64,000 nucleotides of DNA from Clostridiaceae bacterium BL-3 (lineage in GTDB: Bacteria; Bacillota; Clostridia; Clostridiales; Clostridiaceae), in assembly GCA_902809985.1 (NCBI GenBank), contig CADDXC010000001.1, positions 62,001 to 126,000 on the forward strand, given 5' to 3'. How positions within the stretch are numbered: position 1 is the stretch's first letter; each line of letters begins with the position of its first letter. The notes under the pieces are model-generated. The model did no database searches, was not told the DNA's origin, and saw only the letters and a program-made list of their open reading frames with translations. A program made the translations under genes and the position numbers. This document shows positions 1-64,000 of this stretch, one piece after another.

Positions 1-996
1 TTTTAAATACGAAATAGGATATAAACCAGTGATTATATGTTTTTTCCCAAGCTTGTCTTTAATTAGTTTAGGATCGCCGTATTCAAACTGAATGTACGTA
101 TTCGTTGGGAGATCTTGTAAATAATCTAAGTATCTATCCCAGTTATCTTCACAGAAAATTCTGCAGTGAATTCCCATAGAAGCGTATTCATCAAGAAGTT
201 TCTTAAAACTTGGCCACCAGTACTTGGCAAAATATTTTTCTCTCATGAAGGTTGGCATATGAAGTGGAAGAAAAACATGACCATAATCTGATATTACAGA
301 AGGCATTCCTTTTTTCAACACAATTGGGTATAAAGCTTCACATGCATCTGCAACTTTTTGAGGCATTCTTCGAATATCCAGTGATATTCCTTTAAAACTT
401 CGAAGTTGATCTGCTAGAAAATCATAAGGTGCTTCAGTAAATCCACTGGACCCAGAGGGAGGACCTATATAATATCCATACTTTTCAATCATTTTTTTAA
501 CAATTGATCCAGTTATATTGTTGTCGTTATTGAAACCTAGAAATGCTTTCATAAAATTAGTCATCATATTTATCGGATCTTTTAAATTCAGAGCTTTATA
601 TTGCCTGGGAATTACTTTTTCCATAATACAATCTAAGGGCCTTTCTATCAAATAATCGTATTCATCTTCAAACATGCCGATTACTTCTGGATGTTGGAAA
701 AAACCATTGGATCCCATGACGAAAGATTGGGATTTTAATGTCTGATAATAGGATGGATATCTTAATGCTGACCCCATAGGTACTATATCTGAATATATTA
801 GAGGTACGATATTTTCAACAGCTTTTTCAATTATACTTGGATTCCATTGTGCTTCAATTAAATCTAAGCCACCTAATTTTGCTAATGTTTCAAAATTAAA
901 TGATACATTGATTGGAACTCTTTTTGGAATCTTATTGTCAAACACATCAATAAAATTTTGTGTTTTTTCTGCCTGTATTGATTTTATATTACTCAT
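1..996 (-). CDS. Uroporphyrinogen-decarboxylase-family (MtaA/MtbA-like) methyltransferase, 3' end cut by window
   Basis: The minus-strand frame opens at an ATG (996) and stays open for 332 codons to the window edge, so the C-terminus is missing. The start is preceded by GGTGAT at a suitable distance. The N-terminus (residues 1-60, with KIPKRVPINVSF) and a later H277-C278...C282 stretch (HCRIFCEDNW) look like the UroD superfamily branch that moves methyl groups between corrinoid proteins and acceptors, rather than haem-pathway HemE; I see no HemE signature. In methylotrophic and acetogenic anaerobes such enzymes work with a small corrinoid protein, and one is encoded divergently 360 bp away. 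The methyl donor (methanol, methylamine, methoxylated aromatic or other) cannot be read from the sequence. Family assignment fairly sure, substrate unknown. Confidence 0.75.
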   Translation of the reverse strand, partial: MSNIKSIQAEKTQNFIDVFDNKIPKRVPINVSFNFETLAKLGGLDLIEAQWNPSIIEKAVENIVPLIYSDIVPMGSALRYPSYYQTLKSQSFVMGSNGFFQHPEVIGMFEDEYDYLIERPLDCIMEKVIPRQYKALNLKDPINMMTNFMKAFLGFNNDNNITGSIVKKMIEKYGYYIGPPSGSSGFTEAPYDFLADQLRSFKGISLDIRRMPQKVADACEALYPIVLKKGMPSVISDYGHVFLPLHMPTFMREKYFAKYWWPSFKKLLDEYASMGIHCRIFCEDNWDRYLDYLQDLPTNTYIQFEYGDPKLIKDKLGKKHIITGLYPISYLK

Positions 997-1356
997 TTAC
1001 ATCACCAACCTAAAAATATTTTTAAAAATTTTTAATAAATGGATTTGAATTCTGTAAATTGTATTGTTTTATGAGAGGAAATTTTATAATTCAGATCTTG
1101 TATATACTAGTTATTTATAAGTTTATTATACATACGCATCTTTAATTTGTCAACGATTTCAATAAAATGAAAATTATAAATTTTATAAAAATAATATTAT
1201 TACTGAAAATTTGCTATTTATTTTTGTAGATCATATCGGAGTACTGACAAACTGAAAAATTAGATATATAATAAAATAAAATACACAGCTGCATAAGTAT
1301 TTCAATAAAAAGATGATTGAATAGAGACAATGTATTATGTATTGATGGAGGAAAAG
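997..1356. other. Divergent intergenic region between methyltransferase and corrinoid-protein genes
   Basis: This very AT-rich 360-bp spacer separates two divergent one-carbon genes and must hold both promoters. I find no hairpin terminator, riboswitch or clear -35/-10 pair that I would defend. The only firm signals are the ribosome-binding sites: GGTGAT just upstream of the minus gene, and GGAGG at 1347-1351 for the plus gene. Confidence 0.4.
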
Positions 1357-2028
1357 ATGCATAATTTAAGTGAATTGAAAAAATTGATCATAAAATATGT
1401 GGAACAGTTAGATGAAGAAAAGGTAATAAATCTGGCAGATGAAGCTTTGGATAAGGGAATGGATCCTATAACCTTGCTGGAAACTGTCAATACAGGTATG
1501 GAGAAAGTTGGGAAATTATACGAAAATAAAGATTACTATATAGCGGATTTAATACTTTCAGGACTTATTTTCAGAAATATCTTAGAACTGGATAAGATGA
1601 AAAAGTATTTTCTTCAAAATAAGGATAAGGGATTGGGAAAAGTAGTTTTAGGGACAGTAAAAGGTGATATTCATGATATTGGAAAGGATATTTTTAAAGG
1701 TATGCTGGAAGCTAATGGATTTGAGGTAATCGATTTAGGTGTAGATGTTCCAAAAGAAGAATTTGTGAAAGCAGTTAAGGAGAACAAACCGGATATCGTA
1801 GCTATGAGTGCGGCACTTACAAATACAATAGAAACAATGAGGGATGTGGTAAAGGCTTTTTTAAAAGCTGGGATAAGGGATAAAGTGAAGGTTATTGCAG
1901 GTGCCAATCATATGAATGCAGATATAAGTAAGTATATTGGAGCAGATGATTTTTCCAATGAGGCTTCTACTGGGACTAAAATATGTTTGAAATGGATGAA
2001 GGAAAAACAGATGAGGAGTAACAAGTAA
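1357..2028 (+). CDS. Corrinoid (B12-binding) methyl-carrier protein, MtaC/MtbC-like
   Basis: A 223-residue protein with the two-domain layout of methyltransferase cognate corrinoid proteins: a helical cap (about residues 1-90) and a Rossmann B12-binding domain (about 95-215). The cobalt-ligating motif DIHDIGKD is present with His106 as the lower axial ligand, followed by a GFEVIDLGVDV strand typical of the family. It should carry the methyl group between a substrate methyltransferase and an acceptor methyltransferase such as the UroD-family enzyme at 1-996. An upstream in-frame ATG at 1330 would add nine residues, but GGAGG at 1347-1351 sits five bases before the 1357 ATG, so 1357 is preferred. 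The stop overlaps the next start by one base (TAATG), so it is translationally linked to the GntR gene. Confidence 0.88.
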   Translation: MHNLSELKKLIIKYVEQLDEEKVINLADEALDKGMDPITLLETVNTGMEKVGKLYENKDYYIADLILSGLIFRNILELDKMKKYFLQNKDKGLGKVVLGTVKGDIHDIGKDIFKGMLEANGFEVIDLGVDVPKEEFVKAVKENKPDIVAMSAALTNTIETMRDVVKAFLKAGIRDKVKVIAGANHMNADISKYIGADDFSNEASTGTKICLKWMKEKQMRSNK

Positions 2029-2726
2029 TGAAGAATCCAATATATATTAAGATTGTCGAGGATATACGAAGTGAAATTAGCAGCGGCGGGCTGAATCCAG
2101 GCGATGCTTTGCCTTCTGAAACGTCTTTGTGTAGTGAATATGACACCAGCCGAATGACAGTGAGGAAGGGACTTTCTATTTTATCGAATGAGGGCTATAT
2201 ATATTCCGTTCCAGGGAAGGGCTATTTTGTAAAAAAGCCGGATTACAATAAATATATTTTTGCCTATGACGAAATGAGCAATTTAATTAACAATGTGGAT
2301 AAAACAAAACTTTTGTCTGTGGACATCATACTTCCTGATGAAAAATTAGCCGGCAGTCTCCAGATCAGCGAGAGTAAGAAGGTTGTCATGATCCGGAGAC
2401 TATTTTATACTGAAGGAGAACCTATGGCCTATGATATAAAATATCTTTTGTATAAAAGAGGAGTTCCAATTGTGGAGAATGAAATCAAAAATGCAACTTT
2501 CCCGGAAATGATATCCGATAGGACTTCTCTCTATGATTTAAACAAGGAACTTATCATATATGCCAAAATTCCGGAAGAAAAGATGAAAAAATTGCTTCAC
2601 ATACAGAATAAAATTGCCTTGCTTGTAGTAGAGCAAAAATTATACGATATTGAAGATAAACCCATTGGACTTGGAATAACTTATTTTCGTGGGGATTATA
2701 TCAAATTGCATGGAGTAAGTAAATAG
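2028..2726 (+). CDS. GntR-family transcriptional regulator with UTRA ligand domain
   Basis: A 232-residue HutC-type regulator. Residues 1-75 form the GntR winged helix-turn-helix (SRMTVRKGLSILSNEGYI, then the wing VPGKGYFV). Residues about 85-230 look like a UTRA effector domain (MIRRLFYTEGEPMAYDIKYL). It overlaps the corrinoid gene stop by one base and so belongs to that operon; by position it should control the corrinoid/methyltransferase module in response to a small molecule, probably the methylated substrate or a product. The effector is not deducible. Operator not identified. Confidence 0.85.
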   Translation: MKNPIYIKIVEDIRSEISSGGLNPGDALPSETSLCSEYDTSRMTVRKGLSILSNEGYIYSVPGKGYFVKKPDYNKYIFAYDEMSNLINNVDKTKLLSVDIILPDEKLAGSLQISESKKVVMIRRLFYTEGEPMAYDIKYLLYKRGVPIVENEIKNATFPEMISDRTSLYDLNKELIIYAKIPEEKMKKLLHIQNKIALLVVEQKLYDIEDKPIGLGITYFRGDYIKLHGVSK

Positions 2727-2748
2727 TTGGAAAAGGGGGATATTTAAA

Positions 2749-3459
2749 ATGAATACCTTGATCGTAGCTTGTCAAACTATTGAAGATGAATTGAATAAAG
2801 CAATAGGTGAGATTGGGTGTAATTATCCGGTATTATGGATAAAATCTGGTCTTCATCTACAACCTGATTCTCTAAAAGAGTGTCTTCAGTGTGAACTGGA
2901 TCATATATCCAATGTGGAGCAGGTTATTTTGGCCTTTGGATACTGTGGAAATGCCATAATTGGGCTTAAACCTCCAACATACCGCATGATTTTTCCACGG
3001 GTGGACGATTGCATTACACTGCTTCTGGGATCCTGCAAAAGACGTAATGAGCTGTCTGGTGATGGCGGAACCTATTTTTTGACTAAAGGCTGGCTGGAAT
3101 CTGAGAGGAATATATGGATTGAGTATCAAGAAGCGGTGAAGCGCTATGGAAGGGAAAAGGCAGAAAAAATTTACAGTATAGTTTTCAAGCATTACCAGAA
3201 ATTAGGGGTTATAAAAACCGGAGCCTATGAACTTGAAAACTACCTGGAAAAAACGAAAAAGATAGCGAGTGAATTGAAATTACAATACGAAGTTTTACCG
3301 GGAACAATTGAATACATCAAGAAGCTTCTGACGGGACCATGGGATCCCAGGGAGTTCATAACTATAAATCCAGGTGAAACTGTTACAATGGAACATATTT
3401 ATGATGTGGATGGGCAGCTTTCAAAGAGTGATCAGTGTACAATTGACAGTAAACTATAA
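2749..3459 (+). CDS. DUF1638 domain protein linked to corrinoid methyltransferase genes
   Basis: A 236-residue protein that I recognise as DUF1638 (N-terminal TLIVACQTIEDELNKAIG, central LAFGYCGNAIIGLK and FPRVDDCITLLLGS). Genes of this family often sit beside corrinoid proteins and methyltransferases in methanogens and acetogens; no biochemical function is established to my knowledge. Conserved Cys and His/Asp residues (ACQ, YCGN, DDC) would allow metal or thiol chemistry, but that is inference. It lies 22 bp after the GntR gene behind a strong AAAAGGGGGA ribosome-binding site, in the same operon. It converges on nrdJ with only 27 bp between them. Confidence 0.75.
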   Translation: MNTLIVACQTIEDELNKAIGEIGCNYPVLWIKSGLHLQPDSLKECLQCELDHISNVEQVILAFGYCGNAIIGLKPPTYRMIFPRVDDCITLLLGSCKRRNELSGDGGTYFLTKGWLESERNIWIEYQEAVKRYGREKAEKIYSIVFKHYQKLGVIKTGAYELENYLEKTKKIASELKLQYEVLPGTIEYIKKLLTGPWDPREFITINPGETVTMEHIYDVDGQLSKSDQCTIDSKL

Positions 3460-3488
3460 GCAGCTGATAGTAGAAATACTGGCTGCTT
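3458..3488. terminator. Probable bidirectional terminator between DUF1638 gene and nrdJ
   Basis: Arms AAGCAGC (3458-3464) and GCTGCTT (3482-3488) enclose a second small stem AGTA/TACT closed by GAAA. It sits exactly at the convergent gene junction and overlaps both stop codons. There is no long T-run, so termination efficiency is uncertain. Confidence 0.4.
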
Positions 3489-6400
3489 AACTGCAGCCAG
3501 TAGTGGAACCACAGTCCAGACAAACCATGCAGGTTCCGTTTCTAACCATTCTGGTGCTGGAACAATTAGGACAGGTTGAACCATATATTCTTTCACCGTC
3601 TATTTTTTTTGTCTTGATTTCAGTGGTACTGATTTTACCGGAATTTAATTCAGTGGAGGAGCTGCCTAAAATCAAGCTGTCCTTATCATAATTTTCAGGT
3701 TTAACCTGGCATCGGGAAAAATCTCCAAGTTCTATATCTATTATTTTACTTATGAGATCTGATATAGAGGATACGTATTTTATATAAGGATGCTTTTGGA
3801 CAAATCCATAGGGCTCATATTTTTGACCGCGCAGCATTCTGGATATATCCTGGGGTGGAACATGGTATTGGAGCATCACTGATATTGCCTTGGATAGGGA
3901 ATTTAAAAGCCCCATTATTATAGTACCCTCTCTGTCTGTAGTTATATATATTTCAGATATATCTCCATTTGAGGATCTGTTTACGGTAGTGTATATTTTT
4001 ACGTCATCTATTTGTGCAGGATGGGTGGTTCCCCTGCGGATTCCTATGAGTTTATCACGCTTTGAATATTTTACTCCTTTTTGTAGACTTTTGGCTCTGA
4101 TTAAAAGCTGCTTATAAGTTAAATCTTCAAGTTTTATATTGTCTGAAGCAGATAAATTTGTATTCAGAGGCTGGGCTGCTTTAGAAGAATCCCTATATAG
4201 GGTAATGCCCTTGATGCCCAGTTTCCAGGAGGATAAAATTACATCCTTAAAATCCTGTATGGAGGCGCTTTTAGGTAAGTTCACAGTTTTCGACACTGAA
4301 CCGGATATAAGTGGGGTTATAGAAGCCACCATCTTTACATGTCCCATGGGATCGATATATCTTTCGCCGCTGCCGCATTTATTTGACGTGTCGAATATAG
4401 CAAGGTGTTCATCTTTTAAGTGTGGAGCTCCTTCTATTTTTCCATCTAGTATCTTTTCATAAGTGAAATCGTCTTTGGTTATAGTTTCCTTTTCAAGTAC
4501 ATAGGACAATATATCCTCTATCTGTTCTTTGGCATAACCCAGTTTTTTTAATGCTAGAGTTATTACCGGGTTTATAATTGTCATAAATCCGCCGCCGGAT
4601 AATTTCTTGTAGACAATATGGCTGAAAAATGGCTCTATTGAAGTAGCACCGCAGTCCATGGCAAAGGATATAGTACCTGTAGGAGCTATGACTGTAACCT
4701 GGGCATTTCTGTAGCCAAATTTGTCTCCGCTTTTAAGAGCATTTATCCAGCAGTTTTTTAATGTATCCCCTATATATGATAAATTTTCTTTCTTTAAGAG
4801 TTCATGCTCTACTTTCAAGGGAGTATAATTTAATCCTTCAAATTCATTCGAAAAGTTGTATCCCATGCTTTTTGAAAGTGACTCCATGTTTATGGAAGCT
4901 GCCCGGGCATGATTCCTCATTACTCTCATCATATACGGTTTATTTATTTGAAACTTTTCAAAAGGGCCTATCTCTTTTGCTATTAGAGAGGATACATAAT
5001 AGGATTGACCTGTAAGTATTCCTACCAGCGAGGCTGCCAATGTTCTGGCCTCATTTGAATCATAAGGATAACCCATGACCATGAATAATGATGCTATATT
5101 TGATATACCGAGGCCTGTAGTTCTGAAGAGGTGGGTTTTCCTAGCTATATCTGCGGTGGGAAACTGTCCCCAATGTATGGAGGATTCGAGAATCAGCTGG
5201 ACTAAACCAATTATATGTAAATATCCTTTCAGGTCAAAGGTATTTTTGTTTGCATTGTAAAATCTGTATATATTTATGGATGCCAAATTGCAGGAAGTAT
5301 CATCCAAAAAGGCATACTCACCACAGGGATTCGTGGAATTAATCATATTATAGGCTGCATTTACCTTTCCGTCTTCTCCTGCAGGACATGTGTGCCAGGC
5401 GTTGAAAGTGTCACTGAATTGGGGAGCTGGATCTGCACATTTCCAGGCACAGGTATTAAAGGTGTCCCAGATTTCTTTTACTTTTACTGTTTTTGTAATT
5501 TTGGGATCAATTCTACCAGTGAGATTGATTATTTCATCAGGATTTACCTTTAATCTATCGACTTTGGACATAAAGCTGTTTGAAAATCTTACAGAATTAT
5601 TGCTGTTTTGTCCTGAGACAGTTTCATAAGCCTCACCGTCTAAATCTGTATCATATCCCATTTTGCCGAGGGCTCTCACTTTATCTTCTTCCTTTGATTT
5701 CCAGGTTATAAAATCCATGATCTCAGGATGATTTACATCCAAACATACCATTTTGGCAGCTCTTCTTGTAGTACCTCCTGATTTGATAGCTCCTGCATTT
5801 CTGTCCAATGCCTTTAAGAAACTCATGAGCCCTGAGGAAGAACCGCCTCCGGATAATTTTTCACCCTTTGCCCTTATAGTAGAAAAATTGGTACCAGTTC
5901 CTGAACCGCCCTTAAATAGTTTTGTCTCTGTTACGAATTGATCTGATATGGAATGCGGACCTAAAAGTTTATCTTCGATAGATAGTATAAAACATGCAGA
6001 AGCCTGGGTTCTAGTATAGCTGTCTTCACATTCCATTACTTTGCCCAGCGTGTCATCGAAATAGTAACTTCCCTGTTTTACACCGCTTATACCATAGGAC
6101 AGTTTAAGCCCCGTATTAAACCATTGAGGGGAGTTAGGGGCGTACATTTGATTTAAAAGTGCATATACACATTCATCATAAAAAATAGAACCTTCTTTTT
6201 CTGTCTTTATAAGCCCCTCGTCTTTTAAAGATTCACACCAGAAACTTACCATTCTATGGGCGACGGATTTCATACTGTTCTCATAACCTAGTTTTCCTGG
6301 AACGCCAGCTTTTCTAAAATATTTAGAAGCTATTATGTCACAGGCATTTTGAGAATACTGTTCTGGAAATTCTAGATTTTTCATGTCTACCAAAACTTTG

Positions 6401-6528
6401 TGGGTCTTATGATCTTTTAAAAATACGTCTGTTTTTTTCCATTTGAATAGATCATATACGGTTTTATTACTGTCATTTTCAAGAGATTTTGTATAATATC
6501 TTTTAAACAAGTCCTTTATACTATCCAA
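3487..6528 (-). CDS. nrdJ: Adenosylcobalamin-dependent (class II) ribonucleotide reductase
   Basis: A 1013-residue class II RNR that makes deoxyribonucleotides from ribonucleotides using B12 instead of oxygen or a glycyl radical, so it works with or without air. Visible signatures are the substrate/effector loop FKGGSGTGTNFS, the active-site segment NPCGEYAFLDDTSCNLAS, and the barrel element VTVIAPTGTISFAMDCG. The C-terminal 30 residues form a Cys-rich zinc-ribbon-like tail (CPNC...CMVCLDCGSTTGCS) that probably carries the shuttle cysteines. Length fits the long clostridial form. It is monocistronic, convergent with the DUF1638 gene, and has an NrdR-box pair about 80-125 bp upstream of the start, so NrdR repression by dATP/ATP status is likely. 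Confidence 0.95.
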   Translation of the reverse strand: MDSIKDLFKRYYTKSLENDSNKTVYDLFKWKKTDVFLKDHKTHKVLVDMKNLEFPEQYSQNACDIIASKYFRKAGVPGKLGYENSMKSVAHRMVSFWCESLKDEGLIKTEKEGSIFYDECVYALLNQMYAPNSPQWFNTGLKLSYGISGVKQGSYYFDDTLGKVMECEDSYTRTQASACFILSIEDKLLGPHSISDQFVTETKLFKGGSGTGTNFSTIRAKGEKLSGGGSSSGLMSFLKALDRNAGAIKSGGTTRRAAKMVCLDVNHPEIMDFITWKSKEEDKVRALGKMGYDTDLDGEAYETVSGQNSNNSVRFSNSFMSKVDRLKVNPDEIINLTGRIDPKITKTVKVKEIWDTFNTCAWKCADPAPQFSDTFNAWHTCPAGEDGKVNAAYNMINSTNPCGEYAFLDDTSCNLASINIYRFYNANKNTFDLKGYLHIIGLVQLILESSIHWGQFPTADIARKTHLFRTTGLGISNIASLFMVMGYPYDSNEARTLAASLVGILTGQSYYVSSLIAKEIGPFEKFQINKPYMMRVMRNHARAASINMESLSKSMGYNFSNEFEGLNYTPLKVEHELLKKENLSYIGDTLKNCWINALKSGDKFGYRNAQVTVIAPTGTISFAMDCGATSIEPFFSHIVYKKLSGGGFMTIINPVITLALKKLGYAKEQIEDILSYVLEKETITKDDFTYEKILDGKIEGAPHLKDEHLAIFDTSNKCGSGERYIDPMGHVKMVASITPLISGSVSKTVNLPKSASIQDFKDVILSSWKLGIKGITLYRDSSKAAQPLNTNLSASDNIKLEDLTYKQLLIRAKSLQKGVKYSKRDKLIGIRRGTTHPAQIDDVKIYTTVNRSSNGDISEIYITTDREGTIIMGLLNSLSKAISVMLQYHVPPQDISRMLRGQKYEPYGFVQKHPYIKYVSSISDLISKIIDIELGDFSRCQVKPENYDKDSLILGSSSTELNSGKISTTEIKTKKIDGERIYGSTCPNCSSTRMVRNGTCMVCLDCGSTTGCS

Positions 6529-6606
6529 TTACAACCTACCTCCAATTTAATATATGAGCTCATTGTGTTAAAATTATATATCTTGTGTGTGTATTAAAAA
6601 AATAAC

Positions 6607-6658
6607 TACTATATATAGTATTAATTAAGATAAATAAGTACTATATATAGTGCTTATT
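6607..6658 (-). promoter_or_regulatory. Paired NrdR-box-like operator upstream of nrdJ
   Basis: Two copies of the palindrome TACTATATATAGTR lie at 6607-6620 (perfect) and 6639-6652, with start points 32 bp apart, about three helical turns. The second is extended by AATAAG/CTTATT flanks, giving a 26-bp dyad (6633-6658). NrdR boxes are known as pairs of about 16-bp palindromes of type CWATATWTWGTG spaced near 31-33 bp before RNR genes, and this fits. nrdR itself is not in the window. The whole 6529-6859 spacer holds otherwise only AT-rich promoter DNA for nrdJ and the divergent gene at 6860. Confidence 0.7.
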
Positions 6659-6859
6659 TATTATATTATATATTTCATAAAAGTTCAATTTATATTATAT
6701 GTCATTTTCCACTGTGATTTTTAAATAGATTGTATTTTATGAGGTTATTTTAGTTTTATTATTATAAATAAACTTATGGATCATTTTAACGTTTAACTAA
6801 AAATAGTTTATAATTAATATCAGAATATAGTTTATACAAGGCGAAGGAGATTAAGTCAT

Positions 6860-7381
6860 ATGATAAGAAAATTTAAAAATTACATGCCGGAAATAGGAAA
6901 AAACTGCTTTATAGCAGACAATGCAGAGATTATAGGAAAAGTTAAAATTTATGAAGATGCAAATATATGGTTTGGAGCTGTGCTAAGAGGTGATGTAAAT
7001 TATATATATGTGGGAAAGGGAAGCAATGTACAGGATAATTGCACTTTTCATACTAGTGAGGGGATGAATCCTATAGAAATAGGAGAATATGTTACTGTAG
7101 GGCATAATGCGATAATACACGGAGGCAAAGTTGGAAAATACTCTTTAATTGGTATGGGTTCCATAATATTAGATAATGCAGAGATAGGTGAATATACTAT
7201 TATAGGAGCAGGAAGCCTTGTAACTAAGAATAAAAAAATACCTTCTGGAGTGATGTGCATGGGTTCTCCCGCAAAAGTTGTGAGAGAGCTTACAGAGGAG
7301 GAGAAAGAATTCCTTAGAAATTCTGCAAAAGGCTATATCATAGAGGCCGAAAACTATAAGCAATATGTTATTAGGGAGTAA
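6860..7381 (+). CDS. Gamma-carbonic-anhydrase-family left-handed beta-helix protein (YrdA/PaaY-like)
   Basis: A 173-residue hexapeptide-repeat protein. The repeats (IGKVKIYEDANIWFGAVLRGD, then VGHNAIIHGG and IGMGSIILDNAEIG) build a left-handed beta-helix trimer, and the His residues of DNCTFHTSEG and GHNAIIHG are the usual metal ligands of the gamma-CA/YrdA family. Many members are carbonic anhydrases or close relatives of unproved activity; CO2/bicarbonate interconversion would suit an acetogen. Strong GAAGGAGA ribosome-binding site before the ATG. It is divergent from nrdJ and likely transcribed alone or with the peptidase gene 76 bp downstream. Confidence 0.85.
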   Translation: MIRKFKNYMPEIGKNCFIADNAEIIGKVKIYEDANIWFGAVLRGDVNYIYVGKGSNVQDNCTFHTSEGMNPIEIGEYVTVGHNAIIHGGKVGKYSLIGMGSIILDNAEIGEYTIIGAGSLVTKNKKIPSGVMCMGSPAKVVRELTEEEKEFLRNSAKGYIIEAENYKQYVIRE

Positions 7382-7457
7382 ATTGCGTAAAATATATATC
7401 ACTTATTTTATAAATAAAGTATAGAATATAGTGTCAATAATATTTGGAGAGTGTATA

Positions 7458-8729
7458 ATGCCGAACTTCAAATTGGGTTCTAGAGGAAGCCAGGTAATGC
7501 AGATACAGGCAACTTTGAAAAAGATAGGCTACGATCCTGGACCTATAGATGGAATATATGGTATACAAACTGAACAGGCTGTCAGAAATTTTCAGAGAAA
7601 TAATGGACTGATACAGGACGGAATAATAGGGCCGGACACTTATAGGGTACTGCATAGCTTTATATTGGGATATGACAATTATATTATTAAGCCAGGGGAT
7701 ACGTTATACGGCATAAGTAGAAAATATGGAACTCAGGTTTATAAAATAATAACGGCCAATCCACTCATAGAGCCCTTGGGCCTAATTCCGGGGAATACAA
7801 TTAAAGTGCCCTACAGCACAGATGTGGTGGATACAAACATATATTATACTTATGATGTACTGGAGACAGATCTTATGGGGCTTAAAGGTAGATATCCCTT
7901 TATAACTGTAGGTAGTGCTGGTGAAAGTGTTCTTGGAAGGCAGCTGCATTATGTGAGACTTGGGGTAGGGGGTAATCAAGTATCTTATAATGGTTCCCAC
8001 CATGCTTTGGAGTGGATAACAACACCTCTTTTAATGAAGTTTATAGAAAATTTTGCCAGAGCCTATTCGGAAGGGGAAAATATAAGAGGATATAATATAG
8101 GAGATATATGGAGCAGGAGCAGTATATATATAGTTCCTATGGTTAACCCTGATGGAGTAGATCTTGTTTTGAATGGATTAGCTAGAGATAACCCCTATTA
8201 TTATGAGCTTATAAGGTGGAATAGAGGTAGTGCTGATTTTTCTAGAGATTGGGAAGCAAATAACAGGGGAGTTGATCTCAATCATAATTATAATGCAAAC
8301 TGGCAGCTCTCAAAGGAATCCGAGCCTTCCTACGGTGTGTACGGTCCAGGACCTACCAGATATTCAGGGCCTTATGCTGAATCAGAGCCAGAAACCAGGA
8401 CAATGGTCAATTTCACAAATAATCATGATTTTAGGTTGGTACTGGCGTATCACAGTCAGGGACAGGTTATTTACTGGCAATATAATGCTTTGACTCCTCC
8501 AGAGTCGAGGAGAATAGCAGAGTTGTTCTCTGAAGTGAGCGGATACAGGCTGGAAGAAACTACTGGTATAGCATCCTATTCGGGATACAAGGATTGGTTT
8601 ATACAGGATCACGGAAAGCCTGGCTTTACTATAGAAGTGGGTAGAGGGATTAATCCTCTCCCTATAAATCAGTTTGATCAAATATACAATGAAAATGAAG
8701 AACTTCTTCTTCTAGCTTCAGTTATATAG
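7458..8729 (+). CDS. Peptidoglycan-binding/LysM M14 carboxypeptidase (gamma-D-glutamyl-diaminoacid endopeptidase type)
   Basis: A 423-residue modular wall hydrolase. Residues 1-65 are a PG_binding_1 domain (GSRGSQVMQIQATLKKIGYD ... DGIIGP), about 72-116 a LysM (IIKPGDTLYGISRKYG), and about 130-420 an M14 zinc peptidase with HxxE ligands H182/E185, third ligand H332 (LAYHSQG) and catalytic E393 (FTIEVGRG). It resembles Bacillus ENP1, which cuts peptidoglycan stem peptides during sporulation or recycling. There is no clear signal peptide, as for forespore or mother-cell enzymes of this type. The start at 7458 is chosen because GGAGAG (7446-7451) precedes it; an in-frame 7431 start lacks a site. 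Confidence 0.9.
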   Translation: MPNFKLGSRGSQVMQIQATLKKIGYDPGPIDGIYGIQTEQAVRNFQRNNGLIQDGIIGPDTYRVLHSFILGYDNYIIKPGDTLYGISRKYGTQVYKIITANPLIEPLGLIPGNTIKVPYSTDVVDTNIYYTYDVLETDLMGLKGRYPFITVGSAGESVLGRQLHYVRLGVGGNQVSYNGSHHALEWITTPLLMKFIENFARAYSEGENIRGYNIGDIWSRSSIYIVPMVNPDGVDLVLNGLARDNPYYYELIRWNRGSADFSRDWEANNRGVDLNHNYNANWQLSKESEPSYGVYGPGPTRYSGPYAESEPETRTMVNFTNNHDFRLVLAYHSQGQVIYWQYNALTPPESRRIAELFSEVSGYRLEETTGIASYSGYKDWFIQDHGKPGFTIEVGRGINPLPINQFDQIYNENEELLLLASVI

Positions 8730-8833
8730 CAATTTTATTAAATAGTAAAGAGTTAAGGGCAGTGGATGGTTTTAGATCTTCTGGTATTAATATAAAAAGA
8801 TTATCTGAAGCTCTGAACTCTGGACTAGTGACT

Positions 8834-9256
8834 CTATTTATATATGTCTACCAGAAGGCCGCTTATGTCATCTATAGTAGCGGCCACATCCAGATTTGAT
8901 TTTTGATCGTTTATAAGAGCCTCAGTGAGCTCTTCTAATTTCTTATCTATAGTATCCACTGTTATAAAGTACTGTGTCTGCCAAAAACTTATATCTTTTT
9001 TTACATTGTACATATATTTTAAAACGGATTCCAAATATTCTTTTATTATCTTTTTATAAATTTTAACATCTGAATAGCATTTTGTTATAGATAATCTGTT
9101 TCCTCTTTTTTTGATTTCATCAAACATATTTTTAAGCTGCTCTTCTGATTTTTTTTCCATCTGAGAGTTGAAGCTTTGGGAAAAATCTTTTTTTACTTTT
9201 ATATTTTTGTTGTTTGAGGAAGGAGAAGAAGCTCTTCCAATTCTAGAAATTTCCAT
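8834..9256 (-). CDS. YaaR family protein (DUF327)
   Basis: A 140-residue, mostly helical, basic protein matching the YaaR/DUF327 family: a low-complexity N-terminus (SSPSSNNKNIKVKKD), then FSQSFNSQMEKKSEEQLKNM and the conserved YFITVDTIDKKLEELTEAL near the C-terminus. Function is not established; in Firmicutes it is often near DNA-replication or tmk/holB genes, but not here. Strong GGAGGTGC ribosome-binding site. It converges with the M14 peptidase gene across a 104-bp spacer in which I see no convincing terminator. Confidence 0.8.
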   Translation of the reverse strand: MEISRIGRASSPSSNNKNIKVKKDFSQSFNSQMEKKSEEQLKNMFDEIKKRGNRLSITKCYSDVKIYKKIIKEYLESVLKYMYNVKKDISFWQTQYFITVDTIDKKLEELTEALINDQKSNLDVAATIDDISGLLVDIYK

Positions 9257-9474
9257 AAAGCACCTCCATATTTTTTATTTAAAAATTTAAAACTGAATAT
9301 TGTCTCTCAACTTTATTATATATAATATCTTGGCAAAAATATAGTATAATTTTATCATAACTCACAGCTAAATATATAATTGACTATAGAATTTTTATAT
9401 AACAGTGATAATGGCTATTTAATATGTATAAGATTACAGTGTTTTCAAAAAATAAAACTTGGGTAGGTGATTTT

Positions 9475-12096
9475 ATGTGGTTTGAGAAAAGTTCAAATGA
9501 AATAATAAAAGAATTCAATACGGATAGGATAAATGGACTGAGTTCAAGGGAAGCTTTAATTAGAAAAGATAAATATGGTCCCAATAAATTGGCAGGGAAG
9601 AAAAAAAAATCTGTTTTAAGACTTTTGTTTGAACAGATAAATGACGTGTTGATATATATATTGCTGGCAGCGGCCGTAATTTCCGCTTTACTTGGAGAAG
9701 TAAGTGATGCAGTTATTATAGTAATTGTAGTTATATTAAATGCCGTAATAGGATTGATTCAGGAATCAAGAGCTGAAAGAGCACTTGAATCCTTAAAAAA
9801 GCTTTCTTTTCCCAAAGCACTTGTGAAAAGAGATGGGAGTATTCAGGAAATAGCTTCCGAAGAGGTAGTAATAGGAGATATAGTGATTTTGGAGGCTGGC
9901 AAGTACGTCCCCTGCGATTTAAGGTTAATTGAAACTGCCAACCTTAAGATAGAGGAATCAGCTCTAACCGGTGAATCAGTACCTTCTGAAAAATATGCAG
10001 AGAATGTCTTAGAAGGTGAGAATATATCTCTTGGAGATCAGCAGAATATGGCTTTTATGTCGACTATGGTAACTTATGGAAGAGGTGTAGGTGTTGCTGT
10101 AGCCACAGGCATGAATACTGAGATAGGGAAGATAGCAAAAATGCTTGATGAGGATGAAAAAAATCTGACTCCTCTTCAGGTGAAACTTGCACAGCTTGGT
10201 AAGGCACTTGGTTTCGCAGTACTTATAATATGTGTTCTCATGTTTGGTGTGGCAGTGATTCAAAAAAGGGATTTATTTGAAATGTTTCTGACAGCCATAA
10301 GTCTGGCAGTGGCTGCTGTTCCGGAGGGATTACCTGCCATGGTTACCATAGTTCTTGCAGTGGGAGTCCAGAGAATGATAAAGAAGAATGCCATAGTCAG
10401 GAAATTGCCTGCCATAGAAACCTTAGGCTCCGTAAATATAATATGTTCCGATAAAACTGGGACTTTAACACAGAATAAAATGACTGTGACGAAATTTTAT
10501 GCTGATGGCATTTTGAATGATATTTCAGGTCTGGATGTGAAAAACAAAGTTCATTCCGCTCTTGTAAAAGATATGATGCTCTGTAATGATGCTACTTATT
10601 CTGCAGATTCCAAAACCGGAGATCCAACTGAAATTGCACTACTTGAATTAGGAGCTAAATTTGATTTATACAAGGAAGATGAAAATAAGTTACATCCCAG
10701 GGCAAATGAGATACCCTTTGATTCGGACAGAAAGCTTATGACTACTTTGAATAAATTCGGTGATAAGTACGATGTAATTACAAAAGGGGCTGTGGATAAT
10801 TTAATTAAGCTGTGTAACAGCATATATGTAAATGATAATATAGTTCCACTTACTGAAGAGCTGAAATCAAAAATAATGGATGCTTCTGACAGCATGTCGA
10901 AAGATGCCCTTAGGGTACTTGCGGCAGCTTTTAAAAGGGTGGATTCAACTGAAATTGAAATTGATTCTATGGAAAGAGGTTTGACTTTTGTCGGTCTGGT
11001 TGGAATGATAGATCCTCCAAGAGAAAATGTTGAAAATTCCATAGAAGAATGTAGAAAATCAGGTATAAGGACGGTTATGATTACTGGAGATCATAAGAAT
11101 ACAGCCTTTGCCATAGCAAAAGAGCTTGGAATAGCAAAGGATTCCTCTCAGGTCATACTGGGATATGAATTTGATAAATTATCTGAAGAGGATGCCGAAG
11201 ACAAAATTGACCATTTGAGAGTTTTTGCCAGAGTATCACCTGAACACAAAGTGAAAATTGTAAAGACATTGAAGAAAAAGGGAAATATAGTTTCCATGAC
11301 TGGAGATGGTGTGAATGATGCACCTTCGTTAAAAACTGCAGATATAGGTGTAGCTATGGGAATTACGGGAACTGATGTGGCTAAAGATGCCTCGGATATG
11401 ATATTGACTGATGACAATTTTTCAACTATTGTGGAAGCGGTAAAAGAGGGAAGAAATATATACAATAATATAAGGAAATCCATAGTATTTCTTCTTTCCT
11501 GCAATATAGGAGAGATAATAGCTCTGTTTATTGGCATAGTTCTGGGGTGGCCTTCGATATTAAGACCCATTCACCTTTTATGGGTGAATCTTATAACAGA
11601 CAGCCTTCCAGCACTGGCCCTGGGAGTGGATCCTGATGATCCGGATATAATGAAAGAAAAACCTCGTAATGCGAAAGAGGGACTATTTTCAGGAAAAAAT
11701 GGGGCACTTTTAATAGGCAACGGTATTTTGATAGGTATAATCACGCTGAGTGCTTTTTATGTAGGTACCAGAATATATCCAAATTCTCTTATGCATGCCC
11801 AGACTATGTCTTTTGTGGTATTGAGTGTGTCTCAGCTTTTTTATACCTTGAGTATAAGACATAGTGAAAAATCCATGTTCCAGGTTGGAATTTTTACCAA
11901 TAAGTATTTGATTGGTGCGATAGTACTTGGAATAATACTTCAGAATATAGTGATCACAGTGCCATTTTTGGCATCTGTATTCAAAGTGTTTAGGCTCACC
12001 TTGAATGACTGGCTGTTTGTACTTTTGTTATCCATAATACCTCTTATTGTGAATGAAACTGTAAAAATACTCTGGAACAGGATAGTTAAAAGTTAA
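9475..12096 (+). CDS. Calcium-transporting P-type ATPase (PMR1/SERCA-like)
   Basis: An 873-residue P2A-type ATPase. Landmarks in order: the actuator-domain LTGES loop (ESALTGESVPSEK), TM4 PEGLP (P283, AAVPEGLPAMVT), the phosphorylation motif DKTGTLT with D326, the MTGDGVNDAPSLKTADIGVA hinge, and TM6 NLITDSLPALALG. The Asn/Asp in TM6 and PEGL in TM4 are Ca2+-site features, so export of Ca2+ (possibly Mn2+) is likely. About ten membrane segments. The first in-frame ATG (9424) lacks a ribosome-binding site; GGTAGGTGA just before 9475 supports the shorter form, which starts like other family members (WFEKSSNEIIKEFNTD). It is a single gene followed by a strong terminator. Confidence 0.93.
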   Translation: MWFEKSSNEIIKEFNTDRINGLSSREALIRKDKYGPNKLAGKKKKSVLRLLFEQINDVLIYILLAAAVISALLGEVSDAVIIVIVVILNAVIGLIQESRAERALESLKKLSFPKALVKRDGSIQEIASEEVVIGDIVILEAGKYVPCDLRLIETANLKIEESALTGESVPSEKYAENVLEGENISLGDQQNMAFMSTMVTYGRGVGVAVATGMNTEIGKIAKMLDEDEKNLTPLQVKLAQLGKALGFAVLIICVLMFGVAVIQKRDLFEMFLTAISLAVAAVPEGLPAMVTIVLAVGVQRMIKKNAIVRKLPAIETLGSVNIICSDKTGTLTQNKMTVTKFYADGILNDISGLDVKNKVHSALVKDMMLCNDATYSADSKTGDPTEIALLELGAKFDLYKEDENKLHPRANEIPFDSDRKLMTTLNKFGDKYDVITKGAVDNLIKLCNSIYVNDNIVPLTEELKSKIMDASDSMSKDALRVLAAAFKRVDSTEIEIDSMERGLTFVGLVGMIDPPRENVENSIEECRKSGIRTVMITGDHKNTAFAIAKELGIAKDSSQVILGYEFDKLSEEDAEDKIDHLRVFARVSPEHKVKIVKTLKKKGNIVSMTGDGVNDAPSLKTADIGVAMGITGTDVAKDASDMILTDDNFSTIVEAVKEGRNIYNNIRKSIVFLLSCNIGEIIALFIGIVLGWPSILRPIHLLWVNLITDSLPALALGVDPDDPDIMKEKPRNAKEGLFSGKNGALLIGNGILIGIITLSAFYVGTRIYPNSLMHAQTMSFVVLSVSQLFYTLSIRHSEKSMFQVGIFTNKYLIGAIVLGIILQNIVITVPFLASVFKVFRLTLNDWLFVLLLSIIPLIVNETVKILWNRIVKS

Positions 12097-12114
12097 TAGT
12101 GGGAAATGAATGTT

Positions 12115-12152
12115 AAATGGAGATTTTCGGACAAAAACGAAAATCTCCATTT
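12115..12152. terminator. Bidirectional intrinsic terminator
   Basis: A perfect 15-bp stem (12115-12129 with 12138-12152; AAATGGAGATTTTCG and its complement) with an 8-base loop. The A-rich and T-rich ends let it act on both strands. It lies between the convergent Ca2+-ATPase and sigma-54 activator genes. Confidence 0.85.
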
Positions 12153-12176
12153 AAATTGAATAAGCAATGGTAACCA

Positions 12177-13559
12177 TCAGATAAAATGTGAGCTATTTTC
12201 ACTGGGAAATAATTTTTTTAGTTTCCTATAAAGTGTCATTCTTGGAATTCCTAAAGTTTCCGCTGTTTTCGATTTGTTAAAATTATTTTTTATCAATGTA
12301 TTCATTATCAATTTACTTTCAGTTTCATGGATGGAATTTTTTAGAAGCTTATCTTTATTATTTTCGTTGAGATCATTTTGATGGTTGTCTTCTAATAAAA
12401 ATTCAGGTAAATCATCCATGGTTATAACTTTATTTTTGGAAGTTACCATTATCCTTCCCAATATATTTGTCAATTCTCTTATATTACCGGGCCAGTCATA
12501 GGAGGATAGAACTTTTAATATATTGTCGGGAAAATATTTTTTTATGTTGTATTTTTGGTAGAATCTATTTTGTATAGATTCTACCAAAATGTCTATATCC
12601 CCCTTACGCTCCCTGAGAGGAGGAATTTCAAGATTTAAAAAATTAAGCCTGTAAAACAAATCCTTTCTGAAAGTACCCTGAAGTACTTTTTTCTTCAAAT
12701 CGCAGTTGGTGGCAGCTATTACCCTTACATCTATATTTATTATTTTATTACTGCCTATACGTTCTACTTCGTTTTCCTGTAAAACTCTAAGTAGTTTTGC
12801 TTGAAGAACTAATGGTATATCCCCTATTTCATCCAGAAATATAGTTCCGCCATTTGCCAGTTCAAATTTTCCGCATTTACCCTCTTTTGAAGCTCCGGTA
12901 AAAGAGCCGCTGTCATATCCAAACAATTCTGATTCTGCAAGATTTTCTGGTATTGCGGCACAATTTACTTTTACGAATGGATTAAGTCGTCTTTTGCTTT
13001 TATTATGAATAGCATGGGCAAACATTTCTTTACCAACACCGCTTTCACCGGTTATAAGTACAGTAAAATTAGAAAGAGCAAACTTTTCTGCCATTTTTTT
13101 ACACTTTTTTCCGCTAGTGGAGTTTACTAAAATATCATTGAAATTATATTTTGCATGAAATGATGCATTTATACTATTGAATTTATTGGCCATATCTGTA
13201 TTATCAAAGGACTCAGATGTAAATAAGCTCATTCCTCCTATTAATTGATTTCCGTATAAAAGAGGAATACTGTGAATGATAACTTTCGTTTTATCATTAA
13301 ATTTATATATCTTCTCATTTTCAGGGATTCCTGTCTTAATTACATCTGGAAGTTTGGAATTGGGAATGATATTTTCTACTTGGGAATCCTCCAAATCTTT
13401 AAGTGTAATTTGAAAAAATTTTGTAAAAGCAGGATTTACATCTAATATATTGCATTTGGCATCTACAAATATAACTGGAAGTGAAATATTGTAAAATATC
13501 ATGTGATTTATGTTACTTATATACTGTTTTAATTCTATTCTGGAAATTTTATCGTTCAT
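12177..13559 (-). CDS. Sigma-54-dependent activator (PAS, AAA+, Fis-type HTH)
   Basis: A 460-residue bacterial enhancer-binding protein. An N-terminal PAS-like sensor (about 15-120; DAKCNILDVNPAFTKFF) is followed by an AAA+ domain with Walker A GESGVGKE, sigma-54-contact loop GSFTGA, Walker [12 protein letters not shown] and arginine-finger region, then a C-terminal Fis-type HTH (NKSKTAETLGIPRMTLYRKL). The contact loop reads GSFTGA where most members have GAFTGA. It is divergent from a transporter/amidohydrolase pair that has a -24/-12 promoter, so it very probably activates them in response to a small-molecule or redox signal at the PAS domain. The ligand is unknown. Confidence 0.92.
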   Translation of the reverse strand: MNDKISRIELKQYISNINHMIFYNISLPVIFVDAKCNILDVNPAFTKFFQITLKDLEDSQVENIIPNSKLPDVIKTGIPENEKIYKFNDKTKVIIHSIPLLYGNQLIGGMSLFTSESFDNTDMANKFNSINASFHAKYNFNDILVNSTSGKKCKKMAEKFALSNFTVLITGESGVGKEMFAHAIHNKSKRRLNPFVKVNCAAIPENLAESELFGYDSGSFTGASKEGKCGKFELANGGTIFLDEIGDIPLVLQAKLLRVLQENEVERIGSNKIINIDVRVIAATNCDLKKKVLQGTFRKDLFYRLNFLNLEIPPLRERKGDIDILVESIQNRFYQKYNIKKYFPDNILKVLSSYDWPGNIRELTNILGRIMVTSKNKVITMDDLPEFLLEDNHQNDLNENNKDKLLKNSIHETESKLIMNTLIKNNFNKSKTAETLGIPRMTLYRKLKKLFPSENSSHFI

Positions 13560-13628
13560 AATTTAAAATGTCATCACCTTACCTTTTTTGAGTGTACAAT
13601 AAATTTTGCTGTTGCAATTACAAAATGT

Positions 13629-13663
13629 ATCAATATGTTACCCTAAAATTGTAACATATTGAT
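13629..13663. promoter_or_regulatory. Perfect inverted repeat, likely activator-binding (enhancer) site
   Basis: Thirteen-base arms ATCAATATGTTAC (13629-13641) and GTAACATATTGAT (13651-13663) separated by 9 bases. It lies about 70 bp upstream of the activator start and about 300 bp upstream of the -24/-12 promoter, the usual distance for an enhancer. It shares the 11-mer GTATCAATATG (13627-13637) with an inverted repeat before the second sigma-54 activator gene (46185-46195). It could also be autoregulatory. Confidence 0.55.
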
Positions 13664-13961
13664 GCACATGATTTCAATACGAAAGATCATAACACCGTGA
13701 AAAAGATCTCTTATACAAATATAATGTCGACTTTAAATGAATATTTAATATCTATATTTTTAAAATGTAAAGTAAAATAAATTATGAATCAGAAAATTAA
13801 AATTTTATGTGATGATTTTATCGAGGTTATATGTTTACAAGCAGGAGTTTATATAGTATTTTACTAAATGAAAATATTTAATGGAATGTATATATGAATA
13901 CTATAGTTTAATATACTATTTATATGAATGATAAATTTCATGATTGCCAATAAGGTTTTTA

Positions 13962-13978
13962 TTGGCATGGTAAATGCT
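13962..13978 (+). promoter_or_regulatory. Sigma-54 (-24/-12) promoter for transporter-amidohydrolase operon
   Basis: The sequence TTGGCATGGTAAATGCT contains GG at 13964-13965 and GC at 13976-13977 with exactly ten bases between, matching the sigma-54 consensus TGGCAC-N5-TTGC in all but two or three positions. It is 53 bp before the ATG of the first gene and faces away from a sigma-54 activator. The rest of the 13560-14030 spacer is AT-rich without other clear signals except the inverted repeat at 13629. Confidence 0.75.
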
Positions 13979-14030
13979 ACTAATAAAAATACTGAAATAA
14001 TTTTCTGTAATTTAAAAAGGGGTGAAGTTA

Positions 14031-15221
14031 ATGCAATTTACATCTGTTGAATGTTTCCTCGTAGTAATGGCATTTTTACTAATAGGGGAAGTTGTATCAG
14101 AAAAAACGAAGGCCTATGTTCCTTCAGTATTTATCTCGGCTGTTTTATTTTTAATAGCATTTTGGACATTTGCACCAAAGGATGTAGTTGTACGGGCATC
14201 TTTTGGTAAAGAGTTTATACAGATTGCTATGGGACTTCTTCTTGTACATCTAGGTACTCTTATGAGTTTGAGAAAACTGATAAGTCAGTGGAAGGCGGTA
14301 GTGGTTGCAGTCTGTGGAGTGTGTGGAATTATGGCTTTGACTATGACTGTAGGACTATTGCTGTTCGATTGGCACACAGTTGTGGCTGCAACACCACCTC
14401 TTACTGGGGGAATAGTGGCAGCATTACTTATGTCTGAGGGATTGAAGGCTCAAGGTATTACTGCTCTTGCAGTACTTCCAATAGCTATGTTTATAACCCA
14501 CAGTTTTTTTGGATATCCTATTACCTCCTGGTGTTTAAAAAAAGAGGGAAAGAGAGTTATAAAGGACTTTAGAGAAAATGGTCCTGATCCAAAAGTTCTA
14601 AAAGAAGGAAGTATGTTTCAGGAAGAAAGTGAGAGGAAAAAGCTTATACCTGCACTTCCGAAAGCTTATCAGAGCTCTCCAATGATACTTTTTAAAGTAA
14701 TACTGGTATCCATGCTTGCGGGATGGCTGTCTAATTTAACTGGCGGGGCAGTGAATCAGTATGTGATATGTCTCATACTTGGAGTTGTTTTTTGTGAACT
14801 GGGTTTTCTGGAAGAACAGTCTCTTGTCAAAGCAGGGGTTTTTAACTGGCTTATATTGGGACTTCTGGCCTATGTATTTTCGCAGCTGTCCAGTGTTACA
14901 CCAGCACAGCTTTTAGGAATAATAGGACCGATAATTGTACTTATAATTTTGGGAATTCTGGGTATGTTTATAATGTCAATGCTCGTGGGTAGACCTCTTG
15001 GATTTTCAAAAGAAATGGCTTTTGCCTGTGCACTTACAGCACTTTTCGGCTTTCCGGCGGATTATGTTATAACTACGGAAGTCTGTAAATCTGTGGGCAG
15101 TACAGAGGAAGAAAAAAATTATCTGATAGACATATTGCTTCCTAGAATGCTGGTAGGTGGTTTTATGACAGTATCTATTGCATCTGTAGTCATAGCTAGT
15201 ATATTCCTTAAGCTATTATAA
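14031..15221 (+). CDS. Multi-spanning membrane transporter, glutamate/Na+ symporter (GltS)-like
   Basis: A 396-residue integral membrane protein with about ten to twelve hydrophobic segments and a charged cytoplasmic loop near residues 175-220. Gly-rich stretches (LVHLGTLMSL, TPPLTGGIVAALLM, ALFGFPADYV) in two similar halves suggest an inverted-repeat secondary transporter fold of the GltS/ESS kind. I am not certain of the family. It is followed 33 bp later by an M20 peptidase gene and preceded by a sigma-54 promoter, so it probably imports the N-acyl amino acid or dipeptide that the peptidase hydrolyses, or exports or exchanges a product. Start 14031 is chosen over GTG 14022 because AAGGGGTG (14016-14023) is then at proper spacing. 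Confidence 0.6.
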   Translation: MQFTSVECFLVVMAFLLIGEVVSEKTKAYVPSVFISAVLFLIAFWTFAPKDVVVRASFGKEFIQIAMGLLLVHLGTLMSLRKLISQWKAVVVAVCGVCGIMALTMTVGLLLFDWHTVVAATPPLTGGIVAALLMSEGLKAQGITALAVLPIAMFITHSFFGYPITSWCLKKEGKRVIKDFRENGPDPKVLKEGSMFQEESERKKLIPALPKAYQSSPMILFKVILVSMLAGWLSNLTGGAVNQYVICLILGVVFCELGFLEEQSLVKAGVFNWLILGLLAYVFSQLSSVTPAQLLGIIGPIIVLIILGILGMFIMSMLVGRPLGFSKEMAFACALTALFGFPADYVITTEVCKSVGSTEEEKNYLIDILLPRMLVGGFMTVSIASVVIASIFLKLL

Positions 15222-15254
15222 ATTATTTATTAAAATTAGGAGGCGCTTATTTAT

Positions 15255-16427
15255 ATGGGGAATGACGTGTTGGAGAGGGCAAAAAATATTAAAGATTGGT
15301 TGGTGGATTTAAGAAGGGATTTTCACAGACATCCTGAACAGTCGCTTAAAGAGTACAGGACATCCAAAATAATTACTAAAAATTTAATTGACATGGGGAT
15401 TAAAGTGGATCATATTGGAGAAACAGGAATAGTTGGCATTCTAGAAGGAAGTTCAAAAGGTAAGGTTATTGCACTCAGGGCAGATATAGATGCATTATCT
15501 GTAACTGAAAAGACAGGTCTTCCGTTTTCATCGGAAAATATAGGTTATATGCATGCCTGTGGGCATGATTTCCATGCTTCTATGCTTTTAGGAGCAGCAA
15601 AACTATTGTCTGAGAAAAAGGATGAATTAAAGGGTACTGTTAAATTTTTATTTCAGCCTGCAGAAGAAATTGCGGAAGGAGCAAAGCAGATGGTGCAGGG
15701 GGGAGCCCTTAAAAATCCAGATGTGGACTATATTTTTGGTATGCATGTATGGTCTGATATATCCATAAATAAAGTGTCATTACAGGAAGGGCCAATTATG
15801 GCGAGTGCAGATATCTGGAAATTAAAAGTGCTTGGTAAATCTTGTCATGGTTCTTCTCCATGGCAGGGAGTGGATTCCATAACATGCGCTTCTGCAATAA
15901 TTCAGGGTATACAGACTATAGTGAGCAGGGTGAATGATGTAAGAAGTCCAATAGTAATAAATATAGGAACTATAAGAGGCGGAGAGAGATTTAATGTAAC
16001 TCCCGGTACCACTGAAATGGAAGGTATGAACAGAACTTTCAATGCTAATGTTAGAAAGGAACTTCCAAAATGGATGGAGAGAATAATTAAAAACACCTGT
16101 GAAGCGTATGGATGTGATTATGAATTTAATTATACTTTTAAATGTGCTGTGACTGATAATGAACCCAAACACACTAGAGCGGCCATAAATTCCATAAAAA
16201 AGTTTATGGGTGAAGATGGAGTCATAAGTATAGACAGAATAATGGGCTCAGAGGATTTTTCTGAATATCTGGAGGAAATTCCGGGTTCATTGATGCTCCT
16301 TGGTGGAAGAAACGAGGAGAAGGGATGCAACTACTCTCATCATTCCAATTATTTTAATGTGGATGAAGATGCCCTTCCCATAGGGACAGCAGCTTATACT
16401 CAAGTAGCTCTTGATTTTCTTTCCTAG
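15255..16427 (+). CDS. M20D family amidohydrolase (N-acyl-L-amino acid / hippurate hydrolase type)
   Basis: A 390-residue metal-dependent amidohydrolase. Metal ligands and catalytic residues of the M20D family are visible: MHACGHDFHAS (C102, H104, D105), QPAEEIAEGA (general base and ligand Glu), FGMHVW, and the C-terminal ligand His in NYSHHSNYF. The central dimerisation domain (about 185-300) is present. The family splits N-acyl amino acids, hippurate, indole-acetyl amino acids or aminobenzoyl-glutamate; which one here is unknown. AGGAGGCG ribosome-binding site. It is co-transcribed with the transporter under the sigma-54 promoter at 13962, a compact uptake-and-hydrolysis unit. Confidence 0.9.
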   Translation: MGNDVLERAKNIKDWLVDLRRDFHRHPEQSLKEYRTSKIITKNLIDMGIKVDHIGETGIVGILEGSSKGKVIALRADIDALSVTEKTGLPFSSENIGYMHACGHDFHASMLLGAAKLLSEKKDELKGTVKFLFQPAEEIAEGAKQMVQGGALKNPDVDYIFGMHVWSDISINKVSLQEGPIMASADIWKLKVLGKSCHGSSPWQGVDSITCASAIIQGIQTIVSRVNDVRSPIVINIGTIRGGERFNVTPGTTEMEGMNRTFNANVRKELPKWMERIIKNTCEAYGCDYEFNYTFKCAVTDNEPKHTRAAINSIKKFMGEDGVISIDRIMGSEDFSEYLEEIPGSLMLLGGRNEEKGCNYSHHSNYFNVDEDALPIGTAAYTQVALDFLS

Positions 16428-16434
16428 TTTGAAA

Positions 16435-16470
16435 AGCTGTATGCAATTCTGAAATGAATCGCATACAGCT
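16435..16470. terminator. Bidirectional terminator-like hairpin
   Basis: Arms AGCTGTATGC (16435-16444) and GCATACAGCT (16461-16470), a 10-bp perfect stem with a 16-base loop. It lies between the convergent amidohydrolase and cvfB genes. The T-tract is short on both sides. Confidence 0.65.
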
Positions 16471-16471
16471 T

Positions 16472-17326
16472 CTACTTAATGAGTTTTGTTCCATTTTCAT
16501 CCTGAAAAATTAAATTTCTCTTCATAAGTCCTCCCAGGGCGTTTTTAAAATAATTTTTACTTTCATGAAATGTGGTTTTTATATCTTCAGGAGAACTTTT
16601 GTCATTATAGGGCATAAACCCGCCGTGTGATTTTAGGTAATCCAGTATTGTATCCTCCAGGGATAACCTCTCGTACTTTGGAGTTTTCCTGGGCGTAAGT
16701 CCCAGTTTACCATCTTCGTAAATCCTTTTTATTCTCAAATTGAGTTCATCGCCGATATTTAGCTTTGTAAAATATTCATTTCTTAATATAACACCCTTAT
16801 ATTTTTTATCAATTACCACCATGGCACTGTTGTTTGTCTGGAAACCATAGACAATGCCCTTTACCTCTGCACCTATATTGTATTTTTCATTTTCCTCCTC
16901 CACTTCTAAAAGATATCTGTCTATGTCTGTAGTTGCAGCTATTCTATTTGTCTTATCCAGATAGAGGTAAAAGGGATAGCATTTTCCCAGAATGAGTTTA
17001 TACTTTTGTTCTGATATTGGAACCAGCACATCCCTTTCCAGGCCTATGCCTATGAAATAGCCGAAGCTGACTTGCGATACTGTTTTTAGCAGTGCAATTT
17101 CTCCTACCTGAGCCAGTGGTGATTTAAGAGTAGCAATTATTTTGTCTTTTGAATCCTTATATATAAAGGCATTTAGCTCATCCCCTATGGAAAGTTCTTT
17201 TCCCAGGGTATTTTTATTTGGAAGAAGTATGTCATCCCTGATACTGCCTGTTTTGGCATCCAGATAATATCCGAACTTGGTTTTCCGGGCTATTTTTAAG
17301 AGATTGAATTTCCCTAACGATACCAT
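16472..17326 (-). CDS. cvfB: CvfB/YitL family S1-like RNA-binding protein
   Basis: A 284-residue protein with three tandem S1-like OB domains and a C-terminal winged helix, as in CvfB (conserved virulence factor B) of Staphylococcus and YitL of Bacillus. Visible are the opening GKFNLLKIARKTKFGYYLDA, the internal repeat VSQVSFGYFIGIGLERDVLVP, and the C-terminal HESKNYFKNALGGLMKRNLI segment. It is an RNA-binding regulator in other Firmicutes; the target here is unknown. It is transcribed toward the amidohydrolase and ends at a shared hairpin. The 151-bp spacer upstream contains one copy of a short AT-rich repeat found elsewhere in the window. Confidence 0.88.
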   Translation of the reverse strand: MVSLGKFNLLKIARKTKFGYYLDAKTGSIRDDILLPNKNTLGKELSIGDELNAFIYKDSKDKIIATLKSPLAQVGEIALLKTVSQVSFGYFIGIGLERDVLVPISEQKYKLILGKCYPFYLYLDKTNRIAATTDIDRYLLEVEEENEKYNIGAEVKGIVYGFQTNNSAMVVIDKKYKGVILRNEYFTKLNIGDELNLRIKRIYEDGKLGLTPRKTPKYERLSLEDTILDYLKSHGGFMPYNDKSSPEDIKTTFHESKNYFKNALGGLMKRNLIFQDENGTKLIK

Positions 17327-17349
17327 TTTATTTCACTCCTAGCTTTTTC

Positions 17350-17404
17350 AAAGTACAAAGTGCAAACTTAAACGATGCACAGTTTGCAATTTACAATATT
17401 GAAC
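17350..17404. repeat. Short AT-rich intergenic repeat (copy 1, diverged)
   Basis: Contains ACAGTTTGCAATTTACAAT and neighbouring GTACAAAGTGCAAA words, similar in makeup to the repeats at 21183 and 28997. The similarity is partial and read by eye. Confidence 0.35.
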
Positions 17405-17477
17405 TTTGATATTTGAATATGATTTTTATTGTATTCAAAAATCATTATATACTATTATTCGCAATGATGCCAGAAAA

Positions 17478-18590
17478 CTAACCTCCAAAATTTGTTTTAA
17501 GGGAAGAGCCTTCTATTGAAACGTGTACGTCCATTTTGAGCTGGCTTTTTTGAAATATGTTATCTGAATTTTCTCTAGGATATCTTCTTTGAAAGTCTTC
17601 CGTTATATGAAATATATCCAAATTTTTATCCTTATATTGTTTAAATATATCGTCACAGGCATAAATTATGTTCCTTTCCGCATTTGCCTCTATTGCTTTT
17701 ATGGAGGCTTGATTTAAGTTGAGTTTATTTTGTGCTTCGGATATGCTTGCTTTTGTGTTTATTATTTTTTTTACTACTAATTTTTTACCATCGTAATACA
17801 TTTTTGTTTTTGTGGTATTTTTTAGTATTTCCAGTCCTATATATTTGGAGGAAATATCCGGATTTGTGACTTCCATGGAGCCTCCGTTTATATTATTCAA
17901 CATAAAATTATAGCCCAGTGCAGTTTCTCTTCTCAATGTGTCCACCATTTTGTAATTGGTGATTATGGCCCCGTCTCCTATTTCTATTCTATTTTCGGGT
18001 TGATCCTGTTTTATCTGTACCATGGGAATAACAGATGTCTTGGATTTAGTATGCATTTCATTTAAAAAATCATTTAAGCTGGTCATAACTTCTCTGGAGG
18101 ATGAGGGTATGTTCTTTATTAGGTCATGAATAAAGACCCCCAGATATTCCTGACCCTTTAATTTCATATTGATAAAATTGTCCGGACACCCCTTTAGAAT
18201 AGCTATATTTGCCCTTAGTACAAATTCCTGATCCCTTTCAAAAAAATCTATAAAATCTTTCATGCTGCGTTCTGCAGCTTTTTGAGTAAATATAATTCCC
18301 ATATTCTGAGTGTAATTTAATTTGTAATTGGAAGATAGATTTATATCTCTTATGGTTTCAAACATAGTTTTTCTTGAACCTTTAAAGAGGATCCTCTGGT
18401 CGCTGTTAGAAGAACTGGTAACAGTTTTTTGAGGCTTGAAGGCTTCTACATAAATTATGGGATTGTCCTGGCTATCTACATCTATTATACAGGCTGTTGC
18501 AAATATGACCTTATCTATATCGTTGTAGTTAAAGCATCCAGTGAGGAAAGATGCACATATTATTAGAAAGCAGCAGAGAAATTTTTTCAT
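17478..18590 (-). CDS. Ger(x)C family spore germination lipoprotein (receptor set 1)
   Basis: A 370-residue GerC-type subunit of a germinant receptor. It starts with a lipoprotein signal (MKKFLCCFLIICASFLTGC, lipobox LTGC, Cys19) followed by NYNDIDKVIFATACIIDVD, the conserved start of mature GerC proteins. The C-terminal domain shows the usual KGxx...IFKQYKDKNLDIF pattern. It would be anchored in the outer leaflet of the spore inner membrane with GerA and GerB partners. Its start overlaps the GerA gene stop by four bases, so the two are translationally coupled; the matching GerB is divergent at 20088. Confidence 0.9.
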   Translation of the reverse strand: MKKFLCCFLIICASFLTGCFNYNDIDKVIFATACIIDVDSQDNPIIYVEAFKPQKTVTSSSNSDQRILFKGSRKTMFETIRDINLSSNYKLNYTQNMGIIFTQKAAERSMKDFIDFFERDQEFVLRANIAILKGCPDNFINMKLKGQEYLGVFIHDLIKNIPSSSREVMTSLNDFLNEMHTKSKTSVIPMVQIKQDQPENRIEIGDGAIITNYKMVDTLRRETALGYNFMLNNINGGSMEVTNPDISSKYIGLEILKNTTKTKMYYDGKKLVVKKIINTKASISEAQNKLNLNQASIKAIEANAERNIIYACDDIFKQYKDKNLDIFHITEDFQRRYPRENSDNIFQKSQLKMDVHVSIEGSSLKTNFGG

Positions 18591-19987
18591 ATCTTATCAT
18601 CCTTGTTAAAATTATTATTGGATATATTGGTCAATTTTCCTCTGAGGAAAATATCCCTGTACCTTAAATTCTTTCTGGTAAGTATAGGGGTAATGTATGG
18701 GTAGCCGCAGCTGTCCAGAGATGCTACATCCGATATCATTACGAACAATCCCATGAAGAATCCAAGCATACCAATTAGAGAACACAGGAGCAGTATTATA
18801 GAACTCCATACAAGTATGGGACCGTATAATTTAGGTGTTAAAAAGGAAGATATGGCAGATATGGCCACTATTATAACCGTACTTTGGGAAGTAAGGCCGG
18901 CGCTTACTGATGTCTGGCCAAGTATGAGTGCTCCTACTATACTCATGGACTGCCCTATGGGCTGGGGAAGCCGTATTCCAGCTTCCCTTAGAAGCTGGAA
19001 GAAAAACAACATCAAATAAACTTCTATAACAGTGGGAATGGGCACGTCTGCTCTGGATGAAGAGAGCCTGAATACAAATATAAGAGGTATAAGTGAAAAA
19101 TGATAGGTTGTAAGTGCTATATACAGTCCCGGCAGAAATACTGAAATCCCAAAAGCTGCAATTCTAATTAGCCTGACTATACTTGTGTAGTAAGTATTCA
19201 GATAATAATCATCCGCCATCTGAAAATTTTCTATAAAGAAATAAGGTGCGCTGAGGGCAAAGGGAGTACCGTCTACAAGAATAAGCACCCTGCCCTGTAG
19301 TATCTTGGATGCTGCAGTATCGGCTTTTTCAGTATAACCTATGGTATCAAAAATAGTTCCTGAATTTTTTAACTGTTCTTCTATATAATTTGTATCGAGA
19401 AGAAAATCTATGTTCATTTTTGAAAATTTATCATTGATGTATTTTATTACCTTTTGTGAAACCAGATCTTGGAGATACAAAAAAACTACAGTTGTATTGG
19501 AAATTTTACCTACAATCTTGTATTCTATTTTTAATTGTGGGCTTTTTATTCTTCTCCTTATAAGAGATATATTGTCCATTAAAGCTTCTGTTAAGCCTTC
19601 TCTTGGGCCCTTTATCACTGTTTCAGTTAAAGGGGTGTTTATAGTTCTCTTGTTGAATCCTTTGGCTTCACAGTATATGACATTGCCATAAAAATCAGAT
19701 AATATTATAACGTCACCGGATAAAATGTGCAGTAGTGCATCATCTTTGGAATTTACATCACCTAGGGAGTTGCTGTAGAGAACCTCATCTTTTATCATTT
19801 CCACGTCAGTGATGGATTTGCTGTTTTTTATCAGAGGGGCTATTATATATTCGCTTATAAATTTTGAATCACACATGTCGTCTATAAATAACAGATATAT
19901 GATTCCCCTACTGCATTTTATTTCACGGTGTTTTAAATCAGAGTTATTCTTTAATTTTTCGTTTATATAATTTAAATAATCATTCAT
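18587..19987 (-). CDS. GerA family spore germination protein (receptor set 1)
   Basis: A GerA-type receptor subunit of 466 residues: a soluble N-terminal domain (about 1-240) and four or five membrane helices in the C-terminal half, with family signatures ALLIL-like ILVDGTPFALSAPYFF, LPGLYIALTTYHFSLIP and REAGIRLPQPIGQSMSIVGA. With GerB and GerC it forms the receptor that senses nutrients and triggers spore germination. The open frame extends upstream to an ATG at 20035, but only the ATG at 19987 has a ribosome-binding site (GGTGAT, about six bases before); the longer form would have 482 residues. The germinant is not predictable. Confidence 0.9.
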   Translation of the reverse strand: MNDYLNYINEKLKNNSDLKHREIKCSRGIIYLLFIDDMCDSKFISEYIIAPLIKNSKSITDVEMIKDEVLYSNSLGDVNSKDDALLHILSGDVIILSDFYGNVIYCEAKGFNKRTINTPLTETVIKGPREGLTEALMDNISLIRRRIKSPQLKIEYKIVGKISNTTVVFLYLQDLVSQKVIKYINDKFSKMNIDFLLDTNYIEEQLKNSGTIFDTIGYTEKADTAASKILQGRVLILVDGTPFALSAPYFFIENFQMADDYYLNTYYTSIVRLIRIAAFGISVFLPGLYIALTTYHFSLIPLIFVFRLSSSRADVPIPTVIEVYLMLFFFQLLREAGIRLPQPIGQSMSIVGALILGQTSVSAGLTSQSTVIIVAISAISSFLTPKLYGPILVWSSIILLLCSLIGMLGFFMGLFVMISDVASLDSCGYPYITPILTRKNLRYRDIFLRGKLTNISNNNFNKDDKI

Positions 19988-20087
19988 ATTTTCATCACCA
20001 GCTATATTATCTGTATTTTCTTGAATAACATTCATGGTTTAGCAGATAATATTCTTATGTAAAATTTAGTGTGAATGGAGATTATTT

Positions 20088-21170
20088 ATGGGCAAATTCA
20101 GCTTTAAACATATATTTTTCATAGTGTCTGCCCTGTCAATATCCAGTTTGAAAACATATCCTCAAATTTTTATGAACATGTCCGGCAGAGACAGCTGGGT
20201 GGCTATTATAATAACTTGTATGATAATGTTGATTTATTTTGACTACCTGATAAATATATGTTTGAAAAACAATTGTTATAGTTTGCATGAAATATTTACT
20301 ACTTCTTTTGGAAATTTATTTGGAAACCTGCTTTTAATCGTATTTGCATCGGCGGTTTTTTTATCTCTTATAGAGAGTGCCTCTGTAGAGGCAAATGTAG
20401 TACATACTAATTTTTTTATAGAAAGTCCTGTATGGTACATACTGCTATTTGTAGTAATACCGGGGTTCTATACCGTAAAAAGGGGTAGATATTCCGTAAT
20501 GGCAGTTATCATGGTGTGTATAGCTATTTCCGTATTCAATGGAATAAACCTGGCTATTTTGACATCCAGATTTAAGGATTATGGTAGATTGTTCCCCATA
20601 TTTGAACATGGAATAAATGCTGACTTTTTTTTATCCATTGTGAAATCGATAGGTATGTATTCTTCCATTGTTATAGCACTGCCCTATTTGAGTCAGCTGG
20701 ATATTAAAAAGGGGCTTAGGACATATTCTTTTTTGGGTAATTTATTTGTAGCTCAGATGATAATTGTTGCTGTAGTGGGAGTACTTGCCACTTTCAATGT
20801 GGAGAGGGCAAATACCATTGTGTATCCTAAATTGGTCCAGACTCAGCTCATATCGTACTTTGGCTTTATAGCCAGCGGTGAATTCTATGTGATATTTCAG
20901 GTAATATCAGGCTGGTTTTCAAAATATGTAACTACATTTTTTGCCCTTGTATTGATATTTAGAGAATTTAAAATAAATAAAGTCGTAAATCCCAATATAT
21001 TTTTGATTGTATTTACTGTTGTCATTTATGTGGTATCCTATATGACTTCAAAAAATTTACTTACACTTTTTAGTTTTCTGAATTTGTATGTATATGTGTG
21101 TGTAGCTGCACTGTTCCTACTGCCCCTAGTTGCTTTTACTGTGTTTAATTTAAAATCTTCGGGAAAATAA
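20088..21170 (+). CDS. GerB (GerAB) family germination permease (receptor set 1)
   Basis: A 360-residue integral membrane protein with about ten helices, member of the endospore-germination branch of the amino acid-polyamine-organocation superfamily (opening KFSFKHIFFIVSALSIS, MFIESPVWYILLFVVIP-like middle). GerB subunits bind the germinant. It is divergently transcribed from gerA/gerC of set 1 with only about 50-100 bp between the starts, so both arms probably share a forespore (sigma-G) control region, although I could not pick out a clear -35/-10. GGAGAT ribosome-binding site. Confidence 0.88.
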   Translation: MGKFSFKHIFFIVSALSISSLKTYPQIFMNMSGRDSWVAIIITCMIMLIYFDYLINICLKNNCYSLHEIFTTSFGNLFGNLLLIVFASAVFLSLIESASVEANVVHTNFFIESPVWYILLFVVIPGFYTVKRGRYSVMAVIMVCIAISVFNGINLAILTSRFKDYGRLFPIFEHGINADFFLSIVKSIGMYSSIVIALPYLSQLDIKKGLRTYSFLGNLFVAQMIIVAVVGVLATFNVERANTIVYPKLVQTQLISYFGFIASGEFYVIFQVISGWFSKYVTTFFALVLIFREFKINKVVNPNIFLIVFTVVIYVVSYMTSKNLLTLFSFLNLYVYVCVAALFLLPLVAFTVFNLKSSGK

Positions 21171-21182
21171 TTTTCAATTCTA

Positions 21183-21231
21183 TCCGAAAATTTTCATTAA
21201 TTGTACATTATGAACTGTAAATTGTAAATTA
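21183..21231. repeat. Short AT-rich intergenic repeat (copy 2)
   Basis: The segment CCGAAAATTTTCATTAATTG followed by GAACTGTAAATTGTAAATT is, in reverse complement, clearly similar to 28997-29048. It fills most of the gap between the set-1 gerB and set-2 gerA genes. Confidence 0.45.
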
Positions 21232-21247
21232 AATGGAGGGTATGATA

Positions 21248-22963
21248 ATGGGTAATATATTTAAAGGTATGGCTTCTTTGATTACATATAAACATAAAAA
21301 GGAAGTACAGGAATTTTATATACCTGAAATAAATGAAAACTCAGGAAATAAAGGCTATGATTATAATTCTTTAAATATAAAAAATGGCCTCAAGCAGAAT
21401 AATGAAGACAAAATTTCATCGAATATTGATTCCAATGTAGAATTTATTCAGCAGGAATTTCACTATCCAGTCAACAAGGATATTATAGTGAGAAGAATTA
21501 GGATTGCAGGAAGATATAATGCATTTATAGCTTACTTGAATGGTGCCGTGGATAATAATATTGTAAATAATTTCATATTGAGGCCTCTTCTAAATTATAG
21601 AATTGAAAATGAGAGTGGGAATCAGGAAGATAAGGATTCGAATACAGATAAAAAACAAAAAGAGGTAAATTTCATTTTAAATAATGTAATTGAAATCAAT
21701 TATATGAAAACTGTAAATAAACTTAAAGATGTCATATATCAGATAATTGTAGGTAATACAGTGCTGTATATAGATGGATGTGATTATTATGGCTCCTATG
21801 GCACGAAGGGGTTTGAAAAAAGAGAGGTAAATACGCCCCAGACGGAGGGATCTGTAAAGGGTTCTTATGAAGCTTTTACAGAAAATCTATCCACTAATGT
21901 AGCTCTTGTAAGAAAACTTATAAGAAATAAGGATCTGATTACAGAAAAGCTCAGGGTGGGGGACAGCAATAACAATGAATGTGCAATTATGTACATAGAG
22001 GGTATAGTAAACCCTGCAATAGTACAGGAAGTAAAGAGAAGAATAAGCAGCATAAAGACAGATTTTATATCTGGAACGGGAATGCTCGGAGAATATATTG
22101 GAGACAACACCTGGTCTCTGGTTCCCACAGTACTGTCTACGGAGAGAAGTGACAGAACATGCTATTATATTATGGAGGGAAGAGTGGCGCTGATTTCAAA
22201 TGGCACCCCCTATGTTCTCATTCTGCCGATTACATTTTTCACATTGTTTCATACTTCGGAAGATTATATTTTAAAATGGCAGTATGGCTTTCTGCTGAGA
22301 GCTGTTAGAATATTTGGAATACTTGTATCACTGCTGCTTCCAGGGATGTATGTGGCACTGATAAACTATCATCAGGAGATGATCCCCTCTTCTCTTCTCA
22401 TATCGATTGCCAGAACGAGAGAAGAAGTGCCCTTTCCCACTATTGTAGAAGTTATATTTATGGAAATTTCCTTTGAACTCATAAGAGAAGCCGGTATAAG
22501 GATACCGGGAATTTTGGGAAATACTATAGGTATAGTAGGTGCACTTATAATAGGTCAGGCAGCTGTGCAGGCAAGCATAATAAGCCCTATTTTAATCATA
22601 GTAATTTCCTTTACAGTACTTGGAAATTATTCCATACCTGATTTCAGCTTGACCTATGCTACCAGGATAATTAGATTGTCCTTTATCTTTTTTGGATATA
22701 TACTGGGACTTTTGGGTGTATGCCTGGGAATAGTGGCTTATATAGCCATATTAGGCAATATAAAGTCCTTCGGAGTTCCTTTCCTCTCCAATTTTCCGCC
22801 TAAGACAAATAAAAGCAAGGATACTATTTTGAATTACCCTATCTGGAAGCAGGAATTCAGGCCCGATGAATTAAATACCATGGACTCAAAAAGACAGCCT
22901 GAGAATTCTAAAGGCTGGATGAATCAGGATGCCAATGTTGAAAAGAAGGATAAAAATATTTGA
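21248..22963 (+). CDS. GerA family spore germination protein (receptor set 2)
   Basis: A 571-residue GerA subunit, longer than its set-1 paralogue because of a charged, Asn-rich N-terminal extension (about 1-75) and an insert with NQEDKDSNTDKKQKE near residue 130, plus a polar C-terminal tail. Core signatures are the same: REVNTPQTEGSVKGSYEAF, LPGMYVALINYHQEMIPSSL, REAGIRIPGILGNTIGIVGA. N-terminal extensions of this sort are common in GerA proteins and are thought to lie in the cytoplasm of the spore core. GGAGGG (21235-21240) favours the ATG at 21248 over 21233 or 21242. It starts a gerA-gerB-gerC-small ORF operon. Confidence 0.92.
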   Translation: MGNIFKGMASLITYKHKKEVQEFYIPEINENSGNKGYDYNSLNIKNGLKQNNEDKISSNIDSNVEFIQQEFHYPVNKDIIVRRIRIAGRYNAFIAYLNGAVDNNIVNNFILRPLLNYRIENESGNQEDKDSNTDKKQKEVNFILNNVIEINYMKTVNKLKDVIYQIIVGNTVLYIDGCDYYGSYGTKGFEKREVNTPQTEGSVKGSYEAFTENLSTNVALVRKLIRNKDLITEKLRVGDSNNNECAIMYIEGIVNPAIVQEVKRRISSIKTDFISGTGMLGEYIGDNTWSLVPTVLSTERSDRTCYYIMEGRVALISNGTPYVLILPITFFTLFHTSEDYILKWQYGFLLRAVRIFGILVSLLLPGMYVALINYHQEMIPSSLLISIARTREEVPFPTIVEVIFMEISFELIREAGIRIPGILGNTIGIVGALIIGQAAVQASIISPILIIVISFTVLGNYSIPDFSLTYATRIIRLSFIFFGYILGLLGVCLGIVAYIAILGNIKSFGVPFLSNFPPKTNKSKDTILNYPIWKQEFRPDELNTMDSKRQPENSKGWMNQDANVEKKDKNI

Positions 22964-22978
22964 AGTAGGTGGAGATTT

Positions 22979-24085
22979 ATGAATGAAGGTAACATAGGGC
23001 TGTTTCAAGCTGTATCCCTTGTAGTCTTGGCTATTATAAATAAAATATTTTATTCCAGTGCTGCTGCAATAGTTCAGAGAGTTGGAACTGCAGCCTGGTA
23101 TTCAACCCTAGGCTCCTGCATCATAAGTCTGGTGTTTTTCTGTATTATATACATGCTTATGAAGAGATTTCCAGGAATGAATTTAATTCAGATATTTGAT
23201 GAAGTTGTTGGCAAGTTTTTGGGGAAGATACTGGGAATGATACTCTGCGCATACTGTGTTTTTTATGCAGGATCTAATTTAAGGGAATTTGTTGATATGA
23301 TAAAGATATACAACCTGCCACAGACTCCTCCCAGCTTTATAATGGGATGTATTCTACTGGTGTCAATGTTAATTACCTACTTTGGATTCAAAGGGCTTGG
23401 ACAGTTGTGCGGCATTTGCCTTGTGCCCGTTATACTGGGCCTTGTCCTGGTGTTTTCCATGGCCTATCCAATATACAATTTTAATCATTTAAAGCCCTAC
23501 CTTGGATATGGCATTATCAAAACTTTAAAGTCCGAATTTTTGAGAAGTTCTTCTTACAGCGAATTTATAATTTTATTTGTTGTGACAGACTCCCTCAGAG
23601 ATTTAAAAGAAATAAAAAAAGCAGGTATTATAAGCATAATATTTTCTGGAATTGTATTCATGTTCTGCTTTATGTTCTACCTTGCCTCTTTCAACTATGC
23701 TTTTGGAGAAGAAAATATATCTGGTATTTTTGAACTCTCAAGGACAATTTATTTCAATAGATTTATTCAAAGAGTGGAGACAATATTTCTCATGACCTGG
23801 GTTATACCTTCCATGATAACTACAGCTATAGCATTTTATATATGTATAAGTATTTACTGTAAAATATACAATATAAAAGACCATAAACCCCTTTTGCTTC
23901 CCTTTGCCTTTCTGGTTTTTGTTGTGGCAATTATCCCCAAAAATATAATGGAGCTGATATCCATAAATTTAGCATTAATCCGTGAATACAGTATGTTTAT
24001 AAATTATTTTATACCCACTGCTGTGCTTATCATAGCCATTCTATTAAAGAGAAAGGGTGGTAATTCAAATGTACAGAAAAATTAG
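22979..24085 (+). CDS. GerB (GerAB) family germination permease (receptor set 2)
   Basis: A 368-residue permease-like GerB subunit with about ten membrane segments (IGLFQAVSLVVLAIINKIFY at the start, conserved VGTAAWYSTLGSCIISLVF, PQTPPSFIMGCILL). It follows gerA by 15 bp and overlaps the gerC reading frame, so set 2 is a classic gerABC tricistron. As in set 1, the germinant is unknown; two different GerB sequences imply two different recognition specificities. Confidence 0.9.
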   Translation: MNEGNIGLFQAVSLVVLAIINKIFYSSAAAIVQRVGTAAWYSTLGSCIISLVFFCIIYMLMKRFPGMNLIQIFDEVVGKFLGKILGMILCAYCVFYAGSNLREFVDMIKIYNLPQTPPSFIMGCILLVSMLITYFGFKGLGQLCGICLVPVILGLVLVFSMAYPIYNFNHLKPYLGYGIIKTLKSEFLRSSSYSEFIILFVVTDSLRDLKEIKKAGIISIIFSGIVFMFCFMFYLASFNYAFGEENISGIFELSRTIYFNRFIQRVETIFLMTWVIPSMITTAIAFYICISIYCKIYNIKDHKPLLLPFAFLVFVVAIIPKNIMELISINLALIREYSMFINYFIPTAVLIIAILLKRKGGNSNVQKN

Positions 24086-25334
24086 TTTGCTTTTGATCTT
24101 CCTTATGCTTTTTACTGTACTTACAGGTTGCTATGATGCAGTGGAAATTGATGATGAAGTTTACCCTGTGATGCTGGGAGTGGATAAGGGAGCCAACAAC
24201 AAATTTAGAATTACAATACAGTATTCTGTATATGGTGCAGCAAACAGAAATCAGGAAGGTACTCAACGTACGCAGTCCAATATAGCTGTTATAGAAGCTC
24301 CCAGTATTATAGAGTCCATGGAGATGTTTGGACAGGAAATATCCCGCAGAATCACATTGAAACATCTGAAAGTCATTGTATTTTCAGAAAAAATTGCAGT
24401 GGAGGGGATAGGAAAATATATTTTAGGAATACAGAGATACAGGGAGATGAGAAATACTGTGGCTATTACTGTGGTAAAAGGTGAAGCCCAAAATTTTGTC
24501 AGAGAAAATTTATCTATTATAGGAGAGAGCCTTCCCAAGATGGTTGAACTGTTTTTTTCCCAGCCTCTACATAATTCCTATTCCGCTGAGGAACAATTTT
24601 TTGATTTTTACCAGAGTATTCTTTCATCGTATAAACAGCCTGTTGCATCATATGGCGGTGTAAATGATTATAGCAATATAGGAGAAGGAGAGAATCAAAA
24701 AGATATTCCGCCTATTACAGGTAAAGGGTATCTACCCGGAGAAATTCCAAGAAAGGGATCAGCTAAGAGGGAGCTTTCAGGTACAGCTGTATTTAATGGG
24801 GATAAAATGGTAGGTTACCTGGATAGCTATGAAACCAGGTACTATCTTCTTGTAGAAGGTAAGTTTAGGGGTGCCACCATAACTATAAATGACAAGTACA
24901 AACCTAGTACTGTTATCGTGGCCTATATTAAATTGGCTAGAAAGCCTAAGGTAAAAGCACATTTCAGCGGTGGGAAGCCTGTAATCGATGTGAATTTGAA
25001 GGTGGAGGCAGATATAGTTTCCATTAACAATAAAACCCCCTATGAAAAATTATATATGATACAGGATTTAAATGCTCAGATAAAAGATTTTTTGAGCAAG
25101 GGTATAAATAAAACCATTGAAAAAACCCAAAAAGAATATGAATCTGATATTTTCGGATTTGGGTACCATGTAGTGGACAATTTTAAAACCATTCAGGAAT
25201 GGGAAGATTATAACTGGCTAAGTCATTATAAGGATGCAAAGATCAATGTAAATTTAACTGTAAATGTAAGAAGAATGGGAGCGGGCTTTTATACGTCGGA
25301 TATATGGGATTCTGGAGGAAAGGTGGAAAAATGA
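24069..25334 (+). CDS. Ger(x)C family spore germination lipoprotein (receptor set 2)
   Basis: A 421-residue GerC subunit with lipoprotein signal MYRKISLLLIFLMLFTVLTGC (lipobox LTGC) and the typical mature start YDAVEIDDEVYPVMLGVDKG. The C-terminal domain has LNAQIKDFLSKGINKTIEKT and ...YESDIFGFGYHV, conserved in the family. AAAGGGTGG (24052-24060) supports the ATG at 24069; a GTG at 24057 lies within that site. The gene overlaps the end of gerB, indicating translational coupling. Confidence 0.92.
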   Translation: MYRKISLLLIFLMLFTVLTGCYDAVEIDDEVYPVMLGVDKGANNKFRITIQYSVYGAANRNQEGTQRTQSNIAVIEAPSIIESMEMFGQEISRRITLKHLKVIVFSEKIAVEGIGKYILGIQRYREMRNTVAITVVKGEAQNFVRENLSIIGESLPKMVELFFSQPLHNSYSAEEQFFDFYQSILSSYKQPVASYGGVNDYSNIGEGENQKDIPPITGKGYLPGEIPRKGSAKRELSGTAVFNGDKMVGYLDSYETRYYLLVEGKFRGATITINDKYKPSTVIVAYIKLARKPKVKAHFSGGKPVIDVNLKVEADIVSINNKTPYEKLYMIQDLNAQIKDFLSKGINKTIEKTQKEYESDIFGFGYHVVDNFKTIQEWEDYNWLSHYKDAKINVNLTVNVRRMGAGFYTSDIWDSGGKVEK

Positions 25335-25498
25335 AATATATACTGTGTTTTTTGATATTGTGTTCTGGCTACTATACATTAAGTTATGGGATTTACGTAT
25401 GGGTAAGGGAAAACAATAGACTGGCGGCCTTTGGAGTATGGCTTCTGGCTCTGGTGTCTACTATAGTTCCCATTATAATGCTTATAATCAATGGATAA
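25331..25498 (+). CDS. Small membrane protein at end of ger operon (55 aa)
   Basis: A 55-residue protein with two hydrophobic segments (about 2-20 and 32-52) around a short charged loop WVRENNRL. GGAGGAAAGGTGG upstream is an excellent ribosome-binding site, and it overlaps the gerC stop by four bases. I recognise no family by name. By position it could be a fourth receptor component comparable to the small GerD/GerF-like or two-helix 'D-subunit' proteins described beside some Bacillus ger operons; that comparison is inference. Confidence 0.65.
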   Translation: MKYILCFLILCSGYYTLSYGIYVWVRENNRLAAFGVWLLALVSTIVPIIMLIING

Positions 25499-25587
25499 TT
25501 TAGCTTATATTATTTATAATGTTATTATAGTATTAAATTGAAAAATTTTTAGCTCGGATATAAAAAGCCAATAGGAGGTAAAATATA

Positions 25588-27510
25588 ATGAATTTCATAC
25601 GGGTGTCATCGGCCTGCCCGCTGACGAATATAGGGGACATAGAGTTTAATTTGAAAAACATAGAGGATTGTATAGATAAAGCATCGGTGGAAAAATCAAA
25701 ACTTGTGGTATTTCCTGAACTTTCCATAACTTCGTATACCTGTGCAGATCTCTTTGAGCAGCAGCTCCTTTTGAAAATGACGCTGGAAGCTTTGAAGGAG
25801 CTGTGTGATTATTCTAAAGGGAAAGATATTCTAATAGCAGTAGGAGCACCTATTGTATACAATAACTGCCTGTATAACTGTGCATGTATAGTATTTAAGG
25901 GAAATATTTTGGGGATTGTTCCTAAAAGCTATATCCCCAATTATGAGGAATTTTATGAAAAAAGATGGTTTACAGAGGGAATAGATGTCATAGACGAAAG
26001 CATTGATTTTTATTTTCAAAAGAATATACCCTTTGGTGTGAATTTAATATTTACCTGTGGAGATTTCAGGTTTGGTTTTGAAATATGCGAAGATCTCTGG
26101 GCAGTAATACCTCCAAGCAGTTATCTCTGTCTTATGGGGGCAAATATTTTGGGAAATTTATCTGCTTCAAATGAAGTTGTAAGCAAGTCTTCCTACAGGA
26201 GGAATCTCATATGTTCCCAAAGTGCCAGGGGTATGTGCTCTTACGTATATTCATCCTCGGGAGTATTTGAATCCTCTACGGATTTGGTTTTCAGCGGTGA
26301 CTTGTGCATATCAGAAAATGGCGTTCTGCTGAACTCAAATAATAGATTTAAAAGAGAAAATGAGGTTATAACTGCAATCCTGGATGTAGACAAATTAAAA
26401 AGTCAGCGCCTGAAAAATGTGAGTTTTAGAGATAATGTAAAAAAATTTTCACACAAACCGGTAAACATAGAGTTTAGATTTGAAAATATGGATTATGGTG
26501 AGTTCAACAGAAGAGTTGAAAAACATCCTTTTGTACCTGACAATAAGAATGAAAGGGAGATAAGGTGCAGAGAAATATTCAACATACAGACTGCAGCTCT
26601 TGGAAAGAGAATAAGTCATACTAATTTGAAAAAAGCCGTGGTAGGTATATCTGGAGGTCTGGATTCTACACTGGCACTGCTGGTGACAGTCAAAACTTTT
26701 GATATCCTTCAAATTCCAAGAAAAAATGTAATAACTGTAACTATGCCGGGATTCGGGACTACTGATAGAACCTACAATAATGCGGTGAGCTTATGTAGAA
26801 ATTTGGGTACGGAATTCAGGGAAATCAACATAGTAGATGCATGCACCCAGCATTTTAAGGATATTTCCCATGATAGGCGTATACATGATGTAACTTATGA
26901 AAATGTTCAGGCACGAGAGAGAACTCAAATTATAATGGATATAGCCAATAAAGAGGGAGGGCTTGTAATTGGCACGGGGGATCTATCAGAATTGGCTCTT
27001 GGATGGTGTACATATAACGGAGATCATATGTCCATGTATGGAGTAAACTGTTCTATACCTAAAACACTGGTGAGATACCTGGTAAGATATGTGGCAGACA
27101 GGGAAACTTCTCAAAACATATCGGATATTTTAATAGATGTACTAAGTACTCCAGTAAGCCCTGAACTTTTGCCCAAGGATAAAGAGGGACAAATATCCCA
27201 GAAGACAGAAGATATAGTAGGACCTTACGAACTTCACGATTTCTTTTTATACTATTTTGTGAGATTGAATTATTCTCCGCAGAAGATACTGTTTTTAGCT
27301 AAACAGGCTTATAAAAATGATTACAGCAGTCAGGTTATTGAAAAATGGTTTGATGTATTTATAAAGAGGTTTTTTACCCAGCAGTTCAAGCGTTCTGCAA
27401 TTCCCGACGGTCCTAAAGTGGGTACAGTTAGCTTGTCTCCACGAGGAGATTGGAGAATGCCTTCGGATGCAAGCTATAAATTGTGGGTGGACTCCATAAT
27501 TAAGGACTAG
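25588..27510 (+). CDS. nadE: Glutamine-hydrolysing NAD+ synthetase
   Basis: A 640-residue two-domain enzyme that makes NAD+ from deamido-NAD+ with ATP and glutamine. The N-terminal nitrilase-type amidase (1-300) has the Glu-Lys-Cys triad: E44 (FPELSITSYTCAD), K113 (VPKSYIPNYEEF) and C167 (GFEICEDLW). The C-terminal synthetase (about 320-640) has the P-loop SGGLDS (355-360) and GTGDLSELALGWCTYNGDH. Length is as usual for the glutaminase-fused form. AGGAGG ribosome-binding site; monocistronic by spacing. Confidence 0.95.
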   Translation: MNFIRVSSACPLTNIGDIEFNLKNIEDCIDKASVEKSKLVVFPELSITSYTCADLFEQQLLLKMTLEALKELCDYSKGKDILIAVGAPIVYNNCLYNCACIVFKGNILGIVPKSYIPNYEEFYEKRWFTEGIDVIDESIDFYFQKNIPFGVNLIFTCGDFRFGFEICEDLWAVIPPSSYLCLMGANILGNLSASNEVVSKSSYRRNLICSQSARGMCSYVYSSSGVFESSTDLVFSGDLCISENGVLLNSNNRFKRENEVITAILDVDKLKSQRLKNVSFRDNVKKFSHKPVNIEFRFENMDYGEFNRRVEKHPFVPDNKNEREIRCREIFNIQTAALGKRISHTNLKKAVVGISGGLDSTLALLVTVKTFDILQIPRKNVITVTMPGFGTTDRTYNNAVSLCRNLGTEFREINIVDACTQHFKDISHDRRIHDVTYENVQARERTQIIMDIANKEGGLVIGTGDLSELALGWCTYNGDHMSMYGVNCSIPKTLVRYLVRYVADRETSQNISDILIDVLSTPVSPELLPKDKEGQISQKTEDIVGPYELHDFFLYYFVRLNYSPQKILFLAKQAYKNDYSSQVIEKWFDVFIKRFFTQQFKRSAIPDGPKVGTVSLSPRGDWRMPSDASYKLWVDSIIKD

Positions 27511-27581
27511 AGAACTTTATACTTTGTTAATTGCATATAATGGTGTATCATTGTATTATAGAATGATAAAAGGAGGATTGT

Positions 27582-28004
27582 ATGTTTAACCTTATTTTAT
27601 GGATTGTAATTGGAGCAGCAGCATTGACAGTAGATATAGTGACCAGTGCATTTTTGTTTATATGGTTTACGATTGGAGCTATTGGGGCTATTATAGCACA
27701 AATATTGAATTATTCATTTTTAGTACAATTTATAGTCTTTGTGGTCGTAAGCACAGTACTTATGATAATATGCTATCCAATAGTGAAAAAAAATATAAAA
27801 AAATCTGTAAAACCTACACCGCTCAGAGAGAAAACCTATATTGGCAAAGATATTGTGGTAGATGAAGAAATGGTGAAAAATAATGGAGTAAAAGTTGATG
27901 GAGTTTACTGGAATATAAAAAACAGGGAATATGTACTTAAAAAAGGTGACAGAATAAAGATAGTGGGAATGGAAGGAAATAAGTTGATTATAAAAAAATT
28001 GTAA
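27582..28004 (+). CDS. NfeD family membrane protein
   Basis: A 140-residue protein with two or three N-terminal membrane helices (about 1-65) and a C-terminal OB-fold NfeD domain (about 80-140; GVKVDGVYWNIKNREYVLKKGDRIKIVGMEGNKL). Such short NfeD proteins act with SPFH/stomatin proteins in membrane microdomains, and an SPFH gene follows 48 bp downstream, a conserved pair. AAAGGAGG ribosome-binding site. Confidence 0.9.
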   Translation: MFNLILWIVIGAAALTVDIVTSAFLFIWFTIGAIGAIIAQILNYSFLVQFIVFVVVSTVLMIICYPIVKKNIKKSVKPTPLREKTYIGKDIVVDEEMVKNNGVKVDGVYWNIKNREYVLKKGDRIKIVGMEGNKLIIKKL

Positions 28005-28052
28005 GTTTATTGTGGTTTAAAAATAAATATTATATGGATTGGAGATGTAATT

Positions 28053-28991
28053 ATGATAGGTAAAATTCTTATTCTGGTTGTTCTCATAGCTATTTTAGCT
28101 GCTGTGATATCTTCTATTAAAATTGTAAATACGGGATATGTGACCATTATAGAAAGGTTTGGACAATTTCATAGAGTTCTGCAGCCTGGCTGGCATTTTA
28201 TAATTCCATTTGCGGACTTTGTACGAAGGAAGGTTTCCACTAAACAGCAGATACTTGATATTGAGCCGCAGAGTGTCATAACCCAGGACAACGTAAAAAT
28301 TTCCATAGATAATGTCATATTCTATAGAGTATTGAGTCCTAAAGATGCTATCTACAATATAGAAGATTACAGGGCAGGTATAATTTTTTCAACTATTACC
28401 AATATGAGAAATATTGTAGGCAATATGACTTTGGATGAGGTGCTCTCAGGAAGAGATAAGATAAACAGTGAACTTTTAAGGGTAGTGGATGATATTACGG
28501 ATGCCTACGGAATAAAGATACTGTCCGTGGAGATTAAAAATATCATGCCTCCTGCTGAAATACAGCAGGCCATGGAAAAACAGATGAAGGCTGAAAGAGA
28601 TAAAAGGGCTGTAATACTTCAGGCAGAAGGGCAAAAGCAAAGTGATATAGCCAGGGCAGAAGGAGAAAAACAGGCTAAGATACTGCAGGCTGAAGCTGAA
28701 AAAGAAGCAAATATAAGAAGGGCAGAGGGACTTAGACAATCTCAGATACTGGAAGCGGAAGGTAAGGCAAAGGCCATAGAATCCGTAGCAGCAGCAGATT
28801 CAAAAGCCATTGATCTTGTGAACAGGGCCATAATAGATTCAGGTACTGATGAGAGGGTAATAGCTTTGAAACAAGTAGAGGCCTTAAAGGAAATGGCTAA
28901 GAATCCAGCAAACAAGCTTATCCTTCCCAACGAAGCGGTGTCTTCTCTGGGAAATATGGCAGCAATAGCAGATATGCTTCAGAGAAAATAA
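28053..28991 (+). CDS. SPFH/Band 7 (stomatin-like, QmcA type) membrane protein
   Basis: A 312-residue protein: one N-terminal membrane helix (about 3-22), an SPFH domain (about 25-190; GYVTIIERFGQFHRVLQPGW) and an Ala/Glu/Lys-rich coiled coil (about 180-260; repeated QAEGEKQ-type units) followed by a conserved tail. These proteins oligomerise at the membrane and organise proteases or lipid domains with NfeD, encoded just upstream. A repeat-bearing spacer follows the gene. Confidence 0.92.
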   Translation: MIGKILILVVLIAILAAVISSIKIVNTGYVTIIERFGQFHRVLQPGWHFIIPFADFVRRKVSTKQQILDIEPQSVITQDNVKISIDNVIFYRVLSPKDAIYNIEDYRAGIIFSTITNMRNIVGNMTLDEVLSGRDKINSELLRVVDDITDAYGIKILSVEIKNIMPPAEIQQAMEKQMKAERDKRAVILQAEGQKQSDIARAEGEKQAKILQAEAEKEANIRRAEGLRQSQILEAEGKAKAIESVAAADSKAIDLVNRAIIDSGTDERVIALKQVEALKEMAKNPANKLILPNEAVSSLGNMAAIADMLQRK

Positions 28992-28996
28992 TTTAG

Positions 28997-29063
28997 ACAA
29001 TTCACGATATACAGTCTACAGTTCACAATTGATGAGGATTTTCGGCATATACTGGAAATCCTC
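28997..29063. repeat. Short AT-rich intergenic repeat (copy 3) with hairpin
   Basis: The part 28997-29048 is similar, in reverse complement, to 21183-21231. It runs into a hairpin with arms GAGGATTT (29034-29041) and AAATCCTC (29056-29063). It lies between the SPFH gene and addB and might terminate the former, but there is no T-tract. Confidence 0.45.
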
Positions 29064-29112
29064 TATGACATTTAAACTCAAGCCTTAAACTTTTGGAAAG
29101 CGGTGTAGCTTT

Positions 29113-32100
29113 ATGAGCATTAGATTCATATATGGCAGGGCAGGCAGTGGAAAAAGTCACTACTGCTTGAGCAGTATAAAGAATAGGATATACGATGGAA
29201 GTGACAGGAAGCTTATAATTATAGTCCCCGAGCAGTTTTCCTTTCAGGCAGAAAAAAAATTAATAGAGGCAATTGGGGAAAGGGGTATGCTGAAAGCCCA
29301 GGTACTCAGTTTTAGAAGGATGGCGGAAAGGGTTCTTAGTGAAGTAGGAGGAGGGACTAGAAAAAATATAAATGATGCAGGCAGGAGTATACTTTTATAT
29401 AAAATAATAGAGGAAAATAGAGACAGATTAAAAGTATTTGGCAAAGCTTCTAAAGAGAAGGGGTTCATAAATTTGATATCTGATTCTATAATTGAATTGA
29501 AAAGATACAAAATATCTCCTATGCTTTTAAAAGAAAGTGTAGATAAAGTGGAAAATGTGAATTTAGGAAACAAATTAGATGATATTGCCATAATTTTCTC
29601 TGAATTTGAGAATATACTCCATAAAAAATATCTGGATTTGGAAGATACCTTAAACATGCTCAGCGAAAAACTGGATGAATCCAAAATGTTTGACAATGCG
29701 GAAATATGGGTGGATGAATTTTTCAGCTTTACTCCCCAGGAATATGAAATCTTGAAAAAAATCATGCATAAGTCATATAGGATCAATATAACTCTATGTA
29801 TGGAAGGAAGAGAAAAAAATCCTTCTGCCGAAAGCATGGATTTATTTTTGCCCACCAGGATTACAGAGAAAAAACTTTTACAGATTGCTAAAGATAACAA
29901 TATAACCTATGATAGACCTATTGTTTTAAATTGCAGCCCCTGTCACAGGTTTAGAGAAAATCCTGAACTCCAGCATCTTCAAGATTATTTGTTTTCCTAT
30001 CCCTATAGGATATACGATAGATCAGTTAAAGATATAGGTATATACAAAGCATTGAACCAATATACTGAAATAGAACATACTGCCAGAGATATTGTAAAGG
30101 CATGTAGAGATAAAGGCCTTAGATTTAGAGATATTGCAGTTGTAACTGGAGATTTAGATGGATATGAAAGTTTGATAAAAGCAGTGTTCAATGAATATGA
30201 CATACCTTATTTTATAGATAAGAAGAGAGAAATTGTAAATAATCCTATTATAATTTTGATAGTTTCTGCTGTGGAAATATTGTCTAAAAACTGGTCCTAT
30301 GAATCTGTATTTAGATATTTGAAAACAGGAATTTTGAATTTAGAATTTGATGAAATAGATATGCTGGAAAACTATGTCCTTGCAAATGGAATAAGAGGAA
30401 AAAGGTGGACTCAATCTGAACCCTGGGATTTTAGAATGAATTATGATGTTTCTGAAAAGGAGATATCTGAAGAGGAGGCAGAGTATTTAAATAGAATAAA
30501 CTCCATAAGAGACAAGGTGAGAGAGCCCATACTCAAACTTTCAGCTGCTATAAAAGGTAAAAAAAAGGGAGTACAGATATGCCAGGGTCTTTATGATTTT
30601 CTCTGTGAATTGAAAATCCCTGAAAAAATAAAGGAACTTATAGAAGATTTTAAAGATAATTCCAAATTGGATAAAGCCAATGAGTACAGCCAGATATGGG
30701 ATATAGTGGTGGATGTACTGGATCAAATAGTGGATTCCAGGGGAGATGAAGCTTTTGGAATGGAAGCTTTTAATGAGATGTTAGTGAATAGCTTTTTACA
30801 GTATAGAATAGGAGTGATCCCGCCTTCGCTGGATCAAGTTTTAGTAAGCAGTGTAACTAGGCTCAGGAGTCATGATATAAGGGCCCTTTATATTGTAGGG
30901 GTGAATGACGGCATTTTCCCCGCTGTTATACCTTCAGATGGAATTTTTACAGATGAAGACAGAGATTTGCTCAGGGAAAGGGGATTGGAATTGAAAGAAA
31001 ATACCAGAAGCAGAGCTTTGGAGGAGCAGTTTCTAGTATACACTACACTGACTGCAGTGGATAAATATTTAAAATTGAGCTATTCCATGAGCGACGGAGA
31101 GGGGAAGACCAAAAGACCTTCTATTGTAATATCCATCATAAAAAAGCTTTTCCCAAAATTACAGGAAGAAAGTAATGTGATGGATGCTGCAGGAGATGAA
31201 GAGAGTATAGAAGCTGTAAATACACCTAAAGCTACTTTTAATGAGTTGATTTTGAATATAAGAAAAAATATAGGCCATAGTGATTCTATAAATCCTATTT
31301 GGATAGATGTGTACAGGTGGTATAGAAGAGATAATCGGTGGAATGAAAAATTAAAAGGCGTTTTAAATGGATTTTCCTATAATAATAAAGTGGAAATTAT
31401 AGATACCGGTAAGGTGAGAAAACTTTATGGAGGGCATTTAACAGTGAGTGTTTCAAGGCTGGAAAAATATGCCCAGTGTCCATTTGCATATTTTGTACAA
31501 TATGGACTCCAAGTTAAGGAAAGGAAAATGTATAATTTTAGTCCACCGGATCTTGGGAGTTTTATGCATGATATACTCCAAAAATTTTCTGTAGATTTAA
31601 AGGAGAAAAATCTGACATGGAAAGATATAGACGAAGAATGGTGCGAAGAAAATGTAAATTATATAGTAGATAAGGCCTTAAATGATAAACCCCGTTCTGT
31701 ATTAAATAGCTCTAGAAGGTACAGACATCTTACGGATAGAATAAAAAGAATTCTTATAAGATCCCTGTGGCTTATAACACAGCATATGAAGAGGGGGGAA
31801 TTTCAGCCCAAGGCATATGAACTATCCTTTGGATATAAAGGTGATTTTCCGCCTATTTCAATAAAACTTCATTCCGGTGAAGAAGTTAGTCTTGTGGGAA
31901 GAGCTGACAGAGTGGATACCATGGAAGAGGACAGCGTGACATATCTTAGAATAATAGATTATAAATCAGGTACTAAAGAGTTTAAGCTTTCCGATATATA
32001 TTATGGCTTTCAAATGCAGCTTTTAATATATTTAGATGCCATACTTACAGAATTAGATGAAAGAGTTAATGTAGATGCCATTCCTGCAGGCATATTGTAT

Positions 32101-32565
32101 TTTAAACTAGACGATCCTATAATAAGATCATCGAGTGATATATCAGAGGGTGAGATAGAAAAGAGAATAGTTAAGAGTTTGAGGATGAACGGACTGCTTC
32201 TGAGTGATCCGGATATTATCAAAAAGATGGATAAGGATATGGAAAGATCTTCAAATATTATACCTGCTTCTGTAAAAAAGGATGGCACTCTTTCAAAATC
32301 AAATTCGTCTCTGGCAACTGCTGAGCAATTTCAGCTTCTTAGAAAATATGTGAGGGGTACTATAGAAAAATTATGCGAGAAGATGCTGGAGGGAAATATA
32401 GAGATTACTCCATATAGGAACAAAAATAGAAGCGCCTGTAGTTACTGTATTTATTCGGCAATTTGTCAATTTGATATTTCTATAGAGGGTAATAGGTACA
32501 AAGTGATAAAGGATAAAAATGACGAAGAGATATGGAAGGACATTGAAAATGAAGTTCATAAATAG
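29113..32565 (+). CDS. addB: AddB subunit of AddAB helicase-exonuclease
   Basis: A 1150-residue AddB: Walker A GRAGSGKSH near residue 9, a degenerate helicase body, and a C-terminal RecB-type nuclease domain with IIDYKSGT. Four cysteines, C789 and C1109/C1112/C1118 (SACSYCIYSAICQF), match the CX~300CX2CX5C pattern that holds a [4Fe-4S] cluster in AddB. The complex processes double-strand breaks for RecA. The partner addA normally follows addB, but here surE and cofactor genes follow, so addA must be elsewhere. Only a weak GGTG ribosome-binding site precedes the ATG. Confidence 0.93.
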   Translation: MSIRFIYGRAGSGKSHYCLSSIKNRIYDGSDRKLIIIVPEQFSFQAEKKLIEAIGERGMLKAQVLSFRRMAERVLSEVGGGTRKNINDAGRSILLYKIIEENRDRLKVFGKASKEKGFINLISDSIIELKRYKISPMLLKESVDKVENVNLGNKLDDIAIIFSEFENILHKKYLDLEDTLNMLSEKLDESKMFDNAEIWVDEFFSFTPQEYEILKKIMHKSYRINITLCMEGREKNPSAESMDLFLPTRITEKKLLQIAKDNNITYDRPIVLNCSPCHRFRENPELQHLQDYLFSYPYRIYDRSVKDIGIYKALNQYTEIEHTARDIVKACRDKGLRFRDIAVVTGDLDGYESLIKAVFNEYDIPYFIDKKREIVNNPIIILIVSAVEILSKNWSYESVFRYLKTGILNLEFDEIDMLENYVLANGIRGKRWTQSEPWDFRMNYDVSEKEISEEEAEYLNRINSIRDKVREPILKLSAAIKGKKKGVQICQGLYDFLCELKIPEKIKELIEDFKDNSKLDKANEYSQIWDIVVDVLDQIVDSRGDEAFGMEAFNEMLVNSFLQYRIGVIPPSLDQVLVSSVTRLRSHDIRALYIVGVNDGIFPAVIPSDGIFTDEDRDLLRERGLELKENTRSRALEEQFLVYTTLTAVDKYLKLSYSMSDGEGKTKRPSIVISIIKKLFPKLQEESNVMDAAGDEESIEAVNTPKATFNELILNIRKNIGHSDSINPIWIDVYRWYRRDNRWNEKLKGVLNGFSYNNKVEIIDTGKVRKLYGGHLTVSVSRLEKYAQCPFAYFVQYGLQVKERKMYNFSPPDLGSFMHDILQKFSVDLKEKNLTWKDIDEEWCEENVNYIVDKALNDKPRSVLNSSRRYRHLTDRIKRILIRSLWLITQHMKRGEFQPKAYELSFGYKGDFPPISIKLHSGEEVSLVGRADRVDTMEEDSVTYLRIIDYKSGTKEFKLSDIYYGFQMQLLIYLDAILTELDERVNVDAIPAGILYFKLDDPIIRSSSDISEGEIEKRIVKSLRMNGLLLSDPDIIKKMDKDMERSSNIIPASVKKDGTLSKSNSSLATAEQFQLLRKYVRGTIEKLCEKMLEGNIEITPYRNKNRSACSYCIYSAICQFDISIEGNRYKVIKDKNDEEIWKDIENEVHK

Positions 32566-32576
32566 GAGGATAAGAT

Positions 32577-33290
32577 ATGAGATTATTACTCACTAACGAT
32601 GATGGAATAGATGCTGAAGGTTTGCATATTCTAGCAAAATGTTTTGAAAAGGATAATGAAGTTATAGTTGCTGCTCCGAACATGCAGAGGAGTGGAAGTG
32701 GACATTCGATAACCACTGATAGATCTTTAACTGCAGAGGAAGTAAAAATTCCAGGGATTAACTCAAAAGCATATAGTATAAATGGAACTCCTGCAGATTG
32801 TGTGAGGGTGGGATTAAATAAAATAGAGGATAAAAAAATAGACATGGTAATCTCCGGAATAAACAATGGGTTTAATTTAGGTATAGATGTACTGTATTCC
32901 GGGACAGTTTCTGCAGCTATTGAGGCAGCTATCTGTAAGGTTCCTTCTATGGCGGTATCTTTGGATACCAAAGGCGGCAATTACGATTATAATATAGCAG
33001 CAAAGTATGCCTTGGAGGTATTTTCTACAATTAGGGGCAGATATAAAAAAGATGATGTGGTCTTGAATTTAAACGTTCCCCTCTTGCCAATAGAGAAAAT
33101 AAAGGGTATAAAGGTCTGTAATATGGGATTTAAATATAAGAGGAAAGGTATGGATTCAAAGGAGTGTAATGAAACTACAGATGTGAAATACATAAATGAT
33201 GGTTATGTGACTCTGACTCCACTGCATTATGACTTGACAAATTATAATATAATGAAACAGGTTGCAGAACTGTTTTCTAAAATGTCTTAA
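32577..33290 (+). CDS. surE: SurE 5'/3'-nucleotidase
   Basis: A 237-residue SurE phosphatase, removing phosphate from nucleoside monophosphates. The start MRLLLTNDDGIDAEGL carries the metal-binding Asp-Asp, and PNMQRSGSGHSITTD, GTPADCVRVGL and SGINNGFNLGIDVLYSGTV are the other family blocks. AGGAGGATAAG ribosome-binding site, 11 bp after addB, so it is in the same transcript. Confidence 0.95.
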   Translation: MRLLLTNDDGIDAEGLHILAKCFEKDNEVIVAAPNMQRSGSGHSITTDRSLTAEEVKIPGINSKAYSINGTPADCVRVGLNKIEDKKIDMVISGINNGFNLGIDVLYSGTVSAAIEAAICKVPSMAVSLDTKGGNYDYNIAAKYALEVFSTIRGRYKKDDVVLNLNVPLLPIEKIKGIKVCNMGFKYKRKGMDSKECNETTDVKYINDGYVTLTPLHYDLTNYNIMKQVAELFSKMS

Positions 33291-33304
33291 AGAAGAGAGG
33301 AACT

Positions 33305-33904
33305 ATGGAAAAGTTTAAAACAGCTGTGATACTGGCAGGAGGAAAGAGTTCACGAATGGGATTTGATAAACAATTTATAAAGATAAATGAAAAAAGATTG
33401 CTGGAAATCATGGTTGACAGATTGAAAAAAGAATTTGATGATATTATTATAGTTACGAATAAACCAGAACGGTATGCAGGCAGTTCATGTAGGATAGTTT
33501 GCGATGAAATAAAACAAAAAGGTCCGTTGAGTGGGATTCATATTGGACTCAAGAAAAGCAGCAGCAAGTATGTGTATTTCGTAGCTTGTGATATGCCGAA
33601 TATAAACATTGATTATATAAGACATATGAAGGAAAAAATAAGGAACTTAGATGTAGATGCATGTATAACTAAAGTGGGAAATAGGCTGGAACATTTTAAT
33701 GCTTTTTATTCTAGAGGTGTGATTAAAAATATAGAAAATCTCCTTTTAAAAAATTGCAGAGCTGTAGCTTGTTTAACTAGTAAAGTCAATACTTTCTATA
33801 TAGAAGAGCAAGAAGCAAGAAGATACAGCCCAGACTGGAATATGTTTCTAAACATAAATACTAAAAAGGATTTAGATAAATATATTAATTCATTAGATGA
33901 TTAA
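33305..33904 (+). CDS. mobA: Molybdenum cofactor guanylyltransferase
   Basis: A 199-residue MobA nucleotidyltransferase: N-terminal GTP-binding AVILAGGKSSRMGFDKQF, then KGPLSGIHIGLK and the metal-binding VACDMPNIN. It attaches GMP to molybdopterin to form the bis-MGD cofactor used by FdhA-type formate dehydrogenases, one of which is encoded about 2 kb downstream. It is 14 bp after surE and 34 bp before moaA. Confidence 0.92.
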   Translation: MEKFKTAVILAGGKSSRMGFDKQFIKINEKRLLEIMVDRLKKEFDDIIIVTNKPERYAGSSCRIVCDEIKQKGPLSGIHIGLKKSSSKYVYFVACDMPNINIDYIRHMKEKIRNLDVDACITKVGNRLEHFNAFYSRGVIKNIENLLLKNCRAVACLTSKVNTFYIEEQEARRYSPDWNMFLNINTKKDLDKYINSLDD

Positions 33905-33938
33905 AAATGCATTAGCCTATATGTGATGGAGGAATAAT

Positions 33939-34895
33939 ATGATAGATTCGTATGGAAGAAACATAAATTATTTGAGAATATCTATTACAGATTTATGTAA
34001 TCTCAGATGTAGATACTGTATGCCTGAAAAAGGTATAACAAAAATACAACGTGATCAGATATTGAGGCTGGAGGAAATATATGAGCTGGCGAAAATTTTT
34101 GTGTCATTGGGAGTAAATAAAGTGAGAATAACAGGAGGAGAGCCCCTGATTAGAAAGGGCATCCTGAATTTAATTGAAAACGTAGGCAAGCTAAATGGAA
34201 TTAAAGATTTTGCCATGACTACAAATGGAATACTTCTTAAAAAATATGCCGGGAATTTAAGGAGTGCAGGTCTCAACAGGGTAAATGTGAGTCTGGATAC
34301 TTTAGATGAAAAAAAATACCATGATATAACTAGAGGAGGATGCCTGAAAGATGTTCTTGAGGGAATTGAAGAAGCTAGGAAAGTGGGACTTGCACCGATA
34401 AAATTAAACACGGTTTTGATCGGCGGGTTTAATGACAGTGAAATAGAAAGCTTTGTCAATCTAACAAAATATGAGAAAATAGATGTAAGATTTATTGAGC
34501 TTATGCCCATCGGACAGACAAAGGACTGGTCACTGAATAAATTTATATCCAATAAAACGGTTTTAGAGAAAGTTAAAGAATTAAAGGAGGTCACAAAGGA
34601 GGATGTTTCATCGCCGGCTAATTATTATAAATTACCCGGTGGAGAAGGGAGAGTGGGGCTCATAAGTCCTGTTTCCCATAAGTTCTGTAAAAATTGCAAC
34701 AGAGTTAGATTGACAGCAGATGGTAAGGTTAAACGTTGTCTTCTTTCAAATGATGAGATAGATCTGAGATCAGCATTGAGAAATGAGGAAGACTTAAGGG
34801 AAATAATAGTTAACTTAATTAAGAACAAACCTAAAGAGCATGATCTGGAGAATGGAAAGTATATAAAGAGAAATATGACAGCTATAGGGGGGTAA
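33939..34895 (+). CDS. moaA: GTP 3',8-cyclase (radical SAM)
   Basis: A 318-residue MoaA, the first enzyme of molybdopterin synthesis (GTP to 3',8-cyclo-GTP). The N-terminal radical-SAM cluster CNLRCRYC, the SAM-contact VRITGGEPL, the C-terminal second cluster FCKNCNRVRLTADGKVKRC and the functional double-glycine end (TAIGG) are all present, so it looks intact. GGAGG ribosome-binding site. Confidence 0.96.
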   Translation: MIDSYGRNINYLRISITDLCNLRCRYCMPEKGITKIQRDQILRLEEIYELAKIFVSLGVNKVRITGGEPLIRKGILNLIENVGKLNGIKDFAMTTNGILLKKYAGNLRSAGLNRVNVSLDTLDEKKYHDITRGGCLKDVLEGIEEARKVGLAPIKLNTVLIGGFNDSEIESFVNLTKYEKIDVRFIELMPIGQTKDWSLNKFISNKTVLEKVKELKEVTKEDVSSPANYYKLPGGEGRVGLISPVSHKFCKNCNRVRLTADGKVKRCLLSNDEIDLRSALRNEEDLREIIVNLIKNKPKEHDLENGKYIKRNMTAIGG

Positions 34896-34974
34896 TGATA
34901 GAATTTATATGTTTCTGTGACAAATAGCTTTCTAGGATGATAGTTCAATAATTGATAGTGAGGTGAGCTGAGCA

Positions 34975-35559
34975 GTGACCAGAATGCATAATGTACCCAA
35001 TATGATTTTGATTGGTTCAACTGCTAGAAATAGCGGGAAAACTACTCTTGCCGGTTTAATAATAAATAGATATAAATTAAATGGATCGGTAGTGGGTTTA
35101 AAAGTAACAACTATTCACGATAAAAATAGAAAATGTATACGTGGAGGAGAAGGCTGCGGGGCATGTTCAAGCTTAAAGGGGAATTTTCAAATAACGGAGG
35201 AATTGAATGCATCCAATAATAAAGATACATCTTTATTATTAGCTGCAGGAGCGGATAGAGTTTACTGGCTGAAAACACTGGAAGGTAATATATATGAAGG
35301 ATTTGAGACTGTTATAGACTGTATACCTAAAGGTGCCCTTATAGTATGTGAATCAAATAGTTTACGAACTGCTGTTAATCCGGGTGTTTTTATCATGATA
35401 AAAAATACTCGGGATTGTCAAATAAAAAAATCAGCAGGTAAAGTTATAGATCAAGCTGACATAATTATAGAAAACAATTTCAATGATGATTTTCAGGAAA
35501 TAATAGAGAAAATAGGAAACATAATAAAAAATAAACCCAGTAAAGATGCGATGTTTTGA
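34975..35559 (+). CDS. MobB-like P-loop protein of the molybdopterin gene group
   Basis: A 194-residue protein with P-loop GSTARNSGKTTLAG, close in style to MobB and related SIMIBI GTPases, and a Cys-rich insert CIRGGEGCGACSS (about residues 56-68) that could bind metal. A C-terminal Rossmann half (ALIVCESNSLRTAVNPGVFIMI) follows. It is next to moaA and before fdhA, so a role in cofactor or metal handling is likely; the exact function is not known to me. Start is GTG with AGGTGAG (34961-34967) seven bases upstream; ATG 34984 is the alternative. Confidence 0.6.
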   Translation: MTRMHNVPNMILIGSTARNSGKTTLAGLIINRYKLNGSVVGLKVTTIHDKNRKCIRGGEGCGACSSLKGNFQITEELNASNNKDTSLLLAAGADRVYWLKTLEGNIYEGFETVIDCIPKGALIVCESNSLRTAVNPGVFIMIKNTRDCQIKKSAGKVIDQADIIIENNFNDDFQEIIEKIGNIIKNKPSKDAMF

Positions 35560-35573
35560 TATTTCCTCAAGAA

Positions 35574-35602
35574 TTGACATAATAAATTTATTAGTGTATA
35601 AT
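35574..35602 (+). promoter_or_regulatory. Consensus sigma-A promoter of the RNA at about 35609
   Basis: TTGACA (35574-35579) and TATAAT (35597-35602), both exact consensus hexamers, with the optimal 17-bp spacing. No coding region starts nearby downstream, so it should drive the noncoding RNA. Confidence 0.85.
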
Positions 35603-35608
35603 CTATAT

Positions 35609-35858
35609 TAATAAATAGAATATAGTAAGGATTCTGAGATATACGCAGGCTTTAGTTTTGAACCTACATTAGAGAAACGGAAGTTCAATATTTAGATGAG
35701 TATATGTACCCTAAGCAATTGGCTGTAGGAGGATGGAGACATCTGTGAGGACATCCACCTGTGGAGACATAGGTGTCAAAATAAAGTTAACGGTATTTTG
35801 GATGATGTAATCTATGAAATTATAAAGTTCAAGAGAGATGCTAAAATCTCTCTTTTTT
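35609..35858 (+). ncRNA. Unassigned structured RNA, about 250 nt (6S-like candidate)
   Basis: A transcript is predicted from the consensus promoter at 35574-35602 to an intrinsic terminator at 35832-35858. No open frame of note lies inside. Collinear nested pairings can be read: TAAT/ATTA and ATAGA/TCTAT at the ends (35608-35618 with 35811-35822), ACCTA/TAGGT, AGATG/CATCT, and a terminal hairpin CCTA...TAGG near the midpoint (about 35709-35728). This makes a rod with large bubbles, the general look of 6S RNA. Two local hairpins with GAGA tetraloops are alternatives in the 3' half. It could instead be a leader or riboswitch for fdhA. Expression as RNA is fairly well supported, the class is not. 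Confidence 0.6.
35832..35858 (+). terminator. Intrinsic terminator of the noncoding RNA
   Basis: Perfect 8-bp stem AGAGAGAT (35832-35839) / ATCTCTCT (35846-35853), six-base loop, followed by a run of T to 35858. It is about 160 bp upstream of fdhA. Confidence 0.88.
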
Positions 35859-35911
35859 ATAATTTAAATTTATGAGTTTTGGATAAATTAAGAGTTTAAA
35901 TGAAAGTAAGC

Positions 35912-35940
35912 TTGACTTCAAATTCTGAATATTTTAAAAT
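35912..35940 (+). promoter_or_regulatory. Probable sigma-A promoter for fdhA operon
   Basis: TTGACT (35912-35917), 17-bp spacer, TAAAAT (35935-35940); about 80 bp before the fdhA start and after the RNA terminator. Five of six bases match in each box. It likely drives the long fdhA-hyt transcript. Confidence 0.6.
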
Positions 35941-36020
35941 AAGAATATATTAAAAATTTGTTTATATAGAAATAAAAGTATATAATAAACTTTTAATATA
36001 TAAAGTTTGGGGGAATGGAT

Positions 36021-38159
36021 ATGGATAAAAAAATTTTAACAGTATGCCCCTATTGTGGTGCAGGATGTAACCTTTATTTATATGTAAGAGATAATAAAAT
36101 AATTAAGGCGGAACCAGCTAATGGTAGGACGAATGATGGTTCACTGTGCCTAAAGGGATATTTTGGTTGGGACTTTTTGAATGATCCCAAGATTTTAACA
36201 GCTCGTTTAAATAAACCTATGATAAGAAAAAATAATAAGCTGGAAGAAGTGTCCTGGAAGGAAGCTATTGATTTTACGGCTTCAAAATTGTTGGACATAA
36301 AAGAAAAATATGGTCCCGATTCAATAATGGGCACAGGATGTGCCAGAGGTTCGGGAAATGAAGCAAACTATGTTATGCAAAAATTTATGAGAGCAGCAGT
36401 GGGAACCAATAATGTAGATCACTGTGCCAGAGTCTGACATGCTCCTTCTGTAGCCGGTCTGGCTCGTGTTTTAGGAAATGGTGCTATGTCAAATGGAATA
36501 CATGAAATAGATGATACTGATTTACTGCTTATTTTTGGTTACAATGGGGCGTCTTCACATCCTATAGTTGCCAAAAGGATAGTTAATGCAAAGCAGAAGG
36601 GTGCAAAAGTTATAGTGGTGGATCCACGTATAACTGAATCAGGAAGAATAGCTGATCTTTGGCTGCCTATAAAGAATGGAACTAATATGGCTCTTGTAAA
36701 TGGTTTTGCAAATGCACTTATAAATGAAAAATTATATGATGAAGAGTATGTTAAAGATCATACCAGCGGATTTAAAGAATACAGTGCAATAGTGGAAAAG
36801 TACACTCCTGAGTATGTAGAAAAAATCACCAATATAAATGCCAGGGATATAGTAAAAGCTATGGAAATGTATTCTAGTGCTAAAAATGCAATGATACTCT
36901 ATGGAATGGGAGTTTGTCAGTTTGCACAAGCTGTAGATGTGGTCAAGGGATTGGCATCACTGGCACTTTTGACTGGAAATTTTGGAAGGGCTAATGTGGG
37001 AATAGGGCCGGTTAGAGGTCAGAACAATGTTCAGGGCGCCTGTGACATGGGAGTACTTCCCAATGTATATCCTGGGTATCAGAGTGTAACTGATGATAAA
37101 ATCAAGAGTAAATTTGAAAAAGCCTGGAAGGTCAAGCTTTCAAATAAAATAGGGTGTCATTTGACAGAAGTTCCCCGCAGGACTCTTAAAGAAAATAAGT
37201 TAAAGGCGTATTATATAATGGGGGAGGATCCGGTTCAAAGTGATCCTGATTCCGAAGAGATGAGAAGGACATTGGAGAAATTGGAATTTGTCATAGTTCA
37301 GGATATTTTTATGAATAAAACCTGTCTTTATGCAGATGTGATTTTACCGGCTACTTCCTGGGGAGAGCATGAGGGTGTATTCACCTGTGCGGATAGAGGG
37401 TTTCAAAGGTTTAGAAAAGTAGTAGAACCTAAGGGAGATGTTAAGCCTGACTGGCAGATAATTTCCGAAATATCCTCTGCCATGGGGTATCCTATGCACT
37501 ATGATAATACGGAGGAAATATGGGATGAACTCAGGAATCTATGTCCTAATTTTAAAGGGGTAACCTACGAAAGACTGGATAAACTGGGAGGAATTCAATG
37601 GCCATGTCCTTCAGAAGATCATCCAGGTACATCTTATCTATATGAAGGCAATAAATTCAATACGTCAACAGGCAGGGGAAATCTTTTTGCTGCGGAATGG
37701 AGGCCTCCTGTAGAATCTGTAGATGAAGAATATCCACTGGTTCTCTCCACTGTAAGGGAAGCAGGGCATTATTCTGTTAGAACCATGACCGGTAATTGTA
37801 GGGCACTTCAGCAGCTGGCAGATGAACCTGGATATGTGCAGATTAATTCTGAGGATGCAGATAGATTTAAGATAAAAGATGAACAGATTATGAGAATAAG
37901 CTCCAGAAGAGGTTCTGTTTTAGCCAGGGCGCTGGTGACAGAGAGGGTAAACAGAGGTGCAGTTTATATGACGTATCAGTGGTGGATAGGTGCGTGTAAC
38001 GAGCTTACCTCTAATAATCTTGATCCTGTGTCGAAAACTCCAGAATTAAAATATTGTGCCGTTAAAATAGAGGCTATAGAAGATCAAATAGAAGCGGAAA
38101 AATATGTAAAAGAAGAATATGATAAAATAAAGAGAAAGATGGGAGCAAAAGTACAATAG
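36021..38159 (+). CDS. fdhA: Selenocysteine-containing formate dehydrogenase catalytic subunit
   Basis: One 712-residue gene read through an in-frame UGA at 36435-36437 (codon 139), where the context HCARV-U-HAPSVAGL is that of Sec-type FDHs. The N-terminal [4Fe-4S] motif uses C9, C12, C16 and C43; the rest is the Mo/W-bisMGD fold (GTGCARGSGNEANYV, GPVRGQNNVQGACDMG, and the C-terminal dinucleotide-binding domain). It interconverts CO2 and formate, the first step of the methyl branch of acetogenesis. In C. autoethanogenum this subunit works in complex with the NADP-dependent Hyt hydrogenase, whose genes lie downstream here. ATG 36021 is preferred to 36015 because GGGGG at 36009-36013 then has seven-base spacing. 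Confidence 0.95.
36435..36468 (+). promoter_or_regulatory. Bacterial SECIS element for Sec139 of fdhA
   Basis: Just after the UGA (36435-36437), AGCC (36452-36455) pairs with GGCT (36461-36464) around a GGTCT loop, the loop sequence also used by E. coli fdhF. A lower stem CATG/CGTG (36438-36441 with 36465-36468) encloses it. The loop begins 19 bases after the UGA, proper for SelB binding. Confidence 0.85.
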
Positions 38160-38171
38160 GGGGAATATATT

Positions 38172-39371
38172 TTGATAAAATTATGTAAAGCTTTAGATGT
38201 AGTATTAGATAATGCATCATTACTTGAAAGTGAAACGATTCCACTGAATGAAGCTTTGAACAGGGTACTGGCGGAAAATATAAATTCAAAAGATAATTTA
38301 CCTCCATTTAATAAGTCATCTATGGATGGATATGCTTTAAAGAGCACTGATACTGGGGAAGGACAGTCAAAGTTTAAAATTGTTGGATCCATAAAAGCAG
38401 GAGATGTTCCTAGAACTGAGATAAAAAAGGGAGAAGCTATAAAGATAATGACAGGAGCTGCCGTACCAAAAGGTGCAGATGCAGTTATTCAGATTGAGAA
38501 AGTGAAGACCTGTAAAGATGAACTTGAAGTCTGTGGAAAAGTCTGTGAGGGAAAAAATGTATTGATGGAAGGGGAAGAAATAAAAAAAGGTGACTCTGTT
38601 TTTGAAAGGGGAACATTTTTAAGGCCTTCAGAAATAGGGATGCTGGCTTCTCTAGGATATGGCAGGGTTCAATGTTATAGAAAACCTAAAATTATAATTA
38701 TAACCACTGGTGATGAACTTGTGGGTGTAGATGACAAGATAACTGAGGGAAAGGTTAGAAATTGTAATGAATATGCTCTCGTGGCTTTAAGTAAGAATTT
38801 AAATGTAAGTGTAAAATCCTATGGAATAGTTGAGGATCAAAAGGAAAAAATTCTAGGTGCAGTAAAAAATGCACTTGAAGAAGGGGATATAGTCATAACC
38901 TCAGGCGGTGTATCCGTAGGGGATTATGATTTTATAGAAGATGTTCTTCATGAAATAGGGGCGGATATAAAGTTTACATCTGTGGAAGTAAAACCTGGCA
39001 AGCCGGTTACTTTTGCCACTTTCAAAAATAAACTGTTTTTTGGACTTCCGGGAAATCCTCTATCTGTTATAAATACTTTTGAAATTTTTGTAACACCAGC
39101 TGTAAAGAAAATGATGGGCAGAAAGGATGTAATAAATGATGAGTTTCCTGTGATTTTAGAGGATGACTTTAAGTCAAAAGGTGACAGAGATAATTATATA
39201 TATGTGAACATAGAAAAAAAAGACGGAAAGTATTATGCACGTAATACTGGAATGCAGAGCTCAAATGCACTTTTTACATTAACCCGTTCAAATGGTGTGA
39301 TAATTATTAAAAAGGGAATTAAGTCTGTAAGAGCTGGAGATATTTTAAATGGCAAATTCATATTTAAATAG
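38172..39371 (+). CDS. moeA: Molybdopterin molybdenumtransferase
   Basis: A 399-residue MoeA, which inserts molybdate (or tungstate) into adenylated molybdopterin. Blocks seen: DNLPPFNKSSMDGYAL, the metal-site KIMTGAAVPKGADAVIQIE, ITTGDELVG, TSGGVSVGDYDF and FGLPGNPLSVINTFEIF. The start is an unusual TTG, about nine bases after GGGGG; no in-frame ATG fits the family's N-terminus. It follows fdhA by 12 bp and overlaps mobB by 23 bp, so it supplies cofactor from within the FDH operon. Confidence 0.93.
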   Translation: MIKLCKALDVVLDNASLLESETIPLNEALNRVLAENINSKDNLPPFNKSSMDGYALKSTDTGEGQSKFKIVGSIKAGDVPRTEIKKGEAIKIMTGAAVPKGADAVIQIEKVKTCKDELEVCGKVCEGKNVLMEGEEIKKGDSVFERGTFLRPSEIGMLASLGYGRVQCYRKPKIIIITTGDELVGVDDKITEGKVRNCNEYALVALSKNLNVSVKSYGIVEDQKEKILGAVKNALEEGDIVITSGGVSVGDYDFIEDVLHEIGADIKFTSVEVKPGKPVTFATFKNKLFFGLPGNPLSVINTFEIFVTPAVKKMMGRKDVINDEFPVILEDDFKSKGDRDNYIYVNIEKKDGKYYARNTGMQSSNALFTLTRSNGVIIIKKGIKSVRAGDILNGKFIFK

Positions 39372-39876
39372 GAAGCCCGTTGTTTCTATAATTTCAGCTG
39401 GTTCTAATTCGGGAAAAACTACGTTGATAGAGGGAATAATAAAAAGTCTTAAAAAACGAGGATATAAAGCAGGTGTTATAAAATATGATGTGCATGAGTT
39501 TCAGATAGATCATCCGGGAAAAGACACTTATAGGTTTGCTGAAGCTGGGGCGGACAGTGTTGTAATTGCCTCAGACAATAAGGTGGCTTTGATAAAAAAA
39601 ACCGAAAAAAGGGAGAGCATAGAGAAACTTTTGGAACTTTTTCAAGATATGGATATTATAATAGTTGAAGGGTTTAAGAATAATATGTTTCCCAAGATAG
39701 AGGTTTATAGAAAATCTGTAAATTCCACACTGATCTATGGAAACTGCAGTGGTGATTTTACGAATTTTGCAGCTGTTGCCAGTGATGAAAATATGGAGCT
39801 GGATATACCTGTACTGGATTTGAATAACATAGAAGAAATAACGGATTTTATTGAAACAAATTTTATGGAGGGGTAA
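39349..39876 (+). CDS. mobB: Molybdopterin-guanine dinucleotide biosynthesis adapter protein
   Basis: A 175-residue MobB GTP-binding protein: P-loop SAGSNSGKTTLIEG, then HEFQIDHPGKDTYRFAEAGAD and the DIIIVEGFKN Walker B region. It assists MobA. It overlaps the end of moeA and is followed three bases later by the fdhD remnant. Confidence 0.93.
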   Translation: MANSYLNRKPVVSIISAGSNSGKTTLIEGIIKSLKKRGYKAGVIKYDVHEFQIDHPGKDTYRFAEAGADSVVIASDNKVALIKKTEKRESIEKLLELFQDMDIIIVEGFKNNMFPKIEVYRKSVNSTLIYGNCSGDFTNFAAVASDENMELDIPVLDLNNIEEITDFIETNFMEG

Positions 39877-39879
39877 AGT

Positions 39880-40188
39880 ATGGACAAGACATTTCAAATC
39901 AAGGTGAGCAAGTATGATGGGAAACACAGCAAAGTTGTGGATGAATTGGCCATATGTGAATATCCCCTAAATATATTTGTAAATGGAAGGCATCTAACTG
40001 TGCTTTTGTGTACACCGGAAAAACTTGAGGAATTGACTGTAGGATTTTTGATTTTTCATATAGTGATATCAAAATCTGCACCTACGTATCTTTCAATAAA
40101 ATTTGCTGAGGCCTTAAATGTCACCTTAGTAGGGTTTGTAAGGGAGAGGAGAATGAATGTATATACAAATCCCCAGCGAATAATATAA
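39880..40188 (+). pseudogene. fdhD: Internally deleted fdhD (formate dehydrogenase sulfurtransferase remnant)
   Basis: A 102-residue frame that joins the N-terminal part of FdhD (ELAICEYPLNIFVNGRHL, EELTVGFLIF) directly to its C-terminal part (SKSAPTYLSIKFAEALNVTL, VGFVRERRMNVYTNPQRI). Full FdhD is about 240-270 residues; the missing middle of some 150 residues contains the Cys-x-x-Cys loop that carries persulfide from IscS/NifS-type desulfurases to the FDH cofactor. The reading frame is kept and the ribosome-binding site (GGAGGGG) is intact, so a short protein may still be made, but it should not have sulfurtransferase activity. A second, whole fdhD elsewhere in the genome would be expected. 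Confidence 0.8.
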
Positions 40189-40247
40189 CTGGCATAGGGA
40201 CAATTTAGCGAATATTAAAATATTATTAAAGGAAGGTGAAATTTAAA

Positions 40248-40739
40248 ATGGAGAATGTATTGAAACAAGGTTTAAAAAGTGGTGATCTATCTGCACGGGA
40301 TGTAATTGAAAAATATCCTAAGGAGCAGCGGTATACCCTTGCAATACTTCAGGATATACAGAAAAAATATAAATATATACCCAGAGAAGCTCTGGAAAAC
40401 CTGGCTGTATATCTGGAGACTCCTCTTAGTAGGTTATATGGTATGGCTACTTTTTATAAAGCTTTGAGTCTCACTCCAAAGGGAGAAAATATAATAACAG
40501 TATGTGATGGAACGGCCTGTCATGTTGCAGGATCCATGATTGTGATGGACGAACTTGAAAAAGCAATAGGAATTAAACCAGGGGAAACTACCAAAGACTT
40601 AAAATTTTCTATAAATACAGTCAACTGTATAGGCTGCTGTGCTATAGCACCTGTAATGATGATAAATGAAAAGTATTATGGAAATCTGACTCCAAAGTCG
40701 GTCCGTGAAATTCTCAGTGAGTATAGGGGTGGGAAATAA
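40248..40739 (+). CDS. hytC: Electron-bifurcating hydrogenase subunit HytC (NuoE-like, [2Fe-2S])
   Basis: A 163-residue thioredoxin-fold ferredoxin subunit like NuoE/HydC. The [2Fe-2S] ligands lie in CDGTACHVAGS and the later NCIGCCAIAPVMMIN. First of six hyt genes; start ATG 40248 with GGAAGGTG at 40231-40238 (a GTG at 40236 lies inside that site). Its stop overlaps the next ATG by one base. In the complex it relays electrons near the flavin subunit. Confidence 0.92.
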   Translation: MENVLKQGLKSGDLSARDVIEKYPKEQRYTLAILQDIQKKYKYIPREALENLAVYLETPLSRLYGMATFYKALSLTPKGENIITVCDGTACHVAGSMIVMDELEKAIGIKPGETTKDLKFSINTVNCIGCCAIAPVMMINEKYYGNLTPKSVREILSEYRGGK

Positions 40740-42538
40740 TGGGTGATAAAAAGATTGTCAATGTGTGTTGTGGTACAGGTTGTTTAGCTAAGGGAAGTAT
40801 GGAGGTATATAAAGAGCTTAAATCACAGATAGCCAAATTGAATGAAAATTCAAATATAGATGTTGTGCTTAAGGCTACGGGATGTGATGGATTATGTGAA
40901 AAAGGTCCTGTGCTTAAAATATATCCAGACGATATTGCGTATTTTAAAGTTAAAGTTGGGGATGTAGGAAATGTTGTTGAGAAAACTCTTGTCAATGGTG
41001 AGATTATAGATAAGCTGCTTTATTTTGAAACTTCCACTAAAAAAAGGCTCAGAAATCACAAGGAAAGTGAGTTTTGCAAAAGACAGAATAAAATTGCTCT
41101 TAGAAATGTAGGAGAAATAGATCCTACTAGTATTGAAGATTACGTTGAAAGAGGAGGTTATAGAGCTCTAAAGAAAGCTATCAATACCATGAAACCCGAA
41201 CAGGTGCTTGAGGAGATATCAAAATCAGGACTTCGAGGAAGAGGAGGAGCGGGATTTCCCACAGGACGTAAATGGAAAACTGCCGCTGATATTGACACTA
41301 CACCTAAATATGTAGTCTGTAACGGTGATGAAGGGGATCCAGGGGCTTTTATGGACAGAAGCATAATGGAAGGAGATCCAAACAGTGTAATAGAAGGTAT
41401 GATTCTCTGTGCCTACGCAGTAGGGGGAACCAATGGATTTGCCTATATAAGAGATGAATATGGGCTTGCTGTAGAGAATATGCAGAAGGCCATAGATGCG
41501 GCGAGAAGAGAAAATTTGCTTGGTAAAGGTATACTTGGAAGTGATTTTTCCTTTGATATACAGATAGTAAGGGGTGGAGGAGCATTTGTATGCGGTGAGT
41601 CGACTGCTCTCATGTCGTCTATAGAGGGAAAAGTGGGTGAGCCCAGGGCCAAATATATACACACCACTGAAAAAGGCCTTTGGGGACAGCCAACTGTCTT
41701 AAATAATGTAGAAACCTGGGCAAATGTTCCTATAATAGTTGAAAAAGGTGGAGACTGGTATCATTCTATAGGTACTATGGAAAAGAGCAAGGGAACGAAG
41801 GTGTTTTCATTGGTTGGAAAAGTTAAAAATACCGGCCTTGTGGAAGTGCCTATGGGAACTACATTGAGAGAGATAATATTTGATATAGGCGGAGGAGTTT
41901 TAAATGACAGGAAGTTTAAAGCTGTCCAAATAGGGGGACCTTCTGGAGGGTGTCTGCCGGAAGAATACCTGGATCTAAAAGTTGACTATGATACTTTGGT
42001 GAAGGCAGATTCTATGATGGGTTCGGGTGGAATGATCGTAATGGATGACAGAACTTGTATGGTAGATGTAACCAGGTATTACCTGAGCTTTTTAGCAGAG
42101 GAATCCTGCGGGAAATGTGTACCCTGCAGAGAGGGAGTAAAGAGGATGCTGGAGATATTGACAGATATATGCGATGGCAAGGGCAAGGAAGGAGATATAG
42201 AGGAACTTCTTGAAATATCTTCTATGACCAGTCAGGCATCATTGTGCAGTCTCGGGAAAAGTGCACCTAACCCTGTAATAGCCTCTATTAGGTATTTCAG
42301 AGATGAATTTGAGGAACATATAAGAAATAAGAGATGTAGGGCAGGAGTTTGTAAAAAACTTACCACGTTTGGCATAGATGAAGATAAATGTGTAGGATGC
42401 GATGTCTGCAGGAAAAATTGTCCTGCTGAATGTATTACGGGAGAGGTGAAGAAAGTTCATAAAATAGATGCTGATAAATGTCTGAGATGCGGCAACTGTA
42501 TTAATATGTGCAGATTTGACGCTGTCAAAGTTCTATAA
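40739..42538 (+). CDS. hytB: Electron-bifurcating hydrogenase flavoprotein subunit HytB (NuoF-like)
   Basis: A 599-residue HydB/NuoF-type subunit: an N-terminal [2Fe-2S] thioredoxin-like domain (1-100; CCGTGCLAKGS, TGCDGLCEKGP), the FMN/NAD(P)-binding NuoF core (GLRGRGGAGFPTGRKW, CNGDEGDPGAFMDRS, RGGGAFVCGESTALM), the [4Fe-4S] ligands ESCGKCVPCREG, and a C-terminal 2x[4Fe-4S] ferredoxin domain (CVGCDVCRKNCP, CLRCGNCINMC). It is the likely bifurcation site and NADP-reacting subunit. It overlaps the long form of hytD by 23 bp. Confidence 0.95.
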   Translation: MGDKKIVNVCCGTGCLAKGSMEVYKELKSQIAKLNENSNIDVVLKATGCDGLCEKGPVLKIYPDDIAYFKVKVGDVGNVVEKTLVNGEIIDKLLYFETSTKKRLRNHKESEFCKRQNKIALRNVGEIDPTSIEDYVERGGYRALKKAINTMKPEQVLEEISKSGLRGRGGAGFPTGRKWKTAADIDTTPKYVVCNGDEGDPGAFMDRSIMEGDPNSVIEGMILCAYAVGGTNGFAYIRDEYGLAVENMQKAIDAARRENLLGKGILGSDFSFDIQIVRGGGAFVCGESTALMSSIEGKVGEPRAKYIHTTEKGLWGQPTVLNNVETWANVPIIVEKGGDWYHSIGTMEKSKGTKVFSLVGKVKNTGLVEVPMGTTLREIIFDIGGGVLNDRKFKAVQIGGPSGGCLPEEYLDLKVDYDTLVKADSMMGSGGMIVMDDRTCMVDVTRYYLSFLAEESCGKCVPCREGVKRMLEILTDICDGKGKEGDIEELLEISSMTSQASLCSLGKSAPNPVIASIRYFRDEFEEHIRNKRCRAGVCKKLTTFGIDEDKCVGCDVCRKNCPAECITGEVKKVHKIDADKCLRCGNCINMCRFDAVKVL

Positions 42539-42551
42539 GGAGGAGGCAAAT

Positions 42552-43307
42552 ATGAAGATTACGATAGATGGTAAAATATGCGAAGCTGAACCTGGAGAAT
42601 TTATATTGGAAGTGGCCAGAAGAAATAATATATATATACCTACCTTATGTCACAGTGATGCACTTCCGGGACTTGCCAGTTGTAGACTTTGTATAGTAGA
42701 GGTAATAGACAGAGGGCGTTCTAAAGTTGTAACTTCCTGTATATTTCCTATAAGTAAGGAAGTAGAGGTCGTGACTAATTCGTATAAGATAAGAAGGATG
42801 AGAAAAAATATAGTCATGCTGCTTCAGGCGAGGTGTCCTGCCAATAAAGAAGTGGCAGAACTTGCCAGGGCTTTTGAAGTTGAACAGAAAAGAGTGAAGA
42901 GGTTTAAACTGGACATGGAGGAAAATTGTATTTTATGCGGACTCTGTGCTAGAGCCTGCAAAGAACTTGGAGCCGGTGCCATATCCACAGTCAATCGAGG
43001 AATATATAAAAAAGTATCCACTCCCTATGGAGACCCCTCACCTGATTGTATAGGTTGTGCTTCCTGTGCAAATGTGTGTCCTACAAATGCAATAAAAGTG
43101 GTGGACTGGGATGGAGAGAGAAAAATATGGGGCAAGAAGTTTAAAATGGTAAAATGTGATCTGTGTGGAAAATATTTTGCAACAGAAGAACATGTAAAAT
43201 ATGCTTATAGCAGATTAAATATGGATCCGCCTGAAAAACTCTTATGCAGCACCTGTAAAAAGAAAATTGCCGCTAAGGATATAAAGGATATATTTGAAAC
43301 GGTATAA
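42552..43307 (+). CDS. hytD: Electron-bifurcating hydrogenase iron-sulfur subunit HytD (NuoG N-terminus-like)
   Basis: A 251-residue protein equal to the N-terminal third of NuoG/HydA: a plant-type [2Fe-2S] domain (HSDALPGLASCRLCIVE), a His-Cys cluster zone (LLQARCPANKEVAELA) and two [4Fe-4S] motifs (CILCGLCARACKE, CIGCASCANVCP), then a Cys-rich C-terminus (CDLCGKYF...CSTCKKK). It is a wire between flavin and hydrogenase subunits. AAGGAGGAGG points to the ATG at 42552, not the 42516 frame start. Confidence 0.92.
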   Translation: MKITIDGKICEAEPGEFILEVARRNNIYIPTLCHSDALPGLASCRLCIVEVIDRGRSKVVTSCIFPISKEVEVVTNSYKIRRMRKNIVMLLQARCPANKEVAELARAFEVEQKRVKRFKLDMEENCILCGLCARACKELGAGAISTVNRGIYKKVSTPYGDPSPDCIGCASCANVCPTNAIKVVDWDGERKIWGKKFKMVKCDLCGKYFATEEHVKYAYSRLNMDPPEKLLCSTCKKKIAAKDIKDIFETV

Positions 43308-43316
43308 AGTGTGGAT

Positions 43317-43346
43317 TTGTCCTGCTAATAGCTTGTCTTTTATAAT
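43317..43346 (+). promoter_or_regulatory. Possible internal promoter before hytE1
   Basis: TTGTCC (43317-43322), 18 bases, TATAAT (43341-43346) in the only sizeable gap (105 bp) of the hyt cluster. It would give extra transcripts of hytE1-A-E2. Weak -35, so tentative. Confidence 0.3.
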
Positions 43347-43412
43347 ATATTTTAATTGTGAATGGTATTTTACACGTTAAGTTTTAAATGAATGAAAGGT
43401 GGGTGAAGTCAA

Positions 43413-43970
43413 ATGAAACCAGATCTTAATTCCTTTGTAATAGTAGATCCTGATAAATGTATAGGATGTAGAGCCTGTGAAATTGCCTGTGCTGCAAAGC
43501 ATAGAGAGAAAAATAATCAAGGACGTACTATTGGAACTATGAATGGTGTTGTAACTCCGAGAAGATTTCTAGTGCAGAATAAGGGAACGGTTATGCCGAT
43601 ACAGTGTAGGCATTGTGAGGATGCTCCCTGTGCAAATTCCTGTCCAGTAGGGGCTATAGTTGAAAAGAATGGGAGTATAATTGTAAACGGGAAAAAGTGT
43701 ATAGGATGTAATACCTGTGCGTTGGTGTGCCCGGTGGGGGCGGTAAATTTACTGCCGAGAATTGAAAGCAAAATAGTTACAGGAGGAATTGGAGTTAAAA
43801 TTAAAGTTGCAGCCTATAAATGTGATTTATGCAAAGAGGAAGGCGGAGAGCCAGCCTGTGTCAGAGAATGTCCTGAAGATGCTCTTAGAGTAGTGGATCC
43901 AAGGGAGAGTAAGAAGGACCGCAGTGTAAAGGCTGCATTGGAGCTGCTTGAAGTAAATGGAGATGTTTGA
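43413..43970 (+). CDS. hytE1: HycB-like polyferredoxin subunit HytE1
   Basis: A 185-residue protein with four [4Fe-4S] motifs of the HycB/FdhB type: CIGCRACEIACAAKH, CRHCEDAPCANSCP, CIGCNTCALVCP and CDLCKEEGGEPACVRECP. It should transfer electrons between the hydrogenase and formate dehydrogenase. GGTGGGTG ribosome-binding site. It is a paralogue of HytE2 on the other side of hytA. Confidence 0.92.
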   Translation: MKPDLNSFVIVDPDKCIGCRACEIACAAKHREKNNQGRTIGTMNGVVTPRRFLVQNKGTVMPIQCRHCEDAPCANSCPVGAIVEKNGSIIVNGKKCIGCNTCALVCPVGAVNLLPRIESKIVTGGIGVKIKVAAYKCDLCKEEGGEPACVRECPEDALRVVDPRESKKDRSVKAALELLEVNGDV

Positions 43971-44012
43971 TAGGTAGTTATTAAAATTTAGGGAAAGAAG
44001 GGAATGTTTTAT

Positions 44013-45401
44013 ATGCTCACAGGTATTCCTATTATAAATATAGATAAAGAATTGTGTACAGGTTGCAGAAGGTGTGCAGAGGTGTGTCCGGTGGATGCCA
44101 TAGAGGGAGAGGAGGGTAAACCACAGTTCATAAACAAAGATAAATGCATAATGTGTGGACAATGCATTCAGATGTGCAAGGGTTATGAGTCCGTATATGA
44201 TGAAGTTCCTACTCCTATGAGTAAAAGGTTATTTGACAGAGGGCTATTGGAAGATGTCAATGAACCGCTTTTTGCGGCATATAATGTAAGTCAAGTAAAA
44301 AGAATTAAGGATATATTGAAAAACAGGGACGTGTTCAAAATTGTAGAATGTGCTCCTTCAGTAAGAGTTGCTCTGGGAGAGGATTTTGGATTGCCTCTTG
44401 GATCTTTGACTCCTGGAAAGATGGCAGCCGCACTGAGAAAACTTGGATTTGATAGGGTATATGATACTAATTTTGGAGCAGATCTTACTATAATGGAAGA
44501 GGGCAGTGAACTTTTGCAGAGGATAACGGAAAGAGGTGTACTTCCTATGTTTACATCCTGTTGTCCTGCCTGGGTGAAGTATATGGAGCAGACTTATCCT
44601 GAACTCCTTCCTCATCTTTCAAGTTGTAAATCACCTCAACAGATGGCAGGAGCTATTTTTAAAACATATGGAGCAAAAGTTGACGATGTTAATCCTGCGA
44701 GGATTTATACGGTATCTGTAATGCCGTGCACCTGTAAGGAATTTGAGTGTGAAAGAGATGAGATGCAGGATAGTGGATATAGAGATGTGGATGTAGCAGT
44801 AACTACCAGAGAACTGGCATATTTGATAAAAGATGCCCATATTGACTTCAATGAGCTGCAGGAGGAAGAGTTTGATGCACCGCTTGGGGTATATACTGGA
44901 GCTGGAACTATATTTGGTTCTACAGGTGGGGTTATGGAGGCAGCACTTAGGACGGGATATGAACTCTACACTAAAAAACCTATACCTAAAATAGATCTGA
45001 CTATGGTCAGAGGCGGTGAAGGATTCAGGGTAGCCCAGGTGGATTTAGGCGATTTTAAGCTGAAAGTGGCAGTTGTTTCCGGCTTAAAACATGTAAAAGA
45101 AGTGATGGAGAGTGTAAAAAATGGAAGATGTCATATCCATTTTATAGAAGTTATGACATGTCCTCAAGGATGTATAAGTGGAGGCGGCCAGCCTAAGGTA
45201 ATATTTGAATCCGACAGGGAAAATGCTTATAATAAAAGAAAAGAAGGTTTGTATGTGCATGATTCAAAGCTAAAATTTAGAAAATCACATGAAAACCCTG
45301 CAATAAAGAAATTATATAAAGATTTTTTAGAGGAGCCTCTGGGTTATAGATCTCATGAATTGCTGCATACAGAATACAAGTCTAGAAAAAGGGAGAATTA
45401 A
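44013..45401 (+). CDS. hytA: [FeFe]-hydrogenase catalytic subunit HytA
   Basis: A 462-residue [FeFe]-hydrogenase with two N-terminal [4Fe-4S] clusters (C15/C18/C21/C25 and CIMCGQCIQMC) and all three H-cluster motifs: TSCCPAWVKYMEQ, MPCTCKEFECERDE and EVMTCPQGCISGGGQP. The small-subunit segment is at the C-terminus. It makes or takes up H2, coupling to NADPH plus reduced ferredoxin or, with FdhA, to CO2 reduction. The 44004 ATG stands only about two bases after the GAAGGG site, so 44013 is the better start. Confidence 0.95.
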   Translation: MLTGIPIINIDKELCTGCRRCAEVCPVDAIEGEEGKPQFINKDKCIMCGQCIQMCKGYESVYDEVPTPMSKRLFDRGLLEDVNEPLFAAYNVSQVKRIKDILKNRDVFKIVECAPSVRVALGEDFGLPLGSLTPGKMAAALRKLGFDRVYDTNFGADLTIMEEGSELLQRITERGVLPMFTSCCPAWVKYMEQTYPELLPHLSSCKSPQQMAGAIFKTYGAKVDDVNPARIYTVSVMPCTCKEFECERDEMQDSGYRDVDVAVTTRELAYLIKDAHIDFNELQEEEFDAPLGVYTGAGTIFGSTGGVMEAALRTGYELYTKKPIPKIDLTMVRGGEGFRVAQVDLGDFKLKVAVVSGLKHVKEVMESVKNGRCHIHFIEVMTCPQGCISGGGQPKVIFESDRENAYNKRKEGLYVHDSKLKFRKSHENPAIKKLYKDFLEEPLGYRSHELLHTEYKSRKREN

Positions 45402-45405
45402 AAAA

Positions 45406-45972
45406 ATGAAGAATTGCTTTGTAATGGCTGATCCAAATAAATGTATAGGATGCAGGACTTGCGAGGCTGCCTGTGCCATTGAACATTCGGGAGAAGATTT
45501 TTTTAATGTCAGTATTTCAAAGATAAATTTTAACCCGCGGTTGAATGTAATAAAAAATGCTAAGGTAAGTGTACCGGTACAGTGCAGACAGTGTGAGGAC
45601 TCTCCGTGTTTAAGGGTATGTCCTGTAAATGCAATTAGTAATGAAGAGGGACTTGTGTTTGTGAATAAAAATATGTGTATAGGATGTAAAAGCTGTCTTA
45701 TAGCTTGCCCTTACGGAGCTATAGAGTTGGTTACAGAATATGAAGAGGGAGAAAAAACACTAAAAAACAGATTTAGGGTAGTAAGTGAAGACAAAGCCGT
45801 ACAGGAGGAGAAAGATAAGATAGTGGCAAATAAATGTGATCTGTGTAGGGGAAGAAAAAATGGTCCGGCCTGTATAGAAGTTTGCCCAACACAGGCTCTT
45901 CAATTGGTAACTTATGATGACAGTGGAAATATTGTAAAAAAGAAATCCGCAAATGAGTGCAGGGTTGGCTAA
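45406..45972 (+). CDS. hytE2: HycB-like polyferredoxin subunit HytE2
   Basis: A 188-residue protein with four [4Fe-4S] motifs (CIGCRTCEAACAIEHSG, CRQCEDSPCLRVCP, CIGCKSCLIACPYGA, CDLCRGRKNGPACIEVCP). It is the second electron-transfer partner beside HytE1; the two paralogues may serve different partners. GGGAG at 45391-45395 supports the ATG at 45406, four bases after hytA stops; the longer frame from 45355 would overlap hytA without a site. Last gene of the operon, followed by a strong terminator. Confidence 0.92.
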   Translation: MKNCFVMADPNKCIGCRTCEAACAIEHSGEDFFNVSISKINFNPRLNVIKNAKVSVPVQCRQCEDSPCLRVCPVNAISNEEGLVFVNKNMCIGCKSCLIACPYGAIELVTEYEEGEKTLKNRFRVVSEDKAVQEEKDKIVANKCDLCRGRKNGPACIEVCPTQALQLVTYDDSGNIVKKKSANECRVG

Positions 45973-45979
45973 AAGTTTA

Positions 45980-46028
45980 AAGTAAAATGTTAAAGTACAG
46001 TTTTGAACTGTACTTTAACATTTTACTT
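45980..46028. terminator. Strong hairpin terminator after hytE2
   Basis: Perfect 23-bp stem (45980-46002 with 46006-46028), three-base loop. It lies right behind the fdhA-hyt operon. The 3' arm is T-rich rather than followed by a pure T-run. Confidence 0.85.
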
Positions 46029-46177
46029 AGAAATAATCTTGAGTTTTTAGGTCTTTAAGTCTAGAATTATTAAAATGTTTTTCAAACGTATATTCATTGA
46101 CATTATACAGCAATTTTTATGCCAGCTGTAAAATGGCTGCAGATGAGGTAGGTTTTAAGTTTAATATCATAATGATA

Positions 46178-46235
46178 AAAAACAGTATCAATATGATATT
46201 ATAAAAAACATATTTATCATATTGATACTGTTTTT
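46178..46235. promoter_or_regulatory. Long inverted repeat upstream of second sigma-54 activator
   Basis: Perfect 21-base arms (46178-46198 and 46215-46235) with a 16-base loop, ending in a T-run on the plus strand. It could be a second terminator, but a strong one already precedes it, and its arms hold GTATCAATATG, the same 11-mer as in the inverted repeat beside the other sigma-54 activator (13627-13637). It lies 77 bp before the gene at 46312, so an activator-binding site is as likely. The rest of 45973-46311 holds the hytE2 terminator and AT-rich DNA. Confidence 0.5.
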
Positions 46236-46311
46236 ATTTTATTCAATCTTAAAATATGATATACTTTAAATAAATACTACACTTAAAATATTTAAAGGAG
46301 AGAATAAGACG

Positions 46312-47718
46312 GTGGAGAATTTCGATTTTATTCAAGAGGAAAGTAACATGTGCAGAATTGATATGGACAGTATATTAGAATACGATATATCCTCTTTTAT
46401 ACTTCAGGCAATTTTTGATTGCTGCTATGATGGACTCATAATTACAGATGAGAATCTTTTAATAAAAAAAGTTAATGTTACAGCTGTTAAAATATTGGGC
46501 ATAAAAGAAGAAGCTATATATACAACTTACCTGAATGAAATACTGAAGGATGATGTGTTAAAATCTGTGGTGCTTACGGGAGAAAGCAAATTTTCACAGG
46601 ATTGTAATTTTTATATAAATGGGAGTAGAATAAGGTGTGTTGTAAATTTGGTTCCTGTGAAATTACGGGGGAGAATAATAGGATTGGTGCTTGCCATTAG
46701 GGACACCAGAAAACTTCATAGAATGGTAAACAATGTAGTGGGATATAAGGCATCTTTTACCTTTGATGATGTAATTACAAGAAGCGAAAATGTCAAAGCC
46801 ATTATAAAGCTGGCTAAAAGAGCAGCCAAAACGAACTGCAATATACTTATAGAAGGCAAAAGCGGTACGGGAAAAGAGGTATTTGCACAATCCATTCATA
46901 ACTACAGCAGTAGAAATGGGGGACCCTTTGTGGCTGTAAATTGTGCAGCCATACCCAGAGAACTGGTGGAAAGTGAATTATTTGGATATGAAAAAGGAGC
47001 CTTTACTGGAGCATCAAGAGGAGGAAATCCTGGTAAATTTGAACTGGCAGATGGAGGAACTATATTTTTAGATGAAGTGGGTGAACTTCCCCTGGATATT
47101 CAATCCAAACTCTTGAGGGTTTTGGACAATCTCAAAATAGTGAGAGTGGGGGGGAATTATGAAAAGCCTATAGATGTAAGAGTAATTGCAGCTACAAACA
47201 GAGTACTTAAGGACGAAATAGCAAATAAAAATTTTAGAGGCGATCTGTATTACAGGCTTAATGTGATGAGCATTCACCTCTTACCTCTAAAGGACAGAAA
47301 AGAAGATATAGAACTTTTAGCACAGCACTTTGTAAATAGATTGAATATCAAAAACCCCTCTGAGCCCAAGTATATAGATTCTTCCTATGTGGAAAAATTA
47401 AATCAGCATGGTTTTGAAGGGAATATAAGGGAACTCAGGAATATAGTAGAGAGATCCTATTATCTTTGTGAAGGCAATATGATAACTTCAAGATATTTTA
47501 TGGAAAAAAGCACAAAAAGTGACATGAAAGCAGTTGATGATCCATCAAATAAAGTTTTACCTCTGGAAATTGTAGAGGAGAAGTGCATTAGAAATGCCCT
47601 TAAGTATTGCAGCGGTAATGCCATGAAGGCATCTGAATTATTGAAGATAGGTAAAGCTACTATATATAGAAAGATAAATAAGTACGGTATAGATTTGAAT
47701 TCATACAATAAAAAATGA
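46312..47718 (+). CDS. Sigma-54-dependent activator (PAS, AAA+, Fis-type HTH)
   Basis: A 468-residue enhancer-binding protein: PAS sensor (about 25-130; [21 protein letters not shown]), AAA+ with Walker [10 protein letters not shown], canonical GAFTGA loop, Walker [12 protein letters not shown], and a Fis-type HTH ([20 protein letters not shown]). The start is GTG with AAAGGAGAG about ten bases before; a downstream ATG at 46348 is possible. It sits between the hydrogenase operon and the propanediol regulators. I found no -24/-12 promoter next to it, so its target is not obvious. Confidence 0.9.
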
Positions 47719-47735
47719 TCTTACAAAATAAATTT

Positions 47736-47792
47736 TCCTGGAGTTCAGGTGAAGAAAACATTCTTTAGGGTAAACTCCACCTGAATTCAGGA
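47736..47792. terminator. Imperfect bidirectional hairpin between convergent genes
   Basis: Arms 47736-47751 and 47778-47792 (TCCTG-AGTTCAGGTG against CACCTGAATTCAGGA), about 14 pairs with one bulge and one wobble, 26-base loop. It lies between the converging sigma-54 activator and response-regulator genes. Confidence 0.6.
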
Positions 47793-47804
47793 ATCACTGG
47801 ATAA

Positions 47805-49361
47805 TTATCTTGCTATTTTTTTCCTGGCTTCTAAGGGAATTTTGTATTCGCAGGGCATTGACAGCTGGCATTTCTGACATAAAAAATTGGTACAGGATAT
47901 ATTTCCCTTATTGTATCTGCCAATAACGTGATGCGGGCAGATTTGGATGCAGCTTCCGCAGGAATTGCAGTAATCGTAAACTCCACTATAAGCCCTTTTG
48001 GTGGCTTTATAAGGTATACTTACAATTATACTTCCAAGCCTTCCTGCACAACCGCGTTTAGTTATGAGAGTTTTATTCAAACTGAGAGTTCCCAGTCCGG
48101 ATATAAATGCTATATGTTTTTCTGACCAATTGCTTTTATAGTTTTTCACTGTAAATCTTGGACTTATTGAGGGAATGACCGAAATTCCTCCCATTTCTCC
48201 TATGTTTTTGGATATAAATTTACAGAGCGTATTGACAAAGGACATATTTTCGATTTTTTCATAAGCCCACTTTAGTGAAGAAACAGAGTTTTTGTTTTTA
48301 AATAAGTTTCTAATAGCAGATGAAAAAGGCAGAAAATAGGATATAACTGATTTTGCTTCAGGCATCCACTCTTTAGGGGTTAAGTGTCTGGGATCTACCA
48401 CTGTACTGTCCTTTAATTTTAAAAATAATGGATCCCGGGCTTGAGCGACTCCTATTAATGGCGCATCAAAAATTCTTATATTATTTAATTCTGAAATTCT
48501 GTTATAGGGTGAAGTTAAAGTGAATTCATTTATCTGTTTTACCATATTCTCAATTTTGTATACATGTGATGCTTTTTCCTCTACATCATCTAAATTCATA
48601 TAAGTTGAATTGACGTGTATGCTTTTTTTGAAGGTTCTATATTTATTGGGAGACAGTCCTTCATATTTGGTAAAAACTTTGCTAAAGTATGCCGGATCTA
48701 TATATCCTACACTAAGAGCTATATTTCTTATACTCTTGTCTGTAGTAGTTAAAAGGCGTTTTGATTCTTTCAGACGGATTTTGGATAGATAATCTATAAA
48801 ATTTATACCTGTATTGTATTTAAAATATCTGCTAAAATACTGAGGACTTAGATGTACTTCTTCAGCAGCAGATTCCAAACTTATATTTTTATTAAAATTC
48901 TTATTTATAAAATCTATGGCAGTATGAATTATATTTTTATCAGAATCAATTTTATTGTTGTTTAGAGTTGTAAAGTTCTTATCTCTTTTTTTAAGTAAAA
49001 ATAATATTTTATTTATGGAATCCTTTACTTCTGAAGGTTTTGCCGGCTTTAAAATATAATCTTTTACTCCAAGCTTTATGGCATTTTGGGCAAAGTTGAA
49101 GTCATCATAAGCAGTCAGTATAATAGTTTTTACGTTTGGAAGAAACTTAGATATTTCCTCTTGGGCTTCAAGTCCATTTTTTTCAGGCATTTTTATGTCC
49201 ATTATAATTATGTGAGGGTTATATTTTTTGGCAAATAGTATAGCTTCACTTCCAGTCTTAGCATCTTCAACAATATCTAGATTTTTGAAGGATTTTCTTA
49301 ATACAAGTCTCATAGCTTGACGCTCTAATGTTTCGTCATCCGCAATTAGCAATCTATACAT
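47805..49361 (-). CDS. Response regulator: REC + AraC HTH + C-terminal QueG-like 2x[4Fe-4S] domain
   Basis: A 518-residue fusion. Residues 1-120 are a CheY-type receiver with phospho-acceptor D55 (IIIMDIKMPEKNG); about 145-250 an AraC/XylS DNA-binding domain (EEVHLSPQYFSRYFKYNTG, SVGYIDPAYFSKVFTKYEG); about 270-518 resemble the epoxyqueuosine reductase (QueG) fold with GLGTLSLNKTLITKRG and ferredoxin clusters C465/C468/C471/C475 and C490/C495/C498/C504. QueG uses cobalamin and [4Fe-4S] clusters; here the catalytic Asp region is not recognisable, so a sensory role for redox, oxygen or B12 is more likely than catalysis. Start ATG 49361 follows GGAGGTG; GTG 49373 is the alternative. It is in an operon with the PocR kinase and divergent from pduA. 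Confidence 0.85.
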   Translation of the reverse strand: MYRLLIADDETLERQAMRLVLRKSFKNLDIVEDAKTGSEAILFAKKYNPHIIIMDIKMPEKNGLEAQEEISKFLPNVKTIILTAYDDFNFAQNAIKLGVKDYILKPAKPSEVKDSINKILFLLKKRDKNFTTLNNNKIDSDKNIIHTAIDFINKNFNKNISLESAAEEVHLSPQYFSRYFKYNTGINFIDYLSKIRLKESKRLLTTTDKSIRNIALSVGYIDPAYFSKVFTKYEGLSPNKYRTFKKSIHVNSTYMNLDDVEEKASHVYKIENMVKQINEFTLTSPYNRISELNNIRIFDAPLIGVAQARDPLFLKLKDSTVVDPRHLTPKEWMPEAKSVISYFLPFSSAIRNLFKNKNSVSSLKWAYEKIENMSFVNTLCKFISKNIGEMGGISVIPSISPRFTVKNYKSNWSEKHIAFISGLGTLSLNKTLITKRGCAGRLGSIIVSIPYKATKRAYSGVYDYCNSCGSCIQICPHHVIGRYNKGNISCTNFLCQKCQLSMPCEYKIPLEARKKIAR

Positions 49362-49385
49362 TGATATAATCACCTCCGCTAAATT

Positions 49386-50606
49386 TTAATGTACTAGTGG
49401 AATTTTAATATAAACTGTTGTTCCCACATTAGGTGAGCTTTTAATGTCAATTCCGTATTGTGCTCCAAAATAGTATTTTATTCTATCCTGAACTATTTGG
49501 ATCCCTATACTGATATTTGAATCATCTCTACTTGAAGAATTCATTTTATCTTTCAGAGATCTTAATTTTGCAGCTTCTATTCCCACCCCATTATCTTGAA
49601 TTTTGAAAATTACATAGTTTCCCGCTACAGTTTCTGAATCTATATAAACTTTTCCAAATTCTTTTTTGGGTTCTATACCGTGTATGACGGCATTTTCTAC
49701 TATGGGCTGCAGGGTCATGGCGGGAATTTTACAATTCAACACATTGTCCGAGATATTTATTTTATAACTTAATTTATCTTTAAATCTTACAGATTGGATG
49801 TACAGATATTTTTTTATATTGTCTATTTCAATAGATATATTTACCATCTTATCAGAATTTCTTAAACTATATCTCAATATATCAGACAGTGCATATATGA
49901 GTTCTACAGTGTTGTTAGAACTTTCTAAGAGTGACATGCTGGCCATGGTATTCAATGTGTTAAATAGAAAGTGAGGGTTGATTTGAGATTGAATGGATTT
50001 TATTTGAATATCCCTGGCTAATTGCTGAAACTTCATTTTTTCCTTGGTTTCCTGTAACAGCTTAGAATGAGTGATGTTGGCAACTCCCATTTTGGCAATG
50101 AGATTTGCAAACATATACATAAAATCAGCTGAATTTTTTATCTTTTCGTAAGCTACTATATTTATTTCTTTCAGAGCAGTTTCTAACTTATCCAATGGCA
50201 GATACAATTCTTTAGAAATCTTTTTTAAGTTAATTGAATTTCTTGTATCATTTTCCTTTATGGATACTTGTCCACAAAGCATTGATCCAATGTGAACATT
50301 ATTTACAATTATAGGGGCAGAGAAATCTGTAAGTCCCGTATGGCAGCGATAGATAATGGGCTTTTTTAATTTAGAAGATTTTATTCCTCCCATGGCATCG
50401 CAATTTATGCATCTCCTGTAGCCTTCCTTTGAGGTTCGGATGAGGTTGCAAAATTTTGAAAAATTACTGGGCTTAATAAGGGGAACGCCATTTCTATTTA
50501 CAGTTATGGTAGATAGATTTGTCAATTTAGAATACTTGTCTTGTATGTCCTGCAGAGAACCTACATCTATAAGTTTATCCAATGTATAGTGCTCTAAATC
50601 ATCCAT
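49386..50606 (-). CDS. PocR-domain LytS-type sensor histidine kinase
   Basis: A 406-residue kinase: an N-terminal PocR domain (about 5-175; LTNLSTITVNRNGVPL, CNLIRTSKEGYRRCINCDA, YRCHTGLTDFSAPI), then a His_kinase domain with SQINPHFLFNTLNTMASM and a HATPase (VENAVIHGIEP, DNGVGIEAAKL). PocR is the regulator of the Salmonella pdu/cob genes that senses propanediol, so this kinase probably senses propanediol or glycerol directly in the cytoplasm; I see no membrane segments. Conserved Cys residues may bind metal. GAGGTG ribosome-binding site. The response regulator follows after 24 bp. Confidence 0.92.
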   Translation of the reverse strand: MDDLEHYTLDKLIDVGSLQDIQDKYSKLTNLSTITVNRNGVPLIKPSNFSKFCNLIRTSKEGYRRCINCDAMGGIKSSKLKKPIIYRCHTGLTDFSAPIIVNNVHIGSMLCGQVSIKENDTRNSINLKKISKELYLPLDKLETALKEINIVAYEKIKNSADFMYMFANLIAKMGVANITHSKLLQETKEKMKFQQLARDIQIKSIQSQINPHFLFNTLNTMASMSLLESSNNTVELIYALSDILRYSLRNSDKMVNISIEIDNIKKYLYIQSVRFKDKLSYKINISDNVLNCKIPAMTLQPIVENAVIHGIEPKKEFGKVYIDSETVAGNYVIFKIQDNGVGIEAAKLRSLKDKMNSSSRDDSNISIGIQIVQDRIKYYFGAQYGIDIKSSPNVGTTVYIKIPLVH

Positions 50607-50766
50607 ATAAACACCTCATAATGTAAAACAGATTTTTTATAAATAAATTCAATATATAAATTCATATTATCATATCTTTAGACAATTGAAAATATTCAAA
50701 TCATACAGAAGCTGTATTTATATATAATTATAACCTGAAATATAAATTTATCAAATCCAAATGTAA

Positions 50767-50801
50767 AAAAAGTACATAAATAGATATAAAAAGTGCAAAT
50801 T
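50767..50801 (+). promoter_or_regulatory. Direct repeat, candidate AraC-type operator before pduA
   Basis: AAAAAGTACATAAAT (50767-50781) and AAAAAGTGCAAATT (50788-50801) are in direct orientation 21 bp apart, two helical turns, as expected for an AraC-family dimer site. They lie in the 304-bp divergent region between the PocR kinase gene and pduA. I could not fix a -35/-10 with confidence, and there is no -24/-12 element or B12 riboswitch in this gap. Confidence 0.4.
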
Positions 50802-50910
50802 AAATTAGTTAATATATGTATTAAATTAATCAATAATTTGCAAAATAAGTATGCGAAAGTAATGTAAAATTAATTTTAAGAATTAATATTATTTATATGG
50901 AGGTGTTCCT

Positions 50911-51192
50911 ATGGGACAGGAAGCATTGGGAATGATAGAAACAAGAGGATTGGTAGGAGCAATAGAAGCTGCCGATTCAATGGTAAAAGCAGCAAACGTA
51001 GTTCTTATAGGCTATGAAAAAATTGGTTCAGGGCTTGTAACTGTTATGGTAAGAGGTGATGTAGGCGCAGTGAAAGCAGCTACAGATGCCGGTGCAGCTT
51101 CAGCTAAGAGAGTAGGAGAGGTTGTATCAATACATGTTATTCCAAGACCTCATACAGACGTGGAAAAAATATTACCTAAAATTTCAGAATAA
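50911..51192 (+). CDS. pduA: Microcompartment shell hexamer protein PduA/PduJ-type
   Basis: A 93-residue single BMC domain ([20 protein letters not shown], then [31 protein letters not shown] and SIHVIPRPH). It builds the flat hexagonal facets of the propanediol microcompartment and lets diol through its pore. GGAGGTG ribosome-binding site. First gene of the pdu operon, 304 bp from the divergent regulators. Confidence 0.95.
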
Positions 51193-51211
51193 TTGATTAG
51201 GGGTAGATATG

Positions 51212-52099
51212 ATGGATAATGAGTTAATAGAGAAGGTTTTAGATGAAATAAGAAAAAAGGTGGATTTGAAAAATTTTGATCAAGAACAGCTGAATAAAAT
51301 TATAAAATCCTCATCTGAAAATTTAATGCAAAGGCAAAATAATGATATTCGAAAAGAAAATAAAATAGATAATGAGAGGGAGGTAGATTCAATGAGTGCA
51401 CCATCACCAATAACTGAGTATGTTGGAACATCAAACTATGGGGATACAGTTGGACTGGTAATTGCAAATGTTGACAGTATGTTACATGAAAAAATGGGTA
51501 TTGACAAGAAATATCGTTCTATAGGAATCATAAGTGACAGAACAGGGGCAGGTCCACAGATAATGGCTGCAGATGAGGCTGTAAAAGCTACTAATACGGA
51601 AGTTGTAAGTATCGAACTTCCAAGGGATACTAAAGGCGGTGCAGGACATGGTGCCTTGATCATATTGGCTTCAGAGGATGTATCGGATTCGAGAAGGGCA
51701 GTGGAAGTTGCACTTAGGGATACGAACAGAACCTTTGGAGATGTTTATGGATTTGATGCAGGCCATGTGGAACTTCACTACACTGCCAGGGCAAGCTATG
51801 CATTGAACAAGGCCTTTGGTGCTCCAATAGGAAAATCTTTTGGCATAATAGTAGGGGCTCCGGCAGGATTGGGAGTGGTAATGGCAGATAAAGCGCTCAA
51901 AACTGCAAACGTTGACCTGGTAAGTTATGCAAGTCCTGGAAATGGAGGGACTTCCTATACAAATGAGGTTATCATAACTATAACTGGAGATTCAGGTGCT
52001 GTAAGACAATCGGTAGTTGCCGCTAGAGAAGTGGGGTTATCTATAGCAAGATCAATGGGACAGAATCCTGTGTCTACTACTGGTAAACCTTATATTTAA
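51212..52099 (+). CDS. pduB: Tandem-BMC shell trimer protein PduB
   Basis: A 295-residue protein with two fused BMC domains (about 75-285; EYVGTSNYGDTVGLVIANVD, GFDAGHVELHYTARASYALN, GIIVGAPAGLGVVMADKALK). The N-terminal 60 residues form an extension starting with the helix MDNELIEKVLDEIRKK that resembles the encapsulation peptides of PduD, PduE and PduP. ATG 51212 is seven bases after AGGGGT (51209 also possible). A second start (PduB') is provided at 51392. Confidence 0.94.
   Translation: MDNELIEKVLDEIRKKVDLKNFDQEQLNKIIKSSSENLMQRQNNDIRKENKIDNEREVDSMSAPSPITEYVGTSNYGDTVGLVIANVDSMLHEKMGIDKKYRSIGIISDRTGAGPQIMAADEAVKATNTEVVSIELPRDTKGGAGHGALIILASEDVSDSRRAVEVALRDTNRTFGDVYGFDAGHVELHYTARASYALNKAFGAPIGKSFGIIVGAPAGLGVVMADKALKTANVDLVSYASPGNGGTSYTNEVIITITGDSGAVRQSVVAAREVGLSIARSMGQNPVSTTGKPYI
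51378..51394 (+). promoter_or_regulatory. Internal ribosome-binding site and start for PduB'
   Basis: GGGAGGT (51378-51384) seven bases before an in-frame ATG at 51392 (MSAPSPITEY). As in Salmonella, where PduB and PduB' are both made, this would give a 235-residue shell protein without the N-terminal extension. Confidence 0.7.
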
Positions 52100-52141
52100 A
52101 AATTTAAAGGGTTTAATATGTTTTAAGGAGGGTTCTAGTTA

Positions 52142-53806
52142 ATGAAAAGATCCAAGAGATTTGAAGTATTAGAGAAAAGACCGATTCATCAAGATGGGTA
52201 TGTTAAAGAATGGCCGGAAGTTGGGCTTATAGCAATAGGAAGTCCGAGTGATCCAGCTCCAAGTATTAAATTGGAGAATGGAAAAGTAGTCGAAATGGAT
52301 GGAAAAAAGAGGGAAGAGTTTGATTTTATAGACACTTTTTTAGCAGATCATTCAATAAATCTAGAGAATACCGAAAAAGCCATGGCACTGGATTCAACTG
52401 ATATTGCAAGAATGCTGGTTGATATAAATGTTTCGAGAGATGAAATAATAAAGATAACAACTTCACTTACTGCGGCAAAATTGGTGGAAGTAGTTGATAA
52501 ATTAAATGTAGTTGAAATGATGATGGCTCTTCAGAAGATGAGGGCAAGGAAAACACCTGCCAACCAGGCACATGTTACCAATGTGCGGGATAATCCGGTA
52601 CAGATTGCAGCAGATGCTGCTGAATCAGGTATCAGGGGCTTTGCGGAAATGGAAACTACCGTAGGTATAGTGAGATATGCACCATTCAATGCAATTGGAA
52701 TTCTGGTTGGAGCACAGACAGGAAGACCTGGAGTGTTGACACAGTGCTCGTTGGAGGAAGCTACAGAGCTTAGATTGGGTATGCTTGGATATACGGCTTA
52801 TGCAGAAACAATATCCGTATACGGTACGGAAAATGTATTTGTAGATGGTGATGATACTCCATATTCAAAAGCTTTTCTTGCATCGGCTTATGCTTCAAGG
52901 GGACTTAAAATGAGGTTTACTTCTGGAACCGGTTCTGAAGTTCAGATGGGTTATGCAGAAGGAAAATCCATGCTCTATCTGGAAGCAAGATGCATAATGA
53001 TAACAAAGGGTGCCGGAGTTCAAGGCCTTCAGAATGGTTCAGTCAGCTGTATAGGTGTTCCAGCAGCAGTACCAGGAGGAATAAGGGCAGTATTGGGTGA
53101 AAATCTTATAACTGAAATGCTGGATCTTGAAGTTGCTTCAAGTAATGACCAGACTTTCACACATTCAGATATTAGAAAAACTGCAAGGACAATGATGCAG
53201 TTCTTACCAGGAACTGACTTTATATGTTCCGGTTATAGTTCAACTCCAAACTACGACAACATGTTTGCAGGTTCCAACTGGGATGCGGAGGATTATGATG
53301 ATTGGATAGTGCTTCAGAGAGACCTTAAAGTTGATGGAGGACTTCAGCCGGTAAAAGAAGAAGATGTAGTGGCAGCTAGGAATAAGGCAGCTAGAGCAAT
53401 GCAGGCACTGTTTAAAGAGCTTGGGCTCCCTGCTATAACCGATGAGGAAGTTGAAGCTGCAACCTATGCCCATGGAAGCAAGGATATGCCAGCTAGAAAT
53501 GTAGTGGAAGATCTGAAGGCAGCTCAGGAATTATTGTCCCGAGGAGTAACTGGATTGGATATAGTAAAGGGACTTTATAAGGGCGGTTTTAAAGATGTAG
53601 CTGAAAATGTCCTCAATATATTGAGACAGAGGATAGCGGGAGATTATCTGCATGCATCTTCAATATTTGATAATAAATTCAATGTTATAAGTGCTGTCAA
53701 TGATAAAAATGACTATATGGGACCTGGAACCGGTTATAGAGTAGAGGGAGAAAGATGGAATAAATTGAAAGACATAACATTTGCTCTAGATCCTGAAAAA
53801 ATGTAA
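52142..53806 (+). CDS. pduC: B12-dependent diol/glycerol dehydratase large subunit
   Basis: A 554-residue alpha subunit, start [20 protein letters not shown], with the barrel blocks [54 protein letters not shown] and the conserved [16 protein letters not shown]. With PduD and PduE it turns 1,2-propanediol into propionaldehyde (or glycerol into 3-hydroxypropionaldehyde) using adenosylcobalamin. The sequence does not let me tell diol from glycerol preference; the surrounding pdu genes favour propanediol. Confidence 0.96.
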
Positions 53807-53825
53807 GAAAGAGAGGGATTGGAAT

Positions 53826-54500
53826 ATGGTAAATTCAGTATCTAACGAGGAATTAATAGAGTCTATAGTGCAGAAAGTTTTAGAGCAATTGCAATCTGAT
53901 GGATCTCATAACAGTACTTCTGCAGGCGGCGATGCTCCAGCCTCCAAAGTGGGAAACATGAAAATAGAGGAAATAGGTCCTGCACAACGGGGTAAGAAGA
54001 GTGATGAAGTAGTAGTGGGATTGGCGCCGGCTTTTGGATTATACCAAACTGAAACTATAATAGGAATACCTCACAATGAAGTCCTGAGAGAAATTCTTGC
54101 AGGCATAGAAGAAGAGGGGATTTCCTACAGGCTTATAAGGGTTTTAAATACCTCTGATGTGGCTTTTATAGCTCATGCTGCAGCTAAGTTAAGTGGCTCA
54201 GGTGTTGGCATAGGAATACAGTCAAAGGGCACCACGGTTATTCATCAAAAAGATTTGGATCCATTAAATAACCTGGAGTTGTTTTCACAGGCACCGTTGA
54301 TTGACAAGAAGACTTTTAGGGCAATAGGCAAAAATGCAGCCAGATATGCTAAAGGTGAGTCTCCAGATCCAGTACCAGTTGTAAATGATCAGATGGCACG
54401 ACCGAAATATCAGGCAAAAGCTGCAATACTTCACATAAAGGAAACTGAGCATGTGGATAGAAGTGCTAAACCTGTCGAACTAAAAGTAAGTTTTGAATAG
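53826..54500 (+). CDS. pduD: Diol dehydratase medium subunit
   Basis: A 224-residue beta subunit. The first 20 residues ([17 protein letters not shown]) form an amphipathic helix, the encapsulation peptide that targets the enzyme into the shell, followed by a Gly/Ser-rich linker. The core shows [20 protein letters not shown] and [19 protein letters not shown], conserved in PduD. GAGAGGGA ribosome-binding site. Confidence 0.95.
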
Positions 54501-54511
54501 GGGTGAAAATT

Positions 54512-55039
54512 ATGGCTAATAATGATTTGATAGAACAGATAGTTAATGAAGTTTTAAAAAATATAGGTTCTGATGGAGCTGGAAACAAAACGGCTCAAAA
54601 CAATTCATCTTCTTGTTCTACCGGGAATACTTTAAATGCAGAAAATGATTATCCGTTGAGCAAGAAAAGACCTGATCTTGTAAAGACCAAAACAGGTAAA
54701 AACATAAATGATATAAATATAGAGAATGTTTTAAATGGAAAGATAACTCCAGACGATATAAAGATAACTCCAGAAGTGCTTCTGTATCAAGCTCAGATAG
54801 CGGAATCAGTTGGAAGAAAACAGTTCGCACAAAATCTTAAAAGAGCAGCTGAACTCACAAAAGTTCCAGATGCCAGGGTTCTTGAAATATATGGAGCAAT
54901 GAGACCTCATAGATCGACAAAACAGGAACTTTTGGATATAGCTAAGGAACTTGAAAATGACTACGGTGCCAAGATAAATGCTTCACTTGTGAGAGAAGCA
55001 GCTGAAGTTTATGAAAAGAGAAATATGTTGAGAGCTTAG
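54512..55039 (+). CDS. pduE: Diol dehydratase small subunit
   Basis: A 175-residue gamma subunit with a second targeting-like helix (NNDLIEQIVNEVLKNI) and low-complexity linker before the conserved core (TPEVLLYQAQIAESVGRKQF, YGAMRPHRSTKQELLDIA). GGGGTG before 54512 fixes the start; GTG 54503 would lie within that site. Confidence 0.94.
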   Translation: MANNDLIEQIVNEVLKNIGSDGAGNKTAQNNSSSCSTGNTLNAENDYPLSKKRPDLVKTKTGKNINDINIENVLNGKITPDDIKITPEVLLYQAQIAESVGRKQFAQNLKRAAELTKVPDARVLEIYGAMRPHRSTKQELLDIAKELENDYGAKINASLVREAAEVYEKRNMLRA

Positions 55040-55051
55040 GCGGGTGATATG

Positions 55052-56890
55052 ATGAAATTTGTAGCAGGAGTTGATATAGGAAATTCCACTACTGAAGTTG
55101 CAATCGCGGATGTGGAAGACAAATTAGAGTTTAAAACAAGTAGTATAGGCAGGACTACAGGAATTAAAGGGACCCTGGATAATGTGGCGGGAATAATGAG
55201 AGCTCTGGAAGATGCTTGTCAAAATATACATATAAAGATAGAAAATTTAGATGTCATATGTATAAATGAAGCAACTCCGGTTATTGGAGATGTAGCTATG
55301 GAGACTATAACCGAAACGATCATTACAGAGTCTACCATGATAGGGCATAATCCGGATACCCCTGGAGGTATGGGAATAGGAGTTGGAAAAACCATATATT
55401 TAGATGAACTGAAAAACATGTCAGCAAATGAGCCTGTAATATGTGTAATTCCTAGAAAAGTTGATTTTGAAACTGCTGCAAATAGATTGAATGAGGCCTT
55501 TGACAATAATATTGATATCACTGCTGCCATAGTACAAGGTGATGATGGGGTCATAATAAACAATAGACTGAAAAAGCATATTCCTATTGTAGATGAAGTA
55601 TCTTATATAGATAAAGTTCCTATGGGAATGTTGGCAGCAGTAGAGGTTGCATCTCTTGGAAGGACTATAAAGGTGCTGTCAAATCCCTATGGACTGGCTA
55701 CAGTTTTTAAACTTTCGCCAGAGGAAACCAAACATGTTATTCCAATAGCAAGGGCCCTGATTGGAAATAGATCCGCCGTTGTAATAAGGACTCCTGAAGG
55801 AGATGTGAAAGAGAGAGTCATACCTGCCGGAAAATTGATACTTATGGGAGAAAAACAAAAAGAGCAGATTCCAATAGAAAATGGTTCAGAAACGATAATG
55901 AATGAATTGGAAAAATTATGGCCTATTAAAGATGTAACAGGTGAATCAGGAACCAATGTAGGCGGAATGTTGGAAAGAGTAAGACAGGTAATGAGCGAGC
56001 TTACAAGTCAGAGTATAGACAATGTGAAAATTCAGGATATTTTAGCTGTGGATACCTTTATACCTCAAAAAGTTCAAGGGGGAGTGGCCGGTGAATTCTC
56101 CCTTGAAAATGCGGTGGCACTGGCAGCCATGGTAAAAACCAGCAGGTTACCTATGGAGAGTATTGCTAAAAAATTGGAAAATGAAACCAAGGTAAAAGTT
56201 ATAATAGGCGGAGTTGAGGCAAATGTAGCAGTTAGGGGAGCGCTTACTACTCCGGGTACGGATAAACCATTGGTAATACTCGATATAGGAGGAGGTTCTA
56301 CAGATTCAGCCTATATAAGTGGAGAGGATAATATAAGATCCATTCATCATGCAGGAGCAGGTCAGATGGTTACAATGCTGATAAATTCAGAGTTGGGATT
56401 AGATGACGTGAGTTTAGCAGAGGATATAAAGAGATATCCTCTGGCTAAAGTTGAAAGTCTTTTTAATATAAGATATGAAGATGGAAATGTATGTTTTTAT
56501 CAAAATCAGCTGGATTCTTCTCTATTTGCGAGAAATGTAATTGTAAAAAGTGAAAATGATCTGATCCCAATTCCGACTAAGCATTCTATAGAGAAGATAA
56601 GAATGGTCAGGAGAGAATCCAAAGAAAAAGTATTTGTAACAAATATTAAAAGAGCTCTAAAGGATATAGCACCTGATCATAATATAAGATCTGTGGACTT
56701 TGTGGTGCTTGTGGGAGGATCTGCACTGGATTTTGAAATACCTGAAATGATATCCGATGAATTGTCCCATTATGGAGTAATATGCGGCAGCGGCAATATA
56801 CGGGGCCTTATGGGACCTAGAAATGCAGTAGCTACAGGTCTGGTAATTGCCTATTACCAGAATATACATTCTGATAAATCCAGAGGATAA
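55052..56890 (+). CDS. pduG: Diol dehydratase reactivase large subunit
   Basis: A 612-residue actin/Hsp70-like ATPase (DdrA type). Nucleotide-binding blocks GVDIGNSTTEVAIAD at the start and VILDIGGGSTDSAYISG in the second half. With PduH it swaps damaged cobalamin out of PduCDE. GGTGAT upstream fits the ATG at 55052 (55049 is adjacent). It follows pduE by 12 bp. Confidence 0.95.
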   Translation: MKFVAGVDIGNSTTEVAIADVEDKLEFKTSSIGRTTGIKGTLDNVAGIMRALEDACQNIHIKIENLDVICINEATPVIGDVAMETITETIITESTMIGHNPDTPGGMGIGVGKTIYLDELKNMSANEPVICVIPRKVDFETAANRLNEAFDNNIDITAAIVQGDDGVIINNRLKKHIPIVDEVSYIDKVPMGMLAAVEVASLGRTIKVLSNPYGLATVFKLSPEETKHVIPIARALIGNRSAVVIRTPEGDVKERVIPAGKLILMGEKQKEQIPIENGSETIMNELEKLWPIKDVTGESGTNVGGMLERVRQVMSELTSQSIDNVKIQDILAVDTFIPQKVQGGVAGEFSLENAVALAAMVKTSRLPMESIAKKLENETKVKVIIGGVEANVAVRGALTTPGTDKPLVILDIGGGSTDSAYISGEDNIRSIHHAGAGQMVTMLINSELGLDDVSLAEDIKRYPLAKVESLFNIRYEDGNVCFYQNQLDSSLFARNVIVKSENDLIPIPTKHSIEKIRMVRRESKEKVFVTNIKRALKDIAPDHNIRSVDFVVLVGGSALDFEIPEMISDELSHYGVICGSGNIRGLMGPRNAVATGLVIAYYQNIHSDKSRG

Positions 56891-56905
56891 AAGAGGTAGT
56901 TTGAT

Positions 56906-57349
56906 ATGATTGATAATGTAAGTGTAAATAGACCTTGTATAAATGTATGCCTGGATAATCCTGCAGAATCTCTTTTAAAAGAGATTCTCGCCGGGTTAGA
57001 AGAAGAGGGCATTCCCTATGAATTGAAAAATATGAATTTTACCCAGGATGAAATAATTAAAATTGCTTATGAGGTTTCTGAGGAATCTAGAATGGGAATA
57101 GCCATTGCATTGAAAAATGATAGAGTAGTACTCCATTATAGTAAGCTTAAAGAAAATCATCCTCTTATAGATATGAGGCTTGATTATTATGAAAAACGTA
57201 AAGCCAGGATAATTGGCTGTAATGCTGCCAGACTTTATAAAGTAATGCCTTTTAAATCCTTTGAAGATACAGATGAAAATCAATTGGGTCAGCAGGTAAA
57301 ATCAGCGGTTATTTCTGCTTTGAAGGACTTTAATTTGAATATTTCCTAA
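56906..57349 (+). CDS. pduH: Diol dehydratase reactivase small subunit
   Basis: A 147-residue DdrB-type protein resembling the PduD fold (LLKEILAGLEEEGIPYELK, MGIAIALKNDRVVLHYSKL, IIGCNAARLYKVMPF). It dissociates from PduG to take its place beside PduD during cofactor exchange. AAGAGGTAG ribosome-binding site. Confidence 0.92.
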   Translation: MIDNVSVNRPCINVCLDNPAESLLKEILAGLEEEGIPYELKNMNFTQDEIIKIAYEVSEESRMGIAIALKNDRVVLHYSKLKENHPLIDMRLDYYEKRKARIIGCNAARLYKVMPFKSFEDTDENQLGQQVKSAVISALKDFNLNIS

Positions 57350-57392
57350 AATTTTATGTAGTTACTCCATATGTAACAAGGGAGGGATTTTT

Positions 57393-58064
57393 ATGAATGG
57401 AGAGGCCCTTGGTATTATTGAAACTATTGGAATGGCTGCGGCAATAGAAGCTGCAGATAGTTGTGTAAAATCAGCAAATGTAACTCTTATAGGTTACGAA
57501 CTGACCAGAGGGAGAGGCCTTGTAACAATTAAGATAAAGGGAGATGTGGGAGCGGTTAAAGCTGCAATCAACGCAGCAAAGGTAAGTGCAGGTAAGGTCA
57601 ACGGTGTCTATTCTACTCTTGTTATACCAAGGCCTGCTGAAAATTTAGATAGTATTATAGAATCAAAAGAAACAGTGGGGCTTGAAAAAAAACGTGAAAA
57701 AGTTGAGGATGAGGATACAGATTCTCAAGTAAAAATAGGACAGAATGAAAAATTGGAAAATTCTAATTCACAGAAACCTCATTTGAGTGAAAAAAATGGA
57801 GATATCCAGAAAGAAGCTAATCTGAGTGAAGAAATTGAAGAGGAAGGTTCCACTGACGTAGTTGAGGAAACTGTACCTGAAAGGAAGCAGACTGTTAAAG
57901 TTCAAAATGATGATTCCTCCAAGGAAAAGAAAAATGAAGAAGATAATAAGGAAGTATGCAATATATGCCATGATCCTCAATGCCCTAGGAGAAAGGGACA
58001 GCCGAGAAATCTGTGTATTCACTATAAAAATCATGGAAAGGCGATAGAGAATGATGGAAACTAA
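57393..58064 (+). CDS. pduK: Shell protein PduK-type (BMC domain with Cys-containing tail)
   Basis: A 223-residue protein: a BMC domain (about 1-90; GEALGIIETIGMAAAIEAAD, SANVTLIGYELTRGRGLVTI), a long acidic, Lys/Glu-rich low-complexity linker (about 95-190), and a short Cys-rich end CNICHDPQCPRRKGQPRNLC that may bind a metal or Fe-S cluster. This is the PduK arrangement. GGGAGGGA ribosome-binding site; its end overlaps the next gene by 14 bp. Confidence 0.9.
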   Translation: MNGEALGIIETIGMAAAIEAADSCVKSANVTLIGYELTRGRGLVTIKIKGDVGAVKAAINAAKVSAGKVNGVYSTLVIPRPAENLDSIIESKETVGLEKKREKVEDEDTDSQVKIGQNEKLENSNSQKPHLSEKNGDIQKEANLSEEIEEEGSTDVVEETVPERKQTVKVQNDDSSKEKKNEEDNKEVCNICHDPQCPRRKGQPRNLCIHYKNHGKAIENDGN

Positions 58065-58887
58065 TATGTTAAAGCAGGCCAATTCATTTATTATGGAAAT
58101 GGAGAAATCATTTAAAAGTCCTAATAAGATTCATGTAGATCAAAATTTAAAAGTTGGGGTGGATTTAGGGACTTCTAATATTGTGATAACAGTTCTGGAC
58201 GAAAATAATAGACCTGTTACTGGGGAACTGTATTCCGCCAATGTGGTAAGGGACGGTATAGTGGTTGAATATTTGAATGCTGTGAATATACTTAGAAAAT
58301 TAAAGGGAAAGCTAGAGGTTGTTTTAGATAGAAAGCTGGAATATGCTGCTACAGCTATACCACCGGGAATAAGTTCCGGAAATACGAAGGTTATTGCAAA
58401 TGTAGTTGAGGCCGCTGATTTTATAGTTACCAATATAATAGATGAACCCACTGCAGCTTCTAATGTTTTGAAGATAAGAGATGGTGCAGTAGTGGATGTA
58501 GGAGGAGGAACTACTGGAATATCAGTATTAAAAGATGGCAAAGTGGTACATTCAGCAGATGAACCTACAGGAGGACATCATTTGAGCTTAGTTGTATCCG
58601 GAGCACTTCATATGGATTATGAAGAGGCAGAAAAATATAAGATAAACGAGGAAAATTATGATGAGGTATTTGCTCTAGTCAGACCGGTAATTGAAAAAAT
58701 GGCGGATATAGTATTGAAAAATATTGAAGGATATGATGTGAGCACTATATACCTGGTGGGGGGGACTTGTTGTTTAAAAAATATAGAGAGTATATTTAAA
58801 AAATATACTGGTATAGAAACTATTAAGCCATATAATCCTCTTCTTGTAACGCCTATGGGAATAGCTATGAATGATATCAAGAAGTAA
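58051..58887 (+). CDS. eutJ: EutJ-family actin-like chaperone
   Basis: A 278-residue Hsp70/actin-fold protein of the EutJ family: LKVGVDLGTSNIVITVLD (phosphate 1), the conserved IIDEPTAASNVL, VVDVGGGTTGISVL (phosphate 2) and STIYLVGGTCCLKNIE (adenosine). EutJ is normally part of ethanolamine loci and thought to help fold or load microcompartment enzymes. It overlaps pduK by 14 bp; MLKQA at 58066 is a possible alternative start. Confidence 0.88.
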   Translation: MMETNMLKQANSFIMEMEKSFKSPNKIHVDQNLKVGVDLGTSNIVITVLDENNRPVTGELYSANVVRDGIVVEYLNAVNILRKLKGKLEVVLDRKLEYAATAIPPGISSGNTKVIANVVEAADFIVTNIIDEPTAASNVLKIRDGAVVDVGGGTTGISVLKDGKVVHSADEPTGGHHLSLVVSGALHMDYEEAEKYKINEENYDEVFALVRPVIEKMADIVLKNIEGYDVSTIYLVGGTCCLKNIESIFKKYTGIETIKPYNPLLVTPMGIAMNDIKK

Positions 58888-58922
58888 GTATAGCTGTCAG
58901 CTTATATAAGTGGGGTGAATAA

Positions 58923-59729
58923 ATGGATATAAAAGATTTGCTAAGGCCTATGGTTGCCCAAATTATGAATATGTTAAATAGGAGAATATTGTTGTTTATA
59001 TCAGGAGGAGCGGTAAATATAAAGGATATATTTGAGATGCTGGCCTCTATGAGTATATTGCAGTACGATATAGTAATGACAGAATCTGCAAAAAGGGTAA
59101 TACCACAAAAATATGTGGATGCTCTCAATGGAAAACTGATAGAATGTAAAGAAGAACTGACTAATGCAGTGAGAGAAGATGATCTGGTTTTGATACCGGT
59201 GATGACTAGAAATACACTGGCAAAATGTGCAGTTGGCATAGAGGATAATTTGGTTACCCTGGGAATAGCCGAAGCTCTTATGATGGATAGGGAAATCATT
59301 GCTGTATCAGACAGTTTTGATCCTCAGAATTCTAAGAATGTAGGTTTAGGATTAAGTAGAAATGAAGCATATAATAGATTTATATTGAGCTACAGAGATA
59401 ATTTGTCCAGCTTGGGAGTTGATTTTATTGAGGGAGATCAGCTTGGTGGAACTTTAAAGAGCAAATTTCTCCTTTTAAATGATTCGTCTGCAGGTAGTCA
59501 GGAAAAGAAGACTGCATCCAATACGGAGGTTAAGGATAAAAATATAACTGACCATAATATACCAAAACCCTGTGGAAAAAATAAAATATTATCCGATGTT
59601 GTAACTGCGAAAGATATTTTAGCTAATATGGATAATTCAAGGGAAATTTATATAAAGCAAGGGTCATTGATAACTCCTCTGGCGAAAGATTATGTGGACA
59701 ATAATAATATAGTTATAAAATATTATTGA
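58923..59729 (+). CDS. Microcompartment-associated flavoprotein (PF02441-like)
   Basis: A 268-residue protein whose first 180 residues look like the flavoprotein domain of the Dfp/UbiX type (ILLFISGGAVNIKDIFEML, MTESAKRVIP, DDLVLIPVMTRNTLAKCAVG, GIAEALMMDREIIAV). A polar linker and a C-terminal segment (DVVTAKDILANMDNSREIYI) follow. Genes like this occur in some Firmicutes microcompartment loci, but not in the Salmonella pdu operon; a flavin-dependent role in cofactor recycling is inference. GGGGTGAATAA ribosome-binding site. Confidence 0.75.
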   Translation: MDIKDLLRPMVAQIMNMLNRRILLFISGGAVNIKDIFEMLASMSILQYDIVMTESAKRVIPQKYVDALNGKLIECKEELTNAVREDDLVLIPVMTRNTLAKCAVGIEDNLVTLGIAEALMMDREIIAVSDSFDPQNSKNVGLGLSRNEAYNRFILSYRDNLSSLGVDFIEGDQLGGTLKSKFLLLNDSSAGSQEKKTASNTEVKDKNITDHNIPKPCGKNKILSDVVTAKDILANMDNSREIYIKQGSLITPLAKDYVDNNNIVIKYY

Positions 59730-59759
59730 TCACCTGAATTTTAAGAAAGAGGGATGAGC

Positions 59760-60035
59760 ATGTATTTAGCTAAAGTAGTTGGAAATGTTGTTTCTACTCA
59801 AAAAAATGAAAAATTGGTTGGAAGTAAACTGCTTATTATAAAAAAAATAGATGAAAATGAAAATATAATAGGAGAACCTGTGGTGGCTATAGATACAGTA
59901 GGAGCTGGAATTAATGAAATTGTCATTGTGGTTACGGGAAGTGGAGCTAGGAATGCCAGCGAGTCGGGAAGTGATATACCGGCAGATGCGTCTATCGTCG
60001 GGATTGTAGATGAGGTGGAGTGGAACAAACACTGA
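59760..60035 (+). CDS. pduN: Shell pentamer (vertex) protein PduN
   Basis: A 91-residue EutN/CcmL-type protein (MYLAKVVGNVVSTQKNEKLV, then GSGARNASESGSDIPADASIVGIVDEVEW) that closes the icosahedral vertices. AGAGGG (59748-59753) at six bases from the 59760 ATG supports this start, two codons inside the longer frame. Confidence 0.94.
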   Translation: MYLAKVVGNVVSTQKNEKLVGSKLLIIKKIDENENIIGEPVVAIDTVGAGINEIVIVVTGSGARNASESGSDIPADASIVGIVDEVEWNKH

Positions 60036-60078
60036 TGTATTTGCCTTTTTTAAAATGGCATTTTAGGTGGTGATTGGT

Positions 60079-61101
60079 ATGAAGATATACACTAAAACTG
60101 GTGACAAGGGAAGTACCAGTTTGGTGGGTGGAGAGAGAACAAACAAATATGATCTTAGAGTGTGGGCCTACGGGAGTATAGATGAGGCAAATTCATCTAT
60201 TGGTCTTGCTAGAGCTTGCATGGAAGATGAGAATTTAAAGGGCAAACTTTTAAAAATACAAAAAACTCTCTTTGAGGTTGCAGCAGAATTGGCATCGCTG
60301 GGAACTAAAAATTATAGGTCCAGGATAGAAGAGGAGGATGTTGTATTTTTAGAAGATACTATAGATGAACTGGATAGAATGCGTCCTGTACAAAATGGAT
60401 TTATAGTACCAGGTGGTACTGTGGAATCTGCTCATCTTGATGTGGCTAGAACAGATGTGAGAAGGGCAGAAAGATATATATCAGAACTCAGAAATCATTA
60501 TGAAGTAAATGACAGCTTGCAAAAATATGTAAATAGGTTATCTGATGCTATATATGCTGTAGCTAGGTATTTCGACTATAAGGATATTTTAAAAAAGACA
60601 GAAGAGAAGCTAACTAGCTTAAACAGTGGCGAGAAAATCGACCGCAGAGGCAATCCCCAAAAAAACTTGCTGACAAATACAGTACTTAACAGGGAGACTG
60701 CTGAATATATAGCCGGGAAATGCATAGAAAAATCTTATGATATAGGTGTACCAATGGTAATATGTATTGTAGATTTTGACGGTAATGTGATACTGCTGGA
60801 GCGAATGGATAACTCTCTTTTAATAAGCTTGAAAGTTGCTTTTAAAAAAGCATATACGGCTGCAGCTCTTAAAAGCCCTACAGGAGAACTATATAAGGCA
60901 TTACTGCCAGGAGGAGAGTTCTATGGGCTTAATAACGATGAAAACATAATAACTTTTGCAGGGGGATTTCCTTTAAAAATAGATGGGCATATTGTAGGAG
61001 CTATAGGAGTAAGCGGGGGTACAGTAGATGAAGATACCAGCGTTTCAAAATATGGAGTAGAAGTTTTTGAGGAGGTAGTAAAGTATGGAATTAAAAGGTA
61101 A
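60079..61101 (+). CDS. pduO: Cob(I)alamin adenosyltransferase PduO with C-terminal HbpS/GlcG domain
   Basis: A 340-residue two-domain PduO. Residues 1-185 are the ATP:cob(I)alamin adenosyltransferase (KIYTKTGDKGSTSLVGGER, RTDVRRAERYISEL), making the coenzyme needed by PduCDE. Residues about 200-340 are the DUF336 (GlcG/HbpS) haem- or cobalamin-binding-type domain. ATG 60079 chosen over GTG 60067, which lies in the GGTGGTG site. It overlaps pduP by 17 bp. Confidence 0.94.
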   Translation: MKIYTKTGDKGSTSLVGGERTNKYDLRVWAYGSIDEANSSIGLARACMEDENLKGKLLKIQKTLFEVAAELASLGTKNYRSRIEEEDVVFLEDTIDELDRMRPVQNGFIVPGGTVESAHLDVARTDVRRAERYISELRNHYEVNDSLQKYVNRLSDAIYAVARYFDYKDILKKTEEKLTSLNSGEKIDRRGNPQKNLLTNTVLNRETAEYIAGKCIEKSYDIGVPMVICIVDFDGNVILLERMDNSLLISLKVAFKKAYTAAALKSPTGELYKALLPGGEFYGLNNDENIITFAGGFPLKIDGHIVGAIGVSGGTVDEDTSVSKYGVEVFEEVVKYGIKR

Positions 61102-62494
61102 TGATTTATCCCTGATAATAGAAAAAGTGTTAAAAGAGTTAAATGAAAAAGATACTAAAGAGAAAGTCAGCGATGGAGTATTTAAGACTATGGATGAAGC
61201 TATAGAAGCAGCTTATGAGGCTCAAAAGGTTTATCAGAAATATACTCTTGAACAGCGTGAAAAATTGATAAGTTCTATGAAAAAAGCACTGCTGGAAAAT
61301 GCGATGAATATAGCTAATCTCTGTGTAAAAGAATCAGGAATGGGCAGAGTCGATCATAAGTATTTGAAATTAAAGCTGGTGGCTGAAAAAACCCAGGGTA
61401 CAGAAATTCTGAAGACTGAAGCTTATACGGGCGATAAGGGTCTTACATTGGTTGAACGGGGTGCTTTTGGAGTGATAGGATCTATAACTCCGTCTACTAA
61501 CCCTGCTGCTACAGTTGCCTGCAATGCAATATGCATGCTGGCAGGAGGAAACACGGTGGTATTTTCACCACATCCAGGTGCATTTAAGTCATCTATAGAA
61601 ACTATGAAAGTTTTAAATAAAGCTATAAAGGAAGCAGGAGGACCGGACAATTTACTCACTGCTGTTGCAAAACCTTCACTTGAAAATACCAATGTACTTT
61701 TAAAGGATAAGAGAATAAGAATGCTTGTTGCTACAGGTGGACCTGGAATAGTAAGAATGGTACTGTCTTCAGGTAAAAAAGCTATAGGTGCTGGGGCAGG
61801 AAACCCTCCTGTTGTAGTTGACGAAACCGCAGATATTAAAAAAGCAGCCAAGGATATAATATCAGGGTGCAGTTTTGATAACAATTTACCTTGCATAGCA
61901 GAAAAAGAAGCTTTGGTAGTTGAGGATGTATATGAACAGCTTATTGAGTATATGAAGGAAAATAGGGCGGTTTATGAGATAAACGATACTCAGGCAGATA
62001 AATTGGTTAGAAAGGTTTTAAATCAGGATAGCAAAACCGGCCAATATTCTATAAATAAAACTTTTGTTGGCAAAAGTGCTAAATATCTTCTTGATAGCAT
62101 AGGTGAAAGAGCTTCGGATGAAACGGAATGTTTGATTTACAGAACTGAAAATCGTCATCCATTTGTACAGTTGGAATTGATGATGCCTATACTGCCAATA
62201 GTTAAAACAAAAGATTTTAAAGAGGCATTAAAACTGGCCGTAGAAGATGAGCATGGTAACAGACATACCGCTATAATGCATTCCAAGAATATAGATAATT
62301 TGACTGAAATGGCAAGAAAAATAGATACTACCATATTTGTTAAAAATGCACCTTCTTATGCAGGCATAGGTTTTGGAGGAGAGGGTTATACAACTTATAC
62401 TATAGCAGGACCTACAGGTGAGGGGCTTACGAATGCTGTTTCCTTTACTAGAATAAGAAGATGCTCTATGGTGGATTCATTTAGAATAGTTTAA
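61085..62494 (+). CDS. pduP: CoA-acylating propionaldehyde dehydrogenase
   Basis: A 469-residue aldehyde dehydrogenase that converts propionaldehyde to propionyl-CoA with NAD+. The N-terminal helix (NDLSLIIEKVLKELNEK) is an encapsulation peptide; the core has GSITPSTNPAATVACNAI, the cofactor region VATGGPGIVRMV and the catalytic Cys of FDNNLPCIAEKEALVV. Coupled by overlap to pduO. Confidence 0.95.
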   Translation: MELKGNDLSLIIEKVLKELNEKDTKEKVSDGVFKTMDEAIEAAYEAQKVYQKYTLEQREKLISSMKKALLENAMNIANLCVKESGMGRVDHKYLKLKLVAEKTQGTEILKTEAYTGDKGLTLVERGAFGVIGSITPSTNPAATVACNAICMLAGGNTVVFSPHPGAFKSSIETMKVLNKAIKEAGGPDNLLTAVAKPSLENTNVLLKDKRIRMLVATGGPGIVRMVLSSGKKAIGAGAGNPPVVVDETADIKKAAKDIISGCSFDNNLPCIAEKEALVVEDVYEQLIEYMKENRAVYEINDTQADKLVRKVLNQDSKTGQYSINKTFVGKSAKYLLDSIGERASDETECLIYRTENRHPFVQLELMMPILPIVKTKDFKEALKLAVEDEHGNRHTAIMHSKNIDNLTEMARKIDTTIFVKNAPSYAGIGFGGEGYTTYTIAGPTGEGLTNAVSFTRIRRCSMVDSFRIV

Positions 62495-62534
62495 ATAAGT
62501 CTATATTAGGATCCTTGGGGGAAAGAGAGGTGTA

Positions 62535-63884
62535 ATGTTGGATTTATTAAATAAGATTAAAGAAGCAGGTATTATAGGTGCTGGAGGAGCAGGATTTCCA
62601 ACTTATATCAAGCTAAATTGTAAAGTTGAGTATTTTATAATAAATGGTCTGGAATGTGAGCCACTTTTGCAATCAGATAAATATTTAATGAGAAATAAAA
62701 GCGATGAGATAGTGAGTACAGCGGAGAAGATAGGTGATAAAATTGAAGCTGTACACATTGTAATAGGTTTAAAGGAAGAGTACTATGATGAAATCCGTGC
62801 TCTTAGAGAATCCATAGAAAAGCTGAATTCTAAAGTAGAACTTCATTTAAGCAGTGCTTTTTATCCTGCAGGAGATGAACAGACGCTTGTTTATGAAGTA
62901 ACGGGCAGAACAATACCTCCTGGAGGAATCCCTTTAAATGTAGGTGCAGTGGTATCAAACGTGGGAACGGTATTTAATATATTTGAAGCTATACAGGATA
63001 AACCAGTTATATATAAATTTGTAACTGTCATAGGAGAGGTATATAACCCTTCAATTATCAAAGTTCCAATAGGTACATCGGTTAAAGAGTGCATTGAAAA
63101 ATGCGGCGGAACTACCGTAGATGATTATGTGGTTATAATGGGCGGACCTATGATGGGAAAATTACTTTCAGAAGAATCATTCGAAAATAGGGTTATTACC
63201 AAAACAGATGGTGCAGTTCTTGTAATTCCAGCGGATCACTATTTAGCTCAGAGAGAAAAGATGACTATAAAACATATGAAAAATCAGGCTAAATCAGCTT
63301 GCATACAATGTCATTATTGTACTGATATGTGTCCTAGATTTTTAATTGGACATCCGATTCATCCTCATAAGATAATGAGAGCTGTTGCGTTGAGCGAGGA
63401 TAATGATGAATTGTTTAAGGAAGCACTCATATGTTGTGAATGCGGTATTTGCGAATTATATGCTTGTCCAATGGGACTGTCTCCTAAACGTATAAATGTA
63501 TACTTTAAGGGAAAGTTAAGAGAAAAAGGTATAAAATGGAAAAATGTTACGAATATATTTGAAGGACATGTTCTCAGAGATTACAGGAAAGTACCTACAA
63601 AAAGGTTGATATCAAGATTGGCATTGAACAAATATGTAGATCAGCAAATTGAAGAAGGGGAAGAAATAAGTCCCGAAGAAGTGAGTATTCCATTAAAGCA
63701 GGGAATAGGAGCACCGGCTTCTCCTGTGGTAAAAACGGGAGATAAGGTTGAAAAAGGACAGCTGATTGGAAAAATAGAAGAGGGTAAAATGGGTTCAAAC
63801 GTACATGCCAGCGTTGACGGTGAAGTTATTGAAGTAGGTCAAAATGTAGTCATAAAGACTATGCAAGTTGAGGTGATACCATGA
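62535..63884 (+). CDS. pduS: Cobalamin reductase PduS (RnfC/NuoF-like)
   Basis: A 449-residue flavo-iron-sulfur protein. The N-terminal NuoF-type FMN/NADH fold begins IGAGGAGFPTYIKLN; two ferredoxin motifs CIQCHYCTDMCPR and CCECGICELYACP follow; the C-terminal part has a SLBB/biotinyl-like barrel. It reduces cob(II)alamin for PduO or recycles NAD inside the shell. Its stop overlaps the pduT start (ATGA). Confidence 0.94.
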   Translation: MLDLLNKIKEAGIIGAGGAGFPTYIKLNCKVEYFIINGLECEPLLQSDKYLMRNKSDEIVSTAEKIGDKIEAVHIVIGLKEEYYDEIRALRESIEKLNSKVELHLSSAFYPAGDEQTLVYEVTGRTIPPGGIPLNVGAVVSNVGTVFNIFEAIQDKPVIYKFVTVIGEVYNPSIIKVPIGTSVKECIEKCGGTTVDDYVVIMGGPMMGKLLSEESFENRVITKTDGAVLVIPADHYLAQREKMTIKHMKNQAKSACIQCHYCTDMCPRFLIGHPIHPHKIMRAVALSEDNDELFKEALICCECGICELYACPMGLSPKRINVYFKGKLREKGIKWKNVTNIFEGHVLRDYRKVPTKRLISRLALNKYVDQQIEEGEEISPEEVSIPLKQGIGAPASPVVKTGDKVEKGQLIGKIEEGKMGSNVHASVDGEVIEVGQNVVIKTMQVEVIP

Positions 63885-64000
63885 TAAGAACTATAGGTTT
63901 AATAGAATTAAATAGTATAGCTAGGGGAATTGAGACGGCAGATGTGATGATTAAGAGTGGAGAGGTACAACTGCTTTTAGCAAAAACCATTTGCCCCGGA
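63881..64000 (+). CDS. pduT: Shell protein PduT, 5' part (cut by window end)
   Basis: Only the first 40 codons are visible (MIRTIGLIELNSIARGIETA ... LLLAKTICPG), a clear BMC-domain start in the form typical of PduT, the tandem-BMC trimer with an Fe-S cluster that lets electrons pass through the shell next to PduS. It overlaps pduS by four bases. Confidence 0.88.
   Translation, partial: MIRTIGLIELNSIARGIETADVMIKSGEVQLLLAKTICPG

Follow-up and report, generated by a model that had tools for sequence, protein, structure and literature searches.

We wanted to understand why a response regulator encoded beside a B12-dependent propanediol microcompartment (pdu) operon of Clostridiaceae bacterium BL-3 ends in a region resembling epoxyqueuosine reductase (QueG). 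The window, by which we mean the whole analysed stretch of 64,000 nucleotides, contains the regulator gene at 47805..49361, exactly where a preliminary description had placed it. It lies on the minus strand, and the plus strand there is full of stops. The gene starts with an ATG at 49361, preceded by the ribosome site GGAGGTG, and encodes 518 aa. Both regulatory domains described earlier were detected with Pfam, namely the receiver (REC) domain with phospho-acceptor D55 (residues 5-116, 49014..49349, minus strand; PF00072, E = 1.4e-23) and the AraC-type helix-turn-helix (HTH; residues 166-242, 48636..48866, minus strand; PF12833, HTH_18, E = 8.9e-21). The C-terminal region of about 250 residues corresponds to a QueG-like module at residues ~266-518. 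The cysteines 465, 468, 471, 475, 490, 495, 498 and 504 are present at the positions given for them, and C380 and C438 are found additionally. Fer4 at residues 462-480 was the sole Pfam match in the tail, and the Pfam scan of the regulator did not match a QueG model.

Directly upstream lies the gene for a 406-aa PocR-domain histidine kinase, presumably the partner of the regulator (49386..50606, minus strand; PF10114, E = 9.7e-50; PF06580, E = 7.2e-25; PF02518, E = 4.7e-11). The pdu operon occupies 50911..63884 on the plus strand. It encodes shell proteins, PduB, the diol dehydratase PduCDE, the reactivase PduG, the adenosyltransferase PduO, an aldehyde dehydrogenase and a PduS/RnfC-like protein, as identified with NCBIfam models, the BMC domain and a flavoprotein match. 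PduB, PduCDE and PduG scored above the NCBIfam cut-offs, and a small PduH-like protein was unmatched at 1e-20. These matches bear out the earlier proposal of a PocR kinase partner at a B12-dependent pdu locus. The order of kinase, regulator and pdu genes is the same in uncultured Clostridium UMB00080. PDU1D loci with a PocR-domain histidine kinase are described in PMC4207490, and the window shares with them the PocR kinase and a regulator divergent from pduAB at a PduCDE locus. Judged by its sequence, the window regulator is the response regulator of such a PDU1D-type PocR-kinase two-component system, now with an extra module. The orthologous PDU1D-type regulators listed have frames of at most 291 aa, ending after the HTH, whereas the window regulator adds the QueG-like module.

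Elsewhere in the window, the formate dehydrogenase alpha gene (36015-38159, plus strand) contains one in-frame TGA at codon 141 (...HCARV-U-HAPSV...) and appears in two pieces in the plain list of open reading frames; its product is probably a selenoprotein. FdhD (39880-40188, plus strand) has 102 aa, compared with 262 aa in uncultured Clostridium UMB00080. Its middle seems to be missing, since the family match falls into two segments and the second of these lies at the far end of the family.

We compared residues 251-518 with known families. The match to NCBIfam QueG (TIGR00276; E = 6.3e-8, 32 bits) was below the cut-off of 200 bits and that to reductive dehalogenase (TIGR02486; E = 1.3e-5, 25.2 bits) below the cut-off of 160. 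All members of the module-family alignment (71/71) matched NCBIfam QueG at E <= 0.01. The family profile found the PDB QueG chain 5d08 (E = 2.1e-11, positions 61-251), which was outscored by two polyferredoxin-type chains via repeated Fer4 matches. Alignment of the module with eight clostridial QueG sequences by hhalign gave 99.2% and E = 1.7e-19; three of the eight sequences were checked, all three being above the QueG cut-off. No match was found in the PHROGs search. The module is not the host's own QueG, as a separate QueG is encoded elsewhere in the genome (246.5 bits).

The structure prediction that had been suggested was performed with AlphaFold. According to the model and fold comparison, the module has a QueG-like fold matching QueG, RdhA and CblC, and residues ~266-460 (47982..48566, minus strand) are predicted to form the nitroreductase-type cobalamin-binding fold of this superfamily, a class III cobalamin module. 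The full-length model was weak (pTM 0.47) and shows no more than that residues 251-266 form a disordered linker and that the tail is uncertain. The QueG Asp-Tyr-His motif is absent, as it aligns with S374-F375-V376. The catalytic Asp aligns with S400, an assignment that is less sure because the position adjoins a gap. The C-terminal HEAT/tRNA domain of QueG is also absent, the regulator stopping at the ferredoxin region. The statement that the region looks like epoxyqueuosine reductase was thus upheld for the predicted fold and the TIGR00276 match; it did not extend to the family score, 32 bits of the 200 required, nor to the catalytic motifs.

The preliminary description had considered a frameshift joining two genes. 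We rejected a frameshift or assembly artefact because three genomes carry the open fusion: the window genome, uncultured Clostridium UMB00080 (CAIFEX010000016.1, a MAG) and C. luticellarii DSM 29923 (NZ_PVXP01000027.1). The fused orthologues in the two other species are intact and measure 529 and 518 aa. Searches with the module and its family gave matches in 61 of 98 relatives at E <= 0.001 (the weak ones including ordinary QueG), in 45/391 class genomes at E <= 1e-15 and in 97/398 phylum genomes at E <= 1e-30; the samples overlap, some genomes being in more than one. Among the strong matches (E <= 1e-20), frames longer than 400 aa were found only in the three fusion genomes. The next longest frames of the phylum sample (394, 393 and 377 aa) were rejected as fusions, having 335, 328 and 370 aa from the first start codon and no REC or HTH by eye. 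Among the best 80 of at least 590 confirmed stretches, an ORF could be read in 76 contig loci, of which 2 encoded fusions, those of the same two relatives. The REC-AraC-QueG-like architecture is therefore rare.

In the regulator tree (19 rows) and the module tree (81 rows) the fusions formed one group (100/100). The nearest stand-alone protein is that of Clostridium sp. OS1-26 (49% identity), and the stem branch to the fusions in the module tree is long (0.80 changes/site). The simplest reading of the trees would be a single capture of a stand-alone QueG-like protein, followed by rapid change. The suggested survey of this architecture thus gave a qualified answer: it occurs in three genomes among those searched, and its tie to a B12 locus counts once, because the three fusions are one evolutionary event. 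We found no published description of such a fusion in the open-licence PMC literature, and our literature searches gave no example of a transcription factor with a QueG/RdhA/CblC-type B12 domain.

In the draft genome of C. luticellarii, the kinase and regulator genes lie together at a contig edge (L039, 1-320), where the intergenic sequence ends ~75 bp before pduA. The pdu operon is on another contig; there (L206, 1429-3310) a different sequence, resembling an ABC transporter by eye, reaches as far as the ribosome site of pduA. This is either a rearrangement or an assembly break. PduC of the window (52142-53806) and of C. luticellarii (L206, 4521-6185) are 98% identical and the regulators 77-78%, hinting at an exchange of the pdu operon.

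The ferredoxin-like tail covers residues 461-518 (47808..47981, minus strand). According to PMC4646009, QueG has a nitroreductase-type fold that binds cobalamin and, after it, a ferredoxin region with two clusters; the module resembles this layout. The clusters of S. thermophilus QueG are cross-wired, with distal Cys 184/187/190/243 and B12-proximal Cys 194/210/236/239 (same source). Because of this wiring, we replaced the two consecutive quartets proposed earlier by sets expected by analogy, C465/C468/C471/C504 for the distal cluster and C475/C490/C495/C498 for the one next to B12; the eight cysteines themselves stand. All four distal ligands are kept in the three fusions. Between C490 and C495 there are 4 residues in every fusion, compared with 16-18 in 68/68 stand-alone proteins. 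The cluster cysteines number 8 in the window and C. luticellarii and 6 in uncultured Clostridium UMB00080, where Tyr replaces the cysteines equivalent to 490 and 498, so that its proximal set is broken. With its four ligands kept, the distal cluster could form in each fusion; given the shortened loop and these Tyr residues, the proximal one appears damaged. Loss of the loop, together with that of two proximal cysteines in the MAG, could alternatively mean loss of B12 chemistry or binding. The module thus differs from QueG in its low score, the absence of the DYH motif, catalytic Asp and HEAT domain, the deleted proximal loop and the fusion to REC-HTH. The earlier picture of an intact redox B12 enzyme does not agree with the absent QueG catalytic motifs, with the loop of 12-14 residues that every fusion has lost at the B12-proximal cluster, or with the loss of two cysteines of this cluster in one species; by these features the module is no such enzyme.

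Further, we compared conservation along the three fusions. Identity was 88-91% in REC, 85/90/82% in the HTH, 82/75/69% in the module half 276-460 (below the HTH) and 62/62/59% in the Fe-S tail. Residues 405-455 reached 98/88/86%. They overlap the motif SNWSExH..GLGTxxL..LITxxGxAGRxGS...R (residues 410-456, 47994..48134, minus strand), the presumed core of the cofactor site, which is kept in all three fusions. For residues 276-460 dN/dS was 0.06-0.16, which is approximate because synonymous sites are near saturation (pS 0.5-0.7). Compared with 68 stand-alone proteins, the fusions have lost, among others, N354, P361, R369, G372, D400, R415 (to Lys), F426 and the PRYG loop; N354 and G372 are invariant in 68/68 stand-alones. 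They keep N287, D310, P397, SNWSExH (410-416), GLGT, LIT, GxAGRxGS, R456, the first four cysteines, C495 and C504. We read this pattern of loss and retention as suggesting enzyme-to-sensor exaptation, a decaying passenger being a real alternative.

The closest relatives of the module are stand-alone QueG-like proteins of 253-310 aa (34-49% identical), which are widespread in the phylum and share the invariant SNWSERH..GLG..LIT..G.AGR. We found no Pfam or NCBIfam model specific to this family. Unlike the module, they are unfused and keep the catalytic-side residues and the full proximal cluster loop. Their neighbourhood is not conserved, since the largest recurrent groups among 403 neighbouring ORFs, named by eye, were ABC-ATPase-like (14 loci) and LysR-like (6 loci). 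With the window corrinoid protein as query, blastp gave 1 match in 78 stand-alone loci (1.27 Mb) and none in the 63 control loci (0.41 Mb), so an enrichment of B12 genes cannot be claimed; the family has little B12-linked gene context. In a set read by eye (L040-L053), a direct neighbour in L047 (801 aa) matches the window corrinoid protein at 35%, and the stand-alone gene in L042 lies beside genes resembling those of acetyl-CoA/corrinoid metabolism. In the window genome a stand-alone homologue (809772-810583; L040, 7764-8596) is broken up over two ORFs that overlap and lie in different frames, and its homologue in uncultured Clostridium UMB00080 is one ORF. In Acetobacterium fimetarium (L137, 16189-17304) a 371-aa ORF joins the module-type Fe-S end to a calcineurin-like phosphoesterase domain.

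We also wanted to see whether related regulators manage without the module. Residues 1-247 gave matches at E <= 1e-45 in 43 of the 206 family genomes, and the non-fused frames among the matches listed were all at most 291 aa. Sixteen sister loci from this search were read, and none has the module. Eight are beside pduABCDE (G031, G534, G539, G536, G535, G002, G037 and G046; the G535 regulator has one in-frame stop). Five are beside pduA/B-type shell genes with PduCDE absent from the stretch, three of these with a Pfam-confirmed glycyl-radical enzyme, and three lie elsewhere. Both kinds occur in C. luticellarii, where a 265-aa paralogue without the module is encoded at a glycyl-radical locus in addition to the fused regulator. 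PduC was found in 7/13 genus members and the fusion in 3 of those 7. B12 auxotrophy as a reason for the fusion is unsupported, as CbiJ, a protein of B12 synthesis, is present in 11/12 genomes, fused or not; the regulator of the lone genome without it (G037) is unfused. Since eight PduCDE-linked orthologues do without the module, it is not generally needed for control of B12-dependent pdu genes, which weakens the gating by B12 proposed earlier.

The kinase-pduA intergenic region contains two TGTAAAAAAAGTACA-like 15-mers exactly 21 bp apart, 121-161 bp before pduA. The candidate operator half-sites are TGTAAAAAAAGTACA at 50762..50776 (149 bp before pduA) and its 21-bp-spaced copy GATATAAAAAGTGCA at 50783..50797, both on the plus strand. 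We analyzed 12 regions (the window, uncultured Clostridium UMB00080, the pdu loci of 8 unfused regulators, and L178 and L179 from among the 5 shell loci lacking pduC), which are not independent, as the motif was derived from the window and the regions are homologous. A spacing of 21 was best or tied-best in 10/10 pdu regions, where 0-5 of 300 dinucleotide shuffles did as well; it was not best in the two pduC-less regions, where 75 and 154 of 300 shuffles did as well. The repeat looks like a shared putative operator, kept with and without the module. The Rfam search for a B12 riboswitch gave no match of any kind in the window, and a relaxed RNA search of 46000-64000 gave three weak matches, none of them cobalamin. 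The whole genome has 8 cobalamin riboswitches. None was detected in 17 related stretches, fused and unfused, each covering part of the operon (15/16 sister loci, uncultured Clostridium UMB00080 and C. luticellarii L039; L175 and L206 were left out). B12 gating is therefore not generally required, given the module-less orthologues and module-less sister loci lacking such a riboswitch in the stretches searched.

The fusion, its single clade, the well-conserved REC and HTH and the shared putative operator can be read from the sequences themselves, as can the loss of catalytic-side residues and the proximal loop and the retention of the presumed cofactor-site core and four distal ligands. From known families, we infer that the PocR kinase would phosphorylate D55 upon propanediol. 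The phosphorylated regulator would bind the two 21-bp-spaced repeats, as their conservation suggests, and activate pduA onwards. The retired module may bind corrinoid base-off, like QueG and CblC, and may also carry one [4Fe-4S] cluster. Depending on its occupancy or redox state it would help or hinder the HTH, so that the operon would need both substrate and usable corrinoid (or low potential) to be switched on. Fold, conservation and locus make a corrinoid/redox input plausible, and we consider the sensor reading the best of several. As a whole, the explanation by a fusion once captured, kinase-driven activation and a module gating the operon is tentative, somewhat short of an even chance. 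That the module is a catalytically retired class III (QueG/RdhA-type) cobalamin module turned protein-based corrinoid/redox input, so that pdu answers to substrate and cofactor in one protein, is possible but rather doubtful.

Other readings have to be weighed against it. The module may sense redox state or O2/NO without B12, only the distal [4Fe-4S] cluster working and the nitroreductase-like half being a scaffold. The distal ligands kept in all fusions beside a proximal set broken in one would agree with this, and hydrogenase-like and selenoprotein neighbours may fit an anaerobic life style. However, the strongest conservation is in the nitroreductase-like motif 405-455 and not in the Fe-S tail, for which both models give some of their lowest confidence, and we regard this reading as unlikely. 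The once-fused domain could also be decaying, adding merely bulk or stability. The long stem, the loss of N354 and G372, the fast divergence of the Fe-S tail, a module less conserved than the HTH and close relatives managing without it all point this way. It is nevertheless a still less likely reading, given a frame open in three species, a motif conserved at about the HTH level and the low, approximate dN/dS. It seems improbable that the protein is bifunctional, with a module that keeps some corrinoid chemistry, such as reducing cobalamin for PduO, or acts on a different ligand, and with a fusion that serves only to keep the module's level in step with the operon. The predicted fold is common to the corrinoid proteins QueG, RdhA and CblC and the operon encodes a cob(I)alamin-type adenosyltransferase, but the QueG DYH/Asp residues and the conserved catalytic-side residues of the stand-alone family are lost, the proximal cluster appears damaged and the tRNA domain of QueG is absent.

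EutR requires both substrate and AdoCbl, and EutX/EutV achieves dual control by RNA (PMC5821096). The window regulator resembles EutR as an AraC-type regulator of a B12-dependent microcompartment, and the dual gating of EutR is the one proposed here. In the window system substrate sensing lies in a separate kinase and B12 sensing is putative; EutR is one-component and is not known to carry a QueG-like module. CarH-type B12 photoreceptors are likewise transcription factors carrying a B12-binding domain, which is of the methionine-synthase type and unrelated. Should the module sense corrinoid or redox state, the regulator would be a transcription factor built on the QueG/reductive-dehalogenase/CblC fold and would offer, next to EutR and EutX, a third means of tying microcompartment expression to the supply of B12. 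A comparison set is at hand in the three related fusions, the unfused orthologues with the same putative operator and the within-genome unfused paralogue at a glycyl-radical locus. The finding points, in addition, to a stand-alone QueG-like family that is widespread and lacks its own model. For the cell, the fusion may allow B12 supply or redox state to be checked before the compartment is built.
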